From positions 1,555,299-1,619,298 of the forward strand of contig NZ_CP050192.1 of NCBI RefSeq assembly GCF_011694515.1: a stretch of 64,000 bases of DNA, read 5' to 3'. Positions 1 to 64,000 of this stretch are shown here, piece after piece. The notes below the pieces were generated by a model, which saw only the letters and a list, made by a program, of their open reading frames with translations, had not been told where the DNA came from and searched no databases. The number at the start of each line of letters is the position of its first letter. The stretch's first letter is position 1. The stretch comes from Mycobacterium sp. DL592. Lineage in GTDB: Bacteria; Actinomycetota; Actinomycetes; Mycobacteriales; Mycobacteriaceae. The position numbers and the translations under genes are program-made.

Positions 1-304
1 CTGTCTTTGACGTGATGCGGTAGGCATGTGGAATGTTCTTGGGCAAGAACACAATTCCGCCTTCCGTCAACTCCGTCTCCTGGTCGTCTACCCAAACCAG
101 CGCGGTTCCTTTGATCAACATGAACACTTCATCTTCCCGCGTATGTTTGTGGTAGGGCGGGGCTTCGCCTTCGCTCACATCGAAGCGACCGATCATCAAC
201 TGGCCACCTGTGGCCTTGCCGTCGAGCAAGATTGCCAGTGTGCCGCCGTCGAGCCATTCCAGTTGTTGCTGCTGCTCAGGCTGAGCCAGGTACGCCATAC
301 TCAT
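1..304 (-). CDS. Cupin-domain protein, 3' part cut by window edge
   Basis: Minus-strand reading frame that starts at the ATG at 302-304 and runs off position 1, so only the first ~101 residues are present. The translation contains a cupin motif 1 block (PPYHKHTREDEVFMLIKG, metal-binding His/His/Glu pattern) followed by a strand-rich stretch and FLPKNIPHAYR, which fits the second cupin motif. An AAAGGGA ribosome site lies just upstream of the start. Small single-domain cupins of this type bind a metal and act as dioxygenases, isomerases or sensors; the substrate cannot be told from the sequence. The family call is good, the function is open. Confidence 0.8.
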   Translation of the reverse strand, partial: MSMAYLAQPEQQQQLEWLDGGTLAILLDGKATGGQLMIGRFDVSEGEAPPYHKHTREDEVFMLIKGTALVWVDDQETELTEGGIVFLPKNIPHAYRITSKT

Positions 305-405
305 GAGCCATCCCTTTTCTTTCGGCTGGATCGACTTCCCGCGGAGCGGTCAGTTGGGTGTGCTGCAGCGCGCCGCCATCACCGAGGCGCGCTGCTGTTC
401 AGTCA

Positions 406-879
406 TTACACCTCGATGTCGCGGCGCAGCTTGGCCACGTGCCCGGTGGCTTTCACGTTGTACTGTGCGACTTTGATCTTGCCCTTCTCGTCGACCACGA
501 ACGTCGAGCGGATGACGCCCTGCACGGTCTTGCCGTACATCTTCTTCTCCCCGTAGGCGCCCCACGCGCCGAGCACCGTCTTGTCCGGGTCGCTCAGCAG
601 CGGGAAGGTCAGCTCGTCGCGGTCGCGGAACTTGGCCAGCTTCTCGGGCTTGTCGGGGGAGATGCCGATGACGTCGATGCCGGCCCCGTTCAGCTCGGCA
701 AGGCTGTCGCGGAAGTCGCAGGCCTGCTTGGTGCAACCCGGCGTCATCGCCGCCGGGTAGAAGTAGACGATCACCTTGCGGCCTTTGAAGTCGGAGAGTT
801 TGACGGTCTTGCCGTCGGCGTCGAGCAGGCTGAACGCCGGTGCTGTGTCGCCAACCTCCAGGCGTGCTGTGTCGGTCAC
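406..879 (-). CDS. bcp: Thioredoxin-dependent peroxiredoxin Bcp (BCP/PrxQ)
   Basis: About 157 residues. Cytoplasmic peroxidase that reduces H2O2 and organic hydroperoxides using thioredoxin. The peroxidatic-cysteine motif reads [16 protein letters not shown], with the second Cys five residues on, as in the atypical two-Cys PrxQ type. The thioredoxin-fold strand KVIVYFYP precedes it and [12 protein letters not shown] follows in the expected place. I take the GTG at 877-879 ([11 protein letters not shown]) as start because the six upstream codons contain its AAAGGA ribosome site. It is divergent from the DUF3618 gene, as in the M. tuberculosis Rv2521/Rv2520c pair. Confidence 0.93.
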
Positions 880-972
880 TTCGCGTCCTTTCTCCAAAAC
901 CGTTGCCGGTGCGTCCGGTTAGCCGGGGCTGATCTAGGGTAGTTCGGCAGAGCGGCAGTTTGGAGGACGGAA

Positions 973-1200
973 GTGGTGGACCGGGATCCCGAGGTCATCA
1001 AGGCCGATATCGACGCGGCGCGCGATCGGCTGGCATTGACTGTCGATTCGTTGGCCGAACGCGCGAATCCCCAGCGTTTGGCCGATGACGTCAAGGCTGC
1101 CCTGCTGCGCTTTGTGAAGAAGCCCGCGGTGACCGCGACGCTGGCCGGTGTCAGCGTGGTGACCGTCGTCCTCGTGGTCCGCCGGATTCGTAACGGTTAG
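973..1200 (+). CDS. DUF3618 small membrane-anchored protein (Rv2520c-like)
   Basis: 75 residues. The N-terminal half is acidic/basic amphipathic helix (IKADIDAARDRLALTVDSLAE), the usual DUF3618 signature. A single transmembrane segment follows (residues ~51-69, VTATLAGVSVVTVVLVV) and a short basic tail (RRIRNG). Starts are tandem GTGs at 973 and 976 with GGAGG at 962-966. The family has no established function; its position beside bcp matches M. tuberculosis Rv2520c. Its stop overlaps by 3 nt the stop of a small convergent reading frame on the other strand. Confidence 0.85.
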   Translation: MVDRDPEVIKADIDAARDRLALTVDSLAERANPQRLADDVKAALLRFVKKPAVTATLAGVSVVTVVLVVRRIRNG

Positions 1201-1349
1201 CGCCGGCGCAGCCAGCTACTGAACGAGCGGCGAAAACCGGGGGGATTGGCCTGCAGGCCCAGCCTGCTGCAGCTCACCTGCACCAGTGGTGCGGGGGCCG
1301 GCGAAGCGGCATCGCGCTCAGGATGGCGGGCGGGCCCCTCCGTCGCCAT
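1197..1349 (-). CDS. Small hypothetical protein, 50 residues
   Basis: Short minus-strand frame from ATG 1347-1349 to TAA 1197-1199. A good GAGGAA ribosome site lies about 9 nt upstream. The product starts MATEGPARHPERDAASPAPA and ends in a very basic stretch (GFRRSFSSWLRRR). No transmembrane segment or known motif is visible. It converges on the DUF3618 gene with a 3-nt overlap of stops, typical of real gene pairs in these genomes. I do not recognise the family. The upstream 1350-1599 stretch holds an AT-rich patch around 1415-1440 that could carry its promoter, but no clear -35/-10 pair. Confidence 0.5.
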   Translation of the reverse strand: MATEGPARHPERDAASPAPAPLVQVSCSRLGLQANPPGFRRSFSSWLRRR

Positions 1350-1599
1350 TGGCAAATTCCTCACTACGTCACCGGATGCTGGCCCGGATCCAACGCCCGG
1401 AACGAATCAGCTAACTAGGACTATAACAGTATTCTTAACATCGGCGCAGCCCACTGCCGTGATATTCAAACTCCGGTAGTCGGTCGGTTATCGAATGTAC
1501 TGAACACATCTTTGGTGGGCCGGGCATTGCGGGAGGTCGCTGCCGCAGCGTGCAGCGACCTCGGAGACAGCTCTCAGGATTCGGTGAGTTCAGCCACGA

Positions 1600-1764
1600 G
1601 ATGCCGTCGATCTCAACGGCACTGATCGCGTTCCCGAGGCCGGGGACCAGCCGTCCCAGCAGCAGTCCCACGCCCATGGCCGCGCCGATCCAGACCGGCA
1701 GGAACCGGTCGACGGTCGACAGCCGTGCTGTGACGGGATCGTCGGCCGTTTTCGACGTGGTCAC
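1600..1764 (-). pseudogene. Truncated 5' fragment of ACR3-type arsenite efflux gene
   Basis: The frame starts at GTG 1762-1764, overlapping the last base of the cadI stop (TAGTG), as in an intact ars operon. It encodes the N-terminus of an ACR3/ArsB arsenite permease: STVDRFLPVWIGAAMGVGLL, then GRLVPGLG and VEIDGIS. After about residue 55 the match to the family stops; the normal continuation into helix 2 is missing and the frame runs on through unrelated codons to a stop at 1435. Intact ACR3 proteins are about 350-400 residues with 10 helices, so this cannot transport. Most of the gene has been deleted. Confidence 0.8.
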
Positions 1765-2192
1765 TACCCGCAGCACCCGGTGGCGGTCTCGGTCGGCTGG
1801 TCGGCGGGGATCGCGCCGAAGAAGGTTTCCGAGTCGGCGAGCACGGTGTAGACCTCCCACCGCTCGCCGCCGGGCCCGGTGACCCACACTTTGTCCTGGG
1901 TGGCGAAGCAGCACGTGGCGCCGATCTCCTCCTCGGTGAACAGCCCCTCGCCGGCGAGTCGAGCGATCTCGGTGCGCACCTTGTCGCTGGACTCGACTTC
2001 GACGCCGAGGTGATTGAGCGTGCCGCCCTGACCGGGGTTCTCGAGCAGCACCAGCTTCAGCGGCGGCTCGGTGATGGCGAAGTTGGCGTAACCGGGCTTC
2101 ACTTTGGCCGGCCTGGCGCCGAAGAGCTTGGAGTAGAACGCGATTGCGGCGTCGAGGTCATCAACATTGAGCGCGAGCTGTACACGGGACAT
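1764..2192 (-). CDS. cadI: CadI/ArsI-type glyoxalase-fold (VOC) protein
   Basis: 142 residues, nearly full-length VOC protein (SRVQLALNVDDLDAAIAFYS at the start; KLVLLENPGQGGTLNHLGVE; TCCFATQDKVWVTGPGGERW). The closest remembered relative is M. tuberculosis CadI (Rv2641), cadmium inducible. ArsI members of the fold cleave the C-As bond of organoarsenicals with a Cys pair; adjacent cysteines are seen in TCCFATQ and the C-terminal CCG. An alternative start is the ATG at 2202-2204, which has a better-placed AAAGG. It is divergent from arsR and is followed by a broken acr3, so this is the surviving part of an arsenic/metal operon. Confidence 0.88.
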   Translation of the reverse strand: MSRVQLALNVDDLDAAIAFYSKLFGARPAKVKPGYANFAITEPPLKLVLLENPGQGGTLNHLGVEVESSDKVRTEIARLAGEGLFTEEEIGATCCFATQDKVWVTGPGGERWEVYTVLADSETFFGAIPADQPTETATGCCG

Positions 2193-2249
2193 GGAACACA
2201 CCATGCCACCTTTTCGATATATGTCAATCTTTGGTGCATACTGGTCTTC

Positions 2250-2609
2250 ATGCCCAAGGCTCTGCCCGTCATCGACACCACCGCGCCGGTGTGCTGTGCG
2301 CCGGTGGCCGCCGGCCCGATGAGCGACGACGACGCCCTGCACGTTGCGCTGCGACTCAAGGCGCTGGCTGATCCCGCCCGGGTCAAGATCGTGTCGCACC
2401 TGTTCAGCGCGGCTACTGGGGAGGAATCCTCCGGAGAGTTGGCCGCAGTGCTCAATCTGACCGAGTCGACGATGAGTCACCACCTCACCCAGCTGCGCAA
2501 GGCCGGTCTGGTGCACTCCGAACGGCGCGGCATGAACGTCTTCCACCGGGTCCGCCCCGAGGCGCTGCAGGCACTGTGCGCGGCGCTGGACCCCAACTGC
2601 TGCAGCTAA
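2250..2609 (+). CDS. arsR: ArsR-family metal(loid)-responsive repressor
   Basis: 119 residues. It has a winged-helix domain with the DNA-recognition helix TESTMSHHLTQLRKAGLVHS and wing SERRGMNVFHRV. Two cysteine pairs, one near the N-terminus (VCCAPV) and one at the extreme C-terminus (NCCS), are probable As(III)/Cd(II) ligands. ArsR repressors sit on the operator until metal(loid) binding releases them. It is divergent from cadI across a 57-nt AT-rich gap (TCGATATATGTCAATC), which must hold both promoters and the operator. A CATACT -10-like box lies about 10 nt upstream of the ATG, so the transcript may be nearly leaderless. Its stop overlaps the convergent flavin oxidase stop by 4 nt. Confidence 0.9.
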   Translation: MPKALPVIDTTAPVCCAPVAAGPMSDDDALHVALRLKALADPARVKIVSHLFSAATGEESSGELAAVLNLTESTMSHHLTQLRKAGLVHSERRGMNVFHRVRPEALQALCAALDPNCCS

Positions 2610-3982
2610 GCCGGCAGCATGACGCCCGGGTTCAGAATGCCCGCCGGGTCGAAACTGTCCTTGATGCGGCGCAGCAGAGCCAGCTTCGCGGGGTCCTCCA
2701 GTTCGGTGAAGTAGCTCGCCTTGGCCCGCCCGATCCCGTGCTCGCCGGAGATCGCACCGCCGAGATCCATTCCCATCGCGAAGATCTCGGTGAGCACACG
2801 GCGGCGCACCTCTGGATCCTTACAGAACAGCACACCGTGCACATTGCCGTCGCCCGCGTGCCCGCAACCGCTCATGGCCGCGCCGGAGGCCACGGCCAGA
2901 TCACGCGCCCGCCGCAGAAACTCCGGCATCAGGCCGCGTGGCACCACGACGTCGACGATGTCGTCGGCGCCCAGCGCTTTGGCCGTCCAGAACACGTTCT
3001 CCCGCGCCTCGATCAACCGCCGGGCCGAATTGCCCTGCAAAACATAGGCATCCAGTGCGCCCCACTCGCTGAGTGCCTGGCACAGCTGCTCGGCGTCCTC
3101 GTCGAGGCGGTCGGTGTGATTGTTCTCCAGAGCAACCACCAGGTAGGCCTCACATGACTGCCGGATGTCTTCGGGGATGCCCAGTTCCAGATTCTCGGCG
3201 GCGGAGATCGCCGTCATCACCGCGCGGTCGATGTACTCGACGATGCTCGGTCCCAGGCCGCTGGAGATGATCTTCGGCACCGCCGCCATCACCTGGTCGA
3301 AATCGCCGAACGGGGCCAGCACAGTGGCCCCGTGCGCCAGCCGCGGGACCAGCTTCACCGTCACCTCGGTCACCAGCGCCAGGGTGCCTTCCGAGCCGAT
3401 GATCAGTTGGGTCAGGTCGTATCCGCTGGAGATCTTCGACATCTTGCCGCCGGTGCGGATGATCTCCCCGGTCGCCAGCACGGCCTGCAGCCCCAGCACG
3501 TTGTGGCGGGTGACGCCGTACTTGACTGCCCGCATGCCGCCGGCGTTGGTGCCCACGTTGCCGCCGACACTGGAGGACAGCTCGCCGGGATACACCGTGT
3601 AGCTCAGGCCCACCTCAGCGGTACGGGCGTCCAACTCGGTCAACGTCACACCGGGCTGGACCACCGCGACGTGGTTGTCGGCGTCGACCTCCAGGACGGC
3701 GTTCATCCGTTCGAAGGAGATCAACAGGCCGCCTTCGATCGGTCGTGCCGCCGCCGAGAGGCCGCAGCCTGACCCACGGGCGGTCACCGGCAGCCGCTGC
3801 TCGGCGGCCACCGCAAGCAGGGCGGCGACCTCCTCGGCGGACGCGGGTTTGGCGACGAAGCCAGGACGTTGCGGAGCGACGTTGAGCGCCTCGTCGTGGC
3901 AGTAATCCTCGGAGATCGCCTCCCCGGTCAGCAGGTGCGACGGGCCGACGATGTGCGACAGCTTCGTCGCGAGATCACCCAT
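2606..3982 (-). CDS. FAD-linked oxidase, GlcD/D-lactate dehydrogenase type
   Basis: 458 residues. VAO/PCMH-type FAD domain in the N-terminal half (TARGSGCGLSAAARPIEGG and ELSSSVGGNVGTNAGGMRAV are the ADP-binding blocks). The C-terminal FAD-oxidase domain carries the metal/substrate motif SGCGHAGDGNVHGVLF and ends SGEHGIGRAKA...FDPAGILNPG. This is the GlcD / D-2-hydroxyacid dehydrogenase family, which oxidises D-lactate, glycolate or D-2-hydroxyglutarate and passes electrons to quinone or another acceptor. No GlcE/GlcF partner is adjacent, so a stand-alone D-2-hydroxyacid dehydrogenase is most likely; the substrate cannot be fixed. Confidence 0.88.
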   Translation of the reverse strand: MGDLATKLSHIVGPSHLLTGEAISEDYCHDEALNVAPQRPGFVAKPASAEEVAALLAVAAEQRLPVTARGSGCGLSAAARPIEGGLLISFERMNAVLEVDADNHVAVVQPGVTLTELDARTAEVGLSYTVYPGELSSSVGGNVGTNAGGMRAVKYGVTRHNVLGLQAVLATGEIIRTGGKMSKISSGYDLTQLIIGSEGTLALVTEVTVKLVPRLAHGATVLAPFGDFDQVMAAVPKIISSGLGPSIVEYIDRAVMTAISAAENLELGIPEDIRQSCEAYLVVALENNHTDRLDEDAEQLCQALSEWGALDAYVLQGNSARRLIEARENVFWTAKALGADDIVDVVVPRGLMPEFLRRARDLAVASGAAMSGCGHAGDGNVHGVLFCKDPEVRRRVLTEIFAMGMDLGGAISGEHGIGRAKASYFTELEDPAKLALLRRIKDSFDPAGILNPGVMLPA

Positions 3983-4005
3983 GTGCGCCCAGCATAGTCC
4001 GAACC

Positions 4006-5373
4006 TCAGGCCGGCAGGGTCAATCCCTGTTCGTAGCTGAAAACACCGTCAGGGTCATAGGTCGCTTTGATCGTGCGCAGCCGATCGACATTCGCGCCCC
4101 AGTAGGCCGCCTCCCAGCGCGGCATGCCCGCATTGGGAACATTGACATAGGCGCCATTGGCGAAGGGGCGCAACGCTTCACCGAACTCGGCGATCCAGGC
4201 CTGGCACGGTGCCGTGAGAGGGTCGGCGGATGCCGGGGTGCCGCCGCGTTGGCCCCACGCTGCGCCGGGCTCGGCGTAGAACAGCGCGTCGCGGTGGGCG
4301 AACACTGACCCGCCGGCGGGCTCGCTGCTGGTGACTGCGCCACCGAAAGCGGTGGTGAAGTAGTTGCACTCCGGGGTCGGGGCACGGGACATGAAGTCGC
4401 ACACGACCCGGATTGCCTCGGCGGGAAAGGGTTCGGTCATGAACTGCGACAGGAACTTCCAGTTCGCCGGTTCGTTCTCGGTGGGGATCTGGAATCCCGT
4501 GTAGATGTCAGCCCAGCTCGCGTCACGGGTTGCGACGACGGGTGCGCCGACAGAGAGGATCGAGGCCAGCATGTGCATCGCCTCGGGTTCGGTGCCCGGG
4601 GCCAGCGCGGCCACCAGCATGATCTCGTGCGGGCGTATCTCGAGTTGGCTGGTGAGCCGGTGCTCGGCGTGCGGTGCGCTGCGTTGCCAGGCCTCGAACA
4701 CACCGGGCAGCTCGCCCAGTCCGGGCCATGTCGCGGTGAGGTAGGTGGCCTGCGCCAACGGGTGCACCGCGTAGGTCAGCGACGTGACGATCCCGAAGTT
4801 GCCGTTGCCCGCGCCGCGCAGCGCCCACAGCAGGTCGGTGTTCTGCGATGCGTCGGCGACCAGCACCGTCGCACCGCCGCCGGCGGGGGCGACGACCACT
4901 TCGGCGGCCAGCAGATTGTCCGCGGCCATCCCGAACTTACGAGTGAGCAGGCCGAAGCCGCCGCCGAGGGTGGCTCCCACCAGTCCCACGCCGCCCTCGG
5001 TGCCGGTCGGTGCGGCAAGACCGGCCCCGCCCAGTGCGGTCACCGCTTCGAGCTGATTCAGTCCCGCGCCCACGGTGGCAGTTCCTGCGGCGGCGTCGAT
5101 CTCGGCCGACTTGATGCCGCTCACGTCAATGACAAGTCCGCCGTCGACATTCGACCAACCCTCCAGGCTGTGCCGGCCGCTCCGCACCCGGATCGGCACG
5201 TCGTTGCGCCGCGCCCAGGCAAGGGCGTTGACCACGTCTGCGGTGTCGGCGCAGAACACGATCGCCTCAGGGACGCTCGAGTACAAGTGGTTCCAGCCGG
5301 TGCGGGCGGTGTCGTACTCCGAATCACCCTGCCGCACAACATGACCCGTCAGAGTGTCAGTGTTTGAAGACAT
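4006..5373 (-). CDS. Berberine-bridge-type FAD oxidoreductase
   Basis: 455 residues from the ATG at 5371-5373, 17 nt inside the end of the upstream permease gene, which implies coupled translation. The PCMH FAD domain shows the covalent-flavin histidine in VRSGRHSLEGWS and the glycine-rich GATLGGGFGLLTRKFG. A BBE C-terminal domain ends WGANVDRLRTIKATYDPDGVF. In bicovalent members a Cys lies a few residues before the GGG block; here that place is occupied by TGTEGGVGLV with no Cys, so probably only the His link forms. Relatives oxidise amines, sugars or alkaloids such as 6-hydroxynicotine. Pairing with a permease suggests uptake then oxidation of a nitrogen compound (inference). Confidence 0.85.
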   Translation of the reverse strand: MSSNTDTLTGHVVRQGDSEYDTARTGWNHLYSSVPEAIVFCADTADVVNALAWARRNDVPIRVRSGRHSLEGWSNVDGGLVIDVSGIKSAEIDAAAGTATVGAGLNQLEAVTALGGAGLAAPTGTEGGVGLVGATLGGGFGLLTRKFGMAADNLLAAEVVVAPAGGGATVLVADASQNTDLLWALRGAGNGNFGIVTSLTYAVHPLAQATYLTATWPGLGELPGVFEAWQRSAPHAEHRLTSQLEIRPHEIMLVAALAPGTEPEAMHMLASILSVGAPVVATRDASWADIYTGFQIPTENEPANWKFLSQFMTEPFPAEAIRVVCDFMSRAPTPECNYFTTAFGGAVTSSEPAGGSVFAHRDALFYAEPGAAWGQRGGTPASADPLTAPCQAWIAEFGEALRPFANGAYVNVPNAGMPRWEAAYWGANVDRLRTIKATYDPDGVFSYEQGLTLPA

Positions 5374-6838
5374 CGGCGTCCCCGGGCTCGGTATCGAGTA
5401 CCTCGCGATTGGTGATGAACAGGTATGCGAAGTAGACGCCGCCGGCGAGCAGGATGCCGATCGCCAGGAACACCGCTGTGCGGGCCTCCCGTGGCGAGAC
5501 CAGGATGAACACAACGATCGCCGACCACACCAGCGCGCCGATGGCGACCGGAACCTCGAAGCGGCCGATGTCGAAGGCGTCCTCCTGGCGGCCCAACCGC
5601 TTTCGCACCGCCAGATACAAGACGATGATCGCGCCGTAGAGGACCGCCCCGATGAGGCCGCCCACCGTCAACAGTTCGAGTAGAGCGTCACCGGGTACCG
5701 CGGCCATCAGCGCGACACCCAGCACCACGATCAGGATGGTCGCCGGGATCGGGGTGTGCGTGCGCGGATTGACCCGCTGCATCAGCTTCGGGGCGGGGAA
5801 GCGGTCGTCGCGCGCCATCGCGAAGACCATGCGGGCGCAGGTGGCCAGCGTCACCAGTCCGGCGCCGAAGAATGCGATGACGATCGCGACGAGCAGCGAG
5901 CGCTCCATGACGACACCGAGCTGTTCGCGAAGGATCAGTGCGACCGGTGAGTTGGTGGCGGTGACGCGGGGGATGTCCTTGATCGCGACGGTGAGTGCGA
6001 TCGCGAACACCAGGCCCAAAACTCCAGCTGCGACAACGGATCCCACGATGGCACGCGGGACGCTGCGGAAGGGGTCCTTGGCTTCCTCTGCCATGTTGGC
6101 CGCCGCGTCGAAGCCGACCAGCGTGGCGATTCCCATGATCATCGCCGCCATCAACCCGCCACCGATGGCGAAGTAGTCGGTGGCGCCGCCGGCGACGCCG
6201 CGTGAGGTGAGGTTGCCGACCGAGCCATCACCGGTGACGGCCACGGCGATGAGCAGGGCGATTACCAGCACCACGACGATGATCAGTTCGAGGCCTACCG
6301 CAGCCGAGGTGATCAGACCGACGATGCGGGTGGAGGCGATGACGAGGACGGCTTGGGCGAGCAGCATCACGACCGTGATCACTCGGGCGGTGGTCTGGTC
6401 CTCCGCCATCCCCAACAGGGGCATGAGTGCGGTGTTGGCCAGGGCATTGTCGACCGCCACGACGCCGATGACCAAGTAGCAGAAGCTCAACCACCCGAAG
6501 AACCAGCCGATCTTCGGGTTGGCCAGCCGCGAGGCCCATTGGTAGGACGAGCCGCTGAGCGGGATGCGGGCGGCGAACTGGGCGATCACCAGTGCGATCA
6601 ACGTCTGGCCGACGGCTACGACCGGCCACAGCCAGATGCCGACCGGACCGGAGTTCTGCAAGACATTGTCGTATGTTCCGAAGATGCCTACGGCGACCGA
6701 GATGAACGCGAAGGAGATCGCGAACACCTGAAACGATCCGAGTGTTCGCTGCAGTTCGGGTTCGTAGCCGCAGTCTTCACATAACTCGTCGGCGTCGTTT
6801 GCGTCCGGCGAAACTTCCGTCATATCGGGTCCCGCCAT
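5357..6838 (-). CDS. APC-superfamily amino-acid/amine permease
   Basis: 493 residues, about 12 hydrophobic segments. It has the N-terminal APC signature (LGSFQVFAISFAFISVAVGI), the helix-2/3 stretch IPLSGSSYQWASRLANPKIG, and VGFDAAANMAEEAKDPFRSV, the conserved loop of the amino-acid/GABA-permease group. A cytoplasmic N-terminal extension carries CEDCGY. The start at 6838 has no strong ribosome site; an ATG 15 nt downstream (MTEVSP) is an alternative. It is co-transcribed with the flavin oxidase downstream (17-nt overlap), so its cargo is probably that enzyme's substrate. The nature of the cargo is inference. Confidence 0.88.
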   Translation of the reverse strand: MAGPDMTEVSPDANDADELCEDCGYEPELQRTLGSFQVFAISFAFISVAVGIFGTYDNVLQNSGPVGIWLWPVVAVGQTLIALVIAQFAARIPLSGSSYQWASRLANPKIGWFFGWLSFCYLVIGVVAVDNALANTALMPLLGMAEDQTTARVITVVMLLAQAVLVIASTRIVGLITSAAVGLELIIVVVLVIALLIAVAVTGDGSVGNLTSRGVAGGATDYFAIGGGLMAAMIMGIATLVGFDAAANMAEEAKDPFRSVPRAIVGSVVAAGVLGLVFAIALTVAIKDIPRVTATNSPVALILREQLGVVMERSLLVAIVIAFFGAGLVTLATCARMVFAMARDDRFPAPKLMQRVNPRTHTPIPATILIVVLGVALMAAVPGDALLELLTVGGLIGAVLYGAIIVLYLAVRKRLGRQEDAFDIGRFEVPVAIGALVWSAIVVFILVSPREARTAVFLAIGILLAGGVYFAYLFITNREVLDTEPGDADVFKH

Positions 6839-6904
6839 AGTCGCGTCAGATCGTGTGACCTTAACGACCGGTGTGACGACTTATCGTCTTATGGATTTTT
6901 TCGA

Positions 6905-8005
6905 CTAGCCGGTGCCCGCGGCTATCGCCTGATCCACCTCGATGACGCGGCTCGCCATCTCGGCGTGTGCTTTGTCCAGTTCCTCGGCCTGGTCTTCGTC
7001 AGCCTTCATCAGCACGTCGATGTCCAGACCGCCCAGTTCGTGAACACCCATGTCGCGGAAGGCTTTTTGCACCTTGTCACCCCACAGGCCGATGTCTTTG
7101 ACGATCGGCACGATGCGGCTGAACAGGTGCGAGCGGAACTGGACCATCAATGGCGAGGTGTCCACCCATTCGGTGCACGCCTTTACGTCGAGGCCCAGCG
7201 TGTCGAAGACCTCCTCGCCGCGGAACCGGTCGCGCATCAGGTAGCAGGCGTCGACGACGAACTCTTCGCGCTCGTCGCGTTCGGCGTCGGTGAGCTCGGA
7301 GTAGTAGTCCTTCAAGGAGATTCGTCCGAAGGCGACGTGGCGGGCCTCGTCCTGCATGACGTAGGCCAGCAGCTGCTTGGCCAGCGAGTCTGGCGCCGCC
7401 AGGTCGCGCAGCGTGCCGAAGGCCGCCAGCGCCAGCCCCTCGATGAGTACCTGCATGCCCAGGTACGGCATGTCCCAGCGTGAGTCGTGCAGGGTGTCTT
7501 CCAGTAGTGCGGTGAGGTTCTTGTTGACCGGGTAGACCAGCTCGACCTTGTCCTGCAGGAATCGTGAGAACGCCTCGACGTGGCGGGCCTCGTCCATGGT
7601 CTGGGTGGCCGCGTAGAACTTGGCGTCCATGTCCGGGACCACCTCGACGATCTTGGCGGCGCACACCATTGCGCCTTGCTCGCCGTGCAGGAACTGGGAG
7701 AACTGCCAGGCCTGGGCGTGCTGGCGCATCTCGGCCCGGCGTGCCTCGTCGGCGGACTCCCACATCGGGCTGCCGAAGAGTGGGTGGAACTCGTCGGGCA
7801 GGCCGACCGGATTCATCGGATCGACGTCCTGGCTCCAGTCGATGCGCGACTGGGCGTCCCACTGCTTGTCCTTGCCCTTTTGGTAGAGCGACAGCAGCCG
7901 CGCGCGTCCCTCGTCGTACTCCCAGGTGAAGCGTGCGTCGCCGGCGCTGGGCACTTGCCAGAAGTAGGGGTCGGGGACCTCGGTGTACTGGTCTTTTGTG
8001 GTCAT
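6905..8005 (-). CDS. Ferritin-like diiron protein (ribonucleotide-reductase-like fold)
   Basis: 366 residues from the ATG at 8003-8005, preceded by a GAGGGGG ribosome site. The helix-bundle core shows paired diiron ligands: HGEQGAM then QTMDEARHVEAFSRFL, and later GLALAAF with VMQDEARHVAFGRIS. Two ExxH motifs (both DEARH) plus the two isolated glutamates make a complete carboxylate-bridged diiron site. Such proteins include AurF-type N-oxygenases and oxidoreductases, and the R2-like family. I cannot assign a substrate. It is single, with an intergenic gap on both sides; inverted repeats lie 25-45 nt upstream of its start. Confidence 0.8.
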   Translation of the reverse strand: MTTKDQYTEVPDPYFWQVPSAGDARFTWEYDEGRARLLSLYQKGKDKQWDAQSRIDWSQDVDPMNPVGLPDEFHPLFGSPMWESADEARRAEMRQHAQAWQFSQFLHGEQGAMVCAAKIVEVVPDMDAKFYAATQTMDEARHVEAFSRFLQDKVELVYPVNKNLTALLEDTLHDSRWDMPYLGMQVLIEGLALAAFGTLRDLAAPDSLAKQLLAYVMQDEARHVAFGRISLKDYYSELTDAERDEREEFVVDACYLMRDRFRGEEVFDTLGLDVKACTEWVDTSPLMVQFRSHLFSRIVPIVKDIGLWGDKVQKAFRDMGVHELGGLDIDVLMKADEDQAEELDKAHAEMASRVIEVDQAIAAGTG

Positions 8006-8030
8006 GGCTGCCCCCTCAAGCTGTGGCGTC

Positions 8031-8049
8031 GTCACGTGACGGACGTCAC
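8031..8049. promoter_or_regulatory. Palindromes upstream of the diiron gene
   Basis: GTCACGTGAC at 8031-8040 is a perfect 10-bp palindrome and is followed at once by GACGTC (8042-8047), within GACGTCAC. They lie 26-44 nt upstream of the diiron-protein start, where a repressor would sit. The shared half-site GTCAC/GTGAC occurs three times. No matching regulator gene is adjacent. Operator function is inference. Confidence 0.35.
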
Positions 8050-8128
8050 AATGCTTTCAGTGCCGGGGGGTGGGGTCAAGCCTGACGGGTACGTCAATTA
8101 GGGGCGTGGCATCGGAGCGCCACACGGG

Positions 8129-8947
8129 TTACTTGCGGATGAGGAATCCATTCGGCGCGAAGGTGAAGCCGAACTTGTTCTCCCGCTCGACGTCATGGGC
8201 GTAGTCGTCGGGAAATTCGGCTTCGTAGGCCTCGATGGCTTCATACGGTCCCGGGCCCCAGCCGGGGAGGACCGGGTGACCGTTGACGATCGAGTCCTCG
8301 ACCAATAGGTAGTCACCCGAGGACAGCAGTGGGCGAAGGAGTTTCATCTCGCCGAGGACATGGTCCTTGGTGTGGTCGCTGTCCAGGATGGCGAAGATGG
8401 GGCCGGGGTACTCGCGCTTGAGGCGCTCGATCTGCTCGGCAATTGCCGGATCCGTCGACGACGACTCGACGAACAGGATGTCCGGGTCCTTGCGTGCGGC
8501 AGGATCGAGCGGTTTGTGGGTGATGTCCACGGACAGCACCTTGAACGGCCGGCCGATCTGACGCATCACGCTGGCAAAGAAAAGTGCTGAGCCACCTTGG
8601 TTGCTACCAAACTCGATCACGAGGGAAGGTTTCAGCTCACACAGAATCTCTTGGTAGTTCCACATGTCGCTGACGGACTTCCAGGTGGTCACACCCATCC
8701 ATGAGGTATTCCGCCAGACGAACGTGTTGTAGTACCACTTGTTGTATTCCTCGGGCTCTGCGCCCGTCGGCTGATACACGAAGACCGCCAGGGCTGACCG
8801 GGCGACGCTCCGCACCGACGCCAACGTCGTTTTGAGCACGTTCGGCCGCGGACTGCTGGTCCTGTTTAGCACTGTCAACTGCGAATTCCTCCCCGGGAAG
8901 CACGGTTTCAGGCAACTGGTCGGCCTGTACGTCCTGATTCCTACCAT
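8129..8947 (-). CDS. CmcI / rhamnosyl O-methyltransferase-family protein
   Basis: Up to 272 residues. The core matches the CmcI family: NTFVWRNTSWMGVTTWKS near the front, then the SAM-binding strand and loop LVIEFGSNQGGSALFFASVM, VLSVDITHKP, FAILDSDHTKDHVLGEMKLL and LLVEDSIVNGHPV. The family holds cephalosporin 7-hydroxylase-type proteins and mycobacterial rhamnosyl O-methyltransferases that methylate sugars of phenolic glycolipids and glycopeptidolipids. Next to a membrane acyltransferase and an SGNH hydrolase, glycan or glycolipid methylation is the likely role. The start is uncertain: the ATG at 8947 has no ribosome site, and GTGs at ~8872 and ~8839 are possible. Confidence 0.8.
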   Translation of the reverse strand: MVGIRTYRPTSCLKPCFPGRNSQLTVLNRTSSPRPNVLKTTLASVRSVARSALAVFVYQPTGAEPEEYNKWYYNTFVWRNTSWMGVTTWKSVSDMWNYQEILCELKPSLVIEFGSNQGGSALFFASVMRQIGRPFKVLSVDITHKPLDPAARKDPDILFVESSSTDPAIAEQIERLKREYPGPIFAILDSDHTKDHVLGEMKLLRPLLSSGDYLLVEDSIVNGHPVLPGWGPGPYEAIEAYEAEFPDDYAHDVERENKFGFTFAPNGFLIRK

Positions 8948-9158
8948 ACGGCCATATTGTGCCCTTCATTGTTTGCCAGTTCTGTCCAAACTGGATAAAT
9001 GGCAAGCCGGGTTCGAGCCGCATTGCGGATCTCAGGTGGGGTTGGGAGTCACGCAGCCCGAGGAGTTGCGCAGCGCGCTGCCATGCCGCCTCGTAGCCCG
9101 ACATCCTCGCGGGAATCGGCCACTTGGCTTTTCGGGCGTGGCGGGGCGAGTTTCTGCG

Positions 9159-11318
9159 TCAGTAGACGCCCGCGCTTTTCAGTGATTCGTCGATCACCGG
9201 TGTTATGCGTTTCGCGTAGGGCGGCGACATGTGTGCCCAGTCGGCTTTGGTGATAATGGTGCCGACGAAGCTGGGGCAGCGTCCCTCAACGCAGAACCAC
9301 GGTCGGGAATCCACCCATGTTCCGCCGAGAGCCGCGGCGAGATCCTGTTCGGCCTCAGCCATCTGATTCCAGTCTTTCAGGACTTTGCCTATGCAGTCGG
9401 GAGGCTTATTCGCTGCCACTCCATAGCATTTGCTCATGACGATGTCGGCTGGTGGTGGAGCGAGGAATACAATTTTCTTAACGCTTCCCCGGAACGAATC
9501 AATGAACGTCCGCATCGATTTAGCCCACTCCTGGGCCGTGATGTTTCGGTCAGTTCCAGCGATCTGTTTCGCGCCGTAGGAGTGGGAGATGAACACGACG
9601 TCGGGTTTGTTTGCGTTGATGTAGTCCACCGCGCGCTTTTTGCGTGCTGGGCAGGCGTCGGCCAGTTTCTCGTCTTTCCCGGTGATGGCCACGTCAATGA
9701 AATAGCAGAAGAATTCAGCTTCGTTGTGCACCTGGAGTTGGCTACCGGTGGTGTTGGCGATGTCATGCAGCGGGCCTAGATAGGACATGGCGATGGAGTC
9801 GCCGATTAACACGGCATGAGTGTGCGCGGCAGGGTTGCCCCATGTGCAGGGCTTGTCGGATGTCGCTGCCCCGCAAGCCTTCACGTCGGCTTCAACAATG
9901 TCGCCATTGATGATGGTGTCAGCGGGTGGGGCGAACTGCGGCCACTGCTCGGCCTTCAACGCGGCGAGGATGTCACCTTGCAGCGCAGTCGCCGAAGGCC
10001 CAAGCTGATGGCCACCAGATTGGGTGAGTGGGTTGTCGTTGATCGCTAGATCTGGTGGTGCGGCCGATGGTTTCGCCGGCTGCATCACGATTGCGAGCAC
10101 TGCCACCGTCAGTAGGCCCATCGCGGCGGCCATCATCTTCTGGCTGAATCGTGTCGGGCTGTAGCGGCCCCGTCTGACATCCTTGAATGTTTGCCGGATT
10201 TTCGCTGAATCAATCCGTCGCAGAGGGTTTTCCACGCAGTGGTATGAGGTGATCGCAAGCGCGAAGCTCAGCGCCACGACCACAACCGAGTAATAGGCGC
10301 CGGGCTCCATCAGCGAACCGACGAACACGATGATCGGCCAGTGGACCAGGTACAGCGAGTACGAGATGTCACCGATGTAGGTGCTGATCGGATTGCGCAG
10401 AAAGTCCTGGTAGCGGGGTTCCCGGCCGATACCGGCGGCTATCACCAATCCCGACCCGACAACCGGGAGCAGCGCCCACGGTGCGGGGAAGCCGACGGTC
10501 GCGTCGTGCAACAAGAACAGGCTGGCGGCGATCAAAGCGAGCCCCATCCACGACAGGATCGGCTTGGCAGCGCTCGGGATCCTCGCCAACAGGCCCGTTG
10601 ATGTCGCCAGCAGTGCGCCGGCGCCAAGTTCCCAGATTCGGGCGAACGTGTCGAAGTACGCCCACGCCGGGGCTGTTGCGGTTTGGAAGATGGACCAGCC
10701 GAGAGATGCCGTCACCACCGCGGCCATGACCACGCCGGCGATGAACATCCGCTTGGAATGCGGCCACGCTTTCCGCGCTACCAACACCCCGATTGCAAAG
10801 ATGAGTGCGGGCCAGACGAAATAGAACTGTTCCTCGATCGACAGCGACCAGAAGTGGCGGATCGGGGACACGGCGACGCCCTGGCTGAAGTAGTCGGTGC
10901 CCAGAATTGCGAAGCGCCAGTTAGACATAAATATGAACGCGTAGAACGCGTCCAGCCCGACTTGTTTCGCCCGAAACGGCTGGAAGATAAACACAGCGGC
11001 CACGCAGGTTATTGCCAGGGTGACGGTCGCGGCCGGCACGATACGCCGAACCCGGTTCCAATAGAACGCGGTGAACGACACATTGCCGTCGGTCTCAGCC
11101 ATCCGCATCAGGTTGCCGGTGATCAAGAATCCGGAGATCACAAAGAACACGTCGACACCGATATAGCCGCCGTTGGGCCATCCCCAGAGATGGTCGGCAA
11201 ACACCGTCAATACCGCCACCATGCGTAGGCCCTGGATATCGAGGCGTTTGTGCGCTTGTCGGGCGCGCCGGCGATGGCGATGGGAAATCCGCTCATAGCG
11301 GTCCAGGACGGACACCAT
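9159..11318 (-). CDS. OafA/YrhL-type membrane acyltransferase fused to SGNH domain
   Basis: 719 residues. The N-terminal ~380 residues are an acyltransferase-3 domain with about 10 helices: the catalytic-His region is LTVFADHLWGWPNGGYIGVD then FFVISGFLITG, with the R-rich FYWNRVRRIVPA and HFWSLSIEEQFYFVWP blocks. A second helix-linked periplasmic part carries an SGNH esterase-like domain (AVLIGDSIAMSYLGPLHD as block I; ADWAHMSPPYA as the Asp/His block). Such fusions O-acylate cell-surface glycans or glycolipids, with the SGNH part completing transfer outside the membrane. Partner genes are the CmcI methyltransferase downstream and a secreted SGNH hydrolase upstream, all on the same strand. 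Confidence 0.9.
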   Translation of the reverse strand: MVSVLDRYERISHRHRRRARQAHKRLDIQGLRMVAVLTVFADHLWGWPNGGYIGVDVFFVISGFLITGNLMRMAETDGNVSFTAFYWNRVRRIVPAATVTLAITCVAAVFIFQPFRAKQVGLDAFYAFIFMSNWRFAILGTDYFSQGVAVSPIRHFWSLSIEEQFYFVWPALIFAIGVLVARKAWPHSKRMFIAGVVMAAVVTASLGWSIFQTATAPAWAYFDTFARIWELGAGALLATSTGLLARIPSAAKPILSWMGLALIAASLFLLHDATVGFPAPWALLPVVGSGLVIAAGIGREPRYQDFLRNPISTYIGDISYSLYLVHWPIIVFVGSLMEPGAYYSVVVVALSFALAITSYHCVENPLRRIDSAKIRQTFKDVRRGRYSPTRFSQKMMAAAMGLLTVAVLAIVMQPAKPSAAPPDLAINDNPLTQSGGHQLGPSATALQGDILAALKAEQWPQFAPPADTIINGDIVEADVKACGAATSDKPCTWGNPAAHTHAVLIGDSIAMSYLGPLHDIANTTGSQLQVHNEAEFFCYFIDVAITGKDEKLADACPARKKRAVDYINANKPDVVFISHSYGAKQIAGTDRNITAQEWAKSMRTFIDSFRGSVKKIVFLAPPPADIVMSKCYGVAANKPPDCIGKVLKDWNQMAEAEQDLAAALGGTWVDSRPWFCVEGRCPSFVGTIITKADWAHMSPPYAKRITPVIDESLKSAGVY

Positions 11319-11355
11319 AAATACCCCCTACCTTGGAAACCCGCCGCCAAAACTA

Positions 11356-12300
11356 TCAGGGCTTTGTTGAATATTCAGATTTCACGATTAAGGCGAGATG
11401 GTGTCCGATAGCCGTGTATGCAGCCTGTGTGAGGTGAGCGCCGTCCACCCGGAGTGAAGGCGGAACTTCACCGGCCGCGATCGCTCTCGTGTCGTCCGCG
11501 GTGGGGGTGATGCCCGCCGCGGTAAGCCCATCCGACCCCAGCCAGCCCTGCAGGTCCACAAACTTTCTGCCGTAGGCGGCTTTGAGCTCGGCGGTGGTCT
11601 CCGGTGTGGCGCCGACGATCAGGAATCGTTTGGGGTCGGGGACCCACTTCACCATTGCCGCGATATCCCGCACAATCGCCGCCGGCTGGGCGCTGTTGTT
11701 GGTGCCCGCCCAGATGATCTGGATGCAGTCTCGGTAGCCGTCGCTCTCGTCGCCGCTGAAGGCCGTGCCAGGGGGGACCTGGCGGTTCGTGCCAGGTGCG
11801 GTGTCCGGTGTGAAGGAGAAACTCTCGGCGCCCGCATCCAAGTCGTGGATCAGGGTGCCTGGGATATCACCGAGGGTGCCGTGCATCTTCAACTCCCCGG
11901 CCTGCTGATATTGGCTCCACCCGTCCTTCGGGCTGATGTCGACCACCTGGGAAGCGGCGGTGGTTCCCTCCGGCAGCTGGTTGCCGGCCAAAGTCACCGT
12001 TGGCTTCAGCCCGCCTTGGCGGACCGCTATCTCCGCTGATCCCTGCGACATCGCACCGAAGTTCTTCGTCTCCACCCCAAGATCCGTGCCGAGGGTTTGC
12101 AGCCACGTCGGATCGGCCTGGGTCCACTGGTCCCCGGTCTTCGTCAACGAGTAGGTCAGCGAGTCGCCCCAACCCACAACCTCACCGTGGCTGCAGGTCG
12201 CCCCCTGGGCCGGTGCTGAGCAGCACACGAGCGCGTTGCATAGCAGCGCGAGGACGGCAGCGATCCGCAGGCTGGGGTTCACGGCGGCTAGCGTAGCCAA
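11356..12300 (-). CDS. Secreted SGNH/GDSL-type hydrolase
   Basis: 314 residues with a Sec signal peptide (RIAAVLALLCNALVCCSAPAQGA). The SGNH block I is VVGWGDSLTYSLTKTGDQW, an IIWAGTNNSA stretch fits the oxyanion Asn block, and the catalytic DGAHLTQAAYTAIGHHL block lies near the C-terminus. Members are extracellular esterases or lipases acting on acylated glycans and lipids. Beside the acyltransferase-SGNH gene it may remove or edit acyl groups on the same polymer (inference). The start may instead be the GTG six codons in (VNPSLRIA), which gives a more typical signal peptide. Confidence 0.82.
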   Translation of the reverse strand: MATLAAVNPSLRIAAVLALLCNALVCCSAPAQGATCSHGEVVGWGDSLTYSLTKTGDQWTQADPTWLQTLGTDLGVETKNFGAMSQGSAEIAVRQGGLKPTVTLAGNQLPEGTTAASQVVDISPKDGWSQYQQAGELKMHGTLGDIPGTLIHDLDAGAESFSFTPDTAPGTNRQVPPGTAFSGDESDGYRDCIQIIWAGTNNSAQPAAIVRDIAAMVKWVPDPKRFLIVGATPETTAELKAAYGRKFVDLQGWLGSDGLTAAGITPTADDTRAIAAGEVPPSLRVDGAHLTQAAYTAIGHHLALIVKSEYSTKP

Positions 12301-12364
12301 CGCAACTCACCTGTACAGATCTCCGGCGGCACCACCGCACCATTGCCGATGAACACAAGATGGG

Positions 12365-12396
12365 CAAAAAGAGAGGGTGGCAAAATGCCACCCTCT
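12365..12396 (-). terminator. Intrinsic terminator after tRNA-Lys
   Basis: A perfect 11-bp stem (AGAGGGTGGCA with TGCCACCCTCT) with a 3-nt loop, followed in the minus direction by a run of five T. It lies 5 nt beyond the tRNA 3' end, so it ends the tRNA-Lys transcript. Confidence 0.9.
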
Positions 12397-12401
12397 ACCT
12401 G

Positions 12402-12474
<73 letters not shown>

Positions 12475-12641
12475 GTGAACTGCGTCGATGACTTTAACAG
12501 GCCACCCGCCGTAGTGAGAAATCCCCTCGAAGACGGCCAGATTGCCGTCGTGACGCCGCTGACCTGTGCGCTCGCCACCACTGTGCGGCTGCCCTTAGAC
12601 TGGGGATTCCCAGCATTTACACAGCTAGTGAGGTAGTCCCG

Positions 12642-13862
12642 GTGATGAGGCAGGTCGGCTCGGCAACCCGGCAACGGTCGCGAGTTCGGCTGGCGGTGCT
12701 GGCTCTCATCCCCGCTCTGCTGTTCGTCCTGAGCGCATGCGGCAGCGATCCGGCGCCGGCGCCGGTCAAGGTGATCGCCGACAAGGGCACGCCCTACGGC
12801 GACCTCCTCATCCCTCAGTTGGCGGCCTCGGTCAAGGACGGAGCTGTCGACGTCCCCGTCGACAAGCCGGTCACCATCACAGCCACCGGCGGCGTACTGG
12901 GTTCGGTGACGATGGTCAACGACGCGGGCAGCGAAGTGGCCGGCCAGCTCAGTCCGGACGGCGTGACGTGGAAGACCACCGAGCCGCTGGGCTACAACAA
13001 GAGCTACACCCTCAGCGCGCGCTCGCTCGGCCTCGGCGGCGTCACCACCGAAAAGCTCACCTTCGAGACGCAGTCGCCGGAGAACCTGACGATGCCCTAC
13101 CTGCTGCCCGGTGACGGCGAGGTCGTGGGTGTGGGTCAGCCGATCGCGGTGCGGTTCGACGAGAACATTCCCAGTCGGGTCGCCGCCGAGCGCGCGATCA
13201 AGGTGACCACCGACCCGCCCGTCGAGGGCGCGTTCTACTGGCTGAACAACCGTGAAGTACGTTGGCGCCCAGAGAATTACTGGAAGCCGGGCACCAAGAT
13301 CGACGTCGCGGTCAACACCTACGGTGTGGATCTCGGTGACGGTCTGTTCGGCCAGGAGAACCTGAAATCGCACTTCACTATCGGCGACGAGGTGATCGCG
13401 ACCGCCGACGACAACACCAAGACCCTGACGATCCGCCAGAACGGCGAGGTCATCAAGACGATGCCGATCTCGATGGGCAAGAACAGCACGCCGACCAACA
13501 ACGGCGTCTACATCATCGGTGACCACTTCTCGCACATGATCATGGACTCGTCGACCTACGGTGTTCCGTCCAACTCGCCCAACGGATATCGCACCGAGGT
13601 CGACTTCGCCACCCAGATGTCCTACAGCGGCATCTACGTGCACTCCGCGCCATGGTCGGTCGGCAGCCAGGGCTACTCCAACGTCAGCCACGGCTGCCTC
13701 AACGTCAGCCCGAGTAACGCGCAGTGGTTCTTCAACAACACCAAGCGCGGCGACATCGTCGAAGTCCGCAACACCGTCGGCTCGACGTTGCCGGGTACCG
13801 ACGGCCTCGGCGACTGGAACATCCCCTGGAAGCAGTGGAAAACCGGCAACGCCAACGCGTGA
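12642..13862 (+). CDS. ldtB: L,D-transpeptidase, LdtMt2/LppS orthologue (lipoprotein)
   Basis: 406 residues, the usual LdtMt2 length. It makes 3->3 cross-links in peptidoglycan and is the carbapenem-sensitive transpeptidase of mycobacteria. A lipoprotein signal with lipobox LSAC at residues ~29-32 is followed by an Ala/Pro linker. Two Ig-like (BIg) domains come next (~45-255), then the YkuD catalytic domain with the [10 protein letters not shown]...SHGCLNVSP motif holding the nucleophilic Cys and catalytic His, and a C-terminal cap ending [10 protein letters not shown]. The start is GTG 12642 or ATG 12645, with GAGGT at 12630-12634. Its place between the Rv2520c-like gene and orn fits Rv2518c. 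Confidence 0.95.
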
Positions 13863-13938
13863 CTTGCGAGACTAAGCGCTCCTCGCCCTGATGGGTGTTG
13901 CGCATCGGGGATAGTGGCGTGGTCAGGACTAAGCACAC

Positions 13939-16302
13939 TCATCGGCGGGGTTCAGCAGCACCCGCCGCGGCCTGGTTGCAGTCCTTCATCTGCCCGAAAA
14001 CATCTCGGCTCGCACCGATTTCGTCATTCCGTCTCGGCGCTGATTCACTCAACCCGATCCGATCATGCAACCTGACAAGGTGTTTGGGCGCCCACCAATT
14101 CGTCTTGCCCATCAGATGCATCAATGCCGGGACGAGGATGGTTCGGATGATTGTCGCGTCAACCAAGATAGCGAGTGTCAGCCCGACACCGAACATCCGC
14201 ATGAACGACACGTCTGCCGCGGCCAACGCGGCGAATGAAATAGACATGATGACTGCGGCCGCGGTGATGACCCGTCCGGTCCGCGCCAGCCCCAGCGCCA
14301 CACTTTCGTCGTTCGCCGCCGGCGTCTGGTCGGAGGCCAGCCAGTACTCCCGGATCCGCGAAACGAGGAATACCTCATAGTCCATCGAGATCCCGAATGC
14401 GATGCAGAACAACAAAACTGGCATCGCCGCCGACAGCGTTCCAGTGGCGGTGGTGCCGAAGCCGCCCAGATGGCCCTCTTGAAAAAACCATACGATCGCG
14501 CCGAAGGCGGCGGTCAGAGACACGACGTTGAGCAGTATCGCTTTGAGCGGTATCACCACACTGCCCGACAGCAGGAACAGCAGAACGAACGTGACTGCAC
14601 CGATGAGGCCAAGTACGAGTGGCAGCCGTGACGTGACCGCGTCGCCGTTGTCGCGATTGGTCTGGGCATCCCCGGTCAGAACCACTCTCGTCCCGCCCGG
14701 CGTCGGCACCTGGTGGAGCTGGTCGAGCTGACGGTTGGAGGCCGCCGAGTACAGCGGGGCGCTACTCGCGACGGTCAGGAACGCGCTGCCGTCGGCCACT
14801 CCGGTGGGTCCGGTTGCCGGACCGACCAAGGTTCCGCCGGCGAACGCACCTGCGGGCGCCGAGACCGACAACACGTTTGGCACTTGAGACAGCCGTGCCG
14901 CGTAATCTGCCAGTTCCTGATCGCCGACCCGCGCGGCATCGCGGATCACGACAGTCACGTTGTCCGCCACGTCCATGGCGAAGTCGTCCCGGATCCGGTC
15001 GCCGACCTGCCGCGCCGAAGCGGTCGTCGCCAGTACCCGATCGTCGGGCGAGCCCCACTTGAGCCCGAGAAACGGCGTGCCGGCCAGCACGAGAACGGCG
15101 ACGACGACAATGGTGATCGGCACCGAATGCCGAATGACCACATTGGCCGATCGAAACCAGAACGAGTCTTCGACTGCCGGATCGGGGCAGGAGCGGTCTG
15201 GGATGCGATGGCGGCCGCAGCGAACCATCGCCGGCGGGAGCGCAGTTCGTTTGCGGGAACGCCAGGTGAGCCGCCTGAGGTCCAACGCATCCAGCCGCGG
15301 CCCGAAGACGACGATCGCCGCGGGAGTCACCACGATGGCCGCGAGCGCGGCGAAGGACACCACCGCAACTCCGGCGTAGGCGAACGACTTCAGGAAGTAC
15401 ATCGGAAACAGTGCCATTGGCAGCATCGCCAGTCCGACCGTGACGGCAGAGAACACCACAGTCCGGCCACTGGTCACCATGGTGCGAACCAATGCGGTGT
15501 CACGCTCTTCGCCGGCAGCCAGCTCGTCACGGAATCGGCTCACCAGCAGGAGGGTGTAGTCGATCGCTAGAGCAAGCCCCATAGCCACGCTGAGATTCAG
15601 CGCAAAGATCGATACATCGGTGAATGAAGCAACGGCCCGCAACACGGCCATCGTTCCGACGATCGCCAGGATGCCGACCATCAACGGCACCGCCGCGCAC
15701 GGCAGACCGCCGAAGACCCAGACCAACACCAGGAAGCTCAGCGGAATGGCGATCGCCTCCATGCTGAGCAGATCATGCTCCGTTTGGCGGCTTATCTGTG
15801 CGTAGACCGCAGCGGGTCCGCCGAACCTCACCGTGACGCCATCTCGGTCCTGCGTCAGCTCCTCATCGAGAGTTTCCGCGTACCGCTGCGCCGCATTGTC
15901 GTCGCCGGTGATACCAGCGATGATCAGGCCGGTCTTGCCGTCTTTGCTGATCAGCGAACCGGCCGCGTCGGAGGACACCGTCCACGGTGAGGTCACGTCG
16001 GCCACGTGGGGGGACTGTTCCAACTTCGCCACAATGTCCGCGCCCGCGGCGCGGGCGGTGTCACTTTGGACACCGCGATCAGAGGTCACAGCGATGAGGA
16101 CCTTCATGTCGCCTTGATGGAACCTGTCGGCGAGCAGCCCGTCGGCTTCGGAGGATTCCGAGGAGGGGTCGTCGAAGCCTCCAGCGGAGAGGGCCTTTCC
16201 GACGGGAATCCCGAAGATCGCTGCGACGATGGCTAACGTCACTGCTGCCAGCAACACCCGCCGGGGAGCTGCGATCGCCAGTCGGGCAATGCGGTGCAAC
16301 AC
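13939..16302 (-). CDS. MmpL-family RND lipid transporter
   Basis: 787 residues, with the two-fold RND layout of MMPL proteins: helix 1, a periplasmic porter loop (~40-180), a five-to-six-helix block (~185-345), a cytoplasmic linker, helix 7, a second porter loop (~430-555) and a last helix block. Proton-relay-type motifs are seen in AMGLALAIDYTLLLVSRFRD and the paired CIAFGISMDYEVFLVSRIRE. Mycobacterial MmpL proteins export cell-envelope lipids. No MmpS partner or lipid-synthesis gene is adjacent, so the cargo is unknown. The start codon is GTG at 16300-16302, or TTG three bases on; both are very close to a GAGG box. Confidence 0.9.
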   Translation of the reverse strand: MLHRIARLAIAAPRRVLLAAVTLAIVAAIFGIPVGKALSAGGFDDPSSESSEADGLLADRFHQGDMKVLIAVTSDRGVQSDTARAAGADIVAKLEQSPHVADVTSPWTVSSDAAGSLISKDGKTGLIIAGITGDDNAAQRYAETLDEELTQDRDGVTVRFGGPAAVYAQISRQTEHDLLSMEAIAIPLSFLVLVWVFGGLPCAAVPLMVGILAIVGTMAVLRAVASFTDVSIFALNLSVAMGLALAIDYTLLLVSRFRDELAAGEERDTALVRTMVTSGRTVVFSAVTVGLAMLPMALFPMYFLKSFAYAGVAVVSFAALAAIVVTPAAIVVFGPRLDALDLRRLTWRSRKRTALPPAMVRCGRHRIPDRSCPDPAVEDSFWFRSANVVIRHSVPITIVVVAVLVLAGTPFLGLKWGSPDDRVLATTASARQVGDRIRDDFAMDVADNVTVVIRDAARVGDQELADYAARLSQVPNVLSVSAPAGAFAGGTLVGPATGPTGVADGSAFLTVASSAPLYSAASNRQLDQLHQVPTPGGTRVVLTGDAQTNRDNGDAVTSRLPLVLGLIGAVTFVLLFLLSGSVVIPLKAILLNVVSLTAAFGAIVWFFQEGHLGGFGTTATGTLSAAMPVLLFCIAFGISMDYEVFLVSRIREYWLASDQTPAANDESVALGLARTGRVITAAAVIMSISFAALAAADVSFMRMFGVGLTLAILVDATIIRTILVPALMHLMGKTNWWAPKHLVRLHDRIGLSESAPRRNDEIGASRDVFGQMKDCNQAAAGAAEPRR

Positions 16303-16570
16303 CTCGCAGACCCTTTCGGTTTGAACCCGGCCAACGTATCAGTACTTCGCAGTGTTCCGAGGCTTATGCGAGGCGGCGCCCCCGGCGCTCACAGGCAGCC
16401 GCGGCTGGCCCCATCGCCGCTCAAGTGCGTTCTCCCGGAAGCTATTCCGCCGCAGCGGGTGGCCCACTCCGGGCAGGAGTTGCTTGGGACATGCTGGGAA
16501 CTCCCTGTGTTCAGCGGTGGTGCGCCGCTTCCGCACGGTGCTCGCGCCTGGAGCCTGAGACACTTCGGAC

Positions 16571-17425
16571 ATGCCATTGCCTCCCGGTCAATACGTCTTG
16601 CGCAAGCTGCCGCACATCACCGCGCTGTTCTGGGCGCAGAAGATCTTGGCCACCACACTGGGGGAGACGGCCGGCGACTACTTCTCCCAGACCCTGGGGT
16701 TGGGCACCCTTCTCTCCGCTGGGCTGCTGCTCGCCATCTTTCTTGTCGCGGTGACAATTCAGTTGCGCGCCAGCCGGTTTAATCCGGCGCTGTTCTGGAT
16801 CGTGGTGGTCCTCACCAGTACGGCAGGCACCACGATCTCGGACTACATCAACTACACGTCGCACCTCGGGCAGCTCGCCGGCGTGACGATCCTCGGCAGT
16901 GGACTCGCTGTGGTGATGCTGATCTGGTGGCGCAGCGGCCAGACCCTCAACGTCGAGAACGTCGCCACCCTCACCGGTGAGGTGCTGTTCTGGATCGCCG
17001 TCGTCTTCTCCAACAGCCTCGGCACCTCCACCGGCGACTACTTGGCCGGCGGCCTGGGTGCGGGCCTGCGACCCGCCGCACTGATGCTCACCGCGGCCAT
17101 GCTGGTGCTGTTGGCCGCGCACTACTTCACCAACATCAACACCATGCTGCTGTTCTGGATCGCCTTCATCCTCACTCGGCCCTGGGGCGCCGAGGTGGGG
17201 AACATCTTGAGCAGGAGCCACGATCGCGGCGGCCTGGGCTTGGGCAACGCTGGCGCCTCCGCGATCCTCATCGCCGCGTTGGTGGTGCTGGTGGTCTACC
17301 AAATCTTCGAGATCCGGCGCCATCCCCTGGCGCCGTTGCCGTTACCGATGAACCGCCGTACCGGGCAGCCGCAGCGCCCCAACGGTGCCGTCGTCACCGT
17401 CGCGGTGGACCGCCCGACGGTGTAG
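16571..17425 (+). CDS. COG4705-type membrane protein with four internal repeats
   Basis: 284 residues and about eight membrane segments. The protein is built from four repeats of ~60 residues, each starting with an FW(A/I) segment and a (S/T)xxG..xxD(Y/I) turn: FWAQKILATTLGETAGDY, FWIVVVLTSTAGTTISDY, FWIAVVFSNSLGTSTGDY, and FWIAFILTRPWGAEVGNI, where the last has lost the Asp-Tyr. This matches an uncharacterised bacterial membrane family (COG4705/YncC-like as I remember it). Repeated intramembrane Asp/Thr suggests an ion or small-solute channel or transporter (inference). It stands alone between the MmpL gene and tRNA-His. Confidence 0.75.
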   Translation: MPLPPGQYVLRKLPHITALFWAQKILATTLGETAGDYFSQTLGLGTLLSAGLLLAIFLVAVTIQLRASRFNPALFWIVVVLTSTAGTTISDYINYTSHLGQLAGVTILGSGLAVVMLIWWRSGQTLNVENVATLTGEVLFWIAVVFSNSLGTSTGDYLAGGLGAGLRPAALMLTAAMLVLLAAHYFTNINTMLLFWIAFILTRPWGAEVGNILSRSHDRGGLGLGNAGASAILIAALVVLVVYQIFEIRRHPLAPLPLPMNRRTGQPQRPNGAVVTVAVDRPTV

Positions 17426-17468
17426 CCGCTCAGACCGATCGGCGATGCGAGGCGGTAACGCGCCCACG

Positions 17469-17502
17469 AAAAAAGTCAGGGGCCCTCGAAAGGGCCCCTG
17501 AC
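17469..17502 (-). terminator. Intrinsic terminator after tRNA-His
   Basis: A 12-bp perfect stem (GTCAGGGGCCCT with AGGGCCCCTGAC), loop CGAA, followed in the minus direction by six T. It starts 8 nt beyond the tRNA-His 3' end. It may also serve the convergent COG4705-type gene on the plus strand, though that side lacks a T-run. Confidence 0.9.
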
Positions 17503-17510
17503 CTAGTTGG

Positions 17511-17584
17511 GGTGGCTGACGGGACTCGAACCCGCGACAGCCAGGATCACAACCTGGTGCTCTACCAACTGAACTACAGCCACC
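17511..17584 (-). tRNA. tRNA-His (anticodon GTG)
   Basis: Cloverleaf with acceptor stem GTGGCTG/CAGCCAC, the extra 5' G(-1) opposite C73 that marks tRNA-His, anticodon stem CCAGG/CCTGG around loop TTGTGAT (anticodon GTG) and T-loop TTCGAGT. CCA is not encoded. It lies just downstream of orn on the same strand, as in M. tuberculosis as I recall it. Confidence 0.97.
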
Positions 17585-17611
17585 ATTGCCGGAAAACCGG
17601 CGTCGTCGATA

Positions 17612-18247
17612 CTAGCCGCTTTCGCCCTCGACAGCCGAATCGGTATCGCCGACCTTGTCAATCTCGGCCGCCGCGGCGGCGATCTCGCTGGTAGTCGGCC
17701 CCGGCAGCGGCACGAAGGCGGTCCGCCGGTAGTACTTCAGCTCGCGGATCGACTCGCGGATATCGGCCAGCGCGCGATGCGCGAGCCCCTTCTCCGGCTG
17801 CCCGTAGTAGATCCGGGGATACCAGCGCCGGCACAGTTCCTTGATGGAACTGACGTCGATCATCCGGTAGTGCAGATACTCGTCCAGCGCGGGCATGTCC
17901 CGGCAGATGAAACCGCGGTCGGTGGCGATCGAATTCCCGGCCAGCGGCGCGGTCTTGGCCGACTTCACATGCGTGCGGATGTAGTCGAGCACCAGCTGCT
18001 CGGCGGCGGGCACGTCGATGGTCGAGGCCCGCACCTCTTCGGTAAGCCCCGACCGGTGATGCATCTTGGCGACGACTTCCACCATGCCGCCCAGTGCCTC
18101 GTCATCGGCGTGGATGACGACGTCGACGCCGTCACCCAGGACGTTGAGGTCGGCGTCGGTCACCAGAGCAGCGATCTCGATGAGACGGTCGGTCCGCAGG
18201 TCCAGGCCCGTCATCTCGCAGTCGATCCACACCAATTCTTCACGCAC
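17612..18247 (-). CDS. orn: Oligoribonuclease
   Basis: 211 residues. DEDDh 3'-5' exoribonuclease that degrades 2-5-nt RNA and pGpG to mononucleotides in the cytoplasm. Catalytic residues are visible: the Asp/Glu of [11 protein letters not shown] (Exo I), [18 protein letters not shown] (Exo II) and [11 protein letters not shown] (Exo III His and Asp). I start it at the GTG at 18245-18247 ([14 protein letters not shown]), because Orn proteins begin a few residues before the first catalytic Asp. It is divergent from the HerA-like ATPase gene. The window also codes a diguanylate cyclase, whose c-di-GMP breakdown product pGpG is an Orn substrate. Confidence 0.96.
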
Positions 18248-18361
18248 AGCGATCCACAGTAAGCCCACGGCGCATCGCGGCGCGGTTCCACCCGCCCCGG
18301 AGCTCCGATGGCAAGTAGTGTCTTACCGGCTAACACGCAAGAAATGACGGAGGTTCGGGCC

Positions 18362-19942
18362 ATGACGAGCGAATCGACAGCGACACCTGCCCAGCAGATC
18401 GCCGCCGGCTACGCCAGCACCGGGCAGACGCTCGACCTCGGCTCCGTCGTCGTCGACGGCGTCGTCGATCCCGCCGCGCAGGTCCGCATCCCGCTGTCGA
18501 TGATGAACCGTCACGGCCTGGTGGCCGGCGCGACGGGCACCGGCAAGACCAAGACCCTTCAGGTCATCGCCGAGCAGCTCTCCGCCGCCGGCGTTCCCGT
18601 GGTGATGGCCGACATCAAGGGTGACCTCTCCGGGTTGTCCCGGCCCGGCGAAGCCAGTGAGCGCACGTCGCAGCGCGCCACGGAGACCGGCGACGACAAC
18701 TGGGTCGGCGCACCGTTCCCGGTGGAGTTCCTGTCCCTGGGCACCGAAGGCATCGGGGTTCCGGTGCGCGCGACGATCTCCGCGTTCGGTCCGATCCTGC
18801 TGTCAAAGGTGTTGGGGCTCAACGCAACCCAGGAGTCGACGCTCGGGCTGATCTTCCACTGGGCCGACCAGCAGGGCCTGCCCCTGCTGGACCTGAAGGA
18901 TCTGCGCTCGGTGATCACCTACCTCACCAGCGACGAGGGCAAAGAACAGCTCAAGACCATCGGTGGGGTGTCCTCGCAGACCGCGGGCGTCATCCTGCGC
19001 GCACTGGTCAACCTGCAAGCCGACGGCGGCGACACCTTCTTCGGTGAGCCCGCCATCGACCCCGCCGACCTGTTGCGGGTCGACGCCCAGGGCCGCGGCG
19101 TGATCACGCTCTTCGAGCTGGGCGACCAGGCGGCCCGGCCGGTGATGTTCTCCACGTTCCTGATGTGGGTGCTGGCCGACCTGTTCACCTATCTGCCCGA
19201 GGTCGGCGACGTCGACAAGCCCAAGCTGGTGTTCTTCTTCGACGAGGCCCACCTGCTGTTCAACGACGCCTCCAAGGCCTTCCTGTCGCAGGTCGAACAG
19301 ACTGTCAAGCTGATCCGCTCCAAGGGCGTCGGCGTCTTCTTCTGTACCCAGCTGCCCACCGACGTGCCCAACAACGTGCTCTCCCAGCTGGGCGCCCGCA
19401 TCCAGCACGCGCTGCGCGCCTTCACCCCCGACGACCAGGCGGCGCTGACCAAGACCGTCCGCACCTACCCCAAGACCCAGTTTTACGACCTGGCGACGGA
19501 CCTGACCGCACTCGGCATCGGCGAGGCGATCGTCACCGTGCTCTCCGAGCGGGGCGCCCCGACGCCGGTAGCGTGGACCCGGTTGCGCCCGCCGCAGTCG
19601 CTGATGGCCAGCATCGGCCCGGACTACATCAAGGCCAGCGCCCAGGCCAGCCCGCTGTTCCTCAAGTACGGCCAGACCATCGACCGCGAGTCGGCTTACG
19701 AGATGCTGGCAGCCAAGATGGCCCCGCCGCCCGAGGAGTCCGTGGGCACCGACCTGCCGCCGATCCTGCCGACCGGCATCGACCTTCCGCCGATGCCCGC
19801 GCCGGTTCAGAAGGCCGAGCCCGGTGTGCTCGACCAGGTGATGAACAGCCCGGCGTTCAAGAGCGCCATGCGCTCGGCGGGCACGGTCATCGGGCGCGAG
19901 ATCACCCGCAGTATCTTCGGAACGGGCCGCCGGGGGCGCTAG
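18362..19942 (+). CDS. HerA-like (DUF853) ATPase, Rv2510c orthologue
   Basis: 526 residues from ATG 18362, chosen because GGAGG lies at 18349-18353; an upstream ATG at 18308 lacks one. Walker A is GATGTGKTKT (~residue 55), Walker B is KLVFFFDEAHLLF, and there is a sensor-like VGVFFCTQLPTDVP followed by an arginine-finger region. This is the DUF853 branch of the HerA/FtsK superfamily of hexameric DNA translocases. In mycobacteria the cellular role is unknown. No NurA-type nuclease partner is adjacent. Its last 4 nt overlap the convergent SDR gene. Confidence 0.9.
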   Translation: MTSESTATPAQQIAAGYASTGQTLDLGSVVVDGVVDPAAQVRIPLSMMNRHGLVAGATGTGKTKTLQVIAEQLSAAGVPVVMADIKGDLSGLSRPGEASERTSQRATETGDDNWVGAPFPVEFLSLGTEGIGVPVRATISAFGPILLSKVLGLNATQESTLGLIFHWADQQGLPLLDLKDLRSVITYLTSDEGKEQLKTIGGVSSQTAGVILRALVNLQADGGDTFFGEPAIDPADLLRVDAQGRGVITLFELGDQAARPVMFSTFLMWVLADLFTYLPEVGDVDKPKLVFFFDEAHLLFNDASKAFLSQVEQTVKLIRSKGVGVFFCTQLPTDVPNNVLSQLGARIQHALRAFTPDDQAALTKTVRTYPKTQFYDLATDLTALGIGEAIVTVLSERGAPTPVAWTRLRPPQSLMASIGPDYIKASAQASPLFLKYGQTIDRESAYEMLAAKMAPPPEESVGTDLPPILPTGIDLPPMPAPVQKAEPGVLDQVMNSPAFKSAMRSAGTVIGREITRSIFGTGRRGR

Positions 19943-20745
19943 TCCCCGCCCAGCTTCTTGTACACCGCGCCGACGATCGGCGTGACGATCGACCGCGGCG
20001 CATACCCCGAAGCCACCGACATCGCCTTGGACGTCACCCCCGGAACCACGCGCATCTTGTTGCGCTCCAAGGCATCCAGTGAAATCCGCGCCGTGTACTC
20101 GGTGTCGATCCACAGGAAGTCGGGGATCAACCGCTCCACCAATGACTGTTCGGCCGGGTCGGGCAGCTCGGTGCGCACCGGGCCGGGCGCCAGCAACGTG
20201 ACGTGCACCCCGGCACTCTTGACCTCCCCGCGCAGCGACTCGCTGAACGTGTTGGCGAACGCCTTGGTCGCCGCATAGGTCGCGTTGTTCGGGATGGGGG
20301 AGTTGCCTGCCGCCGACCCGGAGATCAGGATGCCGCCGGACCTGCGGGCCACCATCTGCGGCAGCACCGCGAGCACCAGGTCGTGCACGCCAAGCACGTT
20401 GAGCTGCACCTGGGCCTTCTCGCCCTCGGGATCGAGCTTGGCCACCGGACCGAATGTCGCCGTGCCCGCGTTGGCGCACAGGATCGAGATGTCCCGGGCG
20501 GCCAGCTCGTCGGCCAGCGCGCCCCGTGCCGCCGGGTCGGCGAGGTCTACGGCCCGCACTTCGACGGTCACGCCGTAGCGATCGGTCAGCCGGGCGGCCA
20601 GCTCGGAGAGCACCTCGCCGCGGCGGGCGGTGACGATCAGGCTGTGGCCGCGGGCGGCGAGTTCGGTGGCCAGCGCCTCACCGATGCCCTGGGAGGCTCC
20701 GGTGACGACGGCGCGACTGTCCGGTGAGGGTGCGGGGACTGGCAT
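19939..20745 (-). CDS. Short-chain dehydrogenase/reductase, Rv2509 orthologue
   Basis: 268 residues. Classical SDR: the NAD(P)-binding glycine motif TGASQGIGEALATELA, the NAG motif LCANAGTATFG, catalytic Ser in ILISGSAAGNSPIPN and YxxxK in YAATKAF. The Arg after the cofactor site (TARRGEV) favours NADPH. Mycolate-reductase-like SDRs of this group (Rv2509) have been linked to mycolic acid maturation in mycobacteria; I treat that as probable by synteny. It converges on the HerA-like gene and is divergent from the MFS gene. Confidence 0.88.
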   Translation of the reverse strand: MPVPAPSPDSRAVVTGASQGIGEALATELAARGHSLIVTARRGEVLSELAARLTDRYGVTVEVRAVDLADPAARGALADELAARDISILCANAGTATFGPVAKLDPEGEKAQVQLNVLGVHDLVLAVLPQMVARRSGGILISGSAAGNSPIPNNATYAATKAFANTFSESLRGEVKSAGVHVTLLAPGPVRTELPDPAEQSLVERLIPDFLWIDTEYTARISLDALERNKMRVVPGVTSKAMSVASGYAPRSIVTPIVGAVYKKLGGD

Positions 20746-20817
20746 GCGGCCATCGTAAGGGGGGAGGCCCGGCGGGCAGGAGCGGAGCGACTTGGGGAGG
20801 TCGCTAGTCTGGCCCGC

Positions 20818-22122
20818 ATGAGCACCCCCGCGTTGGGTTCACCGATTGCCGGGCGGTCCAAGATCGTGGCGTGGGCACTGTGGGACTTCGGTGCCGTCGG
20901 CTTGATCGCCATCGTGGCCACTTTCGTCTATCCGGTTTACCTGACCAGCACGGTCGGCGCGAACCTGCCGGGCGGCACCTCGGCGGCCAGCTGGCTGGGC
21001 CGTTCGCTGACGATCGCCGGGATAACAGTGGCGCTGCTGGCGCCGCTGACCGGGGTGCTGGTTCAGGCTCCGAACCGACGCCGGGCCGCGCTGACCCTGC
21101 TGACCACGCTGGTGGTGCTATCGACCTGTGCGATGAGCCTGATCCGGGCGCAGCCCGCCTACTTCGCCGCCGGACTGCTGCTGTTGGCGTTCACCAGCGC
21201 CTGCGGGGATATCGCCAGCGTCCCGTACAACTCCATGCTCAAGCAGCTGACCACCCCGCAGAACGCCGGGCGTATCTCCGGCTTCGGCGCCGGCGCCGCG
21301 TACCTCGGCAGCGTGGCTCTGCTGGCGATCGTCTACGTTGGTTTCGTCGGCGGCACCGGCCCCACCCGCGGCCTGTTCGGTGTCCCGGTCGAAGACGGCC
21401 AGAACATCCGCGTGGCCATGCTCGTGACGGCTGGCTGCTACGCGGTCATGGCACTGCCGCTCCTGCGGACCGCGCACACGCTCAACCCGGTCGGTGAGCC
21501 CGAGCCTGCACCCGTCAGCGTGCTGGGCGGCTACCGGCAGCTGTGGCTCGACCTCAAGTCGGAGTGGCGCCGTGACCGCAACCTGGTCTACTACCTGGGG
21601 GTCAGCGCCGTCTTTAGGGACGGGCTGGCCGGTGTCTTCGCCTTCGGCGCGGTGCTCGGTGTCGGCGTCTACGGAGTCTCGCAGTCCGACGTGCTGATCT
21701 TCGGCGTGGTGGCCTCGACGGTCGCGGCCACCGGCGCGGTGGTCGGCGGCCTGCTCGACGACCGGATCGGCGGCAAGCGGGTGATCGTTGGCTCGCTGGC
21801 GGCCATGATCGTCGTCGGGCTGACCCTGCTGAGCCTGTCCGGCCCGGTGGCCTTCTGGGTGTGCGGGCTGCTGCTGTGCCTGTTCATCGGACCCATCCAG
21901 TCGGCGTCGCGCACCCTGCTGCTGCGGATGGCCAGCCACGGCAAGGAGGCGGTCGCCTTCGGCCTGTTCACCATGGCCGGGCGGGCCGCGGCCTTCCTGG
22001 CCCCGTGGCTGTTCTTCGTCTTCGTCGATGCCTTCAACGCCGACCGCGCCGGGTTGGGCGGCATCTGCGTGGTGCTGGCCGCCGGCTTGATCGGGATGCT
22101 GGCGGTGAAGGTTCCGCGCTAG
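20818..22122 (+). CDS. MFS transporter, Rv2508c-like
   Basis: 434 residues with about 12 predicted helices. It has the UMF1-like opening WALWDFGAVGLIAIVATFVYPVY, and loop motifs YNSMLKQLTTPQNAGRISGFG and the 8-9 loop GGLLDDRIGGKRVIV, the MFS A-like signature. UMF1-type proteins are implicated in efflux of nutrients or small solutes; the cargo here is unknown. Its stop overlaps the convergent Rv2507-like gene by 4 nt. Context matches Rv2509-Rv2508c-Rv2507. Confidence 0.85.
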   Translation: MSTPALGSPIAGRSKIVAWALWDFGAVGLIAIVATFVYPVYLTSTVGANLPGGTSAASWLGRSLTIAGITVALLAPLTGVLVQAPNRRRAALTLLTTLVVLSTCAMSLIRAQPAYFAAGLLLLAFTSACGDIASVPYNSMLKQLTTPQNAGRISGFGAGAAYLGSVALLAIVYVGFVGGTGPTRGLFGVPVEDGQNIRVAMLVTAGCYAVMALPLLRTAHTLNPVGEPEPAPVSVLGGYRQLWLDLKSEWRRDRNLVYYLGVSAVFRDGLAGVFAFGAVLGVGVYGVSQSDVLIFGVVASTVAATGAVVGGLLDDRIGGKRVIVGSLAAMIVVGLTLLSLSGPVAFWVCGLLLCLFIGPIQSASRTLLLRMASHGKEAVAFGLFTMAGRAAAFLAPWLFFVFVDAFNADRAGLGGICVVLAAGLIGMLAVKVPR

Positions 22123-22886
22123 GCGGCGCCGGTGCAGATGGTCAGCCCCCGCCCGGAGCGCTGCCGCACCTGAACGCCGTTGACCGACACGCTGCACGTC
22201 ACGTCACGCCCGACGTTGACCACCGCGACGCTGGCGGACCCGCGCGCCGGTGAGGACAAGCTGACTTCCTTACTCCACGGCAGCATCACGTTGAACTCGG
22301 TCTGCATGACCCCGCCGGTGTCGACGTAGGTGATGTTGATGGCCCGGCCGTCACCGTCGACCTTGTAGACGACGGTATCGGTGCCCGTCGGGCTGGTGGT
22401 TTCGCCGGGAAGCGGCGCGGTCGGGGCGCCGCTGGGTGTCGGCAGCGTGGCGACTACATCTACACGTTGCTCTACTTCTTTCTGTTCTGAATGTTACGGA
22501 GCACACCGAGATCTATACGATCATCTTCTTCGGCAGCGTCAGATGTGGCTAAGAGACAGCACCGCAACCGTGGACTCCCTCGACGAACTGGTGACGATCA
22601 CCAGCGCGATGACGAGCCCGACCACGAGCAACACGGCCACCCCGGCCAGGATCCACAACCAGCGCGGCGACTTGGGCGGTTGCGGGGGAGGCGGGTCCGC
22701 AGGTGGGTAGCCGGTGCCGGGCTGCCAGTATGTGGGCAGCTGCTCGGTGGGTTGCGTCGCCGGCGGAACGTATCCCGACCCGTAGCCGTAGTACTGCCCC
22801 GCGTAGGCGGGGTCGCCGTTCGGCGGGTAGCCGGTACCCGCCTGCTGCGTCGGGTCTGACCACTCTGTTCGACGCGGATCGCTCAT
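22119..22886 (-). CDS. Rv2507-like proline-rich membrane protein, interrupted by adapter
   Basis: From ATG 22884-22886 (GAGG ribosome site) the product begins MSDPRRTEWSDPTQQAGTGY, a Pro/Tyr/Gly-rich cytoplasmic tail, then one membrane helix (WILAGVAVLLVVGLVIALVI) and TSSSRESTVA. It then enters non-genomic sequence and a stop at ~22539. On the far side, in the same frame, it resumes as VATLPTPSGAPTAPLPGETT and ends with a small external beta domain holding a Cys pair (DVTCSVSV, LTICTGAA). This is the layout of mycobacterial proline-rich membrane proteins like Rv2507. The break is very probably a sequencing artefact, and some native linker may be missing, so do not read it as a true pseudogene. 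Confidence 0.75.
22456..22559 (+). other. Illumina Nextera i5 adapter sequence (assembly artefact)
   Basis: Positions 22490-22518 match the 29-nt P5 flow-cell sequence at 24 of 29. Bases 22519-22526 (GATCATCT) sit where the 8-nt i5 index belongs. Positions 22527-22559 match the Nextera read-1 primer plus Tn5 mosaic end (TCGTCGGCAGCGTC, AGATGTGTATAAGAGACAG) at 30 of 33. Genomic sequence restarts at 22560, directly after the mosaic end, as expected for a tagmented fragment. The 34 nt before it (22456-22489) do not fit the gene either; TACTTC-TTC-GTT there loosely resembles a nanopore adapter, which I hold only weakly. Confidence 0.93.
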
Positions 22887-23023
22887 TGCCACCTCATGCC
22901 TGCAGGGTACCGAGTCTCGGCAGCCCCTGGTTTCCCCCGAAAGCTCAGCACCGTGTTTACCACCGGTGGGCCGCGTGGAACGTGGTACCGGGTAACTGCG
23001 TGGTCAGCGACGAGTGAGGTGAC

Positions 23024-24856
23024 GTGGAGCGGGACGTTCGGGCGACATACGGCGCTTCGGTCTCACCCGATGGCACCGCCTTCGCCCATCTCGTCGACGA
23101 CGGCGGTTACCCGCGCGCAGTCCAGCGGTTCCTGCGCGGCAGGCATGCCAGCGCCTCGCGGGACGTTGAGCTGCCTGTCGACGGGCCGGTGACCAAGGTG
23201 ATCCATTCCGCCGACGGCCACTGGCTGGCCTGCCAGGTTGCCCCCGACGGTGGCACCCGCACCCAGATCTGGGTGGTCACCACCGACCCCGACGACCGGA
23301 TGGCGCGGCGGATCGATCGGATGGACACCGGCACCGCCGAGCTGATCGCCTGGGACGGCACCCGGGTGTGCGCGATCCTCACCGGGCAGGACGGAGTGGG
23401 CCAGTCCACGCTGATCGACCCGGCCGACGGTGCGGTGAGCGTGCTGGATCGCCGCTCCGGGGGCAGGCTGATCGACGCGTGGGCCGATTCGGCGTTGATC
23501 AGAGTCGGCCCGCGCGGCTACCGCGAGTTGATCATGCTGCGCGGGACGACCGAAATCGCTTTGCTCCCTTCGGATCCCGGATCGAGCACCGAGTCGGGTG
23601 TCATTCTCGACGACCACGTACCCCGTCGGCTCCGCTCGGGTCCCGACGGTGAGCTGACCACCCTTTACCCGCCGGGCGAATACGTGCGCGCTCTGATTCG
23701 CAGCGACAACGGTGCCTCGCACGCCCGCCTGCTCGAGGTCACTGTCACCCCGGACGGCGTCGCCTACCACGTCGTCGCCGAACGGGCCGGGCACGATCTC
23801 GATGAGTTCGTCGTCAGCGACGACCTGTCGACCGTGGCCCTGTTGTGGAACATCAACGGCTGCAGTGAGTTACAGATTCTGGAGTACGCCGACAACACGC
23901 TGACCGAACCGATCCCGCTACCCAACATGGTGGCCGGTGAACTCTCCATCAGCGCGGGCGGGTCACTGGTCGCGATGACGGTGCAGGGACCGGATCTGCC
24001 GCGCACTGTCGAAGTGGTGGACCCCCGGTCACGGCAGTGGGAGCGCATCGACCGCAAGCCCAGCAGTGGCCCGGTCTCGTCCGCACCGGCGTTGCACACC
24101 CTGATGGCACGCGACGGCCGCCGACTGTCGGGCTGGTTGTATCGCCCGGCGCCGCAGGTCGAACAGATCGGTGCGCTCGTCTACTTGCACGGCGGACCGG
24201 AGGGGCAGGCGCGGCCGGGTTACAGCGAGATCTTCCCGCACCTGCTCGACGAGGGAGTGACGGTGTTCGCCGTGAACGTGCGGGGCTCGGGTGGTTTCGG
24301 CCGCGAGTTCTGCCACGCCGACGACCGGGACAAGCGCTTCGCCGCGATCGACGACGTCGCCGACTGCGCCCAATACCTTGTCTCGCAAAACCATGCCGAA
24401 CCCGGTCGCATCGCGTGTGCCGGTTGGTCCTACGGCGGCTATCTGACGATGGCAGCATTGGCGTTTCATCCCGGACTGTTCGTCGCGGGGGTCAGCATCT
24501 GCGGAATGAGTGACCTGACGACGTTCTACCGCAATACCGAACCGTGGATCGCCGCCGCCTCCTATGCCGAATACGGGCATCCGGTTGCCGATCGCGCGCT
24601 TCTGGAGGCACTTTCCCCGCTGCGCCGAGTGCAGTCATTGACCGCGCCGTTGCTGGTCGTTCACGGCGCCAACGACACCAACGTGCCGGTCAGCGAGTCC
24701 GAGCAGATGGTCGAGGCGCTGCACAGACTCGGCCGAAAGGTGCGCTATCTGCTCTTCGCCGATGACGGGCACGAGATCACCCGACGCGAGAACCACACTG
24801 TCCTGGCCGGCGCGGTGGCCGACTGGCTGAAGACCTCTTTTGGCTCAAATGTTTAG
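23024..24856 (+). CDS. S9-family prolyl oligopeptidase-type serine peptidase
   Basis: 610 residues. The N-terminal ~340 residues are a beta-propeller-like region with repeated SPDG / SADG / APDG turns. The C-terminal ~250 residues are the alpha/beta-hydrolase peptidase domain: oxyanion region LVYLHGGPEGQARPGY, nucleophile in GWSYGGYLTMAALA, catalytic Asp in VHGANDTNVPVSES and His in FADDGHEITRRENH. No signal peptide is seen, so it acts in the cytoplasm on short peptides or acyl-peptides. The start is GTG 23024 with a GAGGTGA box. It stands alone and divergent from the Rv2507-like gene; M. tuberculosis has no counterpart at this point as I recall. Confidence 0.92.
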   Translation: MERDVRATYGASVSPDGTAFAHLVDDGGYPRAVQRFLRGRHASASRDVELPVDGPVTKVIHSADGHWLACQVAPDGGTRTQIWVVTTDPDDRMARRIDRMDTGTAELIAWDGTRVCAILTGQDGVGQSTLIDPADGAVSVLDRRSGGRLIDAWADSALIRVGPRGYRELIMLRGTTEIALLPSDPGSSTESGVILDDHVPRRLRSGPDGELTTLYPPGEYVRALIRSDNGASHARLLEVTVTPDGVAYHVVAERAGHDLDEFVVSDDLSTVALLWNINGCSELQILEYADNTLTEPIPLPNMVAGELSISAGGSLVAMTVQGPDLPRTVEVVDPRSRQWERIDRKPSSGPVSSAPALHTLMARDGRRLSGWLYRPAPQVEQIGALVYLHGGPEGQARPGYSEIFPHLLDEGVTVFAVNVRGSGGFGREFCHADDRDKRFAAIDDVADCAQYLVSQNHAEPGRIACAGWSYGGYLTMAALAFHPGLFVAGVSICGMSDLTTFYRNTEPWIAAASYAEYGHPVADRALLEALSPLRRVQSLTAPLLVVHGANDTNVPVSESEQMVEALHRLGRKVRYLLFADDGHEITRRENHTVLAGAVADWLKTSFGSNV

Positions 24857-24919
24857 GGAACTGTCGGACGGGTAAACCCCTGTCCGCCAAGTGGTGCGGA
24901 CTATCGAGGGAGGCTCACC

Positions 24920-25129
24920 ATGCGAGGCCGCGGAATTCTGGGAGTGATCGTGATCGTCTGGCTGCTGATCGGAGTATTCGCTACCTGGCAGCGCGGCTAC
25001 TTTTCGAACACCCAAGCCAACTGCGCTACGGCAGGGTCCATCGCTTTGACTGTCGTTGCCGGACCGTTGAACTACGGCGGCGTCAATCCCAAAGTGGCGG
25101 ACTGCAACCTGCCGCAGCCCAGCCAGTAG
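24920..25129 (+). CDS. Small single-pass membrane/secreted protein, 69 residues
   Basis: MRGRGILGVIVIVWLLIGVF forms one N-terminal membrane segment or uncleaved signal. The outside part holds two cysteines (NCATAGS and DCNLPQ), likely a disulfide, and ends PQPSQ. The ribosome site is GAGGGAGG just upstream of the ATG. Small proteins of this form are common in Mycolicibacterium, often beside the DUF6131 gene, as here (45 nt gap, same strand). Function unknown. Confidence 0.75.
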   Translation: MRGRGILGVIVIVWLLIGVFATWQRGYFSNTQANCATAGSIALTVVAGPLNYGGVNPKVADCNLPQPSQ

Positions 25130-25173
25130 TAGGGCGAAAGAAGTTCAGCAAGCAACGTTTTGAAGGAGAAACA

Positions 25174-25329
25174 ATGATTGTGTTCGGAGCGATTCTGCTC
25201 ATCCTGGGATTCGTGCTGAAGATCCAGATCCTGTGGACCATCGGCATCATCCTGCTCGTTGTCGGTGCGGTCCTGTGGCTGTTGGGTGCCGTCGGACGGC
25301 CGGTCGCGGGTCGCCGCTACTGGTATTGA
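25174..25329 (+). CDS. DUF6131-type 51-residue membrane protein
   Basis: MIVFGAILLILGFVLKIQIL begins two closely spaced hydrophobic segments, LILGFVL and IGIILLVVGAVLWLLGAVG, then a basic/aromatic tail GRRYWY. This matches the short actinobacterial DUF6131 family as I remember it. The ribosome site GAAGGAG is at 25162-25168. The stop overlaps the end of the convergent TetR gene by 13 nt. No function is known. Confidence 0.8.
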   Translation: MIVFGAILLILGFVLKIQILWTIGIILLVVGAVLWLLGAVGRPVAGRRYWY

Positions 25330-25952
25330 CCGACTGCGCGGCGCTGACGGTCGCCCGTTGTTGACAACGCGGCGACCGTCATCGCCCGCAGGACATCGCG
25401 TGAACGCCCCGGGTCGGCCTTTGCCGCCAGGGGCTTCATGCTGTGTGGGGTGGAGTTGAGCAGACCGAACACCGCGTGCGCCATCAGGCGCGCCTCGGAT
25501 TCATCGAGTGCCGGGTCGAGTTCGCGGAGCACCGACACCCACACTTCGACGTAGCTGCGCTGGGCCCGGCGCACCTGTCGCTGCGCGGCCGCAGGCAGGT
25601 TGGCCATGTCGCGGTCCTGAATTCGGATCAGGTCCGACTCGCCCAGCGCGAAGTCGAGATGGAACTCGATCAGACCCTCCAGCGCCCCTGCCGCGGTATC
25701 GGCCCCCGCCACCACCGCTTGGGCGCCGGCCAGCAGCCGGGTGCTGATGCCCACCAGGAGCTCGACCAACAGCGCTTCTTTGTTGGGGAAGTGCCGATAG
25801 ATCGCCGGGCCGCTGACCCCGGCGGCCGAGCCGATGTCCTCGAGCCGCACCGCCAGGAAGCCCTTCTCGGCCATCAGTCGTTCGGCGGCCGCCAGCAGAG
25901 CGGAGCGTCGATCCGACTTCTGCCTGCTGCGGCGGCTTGGCGCCTCGGGCAT
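25317..25952 (-). CDS. bkaR: TetR-family repressor BkaR (Rv2506 orthologue)
   Basis: 211 residues. N-terminal TetR DNA-binding domain: helix-turn-helix LEDIGSAAGVSGPAIYRHFPNKEAL (given here as the HTH block, residues ~38-62), followed by a ligand-binding C-terminal domain (QRSYVEVWVSVLRELDP, LLNSTPHSMKPL). Rv2506/BkaR represses the branched-chain keto-acid operon that starts at accD1 in mycobacteria. Here it is divergent from accD1 across 95 nt carrying three overlapping palindromes. The inducer is not certain; a branched-chain acyl-CoA or keto acid is likely. Confidence 0.9.
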   Translation of the reverse strand: MPEAPSRRSRQKSDRRSALLAAAERLMAEKGFLAVRLEDIGSAAGVSGPAIYRHFPNKEALLVELLVGISTRLLAGAQAVVAGADTAAGALEGLIEFHLDFALGESDLIRIQDRDMANLPAAAQRQVRRAQRSYVEVWVSVLRELDPALDESEARLMAHAVFGLLNSTPHSMKPLAAKADPGRSRDVLRAMTVAALSTTGDRQRRAVGQYQ

Positions 25953-25982
25953 GGAACCCTCCGGGACACGTCTGGACGTTTC

Positions 25983-27598
<1,616 letters not shown>

Positions 27599-27600
27599 CG

Positions 27601-29625
27601 ATGTTTACCAGAGTCCTTGTCGCCAATAGGGGCGAGATAGCGGTGCGGGTCATGCGTACCCTGCGGGCCATCGGCATCGAATCGGTGGCGGTCTACAGCG
27701 ACGCCGACGCGGGTGCACGCCACGTCGCCGAGGCCGACGTCGCCGTCCGCATCGGCCCGCCGCCGGCCCGGCAGAGCTATCTGGACATCGACGCGGTGGT
27801 TGGTGCTGCGCTGCAGACCGGCGCCCAGGCCGTTCACCCCGGCTACGGATTCCTTTCGGAGAACTCCGATTTCGCCGCAGCGCTGGAGAGCACGGGCATC
27901 ACGTTCATCGGGCCGCCCAGTGGCGCCATCCGCACCATGGGCGACAAGATCGCATCCAAAGCGGCGGTCTCGGCGTTCGGCGTGCCGGTGGTGCCCGGAA
28001 TCGCCCGGCCCGGGCTCGCCGACGCCGAGCTCATCGAGGCCGCCGAAGACATCGGGTACCCGATCCTGGTGAAACCGTCCGCGGGCGGCGGCGGCAAGGG
28101 GATGCGCCGCGTCGACGACGCCGCCGATCTGCCTGCCGCGCTGGTTGCGTCGCGGCGCGAGTCGGCCGCGGCGTTCGGCGACGACACCCTGTTCCTCGAA
28201 CGATTCGTCCTGCGGCCCAGGCATATCGAGGTTCAGGTGCTCGCCGACAGCTACGGCACCGTGCTGCATTTCGGTGAGCGGGAGTGCAGCCTGCAGCGCC
28301 GCCATCAGAAGGTCATCGAGGAGGCCCCGTCGCCACTGCTGGACGCTGCCACCCGCGCACGCATCGGCGCCGCGGCGTGCAACACCGCCCGAAGCGTCGA
28401 CTACCGCGGCGCGGGCACCGTCGAGTTCATCGTCTCCGCCGACCGTCCCGACGAGTTCTTCTTCCTGGAGATGAACACCCGGCTGCAGGTTGAGCACCCG
28501 GTGACCGAACTGGTCACGGGGTGGGATCTGGTCGAATGGCAGATCCGCATCGCTGCGGGGGAGAAGCTGCACGCGACCCAGGACGACATCACCATGACCG
28601 GCCACGCCATCGAGGCCCGGGTGTACGCCGAAGACCCGGCGGCGGGCTTCCTGCCCACCGGCGGGCCGGTGCTGGGACTGCGGGAGCCGGCCGGTGTCGG
28701 CGGGCAGGAGCGAAGCGACTCGGGGTTCAACTCACGCGTGCGAGTGGATTCGGGCCTGGCGGTCGGGACGACGGTCGGCAGTGACTACGACCCGATGCTG
28801 TCGAAGGTGATCGCCTATGGGGCGGACCGCTCGACCGCGCTGCGCACCCTGGACCGGGCGCTGTCGCAGACAGCGGTGCTGGGGGTGGGCACCAACGTCG
28901 AGTTCCTCCGGTTCCTGCTGGCCGACGGCGACGTGGCCGCGGGCCGCCTCGACACCGGGCTGATCGACCGGCTGGTCTATACCGCCGAACCCGTCGACGA
29001 CGCGGTCCTGATCGCCGCGGCGGCCTACCGCTGGCTGCAGCGATGGCCTGCGACACCGGCAGACCTCTGGGATGTCCCGTCCGGCTGGCGGGCCGGTGAA
29101 CCTGCCCCCACGAGAATCCGGCTGCGCTCGGGGCCGCGCACCGACCACGTCCACATCACCGGCACACCAGGGGCCGCCACCGCCCGCGTCGAGGACGGTG
29201 AAAGTGTCTCGCTTGCAGCCGAACTGGACGGCGACGAGCTCACCGTGACGGTCGGGGGCATCCGCGCCACCTACCTCGCCGCCGTCGACGGTCACCGGAT
29301 CTGGCTGGCCGGTGCGGGCCGGACGGTCGCGGTCGAGGAGATGCGCGAGGCCTCGGTCCGCGCCGACGACGCGCACAGCGGCGACGCCGAACTCGTCAGC
29401 CCGATGCCGGGTTCCGTCGTCGCGGTCAACGTCGGAAACGGTGAGACTGTGCCCGCCGGCACCGTCGTGGTCGTCGTCGAAGCGATGAAGATGGAGCATT
29501 CGCTCACCGCCCCGGTCGACGGCGTCGTAGAACTTCTGGTCGCCGTCGGCGACCAGGTGAAGGTGGGTCAGCTGCTCGCCACGATCACAGCCACCACACA
29601 AGAGAAAGCCACGTCCGATGAGTGA
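27601..29625 (+). CDS. accA1: Biotin carboxylase/BCCP alpha subunit AccA1
   Basis: About 674 residues. ATP-dependent carboxylation of biotin, feeding AccD1. Order: biotin carboxylase N-terminal domain ([20 protein letters not shown]), ATP-grasp with [16 protein letters not shown] and the active-site [14 protein letters not shown], a C-terminal domain, a ~100-residue linking region, and a biotinyl domain with [17 protein letters not shown] start at ATG 27601, 2 nt after the accD1 stop; a GTG at 27595 overlapping that stop is less likely. The 3' end overlaps fadE19 by 8 nt. It is co-translated with its partner. Confidence 0.95.
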
Positions 29626-30781
29626 CTTCCTGTCCACGGGAACCCTTCCCGACGAGTATCAGCAACTGGCCAAGACGGTCCGCGACTTCGCGCGCAACGT
29701 CGTCGCACCGGTGGCGGCCAAACACGACGCCGAGCATTCCTTCCCCTATGAGGTCGTCGCCGGGATGGCCGACATGGGCTTGTTCGGCCTGCCGTTCCCC
29801 GAGGAGTACGGCGGCATGGGAGGCGACTACTTCGCCCTGTGCCTGGCGCTGGAGGAACTCGGCAAGGTCGACCAGAGCGTCGCCATCACCCTGGAGGCCG
29901 GGGTGTCGCTCGGCGCGATGCCCGTCTACCGGTTCGGCACCGAGGCCCAGAAGCGGGAATGGCTGCCGCAGTTGACCAGTGGGCAGGCCCTGGGTGCGTT
30001 CGGTCTCACCGAGGCCGGCGGTGGCACCGACGCCGGTGCCACCAAGACCACCGCCCGGTTGGATGGGTCAACCTGGGTTATTAATGGCTCCAAGCAGTTC
30101 ATCACCAACTCCGGAACCGAGATCACCAAGCTGGTCACCGTCACCGCCGTCACCGGAACCGTCGGCGATCGCCGCGAGATCTCCTCGATCCTGGTGCCAG
30201 TGCCCACAACGGGATTCACCGCCGAACCGGCCTACGACAAGGTCGGTTGGAACGCCTCCGACACCCATCCGCTGACCTTCGAGGATGTCCGGGTGCCCGC
30301 AGAGAACCTGCTCGGTGAACGCGGTCGCGGCTACGCCAACTTCCTGCGCATCCTCGACGAAGGCCGGATCGCCATTGCCGCGCTGTCCACCGGTGCGGCG
30401 CAGGGATGTGTCGACGAGAGCGTCAAGTACGCCAAGGAACGCAGCGCCTTCGGCCAGCCGATCGGCCGCTACCAGGCCATCGAGTTCAAGATCGCCCGCA
30501 TGGAGGCCCGCGCCCATGCCGCCCGCACCGCCTACTACGACGCCGCCGCGCTGATGCTCGCGGGCAAGCCGTTCAAGAAGGAAGCCGCGATCGCCAAGCT
30601 CGTCGCGAGTGAAGCCGCGATGGACAACGCGCGCGACGCCACCCAGATCCACGGCGGCTACGGCTTCATGAACGAGTATCCCGTCGCCCGCCACTACCGC
30701 GACAGCAAGATCCTCGAAATCGGTGAAGGGACAACCGAAGTGCAGCTGATGCTGATCGCCCGGGAGTTGGGTGTGGCATGA
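29618..30781 (+). CDS. fadE19: Acyl-CoA dehydrogenase FadE19 (isovaleryl/branched-chain type)
   Basis: 387 residues. FAD enzyme that oxidises a short branched acyl-CoA, probably isovaleryl-CoA to 3-methylcrotonyl-CoA, the AccA1/AccD1 substrate. Motifs: [20 protein letters not shown] (FAD/substrate), [48 protein letters not shown] and [15 protein letters not shown]. The catalytic Glu of this family in the last motif (EIGEGT) is present. It overlaps accA1 by 8 nt and the MaoC gene by 4 nt (ATGA), in line with the Rv2500c position. Confidence 0.94.
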
Positions 30782-31257
30782 CGGAGGAACGGATCGTCGA
30801 ACAGCGCGGGCTGTGGTTCGAGGAATTCGAACTCGGGGTGCGCTACCTGCACCGGCCAGGGCGCACCATCACCGAGGCCGACAACGTGCTGTTCACCACG
30901 CTGACGATGAACACCCAGGCGCTGCATCTGGACGCCGCGTTCTCCGATGCGCTGCCGCCGTTCCATCAGCGGCTGGTGAACTCGATGTTCACGCTGTCGA
31001 CGCTGGTGGGCCTGTCGGTGGCGCAGCTGACCCAGGGCACCATCGTCGGCAACCTCGGGTTCAGCGAGATCGCCTTCCCCAAACCGCTGTTCCACGGTGA
31101 CACTCTCTACGCTGAGACGGTGATCACCGACAAGCGGGAGTCCAAAAGCCGCCCCGGTGAAGGCATCGTGACCTTTGCGCACACGGGGCGTAATCAGCAC
31201 GGCGACATCGTCGCGACGGCTGCCCGCAAGACCATGGTCCGTAAGAGGCCGGTCTGA
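30778..31257 (+). CDS. MaoC-like (R)-hydratase (Rv2499c orthologue)
   Basis: 159 residues, single hot-dog domain. FEEFELGVRYLHRPGRTITE opens the fold, with the dehydratase pattern TITEADNVLFTTLTMNTQAL holding the Asp near the catalytic position and LHLDA following. It closes with IVGNLGFSEIAFPKPLFHGD and DTLYAETVITDKR. In a leucine operon it may hydrate 3-methylglutaconyl-CoA or a similar branched enoyl-CoA (inference). The start overlaps the fadE19 stop (ATGA) and the stop overlaps the next start (TGATG), so it is tightly coupled. Confidence 0.9.
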   Translation: MTEERIVEQRGLWFEEFELGVRYLHRPGRTITEADNVLFTTLTMNTQALHLDAAFSDALPPFHQRLVNSMFTLSTLVGLSVAQLTQGTIVGNLGFSEIAFPKPLFHGDTLYAETVITDKRESKSRPGEGIVTFAHTGRNQHGDIVATAARKTMVRKRPV

Positions 31258-32075
31258 TGACGCTGACCGAACCCGGGCCGGGCTGGCTGTTCTGCCCCGC
31301 CGACCGCCCCGAACGCTTCGAAAAGGCAGCGGCTGCAGCCGATGTCGTCATCCTCGACCTCGAGGACGGTGTCGCGGCCAACGACCGCGAGGCCGCGCGG
31401 GAGGCGCTGGTGAGCACCCTGCTGGACCCGGGCCGCACCGTCGTGCGCATCAACCCGTCGACCACCGCCGATCACGCACGCGACCTCGAAGTCTTAGCCC
31501 GTACCCCGTACACCACCGTGATGCTGGCCAAAACCGAATCCGCCGAGCAGGTCGCAGCGCTGGCCCCGCTGGACGTGGTGGTCCTCGTCGAGACCCCGAT
31601 CGGTGCACTCGCCGTTACCGAGACCGCCCGGGTCGACAACGCCTACGCGGTGATGTGGGGCGCCGAGGACTTGTTCGCGGTCCTCGGCGGCACCGACAAC
31701 CGCTACCCGGACGGTAGCTACCGGGAGGTGGCCCGCCATGTGCGCTCGCAGAGCCTGCTGGCCGCCAAGGCCTACGGCAAGCTCGCGCTGGACTCGGTGT
31801 TCCTCGACATCAAGAACCTCGACGGGCTGCGCGCCGAGGCCGATGACGCCGTCGCCGTCGGATTCGACGCAAAGGTAGCGATCCACCCTAGCCAGATTGC
31901 CGAGATACGGAAGGCCTACCATCCCACCGCCGAGCAAGTACGTTGGGCGCGACACGTATTGGCGGCAGCGCGCGATGAGCGCGGTGTCTTCCAGTACGAG
32001 GGCATAATGGTAGATGCCCCGGTGCTGCGGCGAGCAGAGCGTATCGTCCAGCTCTCGCCCGAACCCGGCCGTTAG
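31257..32075 (+). CDS. citE: CitE-like beta-hydroxyacyl-CoA lyase (Rv2498c orthologue)
   Basis: 272 residues. HpcH/HpaI aldolase family, TIM barrel with Mg2+ site: VVILDLEDGVAANDREAARE, then RTVVRINPSTT, VVLVETPIGALAVTE and AYAVMWGAEDLFAVLGG; the Glu (ETP) and Asp (AED) are metal ligands. M. tuberculosis Rv2498c cleaves (S)-citramalyl-CoA and HMG-CoA, linking leucine and itaconate breakdown. The same role fits this operon. Stand-alone CitE in actinobacteria has no CitD/CitF partners, and none are present here. Confidence 0.92.
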   Translation: MTLTEPGPGWLFCPADRPERFEKAAAAADVVILDLEDGVAANDREAAREALVSTLLDPGRTVVRINPSTTADHARDLEVLARTPYTTVMLAKTESAEQVAALAPLDVVVLVETPIGALAVTETARVDNAYAVMWGAEDLFAVLGGTDNRYPDGSYREVARHVRSQSLLAAKAYGKLALDSVFLDIKNLDGLRAEADDAVAVGFDAKVAIHPSQIAEIRKAYHPTAEQVRWARHVLAAARDERGVFQYEGIMVDAPVLRRAERIVQLSPEPGR

Positions 32076-32179
32076 CTGGCACTCCGCCACAACGGATTTT
32101 GCTCTGACCGCCTCCGCGCTGAGCAGACCTGAGGTCGTGACGGCCGAACATGCCGTCCGCGTGGCCACAAGGAGGCGGC

Positions 32180-33232
32180 ATGGGTCAGTTGGTGCAGTTC
32201 ATCGCACCCGACGGAACCGCTACGGCGGACTCCGACTACCGGCTGCCGCCAGAAACCTTGGCCTGGCTCTACGAACACCTCGTCCTCACCCGCGACCTCG
32301 ACGGGGAGTTCGTCAACCTGCAGCGCCAGGGCGAATTGGCGCTGTATGCCTCATGTCGCGGGCAGGAAGCCGCCCAGGTCGGTGCCGCGGCGTGCCTGCG
32401 CAAGACCGACTGGCTGTTCCCGCAATTTCGTGAGCTCGGCGTCTTCCTGGTGCGCGGTATCGCACCGGGGCAGGTCGCGGCGGTGTGGCGAGGATCCTGG
32501 CACGGCGGCCTCGGCTTCACGGCGAAATGTTGTGCGCCGATTACGATCCCCATCGCCACCCACGCCCCGCATGCCGTCGGTGCCGCGATGGCCGCTCAGC
32601 GACTCGGCGAGAAGACCGTCACAGTGGCGTTCCTCGGTGACGGCGCCACCAGTGAAGGCGACACCCACGAGGCCATGAACCTGGCCGCCGTCGAGAACGC
32701 ACCGTGCGTGTTCTTCGTCCAGAACAACCAGTGGGCGATCTCGGTGCCGGCCAGCAGGCAGTACGCCGGGCCGTCGATCGCAGATCGCGCCGCCGGATAC
32801 GGGATGGCGGGGGTGATCGTCGACGGCAACGACGTCCTGGCCTGTTACCGGGTGATGAGCGAGGCCGCTGAACGTGCCCGCACCGGCGGAGGACCGACCC
32901 TGATCGAGGCCATCACCTACCGGATGGGCCCGCACACCACCTCCGATGACGCCGACCGATACCGGCCGGAAGAAGAAGTCGCCCTGTGGGCGGCCCGCGA
33001 TCCGATCACTCGCTACCGCATCTACCTCGAGTGCCTCGGAGTGCTCGACGAGCGGCTGGAACACCGGGTGGCGGCCCGCTCGGCGCGGCTGCGGGCCGAG
33101 CTTCGTGCCGCGGTGGTCGATGCTCCCGAGCCGGATGTAGGGGAGCTCTTCGACGTCGTCTACGCAGAGCCGACGCCGCTGATGGCCACCCAGCGCGCGC
33201 AACTGCTGTCCGAAATGGCGAAGGAGAACTGA
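32180..33232 (+). CDS. bkdA: Branched-chain keto-acid dehydrogenase E1 alpha
   Basis: 350 residues from ATG 32180, chosen for AAGGAGG at 32169-32175; an ATG 30 nt upstream lacks a site. Thiamin-diphosphate enzyme subunit that decarboxylates 2-keto acids from Leu, Ile and Val. The ThDP motif runs from VAFLGDGATSEGDTHEAMNL to FFVQNNQWAISVPA (GDG...NN), and the phosphorylation-loop region YRMGPHTTSDDADRYRPEEE is conserved. The gap of ~100 nt after citE is the only notable break in the operon, so a secondary promoter is possible there. Confidence 0.94.
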   Translation: MGQLVQFIAPDGTATADSDYRLPPETLAWLYEHLVLTRDLDGEFVNLQRQGELALYASCRGQEAAQVGAAACLRKTDWLFPQFRELGVFLVRGIAPGQVAAVWRGSWHGGLGFTAKCCAPITIPIATHAPHAVGAAMAAQRLGEKTVTVAFLGDGATSEGDTHEAMNLAAVENAPCVFFVQNNQWAISVPASRQYAGPSIADRAAGYGMAGVIVDGNDVLACYRVMSEAAERARTGGGPTLIEAITYRMGPHTTSDDADRYRPEEEVALWAARDPITRYRIYLECLGVLDERLEHRVAARSARLRAELRAAVVDAPEPDVGELFDVVYAEPTPLMATQRAQLLSEMAKEN

Positions 33233-33233
33233 G

Positions 33234-34250
33234 ATGACCCAGATCATCGAGCCGCCGGCGTTCATGAGCACCTTGCCCGAGGTCACCACGCTGACCATGG
33301 CGCAGGCGATCAACCGTGCACTACACGATGCGATGGCGGCCGACGACCGCGTCCTGGTCTTCGGCGAGGACGTCGCCCAACTCGGCGGGGTCTTCCGCAT
33401 CACCGAGGGTTTGACCGAAACCTTCGGAGCACAGAGGTGTTTCGACACCCCGCTCGCCGAGTCGGCGATCATCGGAATGGCGGTCGGCCTGGCCCTGCGC
33501 GGGTTCGTCCCGGTGCCCGAGATCCAATTCGACGGCTTCTCCTACCCGGCGTTCGACCAGGTGGTCAGTCACCTCGCCAAGTACCGCACCCGCACCAGGG
33601 GCGAGGTGGACATGCCGGTGACGGTTCGTATCCCGTCGTTCGGCGGTATCGGTGCGGTGGAACATCACTCGGAGTCCACCGAGACGTACTGGACGCACAC
33701 GGCGGGGCTGAAAGTGGTGGTGCCGTCTTCTCCGTCGGACGCCTACTGGCTACTGCGCCATGCCATCTCGTCCCGCGACCCGGTGATCTACCTGGAACCC
33801 AAACGCCGCTACTGGGGCCGCGAGGCCGTCGACCTCGTCGAACCGGCGCCCCCGATCGGGCGCGCCGTCGTGCGCAGGGCGGGTAGTGACGTCACGGTGC
33901 TGACCTACGGCGGGCTGGTCGCCACCGCACTTGGTGCCGCGGAGATCGCCGAGGCCGATCTGGAAGTGATCGACCTGCGGTCGTTGAACCCCTTGGACTT
34001 CGAGACCGTCGCAGCGTCGGTGACCAAGACCGGGCGCGCGGTGATCATGCACGAAGGGCCGCGGACATTGGGCTTCGGGGCCGAGCTGGCCGCCAGGATC
34101 TCCGAGGAGTTGTTCTACGACCTGGAAGCTCCGGTGTTGCGGGCCACCGGATTCGACACCCCCTACCCGCCGGCCCGGATGGAGAAGGTGTGGCTGCCCG
34201 GCGTCGACCGGCTGCTGGACTGTGTCGAGAAAGCGACGCGACGGCCATGA
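33234..34250 (+). CDS. bkdB: Branched-chain keto-acid dehydrogenase E1 beta
   Basis: 338 residues. Transketolase-type Pyr domain: [20 protein letters not shown], the conserved [21 protein letters not shown], then [17 protein letters not shown] and the C-terminal domain [20 protein letters not shown]. It pairs with BkdA to form the E1 heterotetramer. It begins 1 nt after the bkdA stop with AAGGAG at 33221-33226, and its stop overlaps bkdC (ATGA). Confidence 0.95.
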
Positions 34251-35347
34251 GCGACTTCCTGGTTCCCGACCTCGGCGAAGGCTTACCGGACGCCACGATC
34301 ACCGGCTGGGCGGTCTCGGTGGGTGACGTCGTCGAACTCAACCAGACCCTGTGCACCGTCGAGACCAACAAGGCCGAGGTCGAGATACCCAGCCCATACT
34401 CGGGCCGGATCGTCGCTCTCGGCGGTGCCGAAGGCGAAACACTGCCCGTGGGAACGCTGTTGGTCCGCATCGACACCGGTGCGCCGGAGCCGCGCACACC
34501 GGTCCTCGTCGGTTACGGCACCGACAATGGCATGGATCGCAGCAGGCGGGTACGGGCGGCGCCCAAGGTGCGCAAGCTGGCGGCTGAACTTGCTGTGGAC
34601 CTGGCGAGCCTGGCACCGGGATCAGGTGCCGATGGGATCGTCACCCGCGACGACATCGAAGCCGCTGTGGGTGCGGAAACGGTTGCAGTGCAGGGTGTTC
34701 GGGCGCGGATGGCCACGCAGATGTCGTTGTCGCGCAGCCGAATTCCCGATGCGCACGCAAGTGTGCAGGTGGAGTGTTCGGCGCTGCTCCGGTTGCGCGA
34801 CCGGCTGGCGGTGACGCCGTTCGTGCTGACACTGCGGATGCTGCTCATCGCGTTGAGCCGGCATCGGTTGCTCAATGCGACCTGGGTGGACGGTGATGGT
34901 GGCGCGCAGATCCGGCTGCACTCAGATATCCGGCTGGGGGTCGCGGTGGCTACCGAGCGGGGCTTGGTGGTGCCGGTGATCGCGGATGCGCACCGGCTCA
35001 CCACGCGCCGGCTTGCCGCCGCCGTCGAACAGCTCGTCGACAACGCGCGAAGCGGGTCGTTGTCCCCGGCCGAGTTGGGCAATTCGACGTTCACGGTGTC
35101 GAACTTCGGCGCCCTGGGCCTCGACGAAGGAGTGCCGGTCATCAACTATCCCGAGGCGGCGATCCTGGGCGTCGGCTCCCTGCGGCCACGCGCGGTCGTG
35201 ATCGACGACGAGGTGGTGGCCCGCCCGACGATGACGCTGACGTGCGCCTTCGATCACCGGGTCGCCGACGGCGCTCAGGTCGCGGCGTTTCTCACCGATC
35301 TGCGCGGACTGATCGAAGCGCCGGAGACCGCGCTATTGGATTGTTAG
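34247..35347 (+). CDS. bkdC: Branched-chain keto-acid dehydrogenase E2 (lipoamide acyltransferase)
   Basis: 366 residues. One N-terminal lipoyl domain with the modified lysine in [18 protein letters not shown], a peripheral-subunit-binding domain ([20 protein letters not shown]), and a catalytic domain ending [16 protein letters not shown] with the active-site His and Asp. The single lipoyl domain and compact size fit the actinobacterial form. No E3 (lipoamide dehydrogenase) follows, so a shared Lpd encoded elsewhere must serve, as known in M. tuberculosis. The start overlaps the bkdB stop by 4 nt. Last gene of the operon; it converges on the secreted protein gene. Confidence 0.93.
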
Positions 35348-37395
35348 GCCTGCGGATACGGCCAGTAGCGCTTGTTGTAGCCGAGCTGACGCGCCGCGAT
35401 CTGGGCCTGGCGGTCGTACGGGATCGCCGGCAGGTTGAGCGCGCTGATGGGCACGACGTATGAGCTGACGTTCGGGTCGGTGGTGTTGGCGGGGTCGAAG
35501 TCCTGGAATCGGATGGAGATCGTCCCCTGATTCAGGCCGCCGGTGGACACCCAGTTGACGAAGCCCGGGTCGGAGGGCGAGACCACGATGGTGTAGCTAC
35601 CGTCGCCGTTGGCGACCGCCTGGCTGGCGTTGAGGCTGGTCTGCTCGTCCCAGTAGTTGTTGGTGATCGTCCAGTCGTTGGTCACCGGCACCACGAAGTA
35701 CTTCGCGTTGTTGGGCTTGATGGTGATCACCAACGCGTCGTCGTTGCCGAGCTGGAAGTAACCGGTGCTCTGCAACTGAGTGGACAGGAACTCCGCATTG
35801 TGGGCGGGATCGGTGAGCACATTCGGCGCCTTCTGGGTGGCCACCCCCATGTACTTGTCCTCGCCGCTGATCCCGAGCAGCAGCATGATCGTGGCGGCCT
35901 CCACGGACTGCAGGATGCGGGGTGCGGACAGCGGCGGAATGAGTGAAACCAGCTGTGTCAGAAGCGGGTTGGACGATACCAAGGGTCCGATCCCCGGGAT
36001 GGCGAAGCCGCCGATCTGGCTGAACAGGCTGTCCGGCGGGCCGCTGACCCGCAGGATCGACAGGCTCATCGGTTGTTCGTTGTTCCAGTCCGCCAACGTG
36101 TTTCGGGTCGTGATGAGTGTTGTGCCGGGCGGCAGGTACAGATGGTTGGTCTGGCCCGGGGCGGTGGGCGTGGAATCGACGGTGATGGTGAACGAACCGT
36201 CCGAACCGACGACGAGGTCTTTACCATTGAGGTTGTCGGCGGTCGTCCCGCTCAATCCGGTCAGCACGCTGAAGTTGGTGTCGGCAGGCAGCGACCCGTC
36301 GAACCGTCCGGTGATGACGTACTTCGAGGCGTTGTTCACCCCGACGAAGCGGTAGATCGTGTCGGGGTTGTCGTACCAGATCCGCGCACCGGAGAAGCTC
36401 TGCATGTACCAGTCGTGCGGCGGATTGACCTGCTGCAGGATCTTCGGACTGTTCGAATTGAGCAGCAGCACTTCGATAGCCGCCTGGTTGGCGTACTCGG
36501 TGACAGCCTGGTCCAGCTGGGCCATATTGACCTGATCAGCACCGCCCACGGCGGCGAAGTTCTTCCGAGCCGCCAGCCACCACCCCGCTTTGAGGACGAT
36601 CTTGGCCACCTGCATGATCGGCGAATTCGCGATCTGGGCGACGAGTTTCTCAGCCTGGAGCTGATCGGCGGTGGCGAGCACAGTGTTCGGAAGTGTACTT
36701 CCCGGGTTCTGCAGCACGGTCACCTGTTGTGTGGCGGTGGCGCCGCCGCCGGGTGCGAAAAGCGTTGCCAGCCCGTGCCAATGCGGCGCGTTGCCCGGGC
36801 GGTCGTCAGCGGTCACGGTGAAGGTGTCGGTTCCGCCGAGTGTCGTGAAGTCCGGGTCGGGGGAGTAGGTGAACGTCCCGTCGGCATGGATTTGGACATT
36901 GCCGTGCTGAGCGCCGCTGGCGGTGTAGGTCAGGGCGTAGCCGTTGGCCTGGGATGCGTTGAGGGTGCCGGTGATGACGCCGTCGGGGGCCTGGACGTTC
37001 TGGGCCGCGTTGTAGGCGAGCACCGGGGTCTGCGCGAAGAACGTGTTGCCGATGCTCGGAGGGGGTTGGCTGGCGGTCTGGGCCTGTTCGACTTCTCGGC
37101 GCGCATAACCGACGAGATCGGTCAAGGATGTCGCGGTCGTCGGGACCACCGGGCGGCCCGGGCTGGCGACGGCGGCGCTCGGGCGCGCGGTCACCTGAAT
37201 GACACGGGTGCGGTTGGGTGCTGCCCGGTTATCGGTGGACTTGGCGGGCTGCCGCGCGGAGTGCGCTGTGGAGCTTCCGGTGTCGGCAGCCGCGATTCCG
37301 GGAGCGTTGGCGACGGCCAGCCCGATGCCGAGGGCGAAGGCGAGCGCCCCGACCCGTCCGATAGTGGGAGAACATCGGCCAGGTGTGTTCTGCAT
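35344..37395 (-). CDS. Large secreted protein with Ig/cadherin-like N-terminal repeat domain
   Basis: 683 residues from ATG 37393-37395 (a GTG just before is possible). A signal peptide ([22 protein letters not shown]) is followed by a Thr/Pro/Ala linker. At ~105-195 there is a VCBS/cadherin-like bacterial domain ([50 protein letters not shown]). The long C-terminal part (~230-680) is beta-rich, with two related stretches ending [10 protein letters not shown] and [20 protein letters not shown]; it loosely resembles DUF1214-type domains. Mycobacteria encode several such exported proteins of unknown role, perhaps adhesive or polymer-binding (inference). The final 4 nt overlap bkdC. Confidence 0.75.
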
Positions 37396-37460
37396 CACAT
37401 GCGGACTGTAGGGGATCAGATGACCGTGCGGCCCCGAATTGTCTGGGGTGCCGACTAGTA

Positions 37461-37476
37461 TCGAACATATGTGCGA
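37461..37476 (+). promoter_or_regulatory. LexA-type SOS box over the 13E12-gene start
   Basis: TCGAACATATGTGCGA differs at one base from the mycobacterial LexA consensus TCGAAC-N4-GTTCGA and forms a near-perfect 16-bp palindrome. It contains the ATG (37469) of the 13E12 gene. Related 13E12 genes in M. tuberculosis carry SOS boxes at the same place. LexA bound here would block both transcription and a leaderless start. The sequence match is direct; regulation is inference. Confidence 0.7.
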
Positions 37477-38752
37477 ATCAATGTGGGATATCGGCCCTGC
37501 CGTCGAGGAGTCGGCGCTGGTCGAGCGTATTGCCGCCCTCGAGCGGCTCAAGGCGGCGGCCGCCGCCAGGCAGGCTCGTCTGGCAGTCGCTCTGGATACG
37601 GCGCGTCGAAACGCCGAGGAGGCCGCCGGAATTCCGGCCGCACGACGAGGTAAGGGTGTGGCTACCGAGGTGGCGCTGGCGCGGCGGGACTCGCCGGCTC
37701 GTGGTGGCCGGCATCTGGGCTTCGCCAAGGCGCTGGTCAACGAGATGCCCCACACCCTGGCAGCGCTGGAAAGCGGTGTGTTGTCAGAGTGGCGGGCAAC
37801 TCTGATTGTGCGGGAGTCGGCCTGCCTGGCCGTCGAGGACAGAAACCGGCTCGACGAGGAACTGTGCGCTGACCCGACCACGCTGGACGGTGTCGGGGAT
37901 GCGGCACTGACGGCCGCCGCAAGGGCGATCGCTTATCGCCTCGACCCGCACGCAGTGGTGGACCGGGCGGCCAAGGCGGCCGGTGAGCGCACGGTGACGA
38001 TCCGGCCCGCGCCGGACACGATGACGTATCTGACCGCGCTATTGCCGGTGGCTCAGGGTGTGGCCGTGTATGCCGCTCTCAAGCGAGAGGCCGACGTCTG
38101 CTTCGACGGGCGTTCCCGCGGGCAGGTCATGGCCGACACTCTCGTCGAGCGGGTGACCGGGCGGCCTGCGGACGTACCCGTACCGGTATCGGTGAATGTG
38201 GTGATCTCCGACCAGGCACTGCTCGGTGCCGAGTGCGGGTCCGCGGCAATCGTCGGCTACGGCTCGGTGCCTTCGGCCGTTGCGCAGAAGTTGGTCTTGG
38301 ACGCCGTGGCGGACAAGCGGTCGCGCGCCACGCTCCGCCGGTTATATGCCCGGCCCGCGGGAGGGGCGCTGGTCGCGATGGAGTCGCGGTCGAGGTTGTT
38401 TCCCAAGGGGCTGGCCGACCTTATCGAGGTGCGTGACCATCGCTGTCGGATGCCGTACTGCGACGCGCCGATCCGGCACCGCGACCATGCCAAGCCGCAC
38501 CGCCGGGGTGGGCGGACCAGTGCGATCAACGGGCTGGGAACGTGTGCTGGATGCAACTACACCAAGGAAGCCGCAGGTTGGAAGGTCGGCACGGGAATCA
38601 GTGAAAATGGCAGGCACACTGCCGAATTCACCACTCCTACCGGTGCGCACTACCACTCGGTGGCCCCGCCGGTGCCGGGCACACCCAAGACGGAGCCCAC
38701 GGAGGTCGAGGTGTGGCTCAACAATCGGCTGGTTGAGCTGGTTGTCGCCTGA
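37469..38752 (+). CDS. 13E12-repeat family protein (DUF222 + HNH endonuclease)
   Basis: 427 residues from ATG 37469. DUF222 occupies most of the protein (ALVERIAALERLKAAAAARQ onward). The C-terminal HNH nuclease is complete: DHRCRMPYCDAPIRHRDHA, then RRGGRTSAINGLGTCAGCNY with the zinc cysteines and the catalytic His. These multi-copy mycobacterial genes are thought to be mobile or homing-type elements and are DNA-damage inducible. This copy looks intact, sits between the secreted protein and echA genes, and has a LexA-type box at its start. Confidence 0.9.
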   Translation: MCESMWDIGPAVEESALVERIAALERLKAAAAARQARLAVALDTARRNAEEAAGIPAARRGKGVATEVALARRDSPARGGRHLGFAKALVNEMPHTLAALESGVLSEWRATLIVRESACLAVEDRNRLDEELCADPTTLDGVGDAALTAAARAIAYRLDPHAVVDRAAKAAGERTVTIRPAPDTMTYLTALLPVAQGVAVYAALKREADVCFDGRSRGQVMADTLVERVTGRPADVPVPVSVNVVISDQALLGAECGSAAIVGYGSVPSAVAQKLVLDAVADKRSRATLRRLYARPAGGALVAMESRSRLFPKGLADLIEVRDHRCRMPYCDAPIRHRDHAKPHRRGGRTSAINGLGTCAGCNYTKEAAGWKVGTGISENGRHTAEFTTPTGAHYHSVAPPVPGTPKTEPTEVEVWLNNRLVELVVA

Positions 38753-38754
38753 CG

Positions 38755-39501
38755 CTATTTGCGCTGAGCGGCAGCCAGCCGGGCTTTGAACTCGGGGGCC
38801 TCGATCGAGTCGGCCTGCGGTCCGAGCTCGATGTCCTTGGCGGCCGCGTGATGGTCGGTGTCGAGGAATCCGGGAATCGCCGTGGCGCGCATCGACGCCT
38901 TCGTCGCGATCACGACATCGCGCGGCGCCGACGCAGGGCCGGCGGCCAGTTCCAGCGCGGCCGCGACGGGATCATCGGCGATCTCCAGTGCCAACCCGTG
39001 GCGCACCGCGGCCTCGGCGTCGAACCGCATGCCGAACAGCAGCGCGGCGCGCGCCACCTGAGGGCCGACGGCTCGCTGCAGCATCCAGGTGGCCCCGCCA
39101 CCGGGGTGGATGCCGAGCTTCTGGAACCGCGGGTCGAACAGGGCGTGTGGTCCGGCGATGCGGACGTCGGCCGCCAGCGCCAGGTTGAGGCCTGCCCCCA
39201 CGGCGGCGCCGTTCACCGCCGCGATGGTCGGCAGCGTGCACCGGCCGACCGCCATGAAGCCGGCATAGATCCGTTCGAGGCCTTCGCGGGCGGCCGCCCC
39301 GAGAGCCGACAGGTCGGCTCCCGCGCAGAACGCCTTACCTGCCCCGGTGACGACGACGGCGTGGGCCTCGGCTTCGGCGGCCTCGACAGCGGCCCGCAGC
39401 TGCTCGGACATCGCATCGGTGACCGCGTTGCGGCGGTCCGGATCGTTGACGGTGATCAGCGCGACACGGTCGCGCACCTCATAGAGGACCAAATCTGGCA
39501 C
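38755..39501 (-). CDS. echA14: Enoyl-CoA hydratase/isomerase (EchA14-like)
   Basis: 248 residues. Crotonase fold: oxyanion strands [19 protein letters not shown] and [20 protein letters not shown] are intact, and [20 protein letters not shown] holds the position where hydratases carry a catalytic Glu. Here the equivalent stretch is GIHPGGGAT without a clear Glu pair (normally E...E), so hydration may be weak or a different crotonase reaction may occur. In M. tuberculosis echA14 (Rv2486) lies close to the bkd operon, and a role in branched-chain enoyl-CoA metabolism is plausible. The symbol rests on synteny and is tentative. Confidence 0.82.
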
Positions 39502-39534
39502 GGAACTGAGGCTAGCAATGGTGGCCGGCCCAGC

Positions 39535-41577
39535 TCAGCTGCGTGGCGAGATCGCCTCGTCGGCGAGCATCGCCAGCACCGGCCCCACGGTGCGGGCGTA
39601 GCTGACGGTCACGTGGTTGTCGTCGCGGAACACCAGGTCGTTGCCGATGATCACCGGGCAGACGGTGTCGGTGCAGAACAACGACGACAGGTCGGCATAC
39701 CACCCGCCCGCCGAGCGAACCGCCGCCGACTCGGTCGCAATACCGTTGGCGTTGAGGGCTGTTGAACGCGCCGGCGTGCAGTCGCGGGTATCGGCCAGAT
39801 GATCGGACAGGCACACCGGCACGACGGCGTGCGGGTCGGGCACCGGTCCCAGCACCAGCACCCGGCCACCGGTGGCCGTGCGCAGTTCCATGACCAAAGC
39901 CTTGAGGCTGTCCAGCCAGGCCCGGTCGTAGGCGGTGAAACCGAAGTCCGCGCCGTAGCGCCGCGACATGTCGAGCACCACCAGTTTCGGGCGCTCGGCC
40001 TGCAACCGGTCCATCACCTGCGCGCGCCAGGTCTGGCATTCGGTGTACTCGCGGCCCAGGTACGGGCTGCTGATGCCCACGTCCTGCAGCGGACAGGTGA
40101 TCTTGGCCATCGTCTCGAGCCGCCAATGCCGTTGCTGGGCAGCAGGTTCCAACCCCGGTAGCCACATCGCGGCGTGCGAGTCACCGACGAGTGCCACCGT
40201 GGTCTTGCTCGACAGGTCCCCGGATGCGCAGTCCGGGACTCCGTCGTCGCGCCAGGACCGCACACACCCGTTGACGAACACCGCCGGCTTGTCGGTGGCG
40301 GCCTCGGAAAGCGGGGGAGTCAGGTTCGACGGAACGTCGTGGCGCTGCGCGGAGGCGGCCACCGCGGCGGCGATCTTCCCGATCGCATCGGCCAGCGGAT
40401 CGGCTGCGGTGACCCCGCGCGCCTCGGTCAGCGCCGCCGGAGCGGGGTTGCCATGCCCGACCGAGGTCGGCACGAACATCGGCAACAGCAGGGCCGCGCT
40501 GACCGCGACCGCGGTCACCGCGCTGCCGAGCACGAGGCTGCGGCCCGCAGACCGGCGCAGCCGAATCGAGTGCCGCACCGGCCGCTCGACGTAGCGCAAG
40601 GTGAGCACCGCCAGCGCGAACGACGCCGACACCGCCACGATGCGACCGGCGAGCCCCAGCTCATGACCGACCAGCAGCGGCGCGAACACCAGCGCCGGCC
40701 AGTGCCACAGGTACCACGAATACGACAGCCGGCCGAGGTCCCGCAGCCACGGCGAGGCAAGCCAGCGGCCCACGCCGCGCACCGGGGTGCCGCAGCCTGC
40801 GGCGATCACCAGCGCGGTGCCGAGCACCGGAAGCAGCGCCGCGGTGCCCGGATACGGCGTGCGTTCGTCGAACTGCACAGACGCGACGACTACCAGAGCC
40901 AGCCCGGCGAACCCCGCCACCGCCGACGATCCCGGCCCGAGTCGCCGCCACACCCGCACCGACAGCGCGACCAGACCGCCGACGGCCAGTTCCCACGCCC
41001 GCGACGGCAGGGCGAAGAACGCCCACGGCGGCGCGGACGTCGTCCACGTCAGTGCCAGGGCCAACGACGCGCCCGCGACCACCAGCAGGGCCACGACGTA
41101 CGGCGACCGCGACCTGATCCGGCGGCGGCGAATCACCCATGCGGTCGCCAGGATCAGCAGCGGCCACACCAGATAGAACTGCTCTTCCACCCCCAGCGAC
41201 CAGTAGTGCTGGAACGGCGAGGGCAGGTTGTCGGCGAGGTAGTCGGTGCCGTGTATCGCGAATCGGTAATTGCCGACATACAGCGCACTGGCCAGTGCGT
41301 CACCCAACGCCGAGCGGGCCTGCAGCGGAGGTAACAGGGTGGCCGCCGCCACCGCCGTGATCACCAGGACCGTGCCCGCCGCCGGCAACAGCCGCCTGGC
41401 CCGCGCCGCGTAGAACCGGTACAGACTCACCCCGCCGGTGCCCGACACCTCCGCCATCAACAGGCGGGTGATGAGGAACCCGGAGATGACGAAGAAGACG
41501 TCGACGCCGACGAACCCGCCGCCCAGCCCCAGGTGGCCGTGAAAGGCCACCACGGCGACCACCGCGACGGCCCGCAA
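39535..41577 (-). CDS. OafA-type membrane acyltransferase with SGNH domain
   Basis: 680 residues as read from a TTG at 41575-41577. Acyltransferase-3 domain with catalytic His in AVVAFHGHLGLGGGFVGVDV, the ISGFLIT helix, RFYAARARRLLPAAG and YWSLGVEEQFYLVWPLL, then a periplasmic SGNH domain (TVALVGDSHAAMWLPGLEPA; FRDDNHVTVSYA). The natural N-terminus is further upstream: the frame continues as RADFRPDIEG before the TTG but has no ATG/GTG. One more G in the G5 run at 41638-41642 would join it to the ATG at 41655-41657. Second acyltransferase-SGNH protein in the window; it probably modifies surface glycans. Confidence 0.88.
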   Translation of the reverse strand: MRAVAVVAVVAFHGHLGLGGGFVGVDVFFVISGFLITRLLMAEVSGTGGVSLYRFYAARARRLLPAAGTVLVITAVAAATLLPPLQARSALGDALASALYVGNYRFAIHGTDYLADNLPSPFQHYWSLGVEEQFYLVWPLLILATAWVIRRRRIRSRSPYVVALLVVAGASLALALTWTTSAPPWAFFALPSRAWELAVGGLVALSVRVWRRLGPGSSAVAGFAGLALVVVASVQFDERTPYPGTAALLPVLGTALVIAAGCGTPVRGVGRWLASPWLRDLGRLSYSWYLWHWPALVFAPLLVGHELGLAGRIVAVSASFALAVLTLRYVERPVRHSIRLRRSAGRSLVLGSAVTAVAVSAALLLPMFVPTSVGHGNPAPAALTEARGVTAADPLADAIGKIAAAVAASAQRHDVPSNLTPPLSEAATDKPAVFVNGCVRSWRDDGVPDCASGDLSSKTTVALVGDSHAAMWLPGLEPAAQQRHWRLETMAKITCPLQDVGISSPYLGREYTECQTWRAQVMDRLQAERPKLVVLDMSRRYGADFGFTAYDRAWLDSLKALVMELRTATGGRVLVLGPVPDPHAVVPVCLSDHLADTRDCTPARSTALNANGIATESAAVRSAGGWYADLSSLFCTDTVCPVIIGNDLVFRDDNHVTVSYARTVGPVLAMLADEAISPRS

Positions 41578-41780
41578 TCCTTCGATGTCAGGGCGAAAGT
41601 CAGCGCGCGACGTGCGTCGTCGCGTTCTGGTCGTAGTGGGGGACAGGATGGGCTCATTGTTGCCGTCAGCCGCCCGGTGGCCGTGGTGCCACGCCAGGCA
41701 AAAGTCGACGACAGGCGCAGATTTGATTGTTGCGATTCAATTGAGCGGCCCCGCCCCGTGCTCGTCAGAAGGGACGTTTG

Positions 41781-42440
41781 ATGCCCACGATCGTTGCAGA
41801 GCCTTTTCCCCTGAACTTCGATGTGGACAGCACAGCGCTGGTCATCATCGACATGCAACGGGATTTCGTGTTGCCCGGCGGCTTCGGTGAGGCGCTCGGC
41901 AACGACACCTCTCTGCTGCTGGCCGCCGTCGAGCCGATTCAGCGGGTACTCAACCGTGCGCGCGAGATCGGCATGTTCGTCGTCCACACCCGAGAGGGAC
42001 ACCGTCCCGACCTGTCCGACTGTCCCTCGGCGAAACTCCACCGCGGCGGGCAGACCTTCATCGGTGAGCCCGGGCCGATGGGCCGCATCCTGATCCGCGG
42101 CGAGCAGGGCCACGACATCATCGACCAGCTGTACCCGATCGAGGGTGAGCCGGTCATCGACAAACCCGGCAAGGGCACCTTCCACGCCACCGACTTCGGC
42201 CAGATCCTGTCCGATCGCGGCATCAAGACCCTGGTGGTGTGCGGGGTGACCACCGAGGTGTGCGTGCACACCACCGTCCGCGAGGCCAACGATCGCGGCT
42301 ACGAATGTGTGGTGCTGTCCGACGGGGTGGCGTCCTACTTCCCGGTGTTCCAGCGCGTCGCCCTGGACATGATCAAGGCCCAGGGCGGCATCTTCGGCTG
42401 GGTCTCGGACTCCGAGCGTTTCCTGGCCGCGGTGTCCTAG
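41781..42440 (+). CDS. Isochorismatase-fold cysteine hydrolase, biuret-hydrolase-like
   Basis: 219 residues. Asp-Lys-Cys triad: D24 (VIIDMQRDF), K128 (IDKPGKGTF) and C161 (VTTEVCVHTT). The loop HTREGHRPDL and the blocks GPMGRILIRGEQGHDII and REANDRGYECVVLSDG closely resemble biuret hydrolase (BiuH/TrzF), which cleaves biuret to allophanate and ammonia, and less closely RutB-type ureidoacrylate hydrolases. Start ATG 41781 with AGAAGGGA at 41768-41774. First gene of a four-gene operon with FdrA, DUF1116 and carbamate kinase. The upstream gap to the divergent acyltransferase holds ATTG-N8-CAAT at ~41727, a possible operator. Substrate by family resemblance only. Confidence 0.85.
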   Translation: MPTIVAEPFPLNFDVDSTALVIIDMQRDFVLPGGFGEALGNDTSLLLAAVEPIQRVLNRAREIGMFVVHTREGHRPDLSDCPSAKLHRGGQTFIGEPGPMGRILIRGEQGHDIIDQLYPIEGEPVIDKPGKGTFHATDFGQILSDRGIKTLVVCGVTTEVCVHTTVREANDRGYECVVLSDGVASYFPVFQRVALDMIKAQGGIFGWVSDSERFLAAVS

Positions 42441-42445
42441 TCAGC

Positions 42446-44005
42446 ATGACCACGAACTCCCGGTTCTACCCCAACCTCTACAAGGACTCGGTGTCCTTGA
42501 TGACGGTGTCGGCGCAGCTGACGTCGGTACCGGGCATCGAAGCCGCCTCGGTCGCAATGGCCTCGGCCACCAACGTCGACAACCTCGCCCAGGCCGGCCT
42601 GGGCACCTTCGACGTCCGGCCCAACGACCTCGTCGTCGCGGTCTCAGGCACCGAGGACGCCTGCGCAGAAGCGCTGGCCCTGGCCGACTCATTGCTGTCT
42701 GCCGCACCCGGGGGCGGTGACGACACCGTTTCGGCCGCACCGGTCACCAGCATCCAGATGGCCGTCGCCAAGGACCCGGCGCTGAACCTGGCGCTGATCT
42801 CGGTACCCGGCGACTACGCCGCCGCCGAGGCGATGAAGGCGCTGCGGCTGGGCCTGGACGTGATGGTGTTCAGCGACAACGTCAGCCCGGAAGCGGAGCT
42901 GGCCCTCAAGCAATACGCCCGCGAGGTCGACCTGATGGTGATGGGCCCGGACTGCGGCACCTCGATCGTGAATGGCATCCCGCTCGGGTTCGCAAATGTG
43001 GTGCGGCGCGGCCCGATTGGTGTTGTCGGTGCCTCGGGCACGGGCACCCAGGAGGTCACCGTGCGGGTGCACCAGAACGGTTCGGGTATCTCGCAGGCAC
43101 TCGGCACCGGCGGCCACGACCTGGCCGACGCCATCGGCGGCATCTCCATGCTGTACGGCCTGGCCGCCCTCGACGGCGATCCCGGGACGTCGGTGATCGT
43201 GCTGGTCTCCAAACCACCGTCACCCGATGTCGCGGCCACTGTGCTGGCTGCCGCCGAAGCCAGCGACAAACCCGTCGTCGTCATCTTCCTCGGCGCCGAC
43301 CCGGCCTCGATCACCCGCAACGGTGTGTACGGCGCCGCCTATCTCGCGCAAGCCGCCGACATGGCCGTCGAACTGGCGCGCGGGCAGAAGCCGCAGAGCG
43401 GGGAGATCACCATCTCCAACGAGATGCGCCGGGTCCTGGGCGATCTGGCCGGCTCGATGGCGCCCAGCCAACGTTATGTGCGGGGCATCTTCTCCGGCGG
43501 CACCTTCTGCTACGAAGCCCAGTTGGTGCACCGCGCCCGCGGCATCTCCGCCTACTCCAACACCCCGGTCACGGGCAACAGCGCACTCGACGACATCCGG
43601 ATCAGCCTGCAGAACACCATCGTCGACATGGGCGACGACGAATTCACCCAGGGCAGACCGCATCCCATGATCGACCCGTCCCAGAAGGACGCCCGCATCC
43701 GCGACGAGGTGGCCGATCCGACGACGGCGGTCGTGCTGTTCGACGTGGTGCTCGGCTACGGATCCGCCGATGATCCGACCGCTGAACTGATTTCGGTCAT
43801 CGGCACGTCGAAGGCCAAGGCCCGCGCCGAAGGCCGCACCGTCGCGTTCATCGGCTACGTGTGCGGCACCGATCTGGATCCCCAGGACCGTGCAAAGGCC
43901 GTCGCCGGTCTCAAGGCGGCCGGTGTCCTGGTCGCGTCGAGCAATGCCGAGGCGGCCGTCTGGTCGGCGGCGCTGATCGCCGAGCGCGAAGGAGTCACCG
44001 CGTGA
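42446..44005 (+). CDS. fdrA: FdrA-family protein (transcarbamylase subunit, AllF-like)
   Basis: 519 residues from ATG 42446, 5 nt after the hydrolase stop. FdrA proteins are built like succinyl-CoA synthetase alpha: a CoA-binding-like N-terminal region (PNLYKDSVSLMTVSAQLTSV) and ligase halves with GPIGVVGASGTGTQEVTVRV and LVSKPPSPDVAATVLAAAEA. In E. coli, FdrA (AllF) with YlbE (AllG) and YlbF (AllH) forms oxamate carbamoyltransferase, which phosphorolyses oxalurate to oxamate and carbamoyl phosphate. Here an AllG-like partner follows (GTGA overlap), but no AllH (DUF2877) gene is seen. It probably forms the core of a carbamoyl-transfer enzyme for a ureide. Confidence 0.88.
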   Translation: MTTNSRFYPNLYKDSVSLMTVSAQLTSVPGIEAASVAMASATNVDNLAQAGLGTFDVRPNDLVVAVSGTEDACAEALALADSLLSAAPGGGDDTVSAAPVTSIQMAVAKDPALNLALISVPGDYAAAEAMKALRLGLDVMVFSDNVSPEAELALKQYAREVDLMVMGPDCGTSIVNGIPLGFANVVRRGPIGVVGASGTGTQEVTVRVHQNGSGISQALGTGGHDLADAIGGISMLYGLAALDGDPGTSVIVLVSKPPSPDVAATVLAAAEASDKPVVVIFLGADPASITRNGVYGAAYLAQAADMAVELARGQKPQSGEITISNEMRRVLGDLAGSMAPSQRYVRGIFSGGTFCYEAQLVHRARGISAYSNTPVTGNSALDDIRISLQNTIVDMGDDEFTQGRPHPMIDPSQKDARIRDEVADPTTAVVLFDVVLGYGSADDPTAELISVIGTSKAKARAEGRTVAFIGYVCGTDLDPQDRAKAVAGLKAAGVLVASSNAEAAVWSAALIAEREGVTA

Positions 44006-45411
44006 AGAAACTCTTCGACGAAGACATCAAGGTCGTCAACATCGGCCTGCAGGGCTTCGCCAACAACGTCACCGCGGCGGGCGGGCAGGTCACCAATCTC
44101 ACGTGGGCACCCCCGGCGGGAGCCGATGCGGCACTGGGCTGGACGCTGGCCACTCTGGTGGGCGACCCGCGTATCGAGGATGCCAACCGAACGGCTTACG
44201 ACCGCTACCTGGCTGCCCAACCCCGCCTGATCGACCTCGTCCGCGCCAGTGAAGCGATCGCCGGCCTGGGTCCGGGGGAGCGGCGCATTCTGCACTCGGG
44301 TCCGCCGATCGCGTGGCCAGACATGTGCGGACCGCAGCGCGGCGCGATCGCCGGGGCGATCCTCTACGAGGGCTGGGCCGACGATCTCGACGCGGCCGAG
44401 AAGCTCGCCGAAAGTGGTGCGGTGTCACTGGAACCGTGCCACGAGCACAGCGCGGTCGGGCCGATGGCCGGCATCATCAGCCCGTCGATGCCGGTGTGGG
44501 TGGTGGAGAACACCGCCGCCGGAAACCGGGCCTACTGCAACCTCAACGAGGGGCTGGGCAAGGTGCTGCGGTTCGGCGCCAACTCGCCCGAGGTCCTCGA
44601 CCGGTTGCGCTGGCTGGGCAGCGACTTCTTCGACACCATGCAGGTCGCGGTGCGCGGGCTGGTCGACCCGGACCTCAAACCCCTGATGGCACAGGCGCTG
44701 CACATGGGCGACGAACTGCACAACCGCAACGCCGCCGCCTCCGCGCTGCTGTTCAAGCGCCTCACGTTGTCGCTGATGGGCGCTGATCTGCCCTCGGATG
44801 CGGTGCGCCGCGCGTTGGAGTTCGTGGCCGGCAACGACCACTTCTTCCTCAACGTGTCGATGGCGGCCTGCAAGTCGATGACCGACGCCGCGGCCAATGT
44901 GCCGGGCAGCAGCATGGTGACGGTGATGGCACGCAACGGCGTGAACTTCGGCATCAAGCTCAGCGGCACCGGCGACCAGTGGTTCCAGGCACCAGCCAAT
45001 CCTGTTGACGGACTGTACTTCCCGGGCTACACCGTCGACGACGCGGCCGCCGACCTCGGCGACTCGGCAATCACCGAGACCAACGGCCTCGGTGGGTTTG
45101 CGATGGCGGCCTCGCCCGCGATCGTGCAGTTCGTCGGCGGCACCCCTGCGGATGCGACGGCCAACAGCCGCCGCATGCTGGCCATCACACTGGGCGCCAA
45201 CCCCGCATTCACGTTGCCGCCGTTGAACTTCGGCGGCACACCGGCGGGAATCGACGCCCGGCTGGTGGTCGACTCCGGAGTCCTGCCGATCATCAACACC
45301 GGAATCGCCCACCGCCAAGCCGGTGTCGGTCAGATCGGAGCGGGTATCACCACCGCGCCGATGGAATGCTTCAACGACGCACTGGCCGCGCTCGCGGCGG
45401 GACTGGAGTGA
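44002..45411 (+). CDS. DUF1116 (YlbE/AllG-like) protein
   Basis: 469 residues from a GTG overlapping the fdrA stop (GTGA). Starts VKKLFDEDIKVVNIGLQGFA and contains the family blocks TWAPPAGADAALGWTLATLV, GPPIAWPDMCGPQRGAIAGA, EPCHEHSAVGPMAGIISPSM, HMGDELHNRNAAASALLFKR and MARNGVNFGIKLSGTGDQWF. DUF1116 proteins are partners of FdrA; E. coli YlbE/AllG is one subunit of oxamate carbamoyltransferase. Conserved Cys/His in MCGPQ and CHEH may form the active site (inference). The fixed pairing with FdrA and carbamate kinase gives the pathway role: make carbamoyl phosphate. Confidence 0.88.
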   Translation: MKKLFDEDIKVVNIGLQGFANNVTAAGGQVTNLTWAPPAGADAALGWTLATLVGDPRIEDANRTAYDRYLAAQPRLIDLVRASEAIAGLGPGERRILHSGPPIAWPDMCGPQRGAIAGAILYEGWADDLDAAEKLAESGAVSLEPCHEHSAVGPMAGIISPSMPVWVVENTAAGNRAYCNLNEGLGKVLRFGANSPEVLDRLRWLGSDFFDTMQVAVRGLVDPDLKPLMAQALHMGDELHNRNAAASALLFKRLTLSLMGADLPSDAVRRALEFVAGNDHFFLNVSMAACKSMTDAAANVPGSSMVTVMARNGVNFGIKLSGTGDQWFQAPANPVDGLYFPGYTVDDAAADLGDSAITETNGLGGFAMAASPAIVQFVGGTPADATANSRRMLAITLGANPAFTLPPLNFGGTPAGIDARLVVDSGVLPIINTGIAHRQAGVGQIGAGITTAPMECFNDALAALAAGLE

Positions 45412-46781
45412 GCGTGGGAACCGCAATCGTCGCCTTCGGTGGCAATGCTCTGGTCACCGACGCCGAGCACGACTCCATCCCGCAGCAGTACGACACCGTC
45501 AGGCGGACCGTCCCACCCCTGATCGACATGGTCGAGCAGGGCTGGAAACTCGTTGTCTCCCATGGCAACGGACCCCAGGTCGGCTTCATCCTGCGCCGCT
45601 CGGAGCTGGCCTCCGACGAGGTCGACCCGGTGCCCGTCGACTACGCTGTCGCTGACACCCAGGGCGCGATCGGCTACATGTTCGTCAAGGCGCTGCGCAA
45701 TGAACTGGCCCGCAGGGGGTTGTCGCACCCGGTGGTGGCGGTCGTCACCCATTCGGTGGTCAGTCTCGACGATCCGGCCTTCGAGAACCCGACCAAGCCG
45801 GTCGGTTCGTTCCTCGACGAAGCCAAGGCCACGAAGATGGCTGCGGCGCTGGGGTGGACGATCGCCGAGGACGCCGGGCGGGGCTGGCGCCGCACCGTCG
45901 CATCGCCGCGGCCGACGGCGATCCTGGAGACCGATCTGATTCGTAAGCTCCTCGACGACGGGGCGATCGTGGTCGCGGTCGGCGGTGGCGGCATCCCGGT
46001 GAGCGTCTCGGCCGACGGGACGCTCACCGGCGTGGAAGCTGTGGTGGACAAGGACATTGCCTCGGGTCTACTCGCCCACGACCTGGCCGCGGATCTGTTG
46101 ATGATCCCGACCGGGGTGCCGCGCGTGGCGATCGGCTTCGGCACACCCGAGGAGAAGTGGCTCGACACCATCACCGTCGAACAAGCCCGGCAGTACATCG
46201 CCTCCGGCCAATTCGGCAAGGGGTCGATGGAACCAAAGGTCGAGGCCGTCGCCGACTTCGCCGCCACGACTCCCGGAGGCACCGGCATCATCGGGGCAGC
46301 CGAGGAGATCCCTGCGATCCTGGCCGGCACATCGGGCACCCGGATCGTCGGCGCAGCCGCAGCACCGCAGCCGGCGCGCAGCGGCTCGGGGGCCGTGCTG
46401 CTGGCGGTCAACGGCACCCTGATGCGCGGACTCAAACTCTCGCCCAACATGGCGGCCGCCGGTGCCACGTTCGTCCAGGAGACCACCACCGAACCGGTGT
46501 ACCGGATCTGGACCATCAACGACGACCACCCCGCCATGATCCGGGTCACCGACGGGTCGGGAGTGGCCGTCGCGGTCGAGGTGTGGTCGGTACCCGCCGC
46601 CGGGCTGGCCGGAATCTTGTTGAACGAGCCACCCGGGTTGTCGATCGGCAAAGTCAACCTCGCTGACGGGTCGACGGTTCTCGGTGTGCTCGGCGAGCCT
46701 GCTCTGGTCGAGGGTCAGCGGGAGATCAGCCGGCACGGCGGCTGGCGCGCCTATATCGCCGCGGAGGGCATCTCGTCCTGA
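45408..46781 (+). CDS. arcC: Carbamate kinase fused to allophanate-hydrolase C-terminal-like domain
   Basis: 457 residues from the GTG overlapping the DUF1116 stop (or GTG 45414). Residues ~1-315 are a full carbamate kinase (AIVAFGGNALVTDAEHDSIP; VVSHGNGPQVGFILRRSEL; AVGGGGIPV; VVDKDIASGLLAHDL; FGKGSMEPKVEAVADF), making ATP from carbamoyl phosphate and ADP. After a short Ala-rich linker, ~140 more residues (LLAVNGTLMRGLKLSPNMA, PVYRIWTINDDHP, VAVEVWSVPAAGLAGILL, SIGKVNLADGSTVLGVL, REISRHGGWRAYIA) resemble the C-terminal domain of allophanate hydrolase (AtzF). Ordinary carbamate kinases stop at ~310 residues. The fusion ties the operon to N-carboxy-urea-type chemistry. Confidence 0.88.
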   Translation: MSVGTAIVAFGGNALVTDAEHDSIPQQYDTVRRTVPPLIDMVEQGWKLVVSHGNGPQVGFILRRSELASDEVDPVPVDYAVADTQGAIGYMFVKALRNELARRGLSHPVVAVVTHSVVSLDDPAFENPTKPVGSFLDEAKATKMAAALGWTIAEDAGRGWRRTVASPRPTAILETDLIRKLLDDGAIVVAVGGGGIPVSVSADGTLTGVEAVVDKDIASGLLAHDLAADLLMIPTGVPRVAIGFGTPEEKWLDTITVEQARQYIASGQFGKGSMEPKVEAVADFAATTPGGTGIIGAAEEIPAILAGTSGTRIVGAAAAPQPARSGSGAVLLAVNGTLMRGLKLSPNMAAAGATFVQETTTEPVYRIWTINDDHPAMIRVTDGSGVAVAVEVWSVPAAGLAGILLNEPPGLSIGKVNLADGSTVLGVLGEPALVEGQREISRHGGWRAYIAAEGISS

Positions 46782-47040
46782 TCTGTTCCTGGTTTGCTGA
46801 AGCCGGATGCGCGGACCGAACAGCGATGGAATCCAATTTGCTGGATGGAATTCTGCAGTAGCCAGTATCGGACGCACACGACGGTGTGATCGCCCAAAAA
46901 CACTGTTAGCACAGGCTAAGTCGCGTTCAGCGTCGACCCGATTCCGGCCTCTGGTCGGGAACTAATGGCCGCCGAGGCCGTAAACTGTCGCGAGGGTCAG
47001 AATATTTAGTCTCGTTTGCAACAGGTTTTGGGGGGAACCA

Positions 47041-48081
47041 ATGGCTGTTCGGTATGAGCTGCCCGCACCGAGCTTCGATGAGACGGCTGCGCCGTCCGCG
47101 GCGCGGATGCGCGGAGCGATCCGTCGACTTCGGTCAACCAAGAGCCGACTGTTCGTGCTGGAGAAACTGCTGCGGGCCGTGCTGCTCATGCCGCCCTACC
47201 TGGCCTACGTGATCCTGTTGGCTCCGCGGGTCCTCCTGCGCCGGCCGACGGTGGTGAGCGGCCGCGCGGACTTCGGTGCCCTGTTCACCTGCCGGCTACC
47301 CGACCTCGTCCAGACCTACATCTGGATGTTCGGCGAGTGGGAGCCGGATCTCACCCGGTTCATTGCCGGACGGCTGCGCGACGGTGACACGTTCGTCGAC
47401 GTCGGTGCCAACGTCGGCTACTACTCGCTGCTGGCCGCCGAGTGCGTCGGCCCGAGCGGCACGGTGGTGGCGGTCGAGGCGTCGCCCGTGGTCGCCGCCG
47501 ATCTGCGTCATCACGTGGCGATCAACCAGACTGAGAACCGGATCCGCGTCCTGAACAAAGCCGCCTCCGCCGAACCGGGCACCCTGACCATCTATGCGGG
47601 TCCGGCCCACAACGTGGGAATGACCACCACCGTGCAATCGCACGGTATGCATGCCGAGGCGGAAATCGAAGCGCTGCCGCTGAATTCGATGCTGTCGGCC
47701 GATGACATCGCGGCCACCCGGCTGATCAAGATCGACGTCGAGGGTGCCGAACCCGACGTGGTGGCCGGGATGGCGCCACTGATACCGGCGCTGCGCCCCG
47801 ACGCCGAGGTCGTCATCGAATTGTCGCCGAAGTGGTGGGGCGACAAGACATTACGTCCGATCGACGTGCTTCGCCCGTTCCTCGACGCGGGATTTCACGT
47901 TTACAAGATGCGCAACAGCTACACGGTGTGGCGCTACCTGTGGCCCAACGACGTCAGCGACGCCGTTCGAGTCCGGCGTCCGTTGACCAAGCGGGTCGCG
48001 CGCCTGGACCTGGTGCTCTCGCGCGTCGATGCGGACAGCCTGCCGATCGACTCGCACCGCTTCGTGCGGCTGTTCGGCTGA
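47041..48081 (+). CDS. FkbM-family methyltransferase
   Basis: 346 residues. A ~75-residue lead with a hydrophobic stretch (LLRAVLLMPPYLAYVILLAP) may anchor it to the membrane. The SAM-binding fold follows: DTFVDVGANVGYYSLLAAEC, VVAVEASPVVAADLRHH, and IKIDVEGAEPDVVAGMAPLI, the FkbM hallmark. FkbM enzymes O-methylate sugars, lipids or polyketides. ATG 47041 follows a GGGGGG-rich ribosome site; the 259-nt upstream gap shows an AT-rich AATATTTAG element (~46999) that may be the -10. No obvious pathway partner is adjacent; the target is unknown. Confidence 0.85.
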   Translation: MAVRYELPAPSFDETAAPSAARMRGAIRRLRSTKSRLFVLEKLLRAVLLMPPYLAYVILLAPRVLLRRPTVVSGRADFGALFTCRLPDLVQTYIWMFGEWEPDLTRFIAGRLRDGDTFVDVGANVGYYSLLAAECVGPSGTVVAVEASPVVAADLRHHVAINQTENRIRVLNKAASAEPGTLTIYAGPAHNVGMTTTVQSHGMHAEAEIEALPLNSMLSADDIAATRLIKIDVEGAEPDVVAGMAPLIPALRPDAEVVIELSPKWWGDKTLRPIDVLRPFLDAGFHVYKMRNSYTVWRYLWPNDVSDAVRVRRPLTKRVARLDLVLSRVDADSLPIDSHRFVRLFG

Positions 48082-48093
48082 CGCCGAACCGGC

Positions 48094-48447
48094 TCAGCGC
48101 TTGAGCGGGCTGTAGAACACCAGGCCGTTGCCCTTGTTGTCGTAGACGACGGCGCGGCGTTCGTGGGCGTCGTCGTACGGGCCCTTGACGATGCCTCCGC
48201 CACTCTCCTCGACGGCCTTGGCCGCGGCGTCCACATCGGCGGTCTTGATCCCGACCACGACCTGCCCGGGGATGGGATGGTCGATCTCGGTGGCCAGGGC
48301 CAAGGTGACCGCACCGCCGTCGAGCGCGGCGAAATGCGTGCCGTCGCGGAACTTCACCGCCATCCCCAGGGTGTCGCTGTAGAAGGCGATGGACTCATCC
48401 AGGTCATCGGTCGACAGGATGATCATCTTGACTTCGTGGTCGCTCAC
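48094..48447 (-). CDS. VOC (glyoxalase/bleomycin-resistance-like) protein
   Basis: 117 residues, one VOC module pair: KMIILSTDDLDESIAFYSDT, FAALDGGAVTLALATEIDHP, and VVYDNKGNGLVFYSPLKR. The metal-ligand pattern is only partly visible, so catalytic activity is uncertain. Such proteins are commonly annotated as glyoxalase or resistance proteins. It lies alone, converging on the FkbM gene 12 nt away and divergent from the diguanylate cyclase gene. Confidence 0.85.
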   Translation of the reverse strand: MSDHEVKMIILSTDDLDESIAFYSDTLGMAVKFRDGTHFAALDGGAVTLALATEIDHPIPGQVVVGIKTADVDAAAKAVEESGGGIVKGPYDDAHERRAVVYDNKGNGLVFYSPLKR

Positions 48448-48567
48448 TTCGTGCCTCCGGTGTGATGGGTGGATTCATCGTAGGCTCGTCGCGCAGGGCA
48501 ATGAGGCCGGTGTCGGCGGCGCCCGCTAGCATCCCCACTCGTACCGTCCACGATCTGAGGCAGCCGC

Positions 48568-49665
48568 ATGGGGGAACGCGAGTTCGCCATCGCTACCGCG
48601 GTACTGCGTGCCACCGGCTACCTGGAGGCCCTCAGGATCTTCTCCGGTCTGGCCTGCATCGGTCTGGGACTGCTCAGTGCTATCGAACAGTTCCACAGCA
48701 TTCAGCCGCTGGGGCCGGACGGATCGGTGGCCCGGGCCATCCATCTGACACTGTTGGTATCGGCTCTGATCATCGGCGTGTGGTGGCTGGTTACGCCATG
48801 GCCTGGGTACCGGCGGGCCATCGCGTTCGCAATCTGGGGCGACGTCGCGCTGGCGGCGTCGGCCGCCACGCTCACCGCGCCCGAAGCGCGCCTGTCGGCC
48901 ACCGTCTACATGTGCCTGATCGGCGTGTTCGTCGCCGTGCTGCTGGGGTATCGGCTGCTGATGGTTCATTGCGCCTTCGCGACAGCGACCATCGTGGCCT
49001 TCACCTGGGTCGGCGTCCGTTACGACGGTGCCCCGTTGGCGGAGCTGTCGCTGTACTTTCTGCCGGCCCTGACGACGGTGGTGGTCATGCCGGTGATCGC
49101 GGGGATGGTCGTCGAAGGCACTCGCCGCGGGCTGAGCGCCACCGCGCACGCAGCCAATCGGGATCCGTTGACCGGGCTGCTGAACCGGCGCGGGCTCTAC
49201 GCCGAGACCGGTCTGATGCTCGCCCGGTGTCCGCGCGATGCGGTGATCGCGGTCGTCGTCATCGACCTCGATGGGTTCAAACAACTCAACGACGACCACG
49301 GACACGGTGTGGGGGACGCGACGTTGTGCGCGGTCGCCAACCAACTGACGGAGGCCATCCGGCCCAACGATCTTGTCGGCCGCTTCGGAGGCGACGAATT
49401 CGTGCTTGTCGCGGCACTTTCCGATGAGGTCGACCTCGACAGCTTTGTCGAGCGGGTGCGGGCGTTGACGCTACGAAACCATGTGGGGGTGGCGCTGGGG
49501 TCCAGCGTGGGCGTCACCTGGGAGCCCGGTGGCGCCGCCGACTTCGATTTTCCCGCCACCCTGCACCGCGCCGACGAGGCGATGTACAGCGCCAAGCGGG
49601 TCGGCGGCGGGACGGCCGTGGTTGTTGCGCCGCCGCATGCCGGGGATGCTCAGCCCGCGGTGTAG
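48568..49665 (+). CDS. Membrane-bound GGDEF diguanylate cyclase
   Basis: 365 residues. Six hydrophobic segments fill residues ~20-185, then a GGDEF domain: ANRDPLTGLLNRRGLYAETG, VVIDLDGFKQLNDDHGHGVG and the intact active-site GRFGGDEFVLVAAL. Five residues before GGDEF is RPND, matching the RxxD inhibitory (I) site, so product feedback is likely. Makes c-di-GMP from two GTP. No PAS or EAL domain, so the membrane part is the likely sensor. Mycobacteria have few c-di-GMP enzymes; the orn gene in this window would clear the pGpG product. Confidence 0.9.
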   Translation: MGEREFAIATAVLRATGYLEALRIFSGLACIGLGLLSAIEQFHSIQPLGPDGSVARAIHLTLLVSALIIGVWWLVTPWPGYRRAIAFAIWGDVALAASAATLTAPEARLSATVYMCLIGVFVAVLLGYRLLMVHCAFATATIVAFTWVGVRYDGAPLAELSLYFLPALTTVVVMPVIAGMVVEGTRRGLSATAHAANRDPLTGLLNRRGLYAETGLMLARCPRDAVIAVVVIDLDGFKQLNDDHGHGVGDATLCAVANQLTEAIRPNDLVGRFGGDEFVLVAALSDEVDLDSFVERVRALTLRNHVGVALGSSVGVTWEPGGAADFDFPATLHRADEAMYSAKRVGGGTAVVVAPPHAGDAQPAV

Positions 49666-49694
49666 CGGCCCGTCTCGATCGCCTGATTCTGTCG

Positions 49695-50132
49695 TTATCG
49701 CTCCAGGATCAACAACGGAATCTCGCGCGGCGTATTGCGCTGATATCCCGCATATCCCTTGTAGGCCTTCACCACCTTTGGCCACAGCTCGGCGCGTTCC
49801 TCGGGGGTGGCCGTGCGCGCTCGCATCGGTGTCGTCGTGTTGTTCACCGTCACCTTCACGTCCGGGTTGGCGACGGCGTTCTTGTACCAGTCGGGATGGT
49901 CCTGATGCCCGCCCTTGGAGGCGACGACGACGATGCGCTTGTCGTCGTATATCGGGCTGGTCAACAAGTTCGCGTACGGCTTGCCCGATTTGCGGCCCAC
50001 TGTGTGCAACTCGACGGGAAGCATTCCCATCACCGTGCGCGGGAACCGTCCGCCGGTCAGGGCCAGCACCAGGCGGTGACCGTTTTCGAGGAGCCAGGCG
50101 CCGGCCTCGGCGACGCGATCGGATTTCTGCAT
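49695..50132 (-). CDS. Deazaflavin (F420)-dependent nitroreductase-family protein
   Basis: 145 residues from ATG 50130-50132 with AAGGTGG just upstream. Ddn-like split-barrel fold: VELHTVGRKSGKPYANLLTS, IVVVASKGGHQDHPDWYKN, AVANPDVKVTV, PKVVKAYKGYAGYQRNTPR and the terminal IPLLILER. The GRKSG and GGxxxHPDWYKN blocks are the F420-binding hallmarks. These proteins use F420H2 to reduce quinones or other electrophiles, and Ddn activates nitroimidazole drugs. No N-terminal membrane anchor is seen. It converges on the GGDEF gene and is divergent from the zinc-ribbon SDR. Confidence 0.9.
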   Translation of the reverse strand: MQKSDRVAEAGAWLLENGHRLVLALTGGRFPRTVMGMLPVELHTVGRKSGKPYANLLTSPIYDDKRIVVVASKGGHQDHPDWYKNAVANPDVKVTVNNTTTPMRARTATPEERAELWPKVVKAYKGYAGYQRNTPREIPLLILER

Positions 50133-50188
50133 GGGACCACCTTGCGCTGCGGTGTGGAGCAGGGACAAGCGGCCCGTACCCTTTGACG

Positions 50189-51607
50189 GTGACTGAGATC
50201 GACCCGGACAAGCTCGCCACCTGTCTGCAGGTGCTCCAAGAGGTCCGGTCCCTACCACCCGAGCATCCTGACGCGGTGCGGGTCCGCCGCGCCACCGCGG
50301 GCATCTTCAAGTCGGTCAAGCTGGCCCGCCGGCACGCCAAACGGGACGCCGTGGCCGCCGCCGACCGAACCGTCGTCGCGGCCACAGCCACCGGGGCGCC
50401 CGGGCGGATCGACGACGAAACCCAGGGTCTGCCGCTGGTGTCCACGGCCGTCGGCGCCAGTGCCGGCACCCTGATCCGATCCCGGGCCTGCTACATCTGT
50501 AAGAACCACTACACCGTCGTCGACGCCTTCTACCATCAGCTCTGCCCGGACTGCGCGGCGCTGAACCGGGCCAAGCGCGACGCCCGCACCGACCTGACCG
50601 GCCGCACCGCGCTGCTCACCGGCGGTCGCGCCAAGATCGGCATGTACATCGCGCTTCGGCTGCTGCGCGATGGCGCGCACACCACGATCACCACGCGATT
50701 CCCCAACGACGCGGTCCGCCGGTTCGCAGCGATGGACGACAGCGCCGACTGGCTGCACCGGCTGCGCGTCGTTGGCATCGATCTGCGCGACCCAGCCCAG
50801 GTGCTCGCGCTGGCCGACGAGGTCGCCGGCCGGGGACCGCTGGACATCCTGATCAACAACGCCGCGCAGACGGTCCGCCGGCCGCCGGGCTCGTACAGCG
50901 CCCTGGTCGAAGCCGAGCGTGCGGCACCGCCGGAACTCGTGGACGTCATCACTTTCGACCACGTCAGCGATGCGCATCCACATGCGTTGGCTGGCAGCCT
51001 CGGCGAGCATCCGGACGCGCACGCCGTCACCGAACTGGCGCTGCAGGCCCGCAGTGCCTCACCGGAGCGGATCGCCGCCGGGACGGCCATCGACGCGGGG
51101 GGACTGCTGCCTGACACCAGCGCGGTGAACAGCTGGACGCAGCGTGTCCACGAAGTCGATGCGATGGAGTTGCTCGAGGTGCAGCTGTGCAATCAGACCG
51201 CGCCGTTCATTCTGGTGAGCCGGCTCCGCCCGGCCATGGCGGCCTCGCCGGCGCGACGCAAGTATGTGGTGAACGTGTCGGCGATGGAAGGCCAGTTCAG
51301 CCGGCGCTACAAGGGGCCGGGGCATCCACACACCAACATGGCCAAGGCCGCGCTGAACATGTTGACCCGCACCAGTTCTGGCGAAATGCTCGAGACCGAT
51401 GGCATCCTGATGACCGCCGTGGACACCGGCTGGATCACCGATGAGCGGCCGCATCCCACCAAGGTGCGGTTGGCCGACGAGGGCTTCCACGCCCCGCTGG
51501 ATCTGGTCGACGGCGCCGCGCGGGTGTACGACCCGATCGTGCGTGGCGAGGCCGGCGAGGATCTGTACGGCTGCTTCCTGAAGGACTACGCGCCGAGTAA
51601 CTGGTAG
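50189..51607 (+). CDS. Short-chain dehydrogenase with N-terminal zinc-ribbon extension
   Basis: 472 residues from GTG 50189 (VTEIDPDKLATCLQVLQEVR). The first ~140 residues are not SDR: a helical segment, then a zinc-ribbon CYICKNHYTVVDAFYHQLCP-DC (CxxC ... CxxC). The SDR fold follows with ALLTGGRAKIGMYIALRLLR, IDLRDPAQVL, ILINNAAQTVRRPPGSYSAL, a ~60-residue insertion, VVNVSAMEGQFSRRYKGPGH and TNMAKAALNMLTRTS (the usual YxxxK is replaced by HTNMAK). The catalytic Tyr is therefore absent in that place. Function unknown. The zinc-ribbon and the missing Tyr suggest a non-classical oxidoreductase or a binding protein. Confidence 0.8.
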   Translation: MTEIDPDKLATCLQVLQEVRSLPPEHPDAVRVRRATAGIFKSVKLARRHAKRDAVAAADRTVVAATATGAPGRIDDETQGLPLVSTAVGASAGTLIRSRACYICKNHYTVVDAFYHQLCPDCAALNRAKRDARTDLTGRTALLTGGRAKIGMYIALRLLRDGAHTTITTRFPNDAVRRFAAMDDSADWLHRLRVVGIDLRDPAQVLALADEVAGRGPLDILINNAAQTVRRPPGSYSALVEAERAAPPELVDVITFDHVSDAHPHALAGSLGEHPDAHAVTELALQARSASPERIAAGTAIDAGGLLPDTSAVNSWTQRVHEVDAMELLEVQLCNQTAPFILVSRLRPAMAASPARRKYVVNVSAMEGQFSRRYKGPGHPHTNMAKAALNMLTRTSSGEMLETDGILMTAVDTGWITDERPHPTKVRLADEGFHAPLDLVDGAARVYDPIVRGEAGEDLYGCFLKDYAPSNW

Positions 51608-51770
51608 CAAGTGTGTTTGTCGTGCATGGATTTCGGTGTTGCGGCCGAGGCGTGGCTGCTGGCCCGGAAACGCGGGCCTGGGTGCAGGAAACTAGCGACG
51701 AGGTGTTTCCCGACCTGACGTGGGACGAGATTAAAACATTGCGCCAAAAATTCGACGACACAATCGATTA
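51608..51770 (+). other. Remnant coding fragment with intact C-terminal end
   Basis: In one frame this stretch reads GPETRAWVQETSDEVFPDLT then WDEIKTLRQKFDDTID and a stop near 51768-51770. It has normal codon use but no start and no match I recognise. It is probably the 3' end of a lost gene and directly precedes the Fic remnant, so this interval is a site of repeated deletion. Confidence 0.4.
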
Positions 51771-51815
51771 GGCGCCTGCAGAGCCTCGCCGAGTAGCGGC
51801 TACCAGAGCTGGGAG

Positions 51816-52144
51816 GGCAATGGACGCACGGGCGTGGCACTCGTGCAAGCAGTGCTGCGCAACAAGGAACTGACACGCCGGTTCACGGTGTCGGTGTCGG
51901 CGGGCTCCTGGCCGACACCGATGCCTACGTCGCTGCGTTGACGAGTTTTGGCGACGGGGACGCCGCACTGCGGGCGGAGGAACTGAGATTCAAGTCCGCC
52001 AATGCGCACCGCTACCTCGAACCGCTCACCGAGGCGGGCATCCTCGTCGAGGTGACCAGCGGAGCCCGCAACCGAGTGTGGCGTTCTCCCGACGTACTCG
52101 CCACCCTCGATGCTTTCGCCGAACGCGCCGGCCAGCGAGGTTGA
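51816..52144 (+). pseudogene. Decayed Fic (AMPylation) domain gene, 3' part
   Basis: The remnant begins at the second half of the Fic core motif, GNGRTG (51816-51833), and runs on as ALVQAVLRNKELTRRFTVSV. The frame then slips by one base near the GGG at 51902-51904 and continues as LLADTDAYVAALTSFGDGD. About 80 residues of the usual helical region after that are missing, and the winged-helix tail resumes as YLEPLTEAGILVEVTSGARN, RVWRSPDVLATLDAFAERAG to a stop at 52142-52144. The His of HxFx(D/E)GNGR and all N-terminal sequence are gone. Fic proteins transfer AMP to targets, often as toxins. This copy is inactive. Confidence 0.75.
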
Positions 52145-52242
52145 TACGCGAGAATGCACCTCGGACATATCTGATCGGCAGGGGGTGTCGTGGTGCTGCT
52201 TCGGGTGATGCGACGGTTGCGCCCCCAGGCCTTGGCTTCGCC

Positions 52243-52734
52243 ATGAGGACAGTTGTCGTGGGTCTGATTGGGGTATGCGGCGTGCTGGCCGCAGAGGCGT
52301 CTTCGCTGTTGATACCCGAACGGCATGCGATGTCCTGGTTTTCAGGTGTCGCGCTGGCTATGGCGCTCGTCGCAGTCCGATGGTCGCTGGGCCGTCGACC
52401 AGAATCCAGACCAGCAGACGGCGGCGCCGACGAGACCGGGACGACGATCAAACGATGGGTGGAGCGGACCGAGTCTGAGATCGCGTGGTCAGACTCCACT
52501 CGGGCGGACTGGGATCGCCGTCTTCGGCCCGCGCTGGCCCGGCAATTCGAAATCGCCACCAGGCAACCACGGAACAGAAACCCAGCAGCATTCGCGAACA
52601 CAGGCCGCATCCTGTTCGGAGATGACCTGTGGCGCTGGGTCGATCCCGAGAACATTTCGCGCACCGGCGCCCAGGAACGCGGGCCAGGCCGGGAGGTGTT
52701 CGTACACATTATCGAGCGTCTGGAGCGCGTGTGA
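52243..52734 (+). CDS. Membrane protein at head of MoxR-DUF58 operon
   Basis: 163 residues. Two N-terminal membrane segments (VVVGLIGVCGVLAAEASSLL and MSWFSGVALAMALVAVRWSL), then a ~100-residue cytoplasmic part with TESEIAWSDSTRADWDRRLR, PALARQFEIATRQ and GRILFGDDLWRWVDPENI. Short proteins of this layout precede moxR in many actinobacteria. I recognise no enzymatic motif. The stop overlaps the moxR start (GTGA), so the two are coupled. Start ATG 52243 has no strong ribosome site. Confidence 0.75.
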   Translation: MRTVVVGLIGVCGVLAAEASSLLIPERHAMSWFSGVALAMALVAVRWSLGRRPESRPADGGADETGTTIKRWVERTESEIAWSDSTRADWDRRLRPALARQFEIATRQPRNRNPAAFANTGRILFGDDLWRWVDPENISRTGAQERGPGREVFVHIIERLERV

Positions 52735-53696
52735 CACTGCCGGTGAAGTCGACAGCAAACCTCTGCGAAGCGATTCTCGATGAGATCGGACGCGCCGTGG
52801 TGGGTAAGCGCGAGGCGCTGACGCAGATTCTGACCACCGTGCTCGCCCGGGGGCATGTGCTCATCGAGGACCTCCCGGGCTTGGGGAAGACGTTGATCGC
52901 CCGGTCGTTCGGCGCGACGTTGGGCTTGGATTTCACGCGCGTGCAGTTCACTCCGGATCTGCTGCCGGCCGATCTGCTCGGGTCGACCATCTACGACATG
53001 CAATCGGGGCGTTTCGAGTTCCGCCAAGGACCCGTTTTCACCAATCTGCTGCTGGCCGATGAGATCAATCGGACACCTCCTAAGGCGCAGGCAGCCCTGT
53101 TGGAGGCCATGGCCGAGCGGCAGGTCAGCATCGACCGAACCACGCATCCGCTGCCGGACCCGTTCATCGTGCTGGCGACCGAGAATCCCATCGAGTACGA
53201 GGGAACCTATCCGCTGCCGGAAGCTCAGTTGGACCGGTTCGCGATCCGCCTCGAACTGCATTACCTGTCTAGACCGGAAGAACGGTCGATGTTGCGCCGC
53301 CGCCTCGATCGCGGCTCTGCCGAACCACAGCTCCGCCAGGTCGTTGACCGGCATCAGCTTCTGGCCATGCAGGAATCCGTGGAGCAGATCGCCGTCGATG
53401 ACGACGTGCTGGATTACGTGGTGTCGCTGGCCGACGCCACCCGCCATCACCCGCAGGTCGCAGTGGGGGCTAGTCCGCGTGCGGAACTCGACCTGGTCCA
53501 ACTCGCCCGTGCTCACGCGCTGCTGCGTGGACGCGGGTATGTGATCGCCGAGGATGTCAAAGCCCTCGCTGTCTCAGCCATGGCTCATCGTGTCATTCTG
53601 CGTCCGGAGATGTGGGTGCGGCGGATCCAGGCCGGTGACGTTCTGGCCGAACTTCTGGAGAAAATGCCCGTCCTGCCCAATCGAGGTACGCCGTGA
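52731..53696 (+). CDS. moxR: MoxR-family AAA+ ATPase
   Basis: 321 residues from a GTG overlapping the preceding stop. AAA+ domain: Walker A DLPGLGKTLIARSFG, FTPDLLPADLLG (MoxR signature), Walker B FTNLLLADEINRTPPKAQAAL, sensor 1 VLATENPIEYEGTYPLPEAQ and the arginine/sensor-2 region ASPRAELDLVQLARAHALLR. MoxR ATPases act as chaperones with von Willebrand A and DUF58 partners. The DUF58 gene follows with a 4-nt overlap, as is standard. The biological client is unknown. Confidence 0.94.
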   Translation: MTLPVKSTANLCEAILDEIGRAVVGKREALTQILTTVLARGHVLIEDLPGLGKTLIARSFGATLGLDFTRVQFTPDLLPADLLGSTIYDMQSGRFEFRQGPVFTNLLLADEINRTPPKAQAALLEAMAERQVSIDRTTHPLPDPFIVLATENPIEYEGTYPLPEAQLDRFAIRLELHYLSRPEERSMLRRRLDRGSAEPQLRQVVDRHQLLAMQESVEQIAVDDDVLDYVVSLADATRHHPQVAVGASPRAELDLVQLARAHALLRGRGYVIAEDVKALAVSAMAHRVILRPEMWVRRIQAGDVLAELLEKMPVLPNRGTP

Positions 53697-54943
53697 GCGA
53701 AGCTCGCGAAATCGCCGTCCAACCTGTTTGGCGCGCATCGTCATTGACACTTGCGATCGCCACCTGCTTGGCGGTGGTTCTCGCGGGAGCGGCGTTCAGC
53801 GCACGCTGGCAACTGATTACGCTCGCCGCGCCGCTTCTCGGCGTGTTGTGCTCGATCTACTTGGAGTCGGATAAGCCCACAGTCTCGGTTCGCAGCTCGG
53901 CAGCTCGACAATACTTCTTCGAATCCGAGCAAGCGCAGATAACCTTGACGTTGGCATCCGATGCTGTTGCTGCACTGACCATCTCGGCAACAGACGGAAT
54001 GGGCGTCGAGATCCTCGACTGCACGCCGTCTCAGCGGAGAGTCGCGGTCTCGGCCCGGCGCTGGGGACGGTATGTGGTGTACGCCCACGTCGAGGTTGGG
54101 GCTGCCGGTGGGCTATTGCGCGGAGCGGCGATCGTGGAAGCCGCGGACTGCTGTGTGTTTCCGATTGCGCCTCCGCAAGATACCGGCCTGCCCATCACGG
54201 AACTGCCTGACCGCCTCGGCAGCCACCTCGTCCGCCGAAGCGGTCCTGGTGTCGAGTTCGCCGACATCCGCGCCTACGTGCCGGGCGACCAACTGCGCAC
54301 GGTGAATTGGCCCGTTAGCGCCCGGCGCCGCACATTGCACGTGACTGAACGGCTCACTGACCGTGCCGCTGACGTGGTGGTGCTCATCGACAGCCATGCA
54401 CAACCTCTCGGCCCCGCTGCAGAGGCCACCGACCGGATGGCGCGCGGCGCAGTCCAAGTGGCTCAAACCGCGTTACGGCACGGCGACCGCGCCGGTATCG
54501 TCGCCCTCGGCAATCGGAGAATCCAATGGCTCGGCGCCGATATGGGTAAGGCCCAGTTTTACCGGATCATCGACACCATTCTCGACGCGACGGGCCCCGG
54601 GCCCGACACTGGCACCAGCACACTGGTTCCCGCAGGGGCGGTCCCCGCTGGAGGGATCGTCATCGCGTTCTCCACGCTACTGGAGACCGATTTCGCCTTA
54701 GCGCTGATCGACCTGCGAAAGCGCGGGTACGCGGTCGTGGCCATTGACATGCTCGTCGGAACTCCCTTCACCGACGACCATGACCCGTTGGTCGACCGCC
54801 TGTGGGCGCTGCAACGATCGTTCATGCACCGCAATATGTCCACCGTCGGCGTGGACGTCGTGCCTTGGACACCGGAGTACACCCTCGATCAAGCCATGGC
54901 GCTGGTTCCACAACATCGACGGCCACGCCGAAGGTCACGATGA
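53693..54943 (+). CDS. DUF58 protein, MoxR partner
   Basis: 416 residues. Two N-terminal membrane segments (SLTLAIATCLAVVLAGAAFS and WQLITLAAPLLGVLCSIYLE), an immunoglobulin-like beta region, and the DUF58 motif GPGVEFADIRAYVPGDQLRT followed by VNWPVSARR. A vWA-like C-terminal half comes next (DVVVLIDSHAQPLG, the MIDAS-like start). Standard MoxR/DUF58 pair. The next gene overlaps by 4 nt (ATGA). Confidence 0.9.
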   Translation: MSEAREIAVQPVWRASSLTLAIATCLAVVLAGAAFSARWQLITLAAPLLGVLCSIYLESDKPTVSVRSSAARQYFFESEQAQITLTLASDAVAALTISATDGMGVEILDCTPSQRRVAVSARRWGRYVVYAHVEVGAAGGLLRGAAIVEAADCCVFPIAPPQDTGLPITELPDRLGSHLVRRSGPGVEFADIRAYVPGDQLRTVNWPVSARRRTLHVTERLTDRAADVVVLIDSHAQPLGPAAEATDRMARGAVQVAQTALRHGDRAGIVALGNRRIQWLGADMGKAQFYRIIDTILDATGPGPDTGTSTLVPAGAVPAGGIVIAFSTLLETDFALALIDLRKRGYAVVAIDMLVGTPFTDDHDPLVDRLWALQRSFMHRNMSTVGVDVVPWTPEYTLDQAMALVPQHRRPRRRSR

Positions 54944-55431
54944 AGTACATCCACAGCAAGACGCGTCTGCTCTCGCTCCTGGTCGGGCTGATGATGGCAG
55001 CAACTGGGGGAATCCACACCACCGGAATTGCAACCATCGCCGCTCTACTCAGCGCTCTCGCTGTGGGCGTGGGTACTCGTGAGCGGCACGCTGCAACGCT
55101 TGCCGTTTTGCTCGCCGCCGCAGCGATCATGCTCAGCGATGTATCTGCCCTGCAAGCAGGACTGGTAGGGCTGTGCGGCGCCTGCTATCTGTTGCTGCGT
55201 CACACCGAGCGAGGACGCGTTGGCCGATCCCCGATCATTGCTGCCGTGTGCGCCAGCGTCGTTGCCGTGGCTATCGCATCATTACCGATCCATGTCCCGT
55301 GGCTGACGACCCTTGCCGCACCGATCATGTTTGTGGCCTACGTAGTGGCGGTCCGACCGTTCTTCCACGGAGCCGTCGCACGTTCGAAGAGGGACACGGA
55401 TTTACGTAAGCTCCCGGTGGCCACCAGATGA
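54940..55431 (+). CDS. Small multi-pass membrane protein of MoxR operon
   Basis: 163 residues with four to five hydrophobic segments (LLSLLVGLMMAATGGI, IATIAALLSALAVGVG, LAVLLAAAAIMLSDVSAL, SPIIAAVCASVVAVAIASL, LAAPIMFVAYVVAVRPFF). No enzymatic motif. ATG 54940 overlaps the DUF58 stop. In many actinobacteria a third membrane gene of this kind closes the MoxR cluster. Function unknown. Confidence 0.75.
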   Translation: MKYIHSKTRLLSLLVGLMMAATGGIHTTGIATIAALLSALAVGVGTRERHAATLAVLLAAAAIMLSDVSALQAGLVGLCGACYLLLRHTERGRVGRSPIIAAVCASVVAVAIASLPIHVPWLTTLAAPIMFVAYVVAVRPFFHGAVARSKRDTDLRKLPVATR

Positions 55432-55562
55432 GCCGTCCTGAAGTCGACCAGTAGCCATTAACTTCAGTTGTATGCGGCCAGGTTTATCGAGATCGCGCGT
55501 CGTTGGCGATTCAAATAGCCGGCTCAGTCACAGCTCAGGGTTCGGCCCTATCTTCGCAAGGT

Positions 55563-55655
55563 GTGCACCCGACGGGTTTGTTGGTCGCGGTTGTCGCACT
55601 GGCGGCAACCGTCGCGTTCATGGTCGGGGCGTGCTGTGGCATCCTCGTCAGGTAG
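55563..55655 (+). CDS. Possible 30-residue membrane peptide
   Basis: GTG 55563 to TAG 55653-55655. The product VHPTGLLVAVVALAATVAFM then VGACCGILVR would be a single helix with a vicinal Cys pair. An AAGG box lies only 2 nt from the GTG, and the frame is open upstream for a further ~35 codons without ATG/GTG, so the start is unsure. It could be a real small membrane protein or the tail of a lost gene. Confidence 0.28.
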   Translation: MHPTGLLVAVVALAATVAFMVGACCGILVR

Positions 55656-55901
55656 AGACAATTGTGCCGCACTGATTACATTGTGCCACAACCGATTTAC
55701 CTGCCTTGGCGAGGGGTTTGCAAGTCCGCGAGCCTTCGATCGGCGAAGAAGGTATCCGCCATAAGCCAGTTGGTTTTAGCGCCTCTGTGCGAATGCACTC
55801 TCGGATGGATGCTTTCACTCAATGGTCATCGTTGAGCGAGCAGAAAATCGCTGATTGGCTCAATAGGCAGGACGTCCTATGGATGAAGCTAGGTTGGGGG
55901 T
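55656..55901. other. Non-coding interval with short direct repeat
   Basis: ATTGTGCCGCA and ATTGTGCCACA form an 11-bp direct repeat (one mismatch) about 20 nt apart, at ~55660 and ~55680. Such repeats are often left at IS ends. The rest (55700-55901) shows no convincing gene: a frame reading MDAFTQWSSLSEQKIADWLN lies here without a ribosome site or homologue I know. Confidence 0.35.
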
Positions 55902-56228
55902 GTGCAGTCGGTAGGAACGGTCCGGGAGTGGCATACAGATGAAGGGTGGGGTGTCGTCGATTGTCCCGACACCCCGGGGGGCTGCTGGGTCCACTTCAGC
56001 CACCTCTTTCACGAGGACATTGCCGCGCCCGGTTCCGGCGAACTCGTAGAGGTCTCCGGCGGCTTCCGTGAAGCGTTTGAGGGCGAGACCGTGGATTTCG
56101 ACTGGCAACCGACTGCGTACCCCGGGAGTCAGGACGGCTACTCCTTCGTCGCCATCACCGTCTGGCCCCGCGGACGGACGGCACCGCACCGCACCATCCG
56201 CTACTACAAGGATGGAATCGACCGGTGA
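55902..56228 (+). CDS. Cold-shock-domain-like protein
   Basis: 108 residues from GTG 55902, with AGGTTGGGG upstream. It begins VQSVGTVREWHTDEGWGVVD, like the CSD opening (GTVKWFN...GFG), then WVHFSHLFHEDI, GELVEVSGGFREAFEGETVDF and SFVAITVWPRG. The strand order of an OB fold is there, but the RNP motifs are weak (EGWGVVD for KGFGFI), so nucleic-acid binding is uncertain. Similar proteins are common in actinobacteria as alternatives to CspA. It stands alone. Confidence 0.7.
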   Translation: MQSVGTVREWHTDEGWGVVDCPDTPGGCWVHFSHLFHEDIAAPGSGELVEVSGGFREAFEGETVDFDWQPTAYPGSQDGYSFVAITVWPRGRTAPHRTIRYYKDGIDR

Positions 56229-56272
56229 CGTGAATTCTCCCTGTCGCCCGCCTTTCGGTCCCGGTGTTGAAG

Positions 56273-56776
56273 TCAGTCCCGCCTTCTCAGGGCCCACCAA
56301 GTTCCTTCTCCGAGCAAGACGAGGATGGCGGCGAGGAAGAAGGACCACATTGGAATGCCTTGGGAGGCAGGGGAAGCCGCCTCAGCGGGTGGGCCGGGCT
56401 TACCGGTTCCGGCAACGCTGAGGTGGAAGGGCCACGATCCGGACACGACGTGTCCGTCGGCGGAGGTCACCCGATAGTTGACGGTGTAGGTGCCGACCGG
56501 ACCAAGGGGCAGCACTTCGAGGGAAATGACGGCCCCCTGTAGATGAGGTTGCCCGGTGGACCACAGATTCCCGTCGGGTCCGACGACCGTCATCGCCGCA
56601 AAGGTCGTCTGAAGGGGTTCGTTGAACGTCGCGCTTACCTGGGTAGGCCCGGTGGTCAGTACCGCGTCGACGGCGGGGTCGGTGGCGATGCGCACGGCGT
56701 GCGCTGAAGCTGCCGGCGCACTGGCGAGCGCAATGATCGCCAACGCCGCGAACACCGACGCCGCGGCCGATTTCAT
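56273..56776 (-). CDS. CopC-domain copper-binding protein
   Basis: 167 residues. Signal peptide (SVFAALAIIALASAPAASA), and the mature protein begins HAVRIATDPAVDAVL, the Cu(II)-binding N-terminal His of CopC. A beta-sandwich follows (TGPTQVSATFNEPLQTTFAA, YTVNYRVTSADGHVVSGSWP with the DGH copper motif). A C-terminal membrane helix (MWSFFLAAILVLLGEGTWWAL) anchors it with a basic tail. The start overlaps the YcnI stop (ATGA). No CopD-type (YcnJ) transport domain follows. Confidence 0.9.
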   Translation of the reverse strand: MKSAAASVFAALAIIALASAPAASAHAVRIATDPAVDAVLTTGPTQVSATFNEPLQTTFAAMTVVGPDGNLWSTGQPHLQGAVISLEVLPLGPVGTYTVNYRVTSADGHVVSGSWPFHLSVAGTGKPGPPAEAASPASQGIPMWSFFLAAILVLLGEGTWWALRRRD

Positions 56777-57450
56777 GATCGGCGCCGCGTCACCAAGGTG
56801 ATGGCCACGCTTGCCGCGGCGATCAAGAGAGCGGACCCGGCCAGCCAACGTGAGGTGTTGTCCGAAGCAGGCGCCGCCGTGGGTGCCGCGGGCGCGGGGC
56901 TCGCTGACACGGTTGGAGACGGCTCGTTTGCGGCGTGCGGAGTTCCGCCTAGAGTCAGCGTCGGAACGGGGTGTTCGGGCTCGGCGCCGCCTGCGGGAGT
57001 GGGCTGATCCCAGCGCACGGCGGTGCCGTCGTTATAGGTCTGAGTGGTGGGGAAGCTGGCAGTAGCACCGGTTGGCAGCGTGGCCGCCACCCGGAACAGG
57101 GCGAACTGGTCGGGCGGAATGCCGGCGCCGGGCGCCGCAGTCCAGGTGATGGACTTGACGGTCCCTGCCGCCATATTGCGGTCTAGGCGAGCCGCCCAGC
57201 CAGGGATCTGTTCGACGCTTACCTCGGTCAGATCGGGGAGGGCGACGGTGACTTCAGTCGTCAACGCTCCTTTGTCGGACTCGTTGGGGACCTCAAAAGT
57301 CAGAATGGCGTCATCACCCGGGGTGGTGTGGTCGGCATCGACGTGAACGTGTGCCCACGCAGGTGCCGCGGCCGCTGCAGCGACGGCGCCCAGAGTGCAG
57401 GCGCACGCGACCACGTGCACTGCCCTGGCAGTGATGCTGTTGCTTCTCAT
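56773..57450 (-). CDS. YcnI/DUF1775 secreted copper-binding protein
   Basis: 225 residues from ATG 57448-57450. Signal peptide (HVVACACTLGAVAAAAAAPA), and the mature start HVHVDADHTTPGDDAILTF carries the N-terminal His of the DUF1775 copper site. The fold is continued by EVPNESDKGALTTEVTVALP and SITWTAAPGAGIPPDQF, with PTTQTYNDGTAVRWDQP (Trp brace). A Pro/Ala linker leads to a C-terminal membrane helix (WLAGSALLIAAASVAITLV). YcnI-CopC pairs handle copper outside the membrane. A two-gene operon, divergent from the NiCoT riboswitch region. Confidence 0.9.
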   Translation of the reverse strand: MRSNSITARAVHVVACACTLGAVAAAAAAPAWAHVHVDADHTTPGDDAILTFEVPNESDKGALTTEVTVALPDLTEVSVEQIPGWAARLDRNMAAGTVKSITWTAAPGAGIPPDQFALFRVAATLPTGATASFPTTQTYNDGTAVRWDQPTPAGGAEPEHPVPTLTLGGTPHAANEPSPTVSASPAPAAPTAAPASDNTSRWLAGSALLIAAASVAITLVTRRRS

Positions 57451-57594
57451 ATCGGTTGCGCTGGCCTTCCCTGGGTCAGTGGAGAGTTTCAGGTCCCGCA
57501 TCAGTAGTCGGCCCAACCGAGCGCGGGGTTCCCTGTCAATCACCTGTGTGCTACCGCTTTGTGGTCGCCGTCGGATATGTTGCTGTCGTTCATT

Positions 57595-57700
57595 GCGAGC
57601 GGTTGCGGAAACCGGTGCTATTCCGGTGCGGTCGCGCCACTGTGTCCGTCGGAACTGAGAGATTTCTCGGAGCCCGCGGGAGCCAGACCCGGCCGCTCGC
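57595..57700 (+). promoter_or_regulatory. Cobalamin (B12) riboswitch
   Basis: The terminal P1 helix pairs perfectly: GCGAGCGG (57595-57602) with CCGCTCGC (57693-57700). Inside are the conserved core parts: GGAAACCGGTGCTATTCCGG, then GCCACTGT (the B12 box, 57636-57643) and GGGAGCCAGAC near the 3' side. It ends 42 nt before the transporter ATG. A CCCT-CGA-AGGG hairpin at 57725-57735 covers the ribosome site AAGGGG, which suggests translational control. B12 binding should switch off the cobalt/nickel uptake gene. Confidence 0.88.
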
Positions 57701-57742
57701 TATCAACCACGACAGGGCGCAGTTCCCTCGAAGGGGCGTTTG

Positions 57743-58855
57743 ATGCCGGAAGCACTTCCCACCGCCAGCAGCACAGCGCTTCGACGGCGACTCGGCGCGT
57801 GGAGCAGACAGGATTGGTTGGAGGTCGGCGCTCTCGCTGCGGTGATCGGCGCCCTTCACGTTGTCGGTTTCGGCGCGCTGATCCTGTTCGTCGCGCCGAA
57901 CCACTACCAGGTTGGCGCGGAAGTCTTCGGGGTCGGTCTGGGTGTCACCGCCTACACCTTCGGTCTGCGCCACGCGTTCGATGCCGATCACATCGCGGCC
58001 ATCGACAACACCACCCGCAAACTGATGGCCGACGGCAGTAAGCCGAAATCGGTCGGGTTCTGGTTCGCCATGGGGCATTCGGCGATGGTGCTCGTGATGG
58101 CGGTGTTGGTGATCGCCGGAACCAAGGCCGTCAGTACGCTGCTTGATGCGGACTCGCCGGCGCGCCACGGCCTGGGCCTGGCTGGGACGCTGGCATCGGG
58201 TGGGTTTCTCTACCTGATCGCCGCCATCAATATCGTGGCGCTGATCGGTATCTGGCGGGTGTTCGTTGCGCTGCGCAATGGGACGTTCGATGAGCGCGAA
58301 CTCGACGCCGCGCTGGGTAATCGTGGGTTCCTGGCACGGGTTCTCAGGCCGATCATGCAGCGCATCAAACGCCCGATCGGCATGTTTCCGGTCGGTCTGC
58401 TCTTCGGATTGGGTTTTGACACCGCGACCGAGGTTGCGCTGCTCGCCCTCGCAGGATCGGGGGCGGCTGCCGGTCTGCCCTGGTACGCCGTGCTGGTGTT
58501 GCCGGTGCTGTTCGCTGCCGGTATGAGTGTGATGGACACCGCCGATGGTCTGTTCATGACCGTGGCCTACGACTGGGCGTTCGCCAACCCGATTCGCAAG
58601 ATCTATTACAACTTCACGATCACCGGGCTGTCGGTCGCGGTCGCGCTGCTGATCGGCACCATCGAGCTGGTATCGGTGCTACATGACGATCTCGGCCTGA
58701 TTGACCCGGTGACCACTTGGGTCAGCTCCATCAACCTGAATAATGCCGGGTTCGCGATCGTCGGGCTGTTTGCGGCTACCTGGCTGTGCGCCGTCACCTA
58801 CTGGAAGGTCGCCGGAGTCGAAAAGCGTTGGGAAATCAGTCCATCAGCCCGGTGA
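57743..58855 (+). CDS. Ni/Co transporter, NiCoT (HoxN/NixA) family
   Basis: 370 residues, eight to nine helices. Family signature RHAFDADHIAAIDNTTRKLM with the H-x4-DH metal motif, FWFAMGHSAMVLVMAV, LGFDTATEVALLALAGSG and GMSVMDTADGLFM. NiCoT permeases take up Co2+ and/or Ni2+ across the inner membrane. The cobalamin riboswitch upstream shows cobalt for B12 synthesis is the main cargo here (mixed evidence). ATG 57743 with AAGGGG at 57731-57736. Its end overlaps the convergent TetR gene by 12 nt. Confidence 0.94.
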   Translation: MPEALPTASSTALRRRLGAWSRQDWLEVGALAAVIGALHVVGFGALILFVAPNHYQVGAEVFGVGLGVTAYTFGLRHAFDADHIAAIDNTTRKLMADGSKPKSVGFWFAMGHSAMVLVMAVLVIAGTKAVSTLLDADSPARHGLGLAGTLASGGFLYLIAAINIVALIGIWRVFVALRNGTFDERELDAALGNRGFLARVLRPIMQRIKRPIGMFPVGLLFGLGFDTATEVALLALAGSGAAAGLPWYAVLVLPVLFAAGMSVMDTADGLFMTVAYDWAFANPIRKIYYNFTITGLSVAVALLIGTIELVSVLHDDLGLIDPVTTWVSSINLNNAGFAIVGLFAATWLCAVTYWKVAGVEKRWEISPSAR

Positions 58856-59491
58856 TGATCGGATCGGGTTGGGCCGGTATCCGCCGATATAGCCAAGTGC
58901 CATGTTGAGGGCCAATTCGAGGGGGCGGACGCTGCGTGTGGTCTGCGCCATGAGCAGGCCGCCCTGCAGTGCGCTCATCATCGTCAGCGCCAGTTCGTCC
59001 GGGTCGGCTTCGACGATGAGTTCGCCGTTGTCGCGCATGATGGCGAAGCCGGTGGATAGATAGGACTGCCATTCGGCGAACGACCGCGCGAGCTCGATGC
59101 GCGCGGAGTCGGATCTGTCGGCGAGCTCGCTCACGAGGGAGCCGAGGGGGCAGCCGCCGATACCTTGTGTTGTGCGCGTCATAACGACGAGGTGATCGCA
59201 CCAACGCTGCAGGCCGCTCCAGGATGTCACCTCACGTAGGCGCGGCTCCTGTGCGGCGATGACTCGCCCGAGCTGAGTCTTGATTACCTCGCTGATAAGG
59301 GCGTCTTTGTCGGCGAAGTAGTGATAGAGCTGCGACCTGCTGGTGTGACTGGCCGTCATCACCGCGTCGAGGCTCGTCCCTGCCACGCCGCGCTCTCGGA
59401 CCAGAGATGTGGCTTCAGCCACGATGCGAGCCTTGGTGGCCGCTCCGCGGGCCGTCAGCCGCGGGGCGGAACGACGCTCGTTTGTCACCAC
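58844..59491 (-). CDS. TetR-family regulator
   Basis: 215 residues from tandem GTGs. HTH: ATSLVRERGVAGTSLDAVMT, then TASHTSRSQLYHYFADKDAL. The C-terminal domain has GGCPLGSLVSELADRSDSAR, the pattern of the TetR_C subgroup with a conserved GCP motif that can sense redox or electrophiles through its Cys. It is divergent from the DoxX-like and peroxiredoxin genes, whose products also act in redox stress, so control of that pair is likely (inference). No clear palindrome is seen in the 190-nt gap apart from TTGGAATTG-type sequence around 59510. Confidence 0.85.
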   Translation of the reverse strand: MVTNERRSAPRLTARGAATKARIVAEATSLVRERGVAGTSLDAVMTASHTSRSQLYHYFADKDALISEVIKTQLGRVIAAQEPRLREVTSWSGLQRWCDHLVVMTRTTQGIGGCPLGSLVSELADRSDSARIELARSFAEWQSYLSTGFAIMRDNGELIVEADPDELALTMMSALQGGLLMAQTTRSVRPLELALNMALGYIGGYRPNPIRSSPG

Positions 59492-59681
59492 GGCCGGACA
59501 GTAGCCGAATTGGAATTGTCAGTCCACTTTTCGCCCAGCATGATCCCAGTGTGGTCAACGCATCATCCGCGACGGAGTTCGACATCGCGCGATCCGTTCC
59601 CACCCGGTCAATCCGGTGAGAGGCAAAAACCACTGCCACATCACCGGTCTGAATTAGTAGCTAACACATTTGAGAGGGATT

Positions 59682-60155
59682 GTGACTCGCACCGAAGATG
59701 CCAGGATATTGAAATACAACTCGATGTTTCTCGGCCTGTTCATGTTCATGTTCGGTTTCTTGAAATACTTCGAGCCTTTTCGCACCATGTTCGACGTGCA
59801 GATCACCGAAAGTGGCCTGCCCCGACTCAGCATCCCCCTGGGCAAAGTCGGCGAAATGGCCATCGGCTTTGGCTTGTTGTTGCCGGCGTGGTTCAGCCAC
59901 AAGATCCCAAACCTCTACCGCCCAATCGTGTTTGTCGCGTCAGCCGGGCTCGTGGTCAACATGGGAATTGCGACCTACGTGCACTTACAACCCAATGTCC
60001 CAGCCAACGTCCTGCCCCTCGGGATCAAAACCCCGTACATCCCGCTGTTCGTCATGTTCTTGGCGGTCGTGAATCTCTATCAAGCCTATCGAGGCCACAG
60101 CCGCCGGCTCGAAGGGCATACCGAGACCACGCAACCGCAATCGGCTTCGTCATGA
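59682..60155 (+). CDS. DoxX-like membrane protein
   Basis: 157 residues from GTG 59682, with GAGAGGG just upstream. Four hydrophobic segments: SMFLGLFMFMFGFLKYFEPF, VGEMAIGFGLLLPAWF, IVFVASAGLVVNMGIATYVH and YIPLFVMFLAVVNLYQAY. The shape and start resemble DoxX/DUF417-type inner-membrane proteins, often with oxidative stress genes. It is followed 86 nt later by a peroxiredoxin gene on the same strand. The family label is tentative. Confidence 0.7.
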   Translation: MTRTEDARILKYNSMFLGLFMFMFGFLKYFEPFRTMFDVQITESGLPRLSIPLGKVGEMAIGFGLLLPAWFSHKIPNLYRPIVFVASAGLVVNMGIATYVHLQPNVPANVLPLGIKTPYIPLFVMFLAVVNLYQAYRGHSRRLEGHTETTQPQSASS

Positions 60156-60241
60156 CGGTGTGATCGCGCTCGATTCACTCCGATGAGTTCGCGGTCGGAC
60201 ATGCCACTCAGCTGTCAACGAAACACGATGAAAGGACCTCT

Positions 60242-60727
60242 ATGTCGCGCCTCGAGAATGGCCAACGGTTCCCCCCTCTGGACGTCCCCGCCGTGGGGGG
60301 CGGCACGATCAGCCTGCCTGGCGACCTCGCCGGCTCTTACGGCGTCATCCTGATCTATCGCGGGTCCTGGTGCCCTTACTGCAACGCACAACTCGGCTCG
60401 TTCTCGCGCGCACTTGACACCCTCAACGAGCTCAATGTCAAAGTCGTCGCCCTCTCTGTCGACGACGAGGACACCTCCACGGAACTCGTCGCCAAGCGCA
60501 AGCTGCATTTCCCGGTCGGATACGGTGCTGACGTCGACCAGGTCGCCGCCGCGATAGGTGCCTACGTCAACGATGATCCGCACTATCTGCAGTCGACCGG
60601 CGTCATCCTCGCACCGGACGAGACGGTGTGTCTGGCTGTGTATTCGAGCGGGGCAATCGGACGGCTCGTCCCCGAAGACGTAGCCGGCTTCGTCAAATAT
60701 GTGTCCGCACATCCGGACACACGGTGA
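60242..60727 (+). CDS. AhpC/TSA-type peroxiredoxin-like protein
   Basis: 161 residues. Thioredoxin fold with RGSWCPYCNAQLGSFSRALD (CxxC at the active site), VKVVALSVDDEDTSTELVAK and FPVGYGADVDQVAAAIGAYV. The CPYC and RGSWCPYC opening identify a peroxiredoxin-like/AhpC-TSA subgroup that couples to a thiol partner. It probably reduces organic peroxides. Start ATG 60242 with GAAAGGACC upstream. It lies in the TetR/DoxX group. Confidence 0.88.
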   Translation: MSRLENGQRFPPLDVPAVGGGTISLPGDLAGSYGVILIYRGSWCPYCNAQLGSFSRALDTLNELNVKVVALSVDDEDTSTELVAKRKLHFPVGYGADVDQVAAAIGAYVNDDPHYLQSTGVILAPDETVCLAVYSSGAIGRLVPEDVAGFVKYVSAHPDTR

Positions 60728-60888
60728 GCGACTTCGTTTAGCGCTGCGTGCTAAGCCATGCGATCGGCTTGGGACGCAACTCTTTCGGCGGTGGCGGACG
60801 AACGTGCCAACCCGGTGAAGCCCGGCGCGGGCCCTCTTGCCCCTGACCGGGCGGCGACCCTGAAATGATGGCGCGATGATGAATCCCC

Positions 60889-61050
60889 TGCGTGGAATGC
60901 AGTTTCGTCTACGACCTCCGTCAGGCGACGACCGCGGGGCGGGACATACGCGAACAGGTTTCCGAGGTTGCCGCGATGTTGGTCGCGGAGGACGTTGACC
61001 TACGGTCACGCACACAGCCCGAAGTGTGGTCACCGCTTGAGTACGGATGC
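60889..61050 (+). pseudogene. DinB-superfamily remnant
   Basis: CVECSFVYDLRQATTAGRDI, then REQVSEVAAMLVAEDVDLRS, and PEVWSPLEYGC fit the DinB_2 N-terminal region (CPECGFDYDL ... VWSPLEYGCHVRDV). The match stops at YGC, the family's next residues (HVRDVL) are lost, and no start codon or ribosome site precedes the fragment. The rest of 60728-61219 shows no gene. DinB-like proteins are bacillithiol/mycothiol-type transferases; this copy is dead. Confidence 0.6.
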
Positions 61051-61219
61051 GGCGGTTTCAATCCGTGGAAGAAAACTCGCGGGTCTCTATTGGTGTGGTG
61101 GGGTGCCCGCGAGAGGTGGCTCGATGGTTCCCCGGGGAGTCGTCCTGGGTTGTAGCCGCCGGGCCACCGCTGTGTGTTCCTTTGGCCGCCGGACCCTTCG
61201 CGTGTCCTCTGGCGCGGTC

Positions 61220-62128
61220 TTACCTATTCCCGCGACTTGTGGCTGTCGCTGCGGGGGCTTTCTTCTGCGTGGGGGTGTGTGCGGCTGTCGCTGGGGCGGC
61301 TGTTGTGTTGCCGGTGGGTGTCGCCGCCGCGGTCGGAGCGGAGTTCTTGGGTTTGACCGCTGCCGCCCCGCCGACCCTTGTTCCGATGGCGATGCCTGGG
61401 CCTGCCTTAGTGACGGATTGACCAGTCTCTCCGATCGCTCCTGCGATCGCGAACGGACCCGGTTGCGCTGATACAACGTTGCCGCTGCCGAACGCGTTGA
61501 ACGCCAAACTGCCTGTGGCCACGGTTGCTTTGTTGTCACCGGCAAGAACAGTGTTGTCGGTTCCCAGCACGTTCACGGCGGTATTGAAGTAACCACTCGC
61601 TATAACGTAAGGGTTGGATTTACTCGCGGGGCCGAACAGGTTGACGGCGATGTCGGCAATACCGGTGGCCTCTACCACATCGAGATTCGGGCTGGCGGGG
61701 GTGATATTGATGGCGATATTCAGGCCGAGCTGGCCCGACCCACCAGGTAGTGCGTGGGACCCAGCAGTTAGGGCATAGGCATTTTGGCCTAGTGCCGCGG
61801 TGATTCCGAACAAGCCGTCAGTATTCGCCACCGCACCGTCGCCGACCGCCGTCGCGAAGGTAAAGGCGTCGTCAGTGAAGGCTCTAGCTCCGGTGCCGAC
61901 CGCGAACGCGCTGCCGAACAATCCGTCGGCGTGCGCTTGCGCTCCGGTGCCGATCGCGATCGCGATCGTGGTCAGGGTGCTGGTGCAGTCGGCGGTGTTA
62001 CCGATGCCGAAGAACGACGCGCAGTTGGCGTTGGCGGTGGGGGCACCGGTTAGTGTTCCGGCGGCCAGCGCACCGGACACCAACGCCCCGAGCAACACGC
62101 CACCCTTTACCCGAATCTGATCGACCAT
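61220..62128 (-). CDS. Secreted protein with YadA-head-like repeats
   Basis: 302 residues from ATG 62126-62128 (GGGAGAA ribosome site). Signal peptide (GGVLLGALVSGALAAGTLTG then APTANA). The mature part begins NCASFFGIGNTADCTS, then tandem ~15-22-residue units of the type IAIGTGAQAHADGLFGSAFA, VGTGARAFTDDAFTFATAVG, DGAVANTDGLFGITAALGQN. These read like the left-handed beta-roll (Hep/Hag) repeats of YadA-type adhesin heads. The tail is Ala/Thr/Pro/Lys-rich. Mycobacterial secreted proteins with such repeats exist, but their function is unknown; a surface or matrix role is inferred. Confidence 0.75.
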   Translation of the reverse strand: MVDQIRVKGGVLLGALVSGALAAGTLTGAPTANANCASFFGIGNTADCTSTLTTIAIAIGTGAQAHADGLFGSAFAVGTGARAFTDDAFTFATAVGDGAVANTDGLFGITAALGQNAYALTAGSHALPGGSGQLGLNIAINITPASPNLDVVEATGIADIAVNLFGPASKSNPYVIASGYFNTAVNVLGTDNTVLAGDNKATVATGSLAFNAFGSGNVVSAQPGPFAIAGAIGETGQSVTKAGPGIAIGTRVGGAAAVKPKNSAPTAAATPTGNTTAAPATAAHTPTQKKAPAATATSRGNR

Positions 62129-62391
62129 GGTTTCTCCCGACCACTGGTGGGTATCTGAATCGGAAGCTACTCCGGTATCGCGAGGTCCAAGGTTTTTCGG
62201 CGGATTATTCACGCACTAGTAAGTGGGTGTGCTGCGGTGTCGGGGCCGCCTTTCAGTGCTACACCCAGACCGGGTGAGAGGCGAACGCACAACACCCCCG
62301 GGCACCCAAATGGTGACCGGGGGAAGGACAGTAGCCTGTCAAGCAGATGGGGACTGCCCCCAGTTTGGTTGACTCCTTGATGTGCCCCGGC

Positions 62392-62608
62392 GGCCGAACC
62401 CACGCCCGCACCCCGGTGCTCATGCTCATCGAGGACCTCAACGTCAGAATCATCAACGCCGCTACCGGAGAGCTCATCCGCGAACTGACCATCGACACCA
62501 CCAGGGACTACCAACCACGCGGAGTCCCACCCGGCCCCAAACCGAAAAGCTGTGAACCTAATGCAGGTTCACAACTATTCCGATGTCCTGAGACATCACA
62601 CAGCGCCC
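62392..62608 (+). pseudogene. 3' remnant of an IS481-type transposase with its right end
   Basis: From GRTHARTPVLMLIEDLNVRI onward the frame reads INAATGELIRELTIDTTRDY, QPRGVPPGPKPK. This matches the C-terminus of the intact transposase downstream (GRTHAGTCVIVLIHDLQIRV; DPTRDYQPTGAPKGPTRK) at roughly 60%. After it come a 9-bp hairpin (TGTGAACCT/AGGTTCACA, 62551-62573) and the right-end sequence 62580-62608. It is a truncated, diverged copy. The upstream 62129-62391 holds no gene I can support. Confidence 0.7.
62580..62608. repeat. 29-bp direct repeat, copy 1 (IS right end)
   Basis: The 29 bases at 62580-62608 occur again, identical and in the same orientation, at 63972-64000, where the window stops. 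They contain GATGTC-CTGA-GACATC. The repeat marks the right ends of two related IS elements laid head to tail. Confidence 0.9.
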
Positions 62609-62615
62609 CCGGCAG

Positions 62616-63992
62616 TGTGCTGGTTCAGGACATCGGCGACAGATGTCTCGCGACATAGGCGACACATGTCCCAGGTCATCGGCGACACCGCGACCGGGCG
62701 TGATGCTCGGCCATGCCGCAACCGCTTCGAAAGCCCGTCTGGTCATCACCGCGTTATTCGTCGACTGCCAGAGTCCCGCTGAAGTGTCCGCCCGGTACGG
62801 CGTGCACCGCGCCTGGGTCTACAAACTCAAAGCCCGCTACGAAGCCGAGGGCCAGGCTGCGCTCGAGCCCCGTTCACGGCGGCCCAAGACCTCTCCGGGC
62901 GCTGTAGCACCCGACGTTGTCGAGCTGATCGTGCGACTGCGCAACGAGCTGGCCGCTGCCGGCTTAGACGCCGGCCCTGACACCATCGCCTGGCACCTGC
63001 ACCACCACCACGGCCACCACGTGTCGCGCTCGACGATCAGCCGACATTTGCGCGCAGCCGGGCTTATCACCCCTGAGCCCAAGAAGCGCCCGAAGTCCTC
63101 CTACATCCGGTTGCAGGCCTCGATGCCCAACGAAACCTGGCAATCGGATTTCACTCACTACCGACTCACTCGCCCCGACGGGCGAGCTGGCGCCGATGTC
63201 GAGATCATCAGCTGGCTCGACGACTGCACCCGCTATGCCCTGCACGTGAGCGTCCATACCCGGGTGACCACGCCGGTCGTTGTCACCACCTTCCGCAAAG
63301 CCATTGCCCAACACGGGATTCCTGCCTCCACGCTCACCGACAACGGGATGGTCTACACCGTCAGACTCTCCGGCGGCCACGGTGGCCGCAACAACTTCGA
63401 AGCAGAGCTGCGCCGCCACCACGTCGTTCAGAAGAACTCCCGCCCCAGCCACCCCACAACATGCGGCAAGGCCGAACGATTCCAGCAGACGATGAAGAAA
63501 TGGCTGCGCGCCCAACCCGCCCAGCCCTCCACGATCGCCGAACTCCAAGCCCTCATCGACCGCTTCCTCGACGAATACAACCACCGCCGACCACACCGAT
63601 CCCTGCCCCACCGGGCCACCCCAGCCACGCTCTACGACTCGATGCCCACAGCGCTGCCGGGCCCGCTCACCAACCCCACAACCCACGACCGAATCCGACA
63701 CGACATCATCGACAAGGCCGGATCAGTGACACTGCGCCACAACAGCCGCCTGCACCACATCGGCATCGGACGAACCCACGCAGGAACCTGCGTCATCGTG
63801 CTCATCCACGACCTCCAGATCCGAGTCGTCAACGCCGCCACCGGAGACCTCCTCCGCGCATTAATCCTCGACCCCACCCGCGACTACCAACCCACCGGCG
63901 CACCCAAAGGACCCACCCGAAAACCCCCAAATAAACAACAGCCGAACCTACATTCGTAGGTCCGGCTGTCGCCGATGTCCTGAGACATCACA
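62616..63992 (+). mobile_element. IS481-family insertion sequence, about 1.38 kb
   Basis: Core terminal inverted repeats are perfect over 17 bp: CAGGACATCGGCGACAG at 62626-62642 and its complement at 63966-63982. With mismatches they extend outward to TGTG..., giving ends at about 62616 and 63992 with TG...CA termini. Inside is one complete DDE transposase gene, then a 12-bp hairpin (CAGCCG-A-ACCTAC with GTAGGT-C-CGGCTG, 63939-63968) overlapping the transposase stop and the right IR. No target-site duplication is evident: 15 nt after the earlier remnant's right end, the new element begins. The outer ends are not fully fixed. Confidence 0.85.
62703..63959 (+). CDS. IS481-family DDE transposase
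   Basis: 418 residues from ATG 62703. Helix-turn-helix region (ARLVITALFVDCQSPAEVSA; RYGVHRAWVYKLKARYEAEG), a Pro/Arg hinge (EPRSRRPKTSPGAV), then the rve integrase core. The catalytic triad is visible: first Asp in WQSDFTHYRL, second in STLTDNGMVYT, Glu in CGKAERFQQTMKKWL. A C-terminal ~90-residue extension includes RTHAGTCVIVLIHDL and DPTRDYQPTGAPKGP. Apparently intact and able to mobilise the element. Confidence 0.92.
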   Translation: MLGHAATASKARLVITALFVDCQSPAEVSARYGVHRAWVYKLKARYEAEGQAALEPRSRRPKTSPGAVAPDVVELIVRLRNELAAAGLDAGPDTIAWHLHHHHGHHVSRSTISRHLRAAGLITPEPKKRPKSSYIRLQASMPNETWQSDFTHYRLTRPDGRAGADVEIISWLDDCTRYALHVSVHTRVTTPVVVTTFRKAIAQHGIPASTLTDNGMVYTVRLSGGHGGRNNFEAELRRHHVVQKNSRPSHPTTCGKAERFQQTMKKWLRAQPAQPSTIAELQALIDRFLDEYNHRRPHRSLPHRATPATLYDSMPTALPGPLTNPTTHDRIRHDIIDKAGSVTLRHNSRLHHIGIGRTHAGTCVIVLIHDLQIRVVNAATGDLLRALILDPTRDYQPTGAPKGPTRKPPNKQQPNLHS

Positions 63993-64000
63993 CAGCGCCC
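63972..64000. repeat. 29-bp direct repeat, copy 2, at window edge
   Basis: Identical to 62580-62608, at the right end of the intact element. It reaches the last base of the window, so the shared sequence may go further and a third element could follow. Confidence 0.9.

What the first reader, a model, noticed from the sequence alone, without database searches (positions are those of the whole stretch)
41781..46781. Candidate ATP-yielding phosphorolytic pathway for biuret/allophanate or a related ureide
Seen: four genes with gaps of 5 nt or less or 4-nt overlaps encode a cysteine hydrolase with the D24/K128/C161 triad and biuret-hydrolase-like blocks, FdrA, DUF1116 and a carbamate kinase. Known: E. 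coli AllF/AllG/AllH phosphorolyse oxalurate to oxamate and carbamoyl phosphate, and carbamate kinase turns that into ATP; BiuH makes allophanate from biuret. Inference: allophanate (or a similar ureide) would be split by the FdrA-DUF1116 enzyme into carbamoyl phosphate plus carbamate, so nitrogen is released with gain of ATP rather than by the usual AtzF hydrolysis. AllH (DUF2877), allantoinase and ureidoglycolate genes are not in the window, so this is not a copy of the allantoin pathway.
Basis: partly seen in the sequence, partly recalled or inferred. Interest (0 to 1): 0.88.

Follow-up and report, generated by a model that had tools for sequence, protein, structure and literature searches.

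The report
ATP-yielding triuret/biuret breakdown operon
Four neighbouring genes of an environmental mycobacterium look like an unrecognised route that gets ammonia and ATP out of small urea-derived molecules such as triuret or biuret, and relatives of the same gene set occur in E. coli and in nitrifying bacteria.

Summary

The set recurs as a unit in the window's genus, in other phyla, and in 1547 of 5426 complete E. coli genomes.

Phosphorolysis to carbamoyl phosphate and ATP is strengthened. Seven Nitrospira loci carry a triuret operon in which FdrA-DUF1116-kinase plus AH_C stand where Citrobacter has atzF. Four Nitrospira and ten genus genomes have no AtzF over cut-off (one other unit-bearing genome has). 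AllG of the ordered units is one clade, apart from the oxalurate enzyme.

The biuret part is not supported as stated. The hydrolase has 5 of 6 published residues that separate triuret hydrolase (TrtA) from biuret hydrolase and none of the latter's, and scores higher against TrtA, but does not fall in the tested TrtA's group.

Best reading: the hydrolase makes an N-carboxy ureide (1-carboxybiuret from triuret, less likely allophanate from biuret); AllF-AllG split it with phosphate; the kinase makes ATP; AH_C probably removes CO2. All reactions are inferred. New variant of a known kind.

The parts
41781..42440 (+). TrtA-type isochorismatase-fold cysteine hydrolase (219 aa); triad D24/K128/C161; proposed ureide deaminating step
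   Evidence: PDB relatives; signature; tree
42446..44005 (+). AllF/FdrA homologue (519 aa), proposed transcarbamoylase subunit
   Evidence: (PDB 3dmy FdrA, 272 bits)
44002..45411 (+). AllG/DUF1116 homologue (469 aa, GTG start), proposed transcarbamoylase subunit; its N-terminal ~50 aa match the C-terminal tail of E. coli AllF
   Evidence: (PDB 3clq, 408 bits)
45408..46352 (+). Carbamate kinase domain of the fused kinase gene (GTG start at 45408)
   Evidence: PRK12352 334 bits over cut-off 266; TIGR00746 arcC 344 bits, just under cut-off 358
46398..46760 (+). AH_C domain (PF21986, allophanate hydrolase C-terminal domain) at the C terminus of the kinase gene, which ends at 46781

Best explanation
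A four-gene operon for taking nitrogen and ATP from a linear polyurea. (1) The TrtA-type hydrolase removes one ammonia and leaves an N-carboxy ureide: most likely 1-carboxybiuret from triuret, less likely allophanate from biuret. (2) The AllF-AllG pair, without AllH, transfers the terminal carbamoyl group to phosphate, as AllFGH does with oxalurate: 1-carboxybiuret + Pi gives carbamoyl phosphate + allophanate, and/or allophanate + Pi gives carbamoyl phosphate + carbamate. (3) Carbamate kinase turns carbamoyl phosphate + ADP into ATP + carbamate, which falls to NH3 and CO2. (4) The AH_C domain removes CO2 from an N-carboxylated intermediate. Shown by sequence: gene content, order, fusion, tree positions, and no match for AllH, for AtzF over cut-off or for a second BiuH/TrtA-family hydrolase in this genome. 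Inferred: every reaction; step 4 and the exact AllF-AllG substrate are the least certain.
For: AH_C is fused to the kinase; 118 of the 120 listed proteins (452 found, the window's own among the 120) are kinase-AH_C, and one is a clean hydrolase-AH_C fusion. Every unit hydrolase aligned has the TrtA-type residues at 35, 41, 160, 187 and 205. In 60 AllG loci the hydrolase occurs only where AH_C does (8/1/0/51, Fisher 3.5e-9, not corrected for kinship). E. coli CFT073 operon: hydrolase, DUF2877, FdrA, DUF1116, arcC, AH_C, cytosine permease. AllG of the ordered units is one clade (24 rows, support 97), next to the Nitrospira AllG (93), apart from E. coli AllG and YahG. Seven Nitrospira loci have F-G-K-BMP-permease-permease-biuH-ABC-trtA-AH_C where Citrobacter has atzF-BMP-permease-permease-formamidase-biuH-ABC-trtA. 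No AtzF over cut-off in 10 of 10 genus genomes or 4 of 4 Nitrospira genomes. Own genome: no AllH match, one AH_C, one hydrolase of this family at E 1e-10. E. coli AllFGH biochemistry: PMC11326118 (abstract).
Against: In the hydrolase tree the unit hydrolases (except those of G033/L088 and L161) lie on the other side of a branch (support 85) from both the tested Herbaspirillum TrtA and BiuH, and the TrtA-type residues may be ancestral. In G033 the AllG next to the hydrolase groups with E. coli AllG (92, long branches) and the second with YahG; the L161 AllG is outside the unit clade too. Nonomuraea (G588), with the unit, also has a full AtzF elsewhere (603 bits). E. coli oxamic transcarbamylase uses three subunits; AllH is missing here. 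If AH_C turned 1-carboxybiuret into biuret, a genome without BiuH would need AllF-AllG to act on biuret, which lacks a carboxylate. Unit AH_C differs from AH C-domains at many positions constant in it. 12 of 80 AH_C loci show no hydrolase, F, G, K or amidase. The kinase is just under the arcC equivalog cut-off. No transporter or regulator lies in the window's operon.
Confidence: 0.6

Rival explanations
1. One reading: the hydrolase is a biuret hydrolase, its product allophanate is phosphorolysed by AllF-AllG to carbamoyl phosphate and carbamate, and the kinase makes ATP.
For: AH_C domain on the kinase; the active-site residues shared by BiuH and TrtA are all present; the Nitrospira operon, which does have BiuH, has F-G-K where Citrobacter has atzF; no BiuH-type hydrolase was found elsewhere in the genome.
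Against: 0 of 6 BiuH-type residues; 226 bits to BiuH against 269 to TrtA; under the BiuH cut-off. In 6 Verrucomicrobia loci and one MAG labelled Proteobacteria (L140, L142, L143, L153, L164, L172, L181) hydrolases from the same side of the tree stand in one locus with a BiuH-type enzyme, where a second biuret hydrolase would be redundant.
Confidence: 0.2
2. AH_C makes biuret from 1-carboxybiuret and AllF-AllG phosphorolyse biuret itself to carbamoyl phosphate and urea, which urease then splits.
For: AH_C follows the trtA match by 14-227 nt in 13 of the 13 Nitrospiraceae loci in which both were found and is fused to the hydrolase in L118/P0110; urease alpha is strong in 9 of 10 genus genomes searched.
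Against: Biuret has no carboxylate, unlike oxalurate. Urease was not compared in genus genomes without the unit; G033, with two F-G pairs, also has a match just over cut-off (24.9 of 23 bits, frame with stops). Whether CFT073 has urease was not searched.
Confidence: 0.1
3. It is an oxalurate or allantoin pathway remnant (AllF-AllG-kinase plus an oxamate amidase).
For: AllF-AllG homology and carbamate kinase; PMC12625717 reads the comammox genes so (passages); one AllG of the rearranged G033 cluster groups with E. coli AllG.
Against: AllG of the window and of the other ordered units is a separate clade from E. coli AllG; no AllH match in the genome; the recurring partners are a TrtA-type hydrolase and AH_C. 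E. coli AllC, AllD and AllE as queries gave one hit over 45 bits in 60 loci, an AllE relative (31% identity) in L058, which has no unit (the AllB query there was out of frame and tells nothing).
Confidence: 0.06
4. It is a pyrimidine route with a RutB-like ureidoacrylate hydrolase.
For: PMC12928451 reads the E. coli operon (its GR 29) so, with a CodB-like permease (passages); one search shows the permease.
Against: RutB scores 108 bits against 269 for TrtA and differs at the compared positions; no rutA is named among the annotated features of the CFT073 stretch.
Confidence: 0.02
5. The hydrolase is a guanylurea hydrolase and AH_C decarboxylates carboxyguanidine.
For: Guanylurea hydrolases are in the same protein family and can be up to 65% identical to others in it (PMC9800807, passages).
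Against: Untested: the GuuH record could not be fetched and no guanidine gene was used as a query. The recurring partners are those of triuret operons.
Confidence: 0.02

Closest known systems
E. coli AllFGH-AllK (oxamic transcarbamylase and catabolic carbamate kinase), PMC11326118 (abstract) and PMC9843812 (search listing only)
   Same: AllF, AllG and a carbamate kinase; proposed phosphorolysis of a terminal ureido group and ATP from carbamoyl phosphate
   Different: no AllH here; own AllG clade; tied to a TrtA-type hydrolase and an AH_C domain; the AllF/AllG border is shifted by about 50 residues
Triuret pathway TrtA-(TrtB)-BiuH-AtzF (Herbaspirillum, PMC7948467, parts read; Citrobacter pK218-KPC)
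   Same: TrtA-type hydrolase; AH_C domain related to the C-domain of AtzF
   Different: no BiuH and no AtzF amidase; AllF-AllG-kinase instead
Comammox Nitrospira biuH-trtA-allFGHK cluster (PMC12625717, passages)
   Same: same families side by side; sister AllG clade
   Different: has BiuH and an ABC transporter, AH_C separate; the authors report atzF collocated in their MAGs and read allFGHK as oxalurate use, while 4 of 4 Nitrospira genomes searched here have no AtzF over cut-off
E. coli CFT073 operon / GR 29 of BEN2908 (PMC12928451, passages)
   Same: same five protein families; hydrolase 68% and AH_C 57% identical to the window's
   Different: has AllH and a cytosine-permease-like transporter; AH_C is a separate protein; read by its authors as Rut-like pyrimidine use

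Membership tests
Triuret hydrolase (TrtA) | D24, K129, C162, E72, K132, Q202 active-site residues | tested here: met
   alignment; residues from PMC7948467 text
Triuret hydrolase (TrtA) | TrtA-type residues at F35, N41, A134, E160, Y187, I205 | tested here: inconclusive
   5 of 6 met; position 134 is T, neither TrtA's A nor BiuH's S; A134S was not deleterious in the paper
Triuret hydrolase (TrtA) | falls in the group of the tested Herbaspirillum enzyme | tested here: not met
   other side of a branch of support 85 (quick tree, very long outgroup branch)
Triuret hydrolase (TrtA) | hydrolyses triuret, hardly biuret | not testable with these tools
   needs an assay
Biuret hydrolase (BiuH) | BiuH-type residues Y, Y, S, D, T, V at the same six positions (V at 205 taken) | tested here: not met
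   0 of 6
Biuret hydrolase (BiuH) | NCBIfam NF050097 cut-off 370 bits | tested here: not met
   272.8 bits; the TrtA-type enzymes of CFT073 and Nitrospira L124 miss it too (279.8 and 252.4)
Oxamic transcarbamylase AllFGH | AllF and AllG subunits | tested here: met
Oxamic transcarbamylase AllFGH | AllH subunit | tested here: not met
   no PF11392 match in the genome
Oxamic transcarbamylase AllFGH | groups with E. coli AllG | tested here: not met
Carbamate kinase | profile over a curated cut-off | tested here: met
   PRK12352 334.4 over 266; TIGR00746 344.1 under 358.25
Allophanate hydrolase AtzF | amidase domain | tested here: not met
   not in the operon; genome-wide TIGR02713 best 177 bits against cut-off 511
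Allophanate hydrolase AtzF | AH_C domain | tested here: met
   PF21986 E 3.6e-37, but with its own set of constant residues

The most novel reading that the evidence does not exclude
A complete phosphorolytic triuret pathway: one hydrolytic step, then one AllF-AllG enzyme that acts twice (1-carboxybiuret to allophanate, allophanate to carbamate), so that up to two ATP are gained per triuret without BiuH, AtzF or urease; it is spread over mycobacteria, over a quarter of complete E. coli genomes and, in a variant with BiuH, Nitrospira, and it uses AH_C as a new stand-alone N-carboxy-urea decarboxylase.
Probability: 0.3. Interest if true: 0.87.

Novelty: new variant of a known kind. Interest (0 to 1): 0.74.

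Why it matters
The triuret and biuret routes described in the papers seen here end in hydrolysis by AtzF, with no energy gain. A phosphorolytic end would be a second way to use these compounds that yields ATP, and it would give a function to an operon whose DNA is found in 1547 of 5426 complete E. coli genomes, CFT073 and Nissle 1917 among them, and to the small AH_C proteins, one of which has a solved structure filed under another enzyme name (5c5z). Triuret occurs in human urine and in urea fertiliser (PMC7948467 abstract). It also offers a different reading of two recent annotations (oxalurate use in comammox, Rut-like in E. coli).

Tried and rejected
Oxalurate and Rut readings were considered and rejected on tree, score and residue evidence. 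Guanylurea hydrolase could not be compared. The AllG-AH_C 'fusion' P0079 is not used: its AllG part runs out of frame before AH_C (seen by eye). The ORF caller used a wrong AllG frame and merged genes; tblastn replaced it. The AllB query was a cut gene read out of frame and is worthless. The gene calls are rough. Structure prediction of the kinase-AH_C protein was tried twice and not accepted. No catalytic residues of AH_C could be sourced; the listing held no paper on them.

Sampling: of 64 AllG places one is the window's own, two were not fetched (G176:C13, G033:C13) and two lie in one locus, giving 60 loci. One search kept 80 of 459 relatives. In the AllG tree 13 near-identical mycobacterial loci and rows with stops were left out, Nitrospira has 6 of 7 loci, and G033 (L088) and L161 were not labelled as units. 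Hydrolase rows under 500 nt, under 150 bits or with stops were left out. AllH was sought in the 80 loci only by tblastn, which is weak for that family. The and one search counts are not corrected for kinship.

Papers: passages of PMC12625717, PMC12928451, PMC7439467, PMC9800807, PMC5806882, PMC6219798; abstract of PMC11326118; passages and two of six parts of PMC7948467; others as search listings. That no paper proposes this pathway rests on searches of an open-licence library only.
Full report
The window lies in a single-contig genome of 5.10 Mb. The closest named homologues of the kinase's C-terminal part are from Mycobacterium and Mycolicibacterium.

Residues 331-451 of the kinase are an AH_C domain, the C-terminal part of allophanate hydrolase (PF21986, E 3.6e-37). 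It is the only AH_C found in the genome. Among homologues of that region, 118 of the 120 listed (452 found) are kinase-AH_C proteins, one (P0110, also locus L118) is a clean hydrolase-AH_C fusion, and one (P0079) is an out-of-frame artefact. In G033 an AH_C domain ends a 699-aa reading frame whose other part has no Pfam match and looks like a permease by eye. So AH_C has been joined to the kinase and to the hydrolase, which links it to both.

The block is a unit. Of 60 AllG loci fetched from relatives, 9 have AH_C and 8 the hydrolase; each hydrolase is in a locus with AH_C (8/1/0/51; Fisher 3.5e-9, not corrected for kinship). The one exception, L083, is cut at its contig end. Among 18 mycobacterial loci plus the window, an enoyl-CoA hydratase family gene is in the stretch held in 12 of 19, the acyltransferase family in 5 and a family whose window member is a GGDEF protein in 14, so the unit sits in much the same neighbourhood. 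A scan of 84,980 species genomes with AH_C gave 459 relatives; of the 80 kept, 32 have F, G and K, 29 of these with a TrtA-type hydrolase, 10 have an AtzE-like amidase, and none has both AllG and an amidase. Of the three F-G-K loci without a hydrolase two begin at a contig end; L178 has 2.1 kb upstream without one. Twelve of 80 show no hydrolase, F, G, K or amidase, which the model does not explain.

The same set is in E. coli CFT073: cysteine hydrolase, DUF2877, FdrA, DUF1116, ArcC, an 'allophanate hydrolase-related protein', cytosine permease, LysR. AH_C's best solved relative, 5c5z (150 bits), is, as I recall, that E. coli protein (c4763). DNA of this operon is in 1547 of 5426 complete E. 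coli genomes (1542 with at least 80% of it in one place), with 127 of 1616 places on plasmids; the set is also on an IncFIC E. coli plasmid and a Photobacterium plasmid.

The hydrolase is not a biuret hydrolase by the published criteria. PMC7948467 (parts read) names six positions that separate TrtA from BiuH. Of 88 aligned rows, 64 have the TrtA-type residues at 35, 41, 160, 187 and 205, 23 the BiuH type, and RutB neither; the window hydrolase and every unit hydrolase aligned are in the first set. Its best solved relative is TrtA (269 bits), then BiuH (226), then RutB (108). Against a simple transfer: in the tree most unit hydrolases (E. coli, Photobacterium, mycobacteria and others) and eight mostly Verrucomicrobial ones lie on one side of a branch of support 85, with BiuH, the tested TrtA and the Nitrospira, G033 and L161 enzymes on the other; the forks on the first side are partly open and the outgroup branch is very long. 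The residues may thus be ancestral. In seven loci, six of them Verrucomicrobia, an enzyme from the first side stands in one locus with a BiuH-type enzyme, which fits a triuret rather than a biuret role.

AllF-AllG. AllG of the ordered units is one clade (24 rows, support 97) across several phyla; its neighbour is the Nitrospira AllG (joint support 93), and E. coli AllG (oxalurate) and YahG lie elsewhere (quick tree with long branches). Exceptions: in the rearranged G033 cluster one AllG groups with E. coli AllG (92) and the other with YahG, and the L161 AllG is outside the clade. AllH has no match in 8 of the 10 genus genomes searched, the window's among them; in G041 it is at another locus, in G033 inside the cluster. 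E. coli and several other units have it. A two-subunit form is therefore predicted for the mycobacteria.

The strongest argument for phosphorolysis in place of AtzF is an operon swap. Citrobacter plasmid pK218-KPC has atzF-BMP-permease-permease-formamidase-hydrolase-ABC-hydrolase-GntR; its first hydrolase has BiuH-type, its second TrtA-type residues, with M at position 134. Seven Nitrospira loci have F-G-K-BMP-permease-permease-biuH-ABC-trtA-AH_C. The four Nitrospira genomes searched have no AtzF over cut-off, only AH_C (100-103 bits) and another amidase (239-244 bits), which is GatA in the two of four examined (656 and 658 bits, cut-off 481). PMC12625717 (passages) reports atzF in its comammox MAGs, says that trtB is missing and reads allFGHK as oxalurate use; whether its atzF is AH_C alone I could not see. 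Control against: Nonomuraea (G588), which has the unit (L173), also has a full AtzF elsewhere (603 bits), so the unit does not exclude AtzF everywhere. In the ten genus genomes no AtzF passes the cut-off (best 210 of 511 bits), and a BiuH-type hydrolase by identity (65%) is found only in G018.

From this I infer the scheme in Best explanation. No step is shown biochemically. The hydrolase step on triuret I put at about 0.65; phosphorolysis of a product of the hydrolase by AllF-AllG at about 0.7; ATP by the kinase at about 0.85; a decarboxylase role of AH_C at about 0.5. For AH_C the support is its family (the C-domain of allophanate hydrolase is thought to decarboxylate: recalled, not read here), its place 14-227 nt after the trtA match in 13 of 13 Nitrospiraceae loci, and its place 67-282 nt before an AtzE-like amidase match in 10 loci, none of which gave an AtzH match; Pseudomonas ADP has AtzH next to AtzE, and PMC6219798 (passages) proposes it as a decarboxylating enzyme. 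Against: unit AH_C differs from AH C-domains at many otherwise constant positions.

Whether urea is an end product is open: urease alpha is strong in 9 of 10 genus genomes; in G033, the one with two F-G pairs, the match is 24.9 bits, just over the 23-bit cut-off and in a frame with stops. Genus genomes without the unit were not compared.

Novelty: the parts are known; the combination and the pathway were not found in the eight searches named in Tried and rejected.

Noticed in passing
window 44002-44150 and L092 (E. coli AllF C terminus): The C-terminal ~50 residues of E. coli AllF resemble the N-terminal ~50 residues of unit AllG: the border between the two subunits has shifted.
   Followed up: partly
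L088 (G033) 4580-16678: A cluster with two F-G pairs, AllH, kinase, TrtA-type hydrolase, a 699-aa protein ending in AH_C (rest permease-like by eye) and a PucR-family regulator.
   Followed up: partly
L118 9308-10399: Hydrolase fused to AH_C in a Roseiarcus MAG, with no F-G-K match within the 10 kb held on each side.
   Followed up: partly
L108 9032-10396: In Mycobacterium sp. ENV421 kinase and AH_C are separate reading frames, unlike in the other mycobacterial loci compared; L086 may be split too.
   Followed up: no
L052-L060, L062-L067, L069-L071, L090, L091: Lone DUF1116/AllG relatives (38-44% identity) in the genus and its order, with no FdrA match in the stretch fetched; 19 of these 20 form one clade.
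   Followed up: no
L146, L150, L157, L159, L160, L165, L166, L175, L177, L180: AH_C just before an AtzE-like amidase in records labelled Rokubacteria or cyanobacteria, possibly in the place of AtzH.
   Followed up: partly
L143 7978-9609: A 543-aa reading frame without Pfam or NCBIfam match between trtA and a cupin gene of a Verrucomicrobia triuret cluster; it may not be a gene.
   Followed up: no
L208 11489-12448 (pADP-1): A carbamate kinase gene next to atzC on the atrazine plasmid pADP-1.
   Followed up: no
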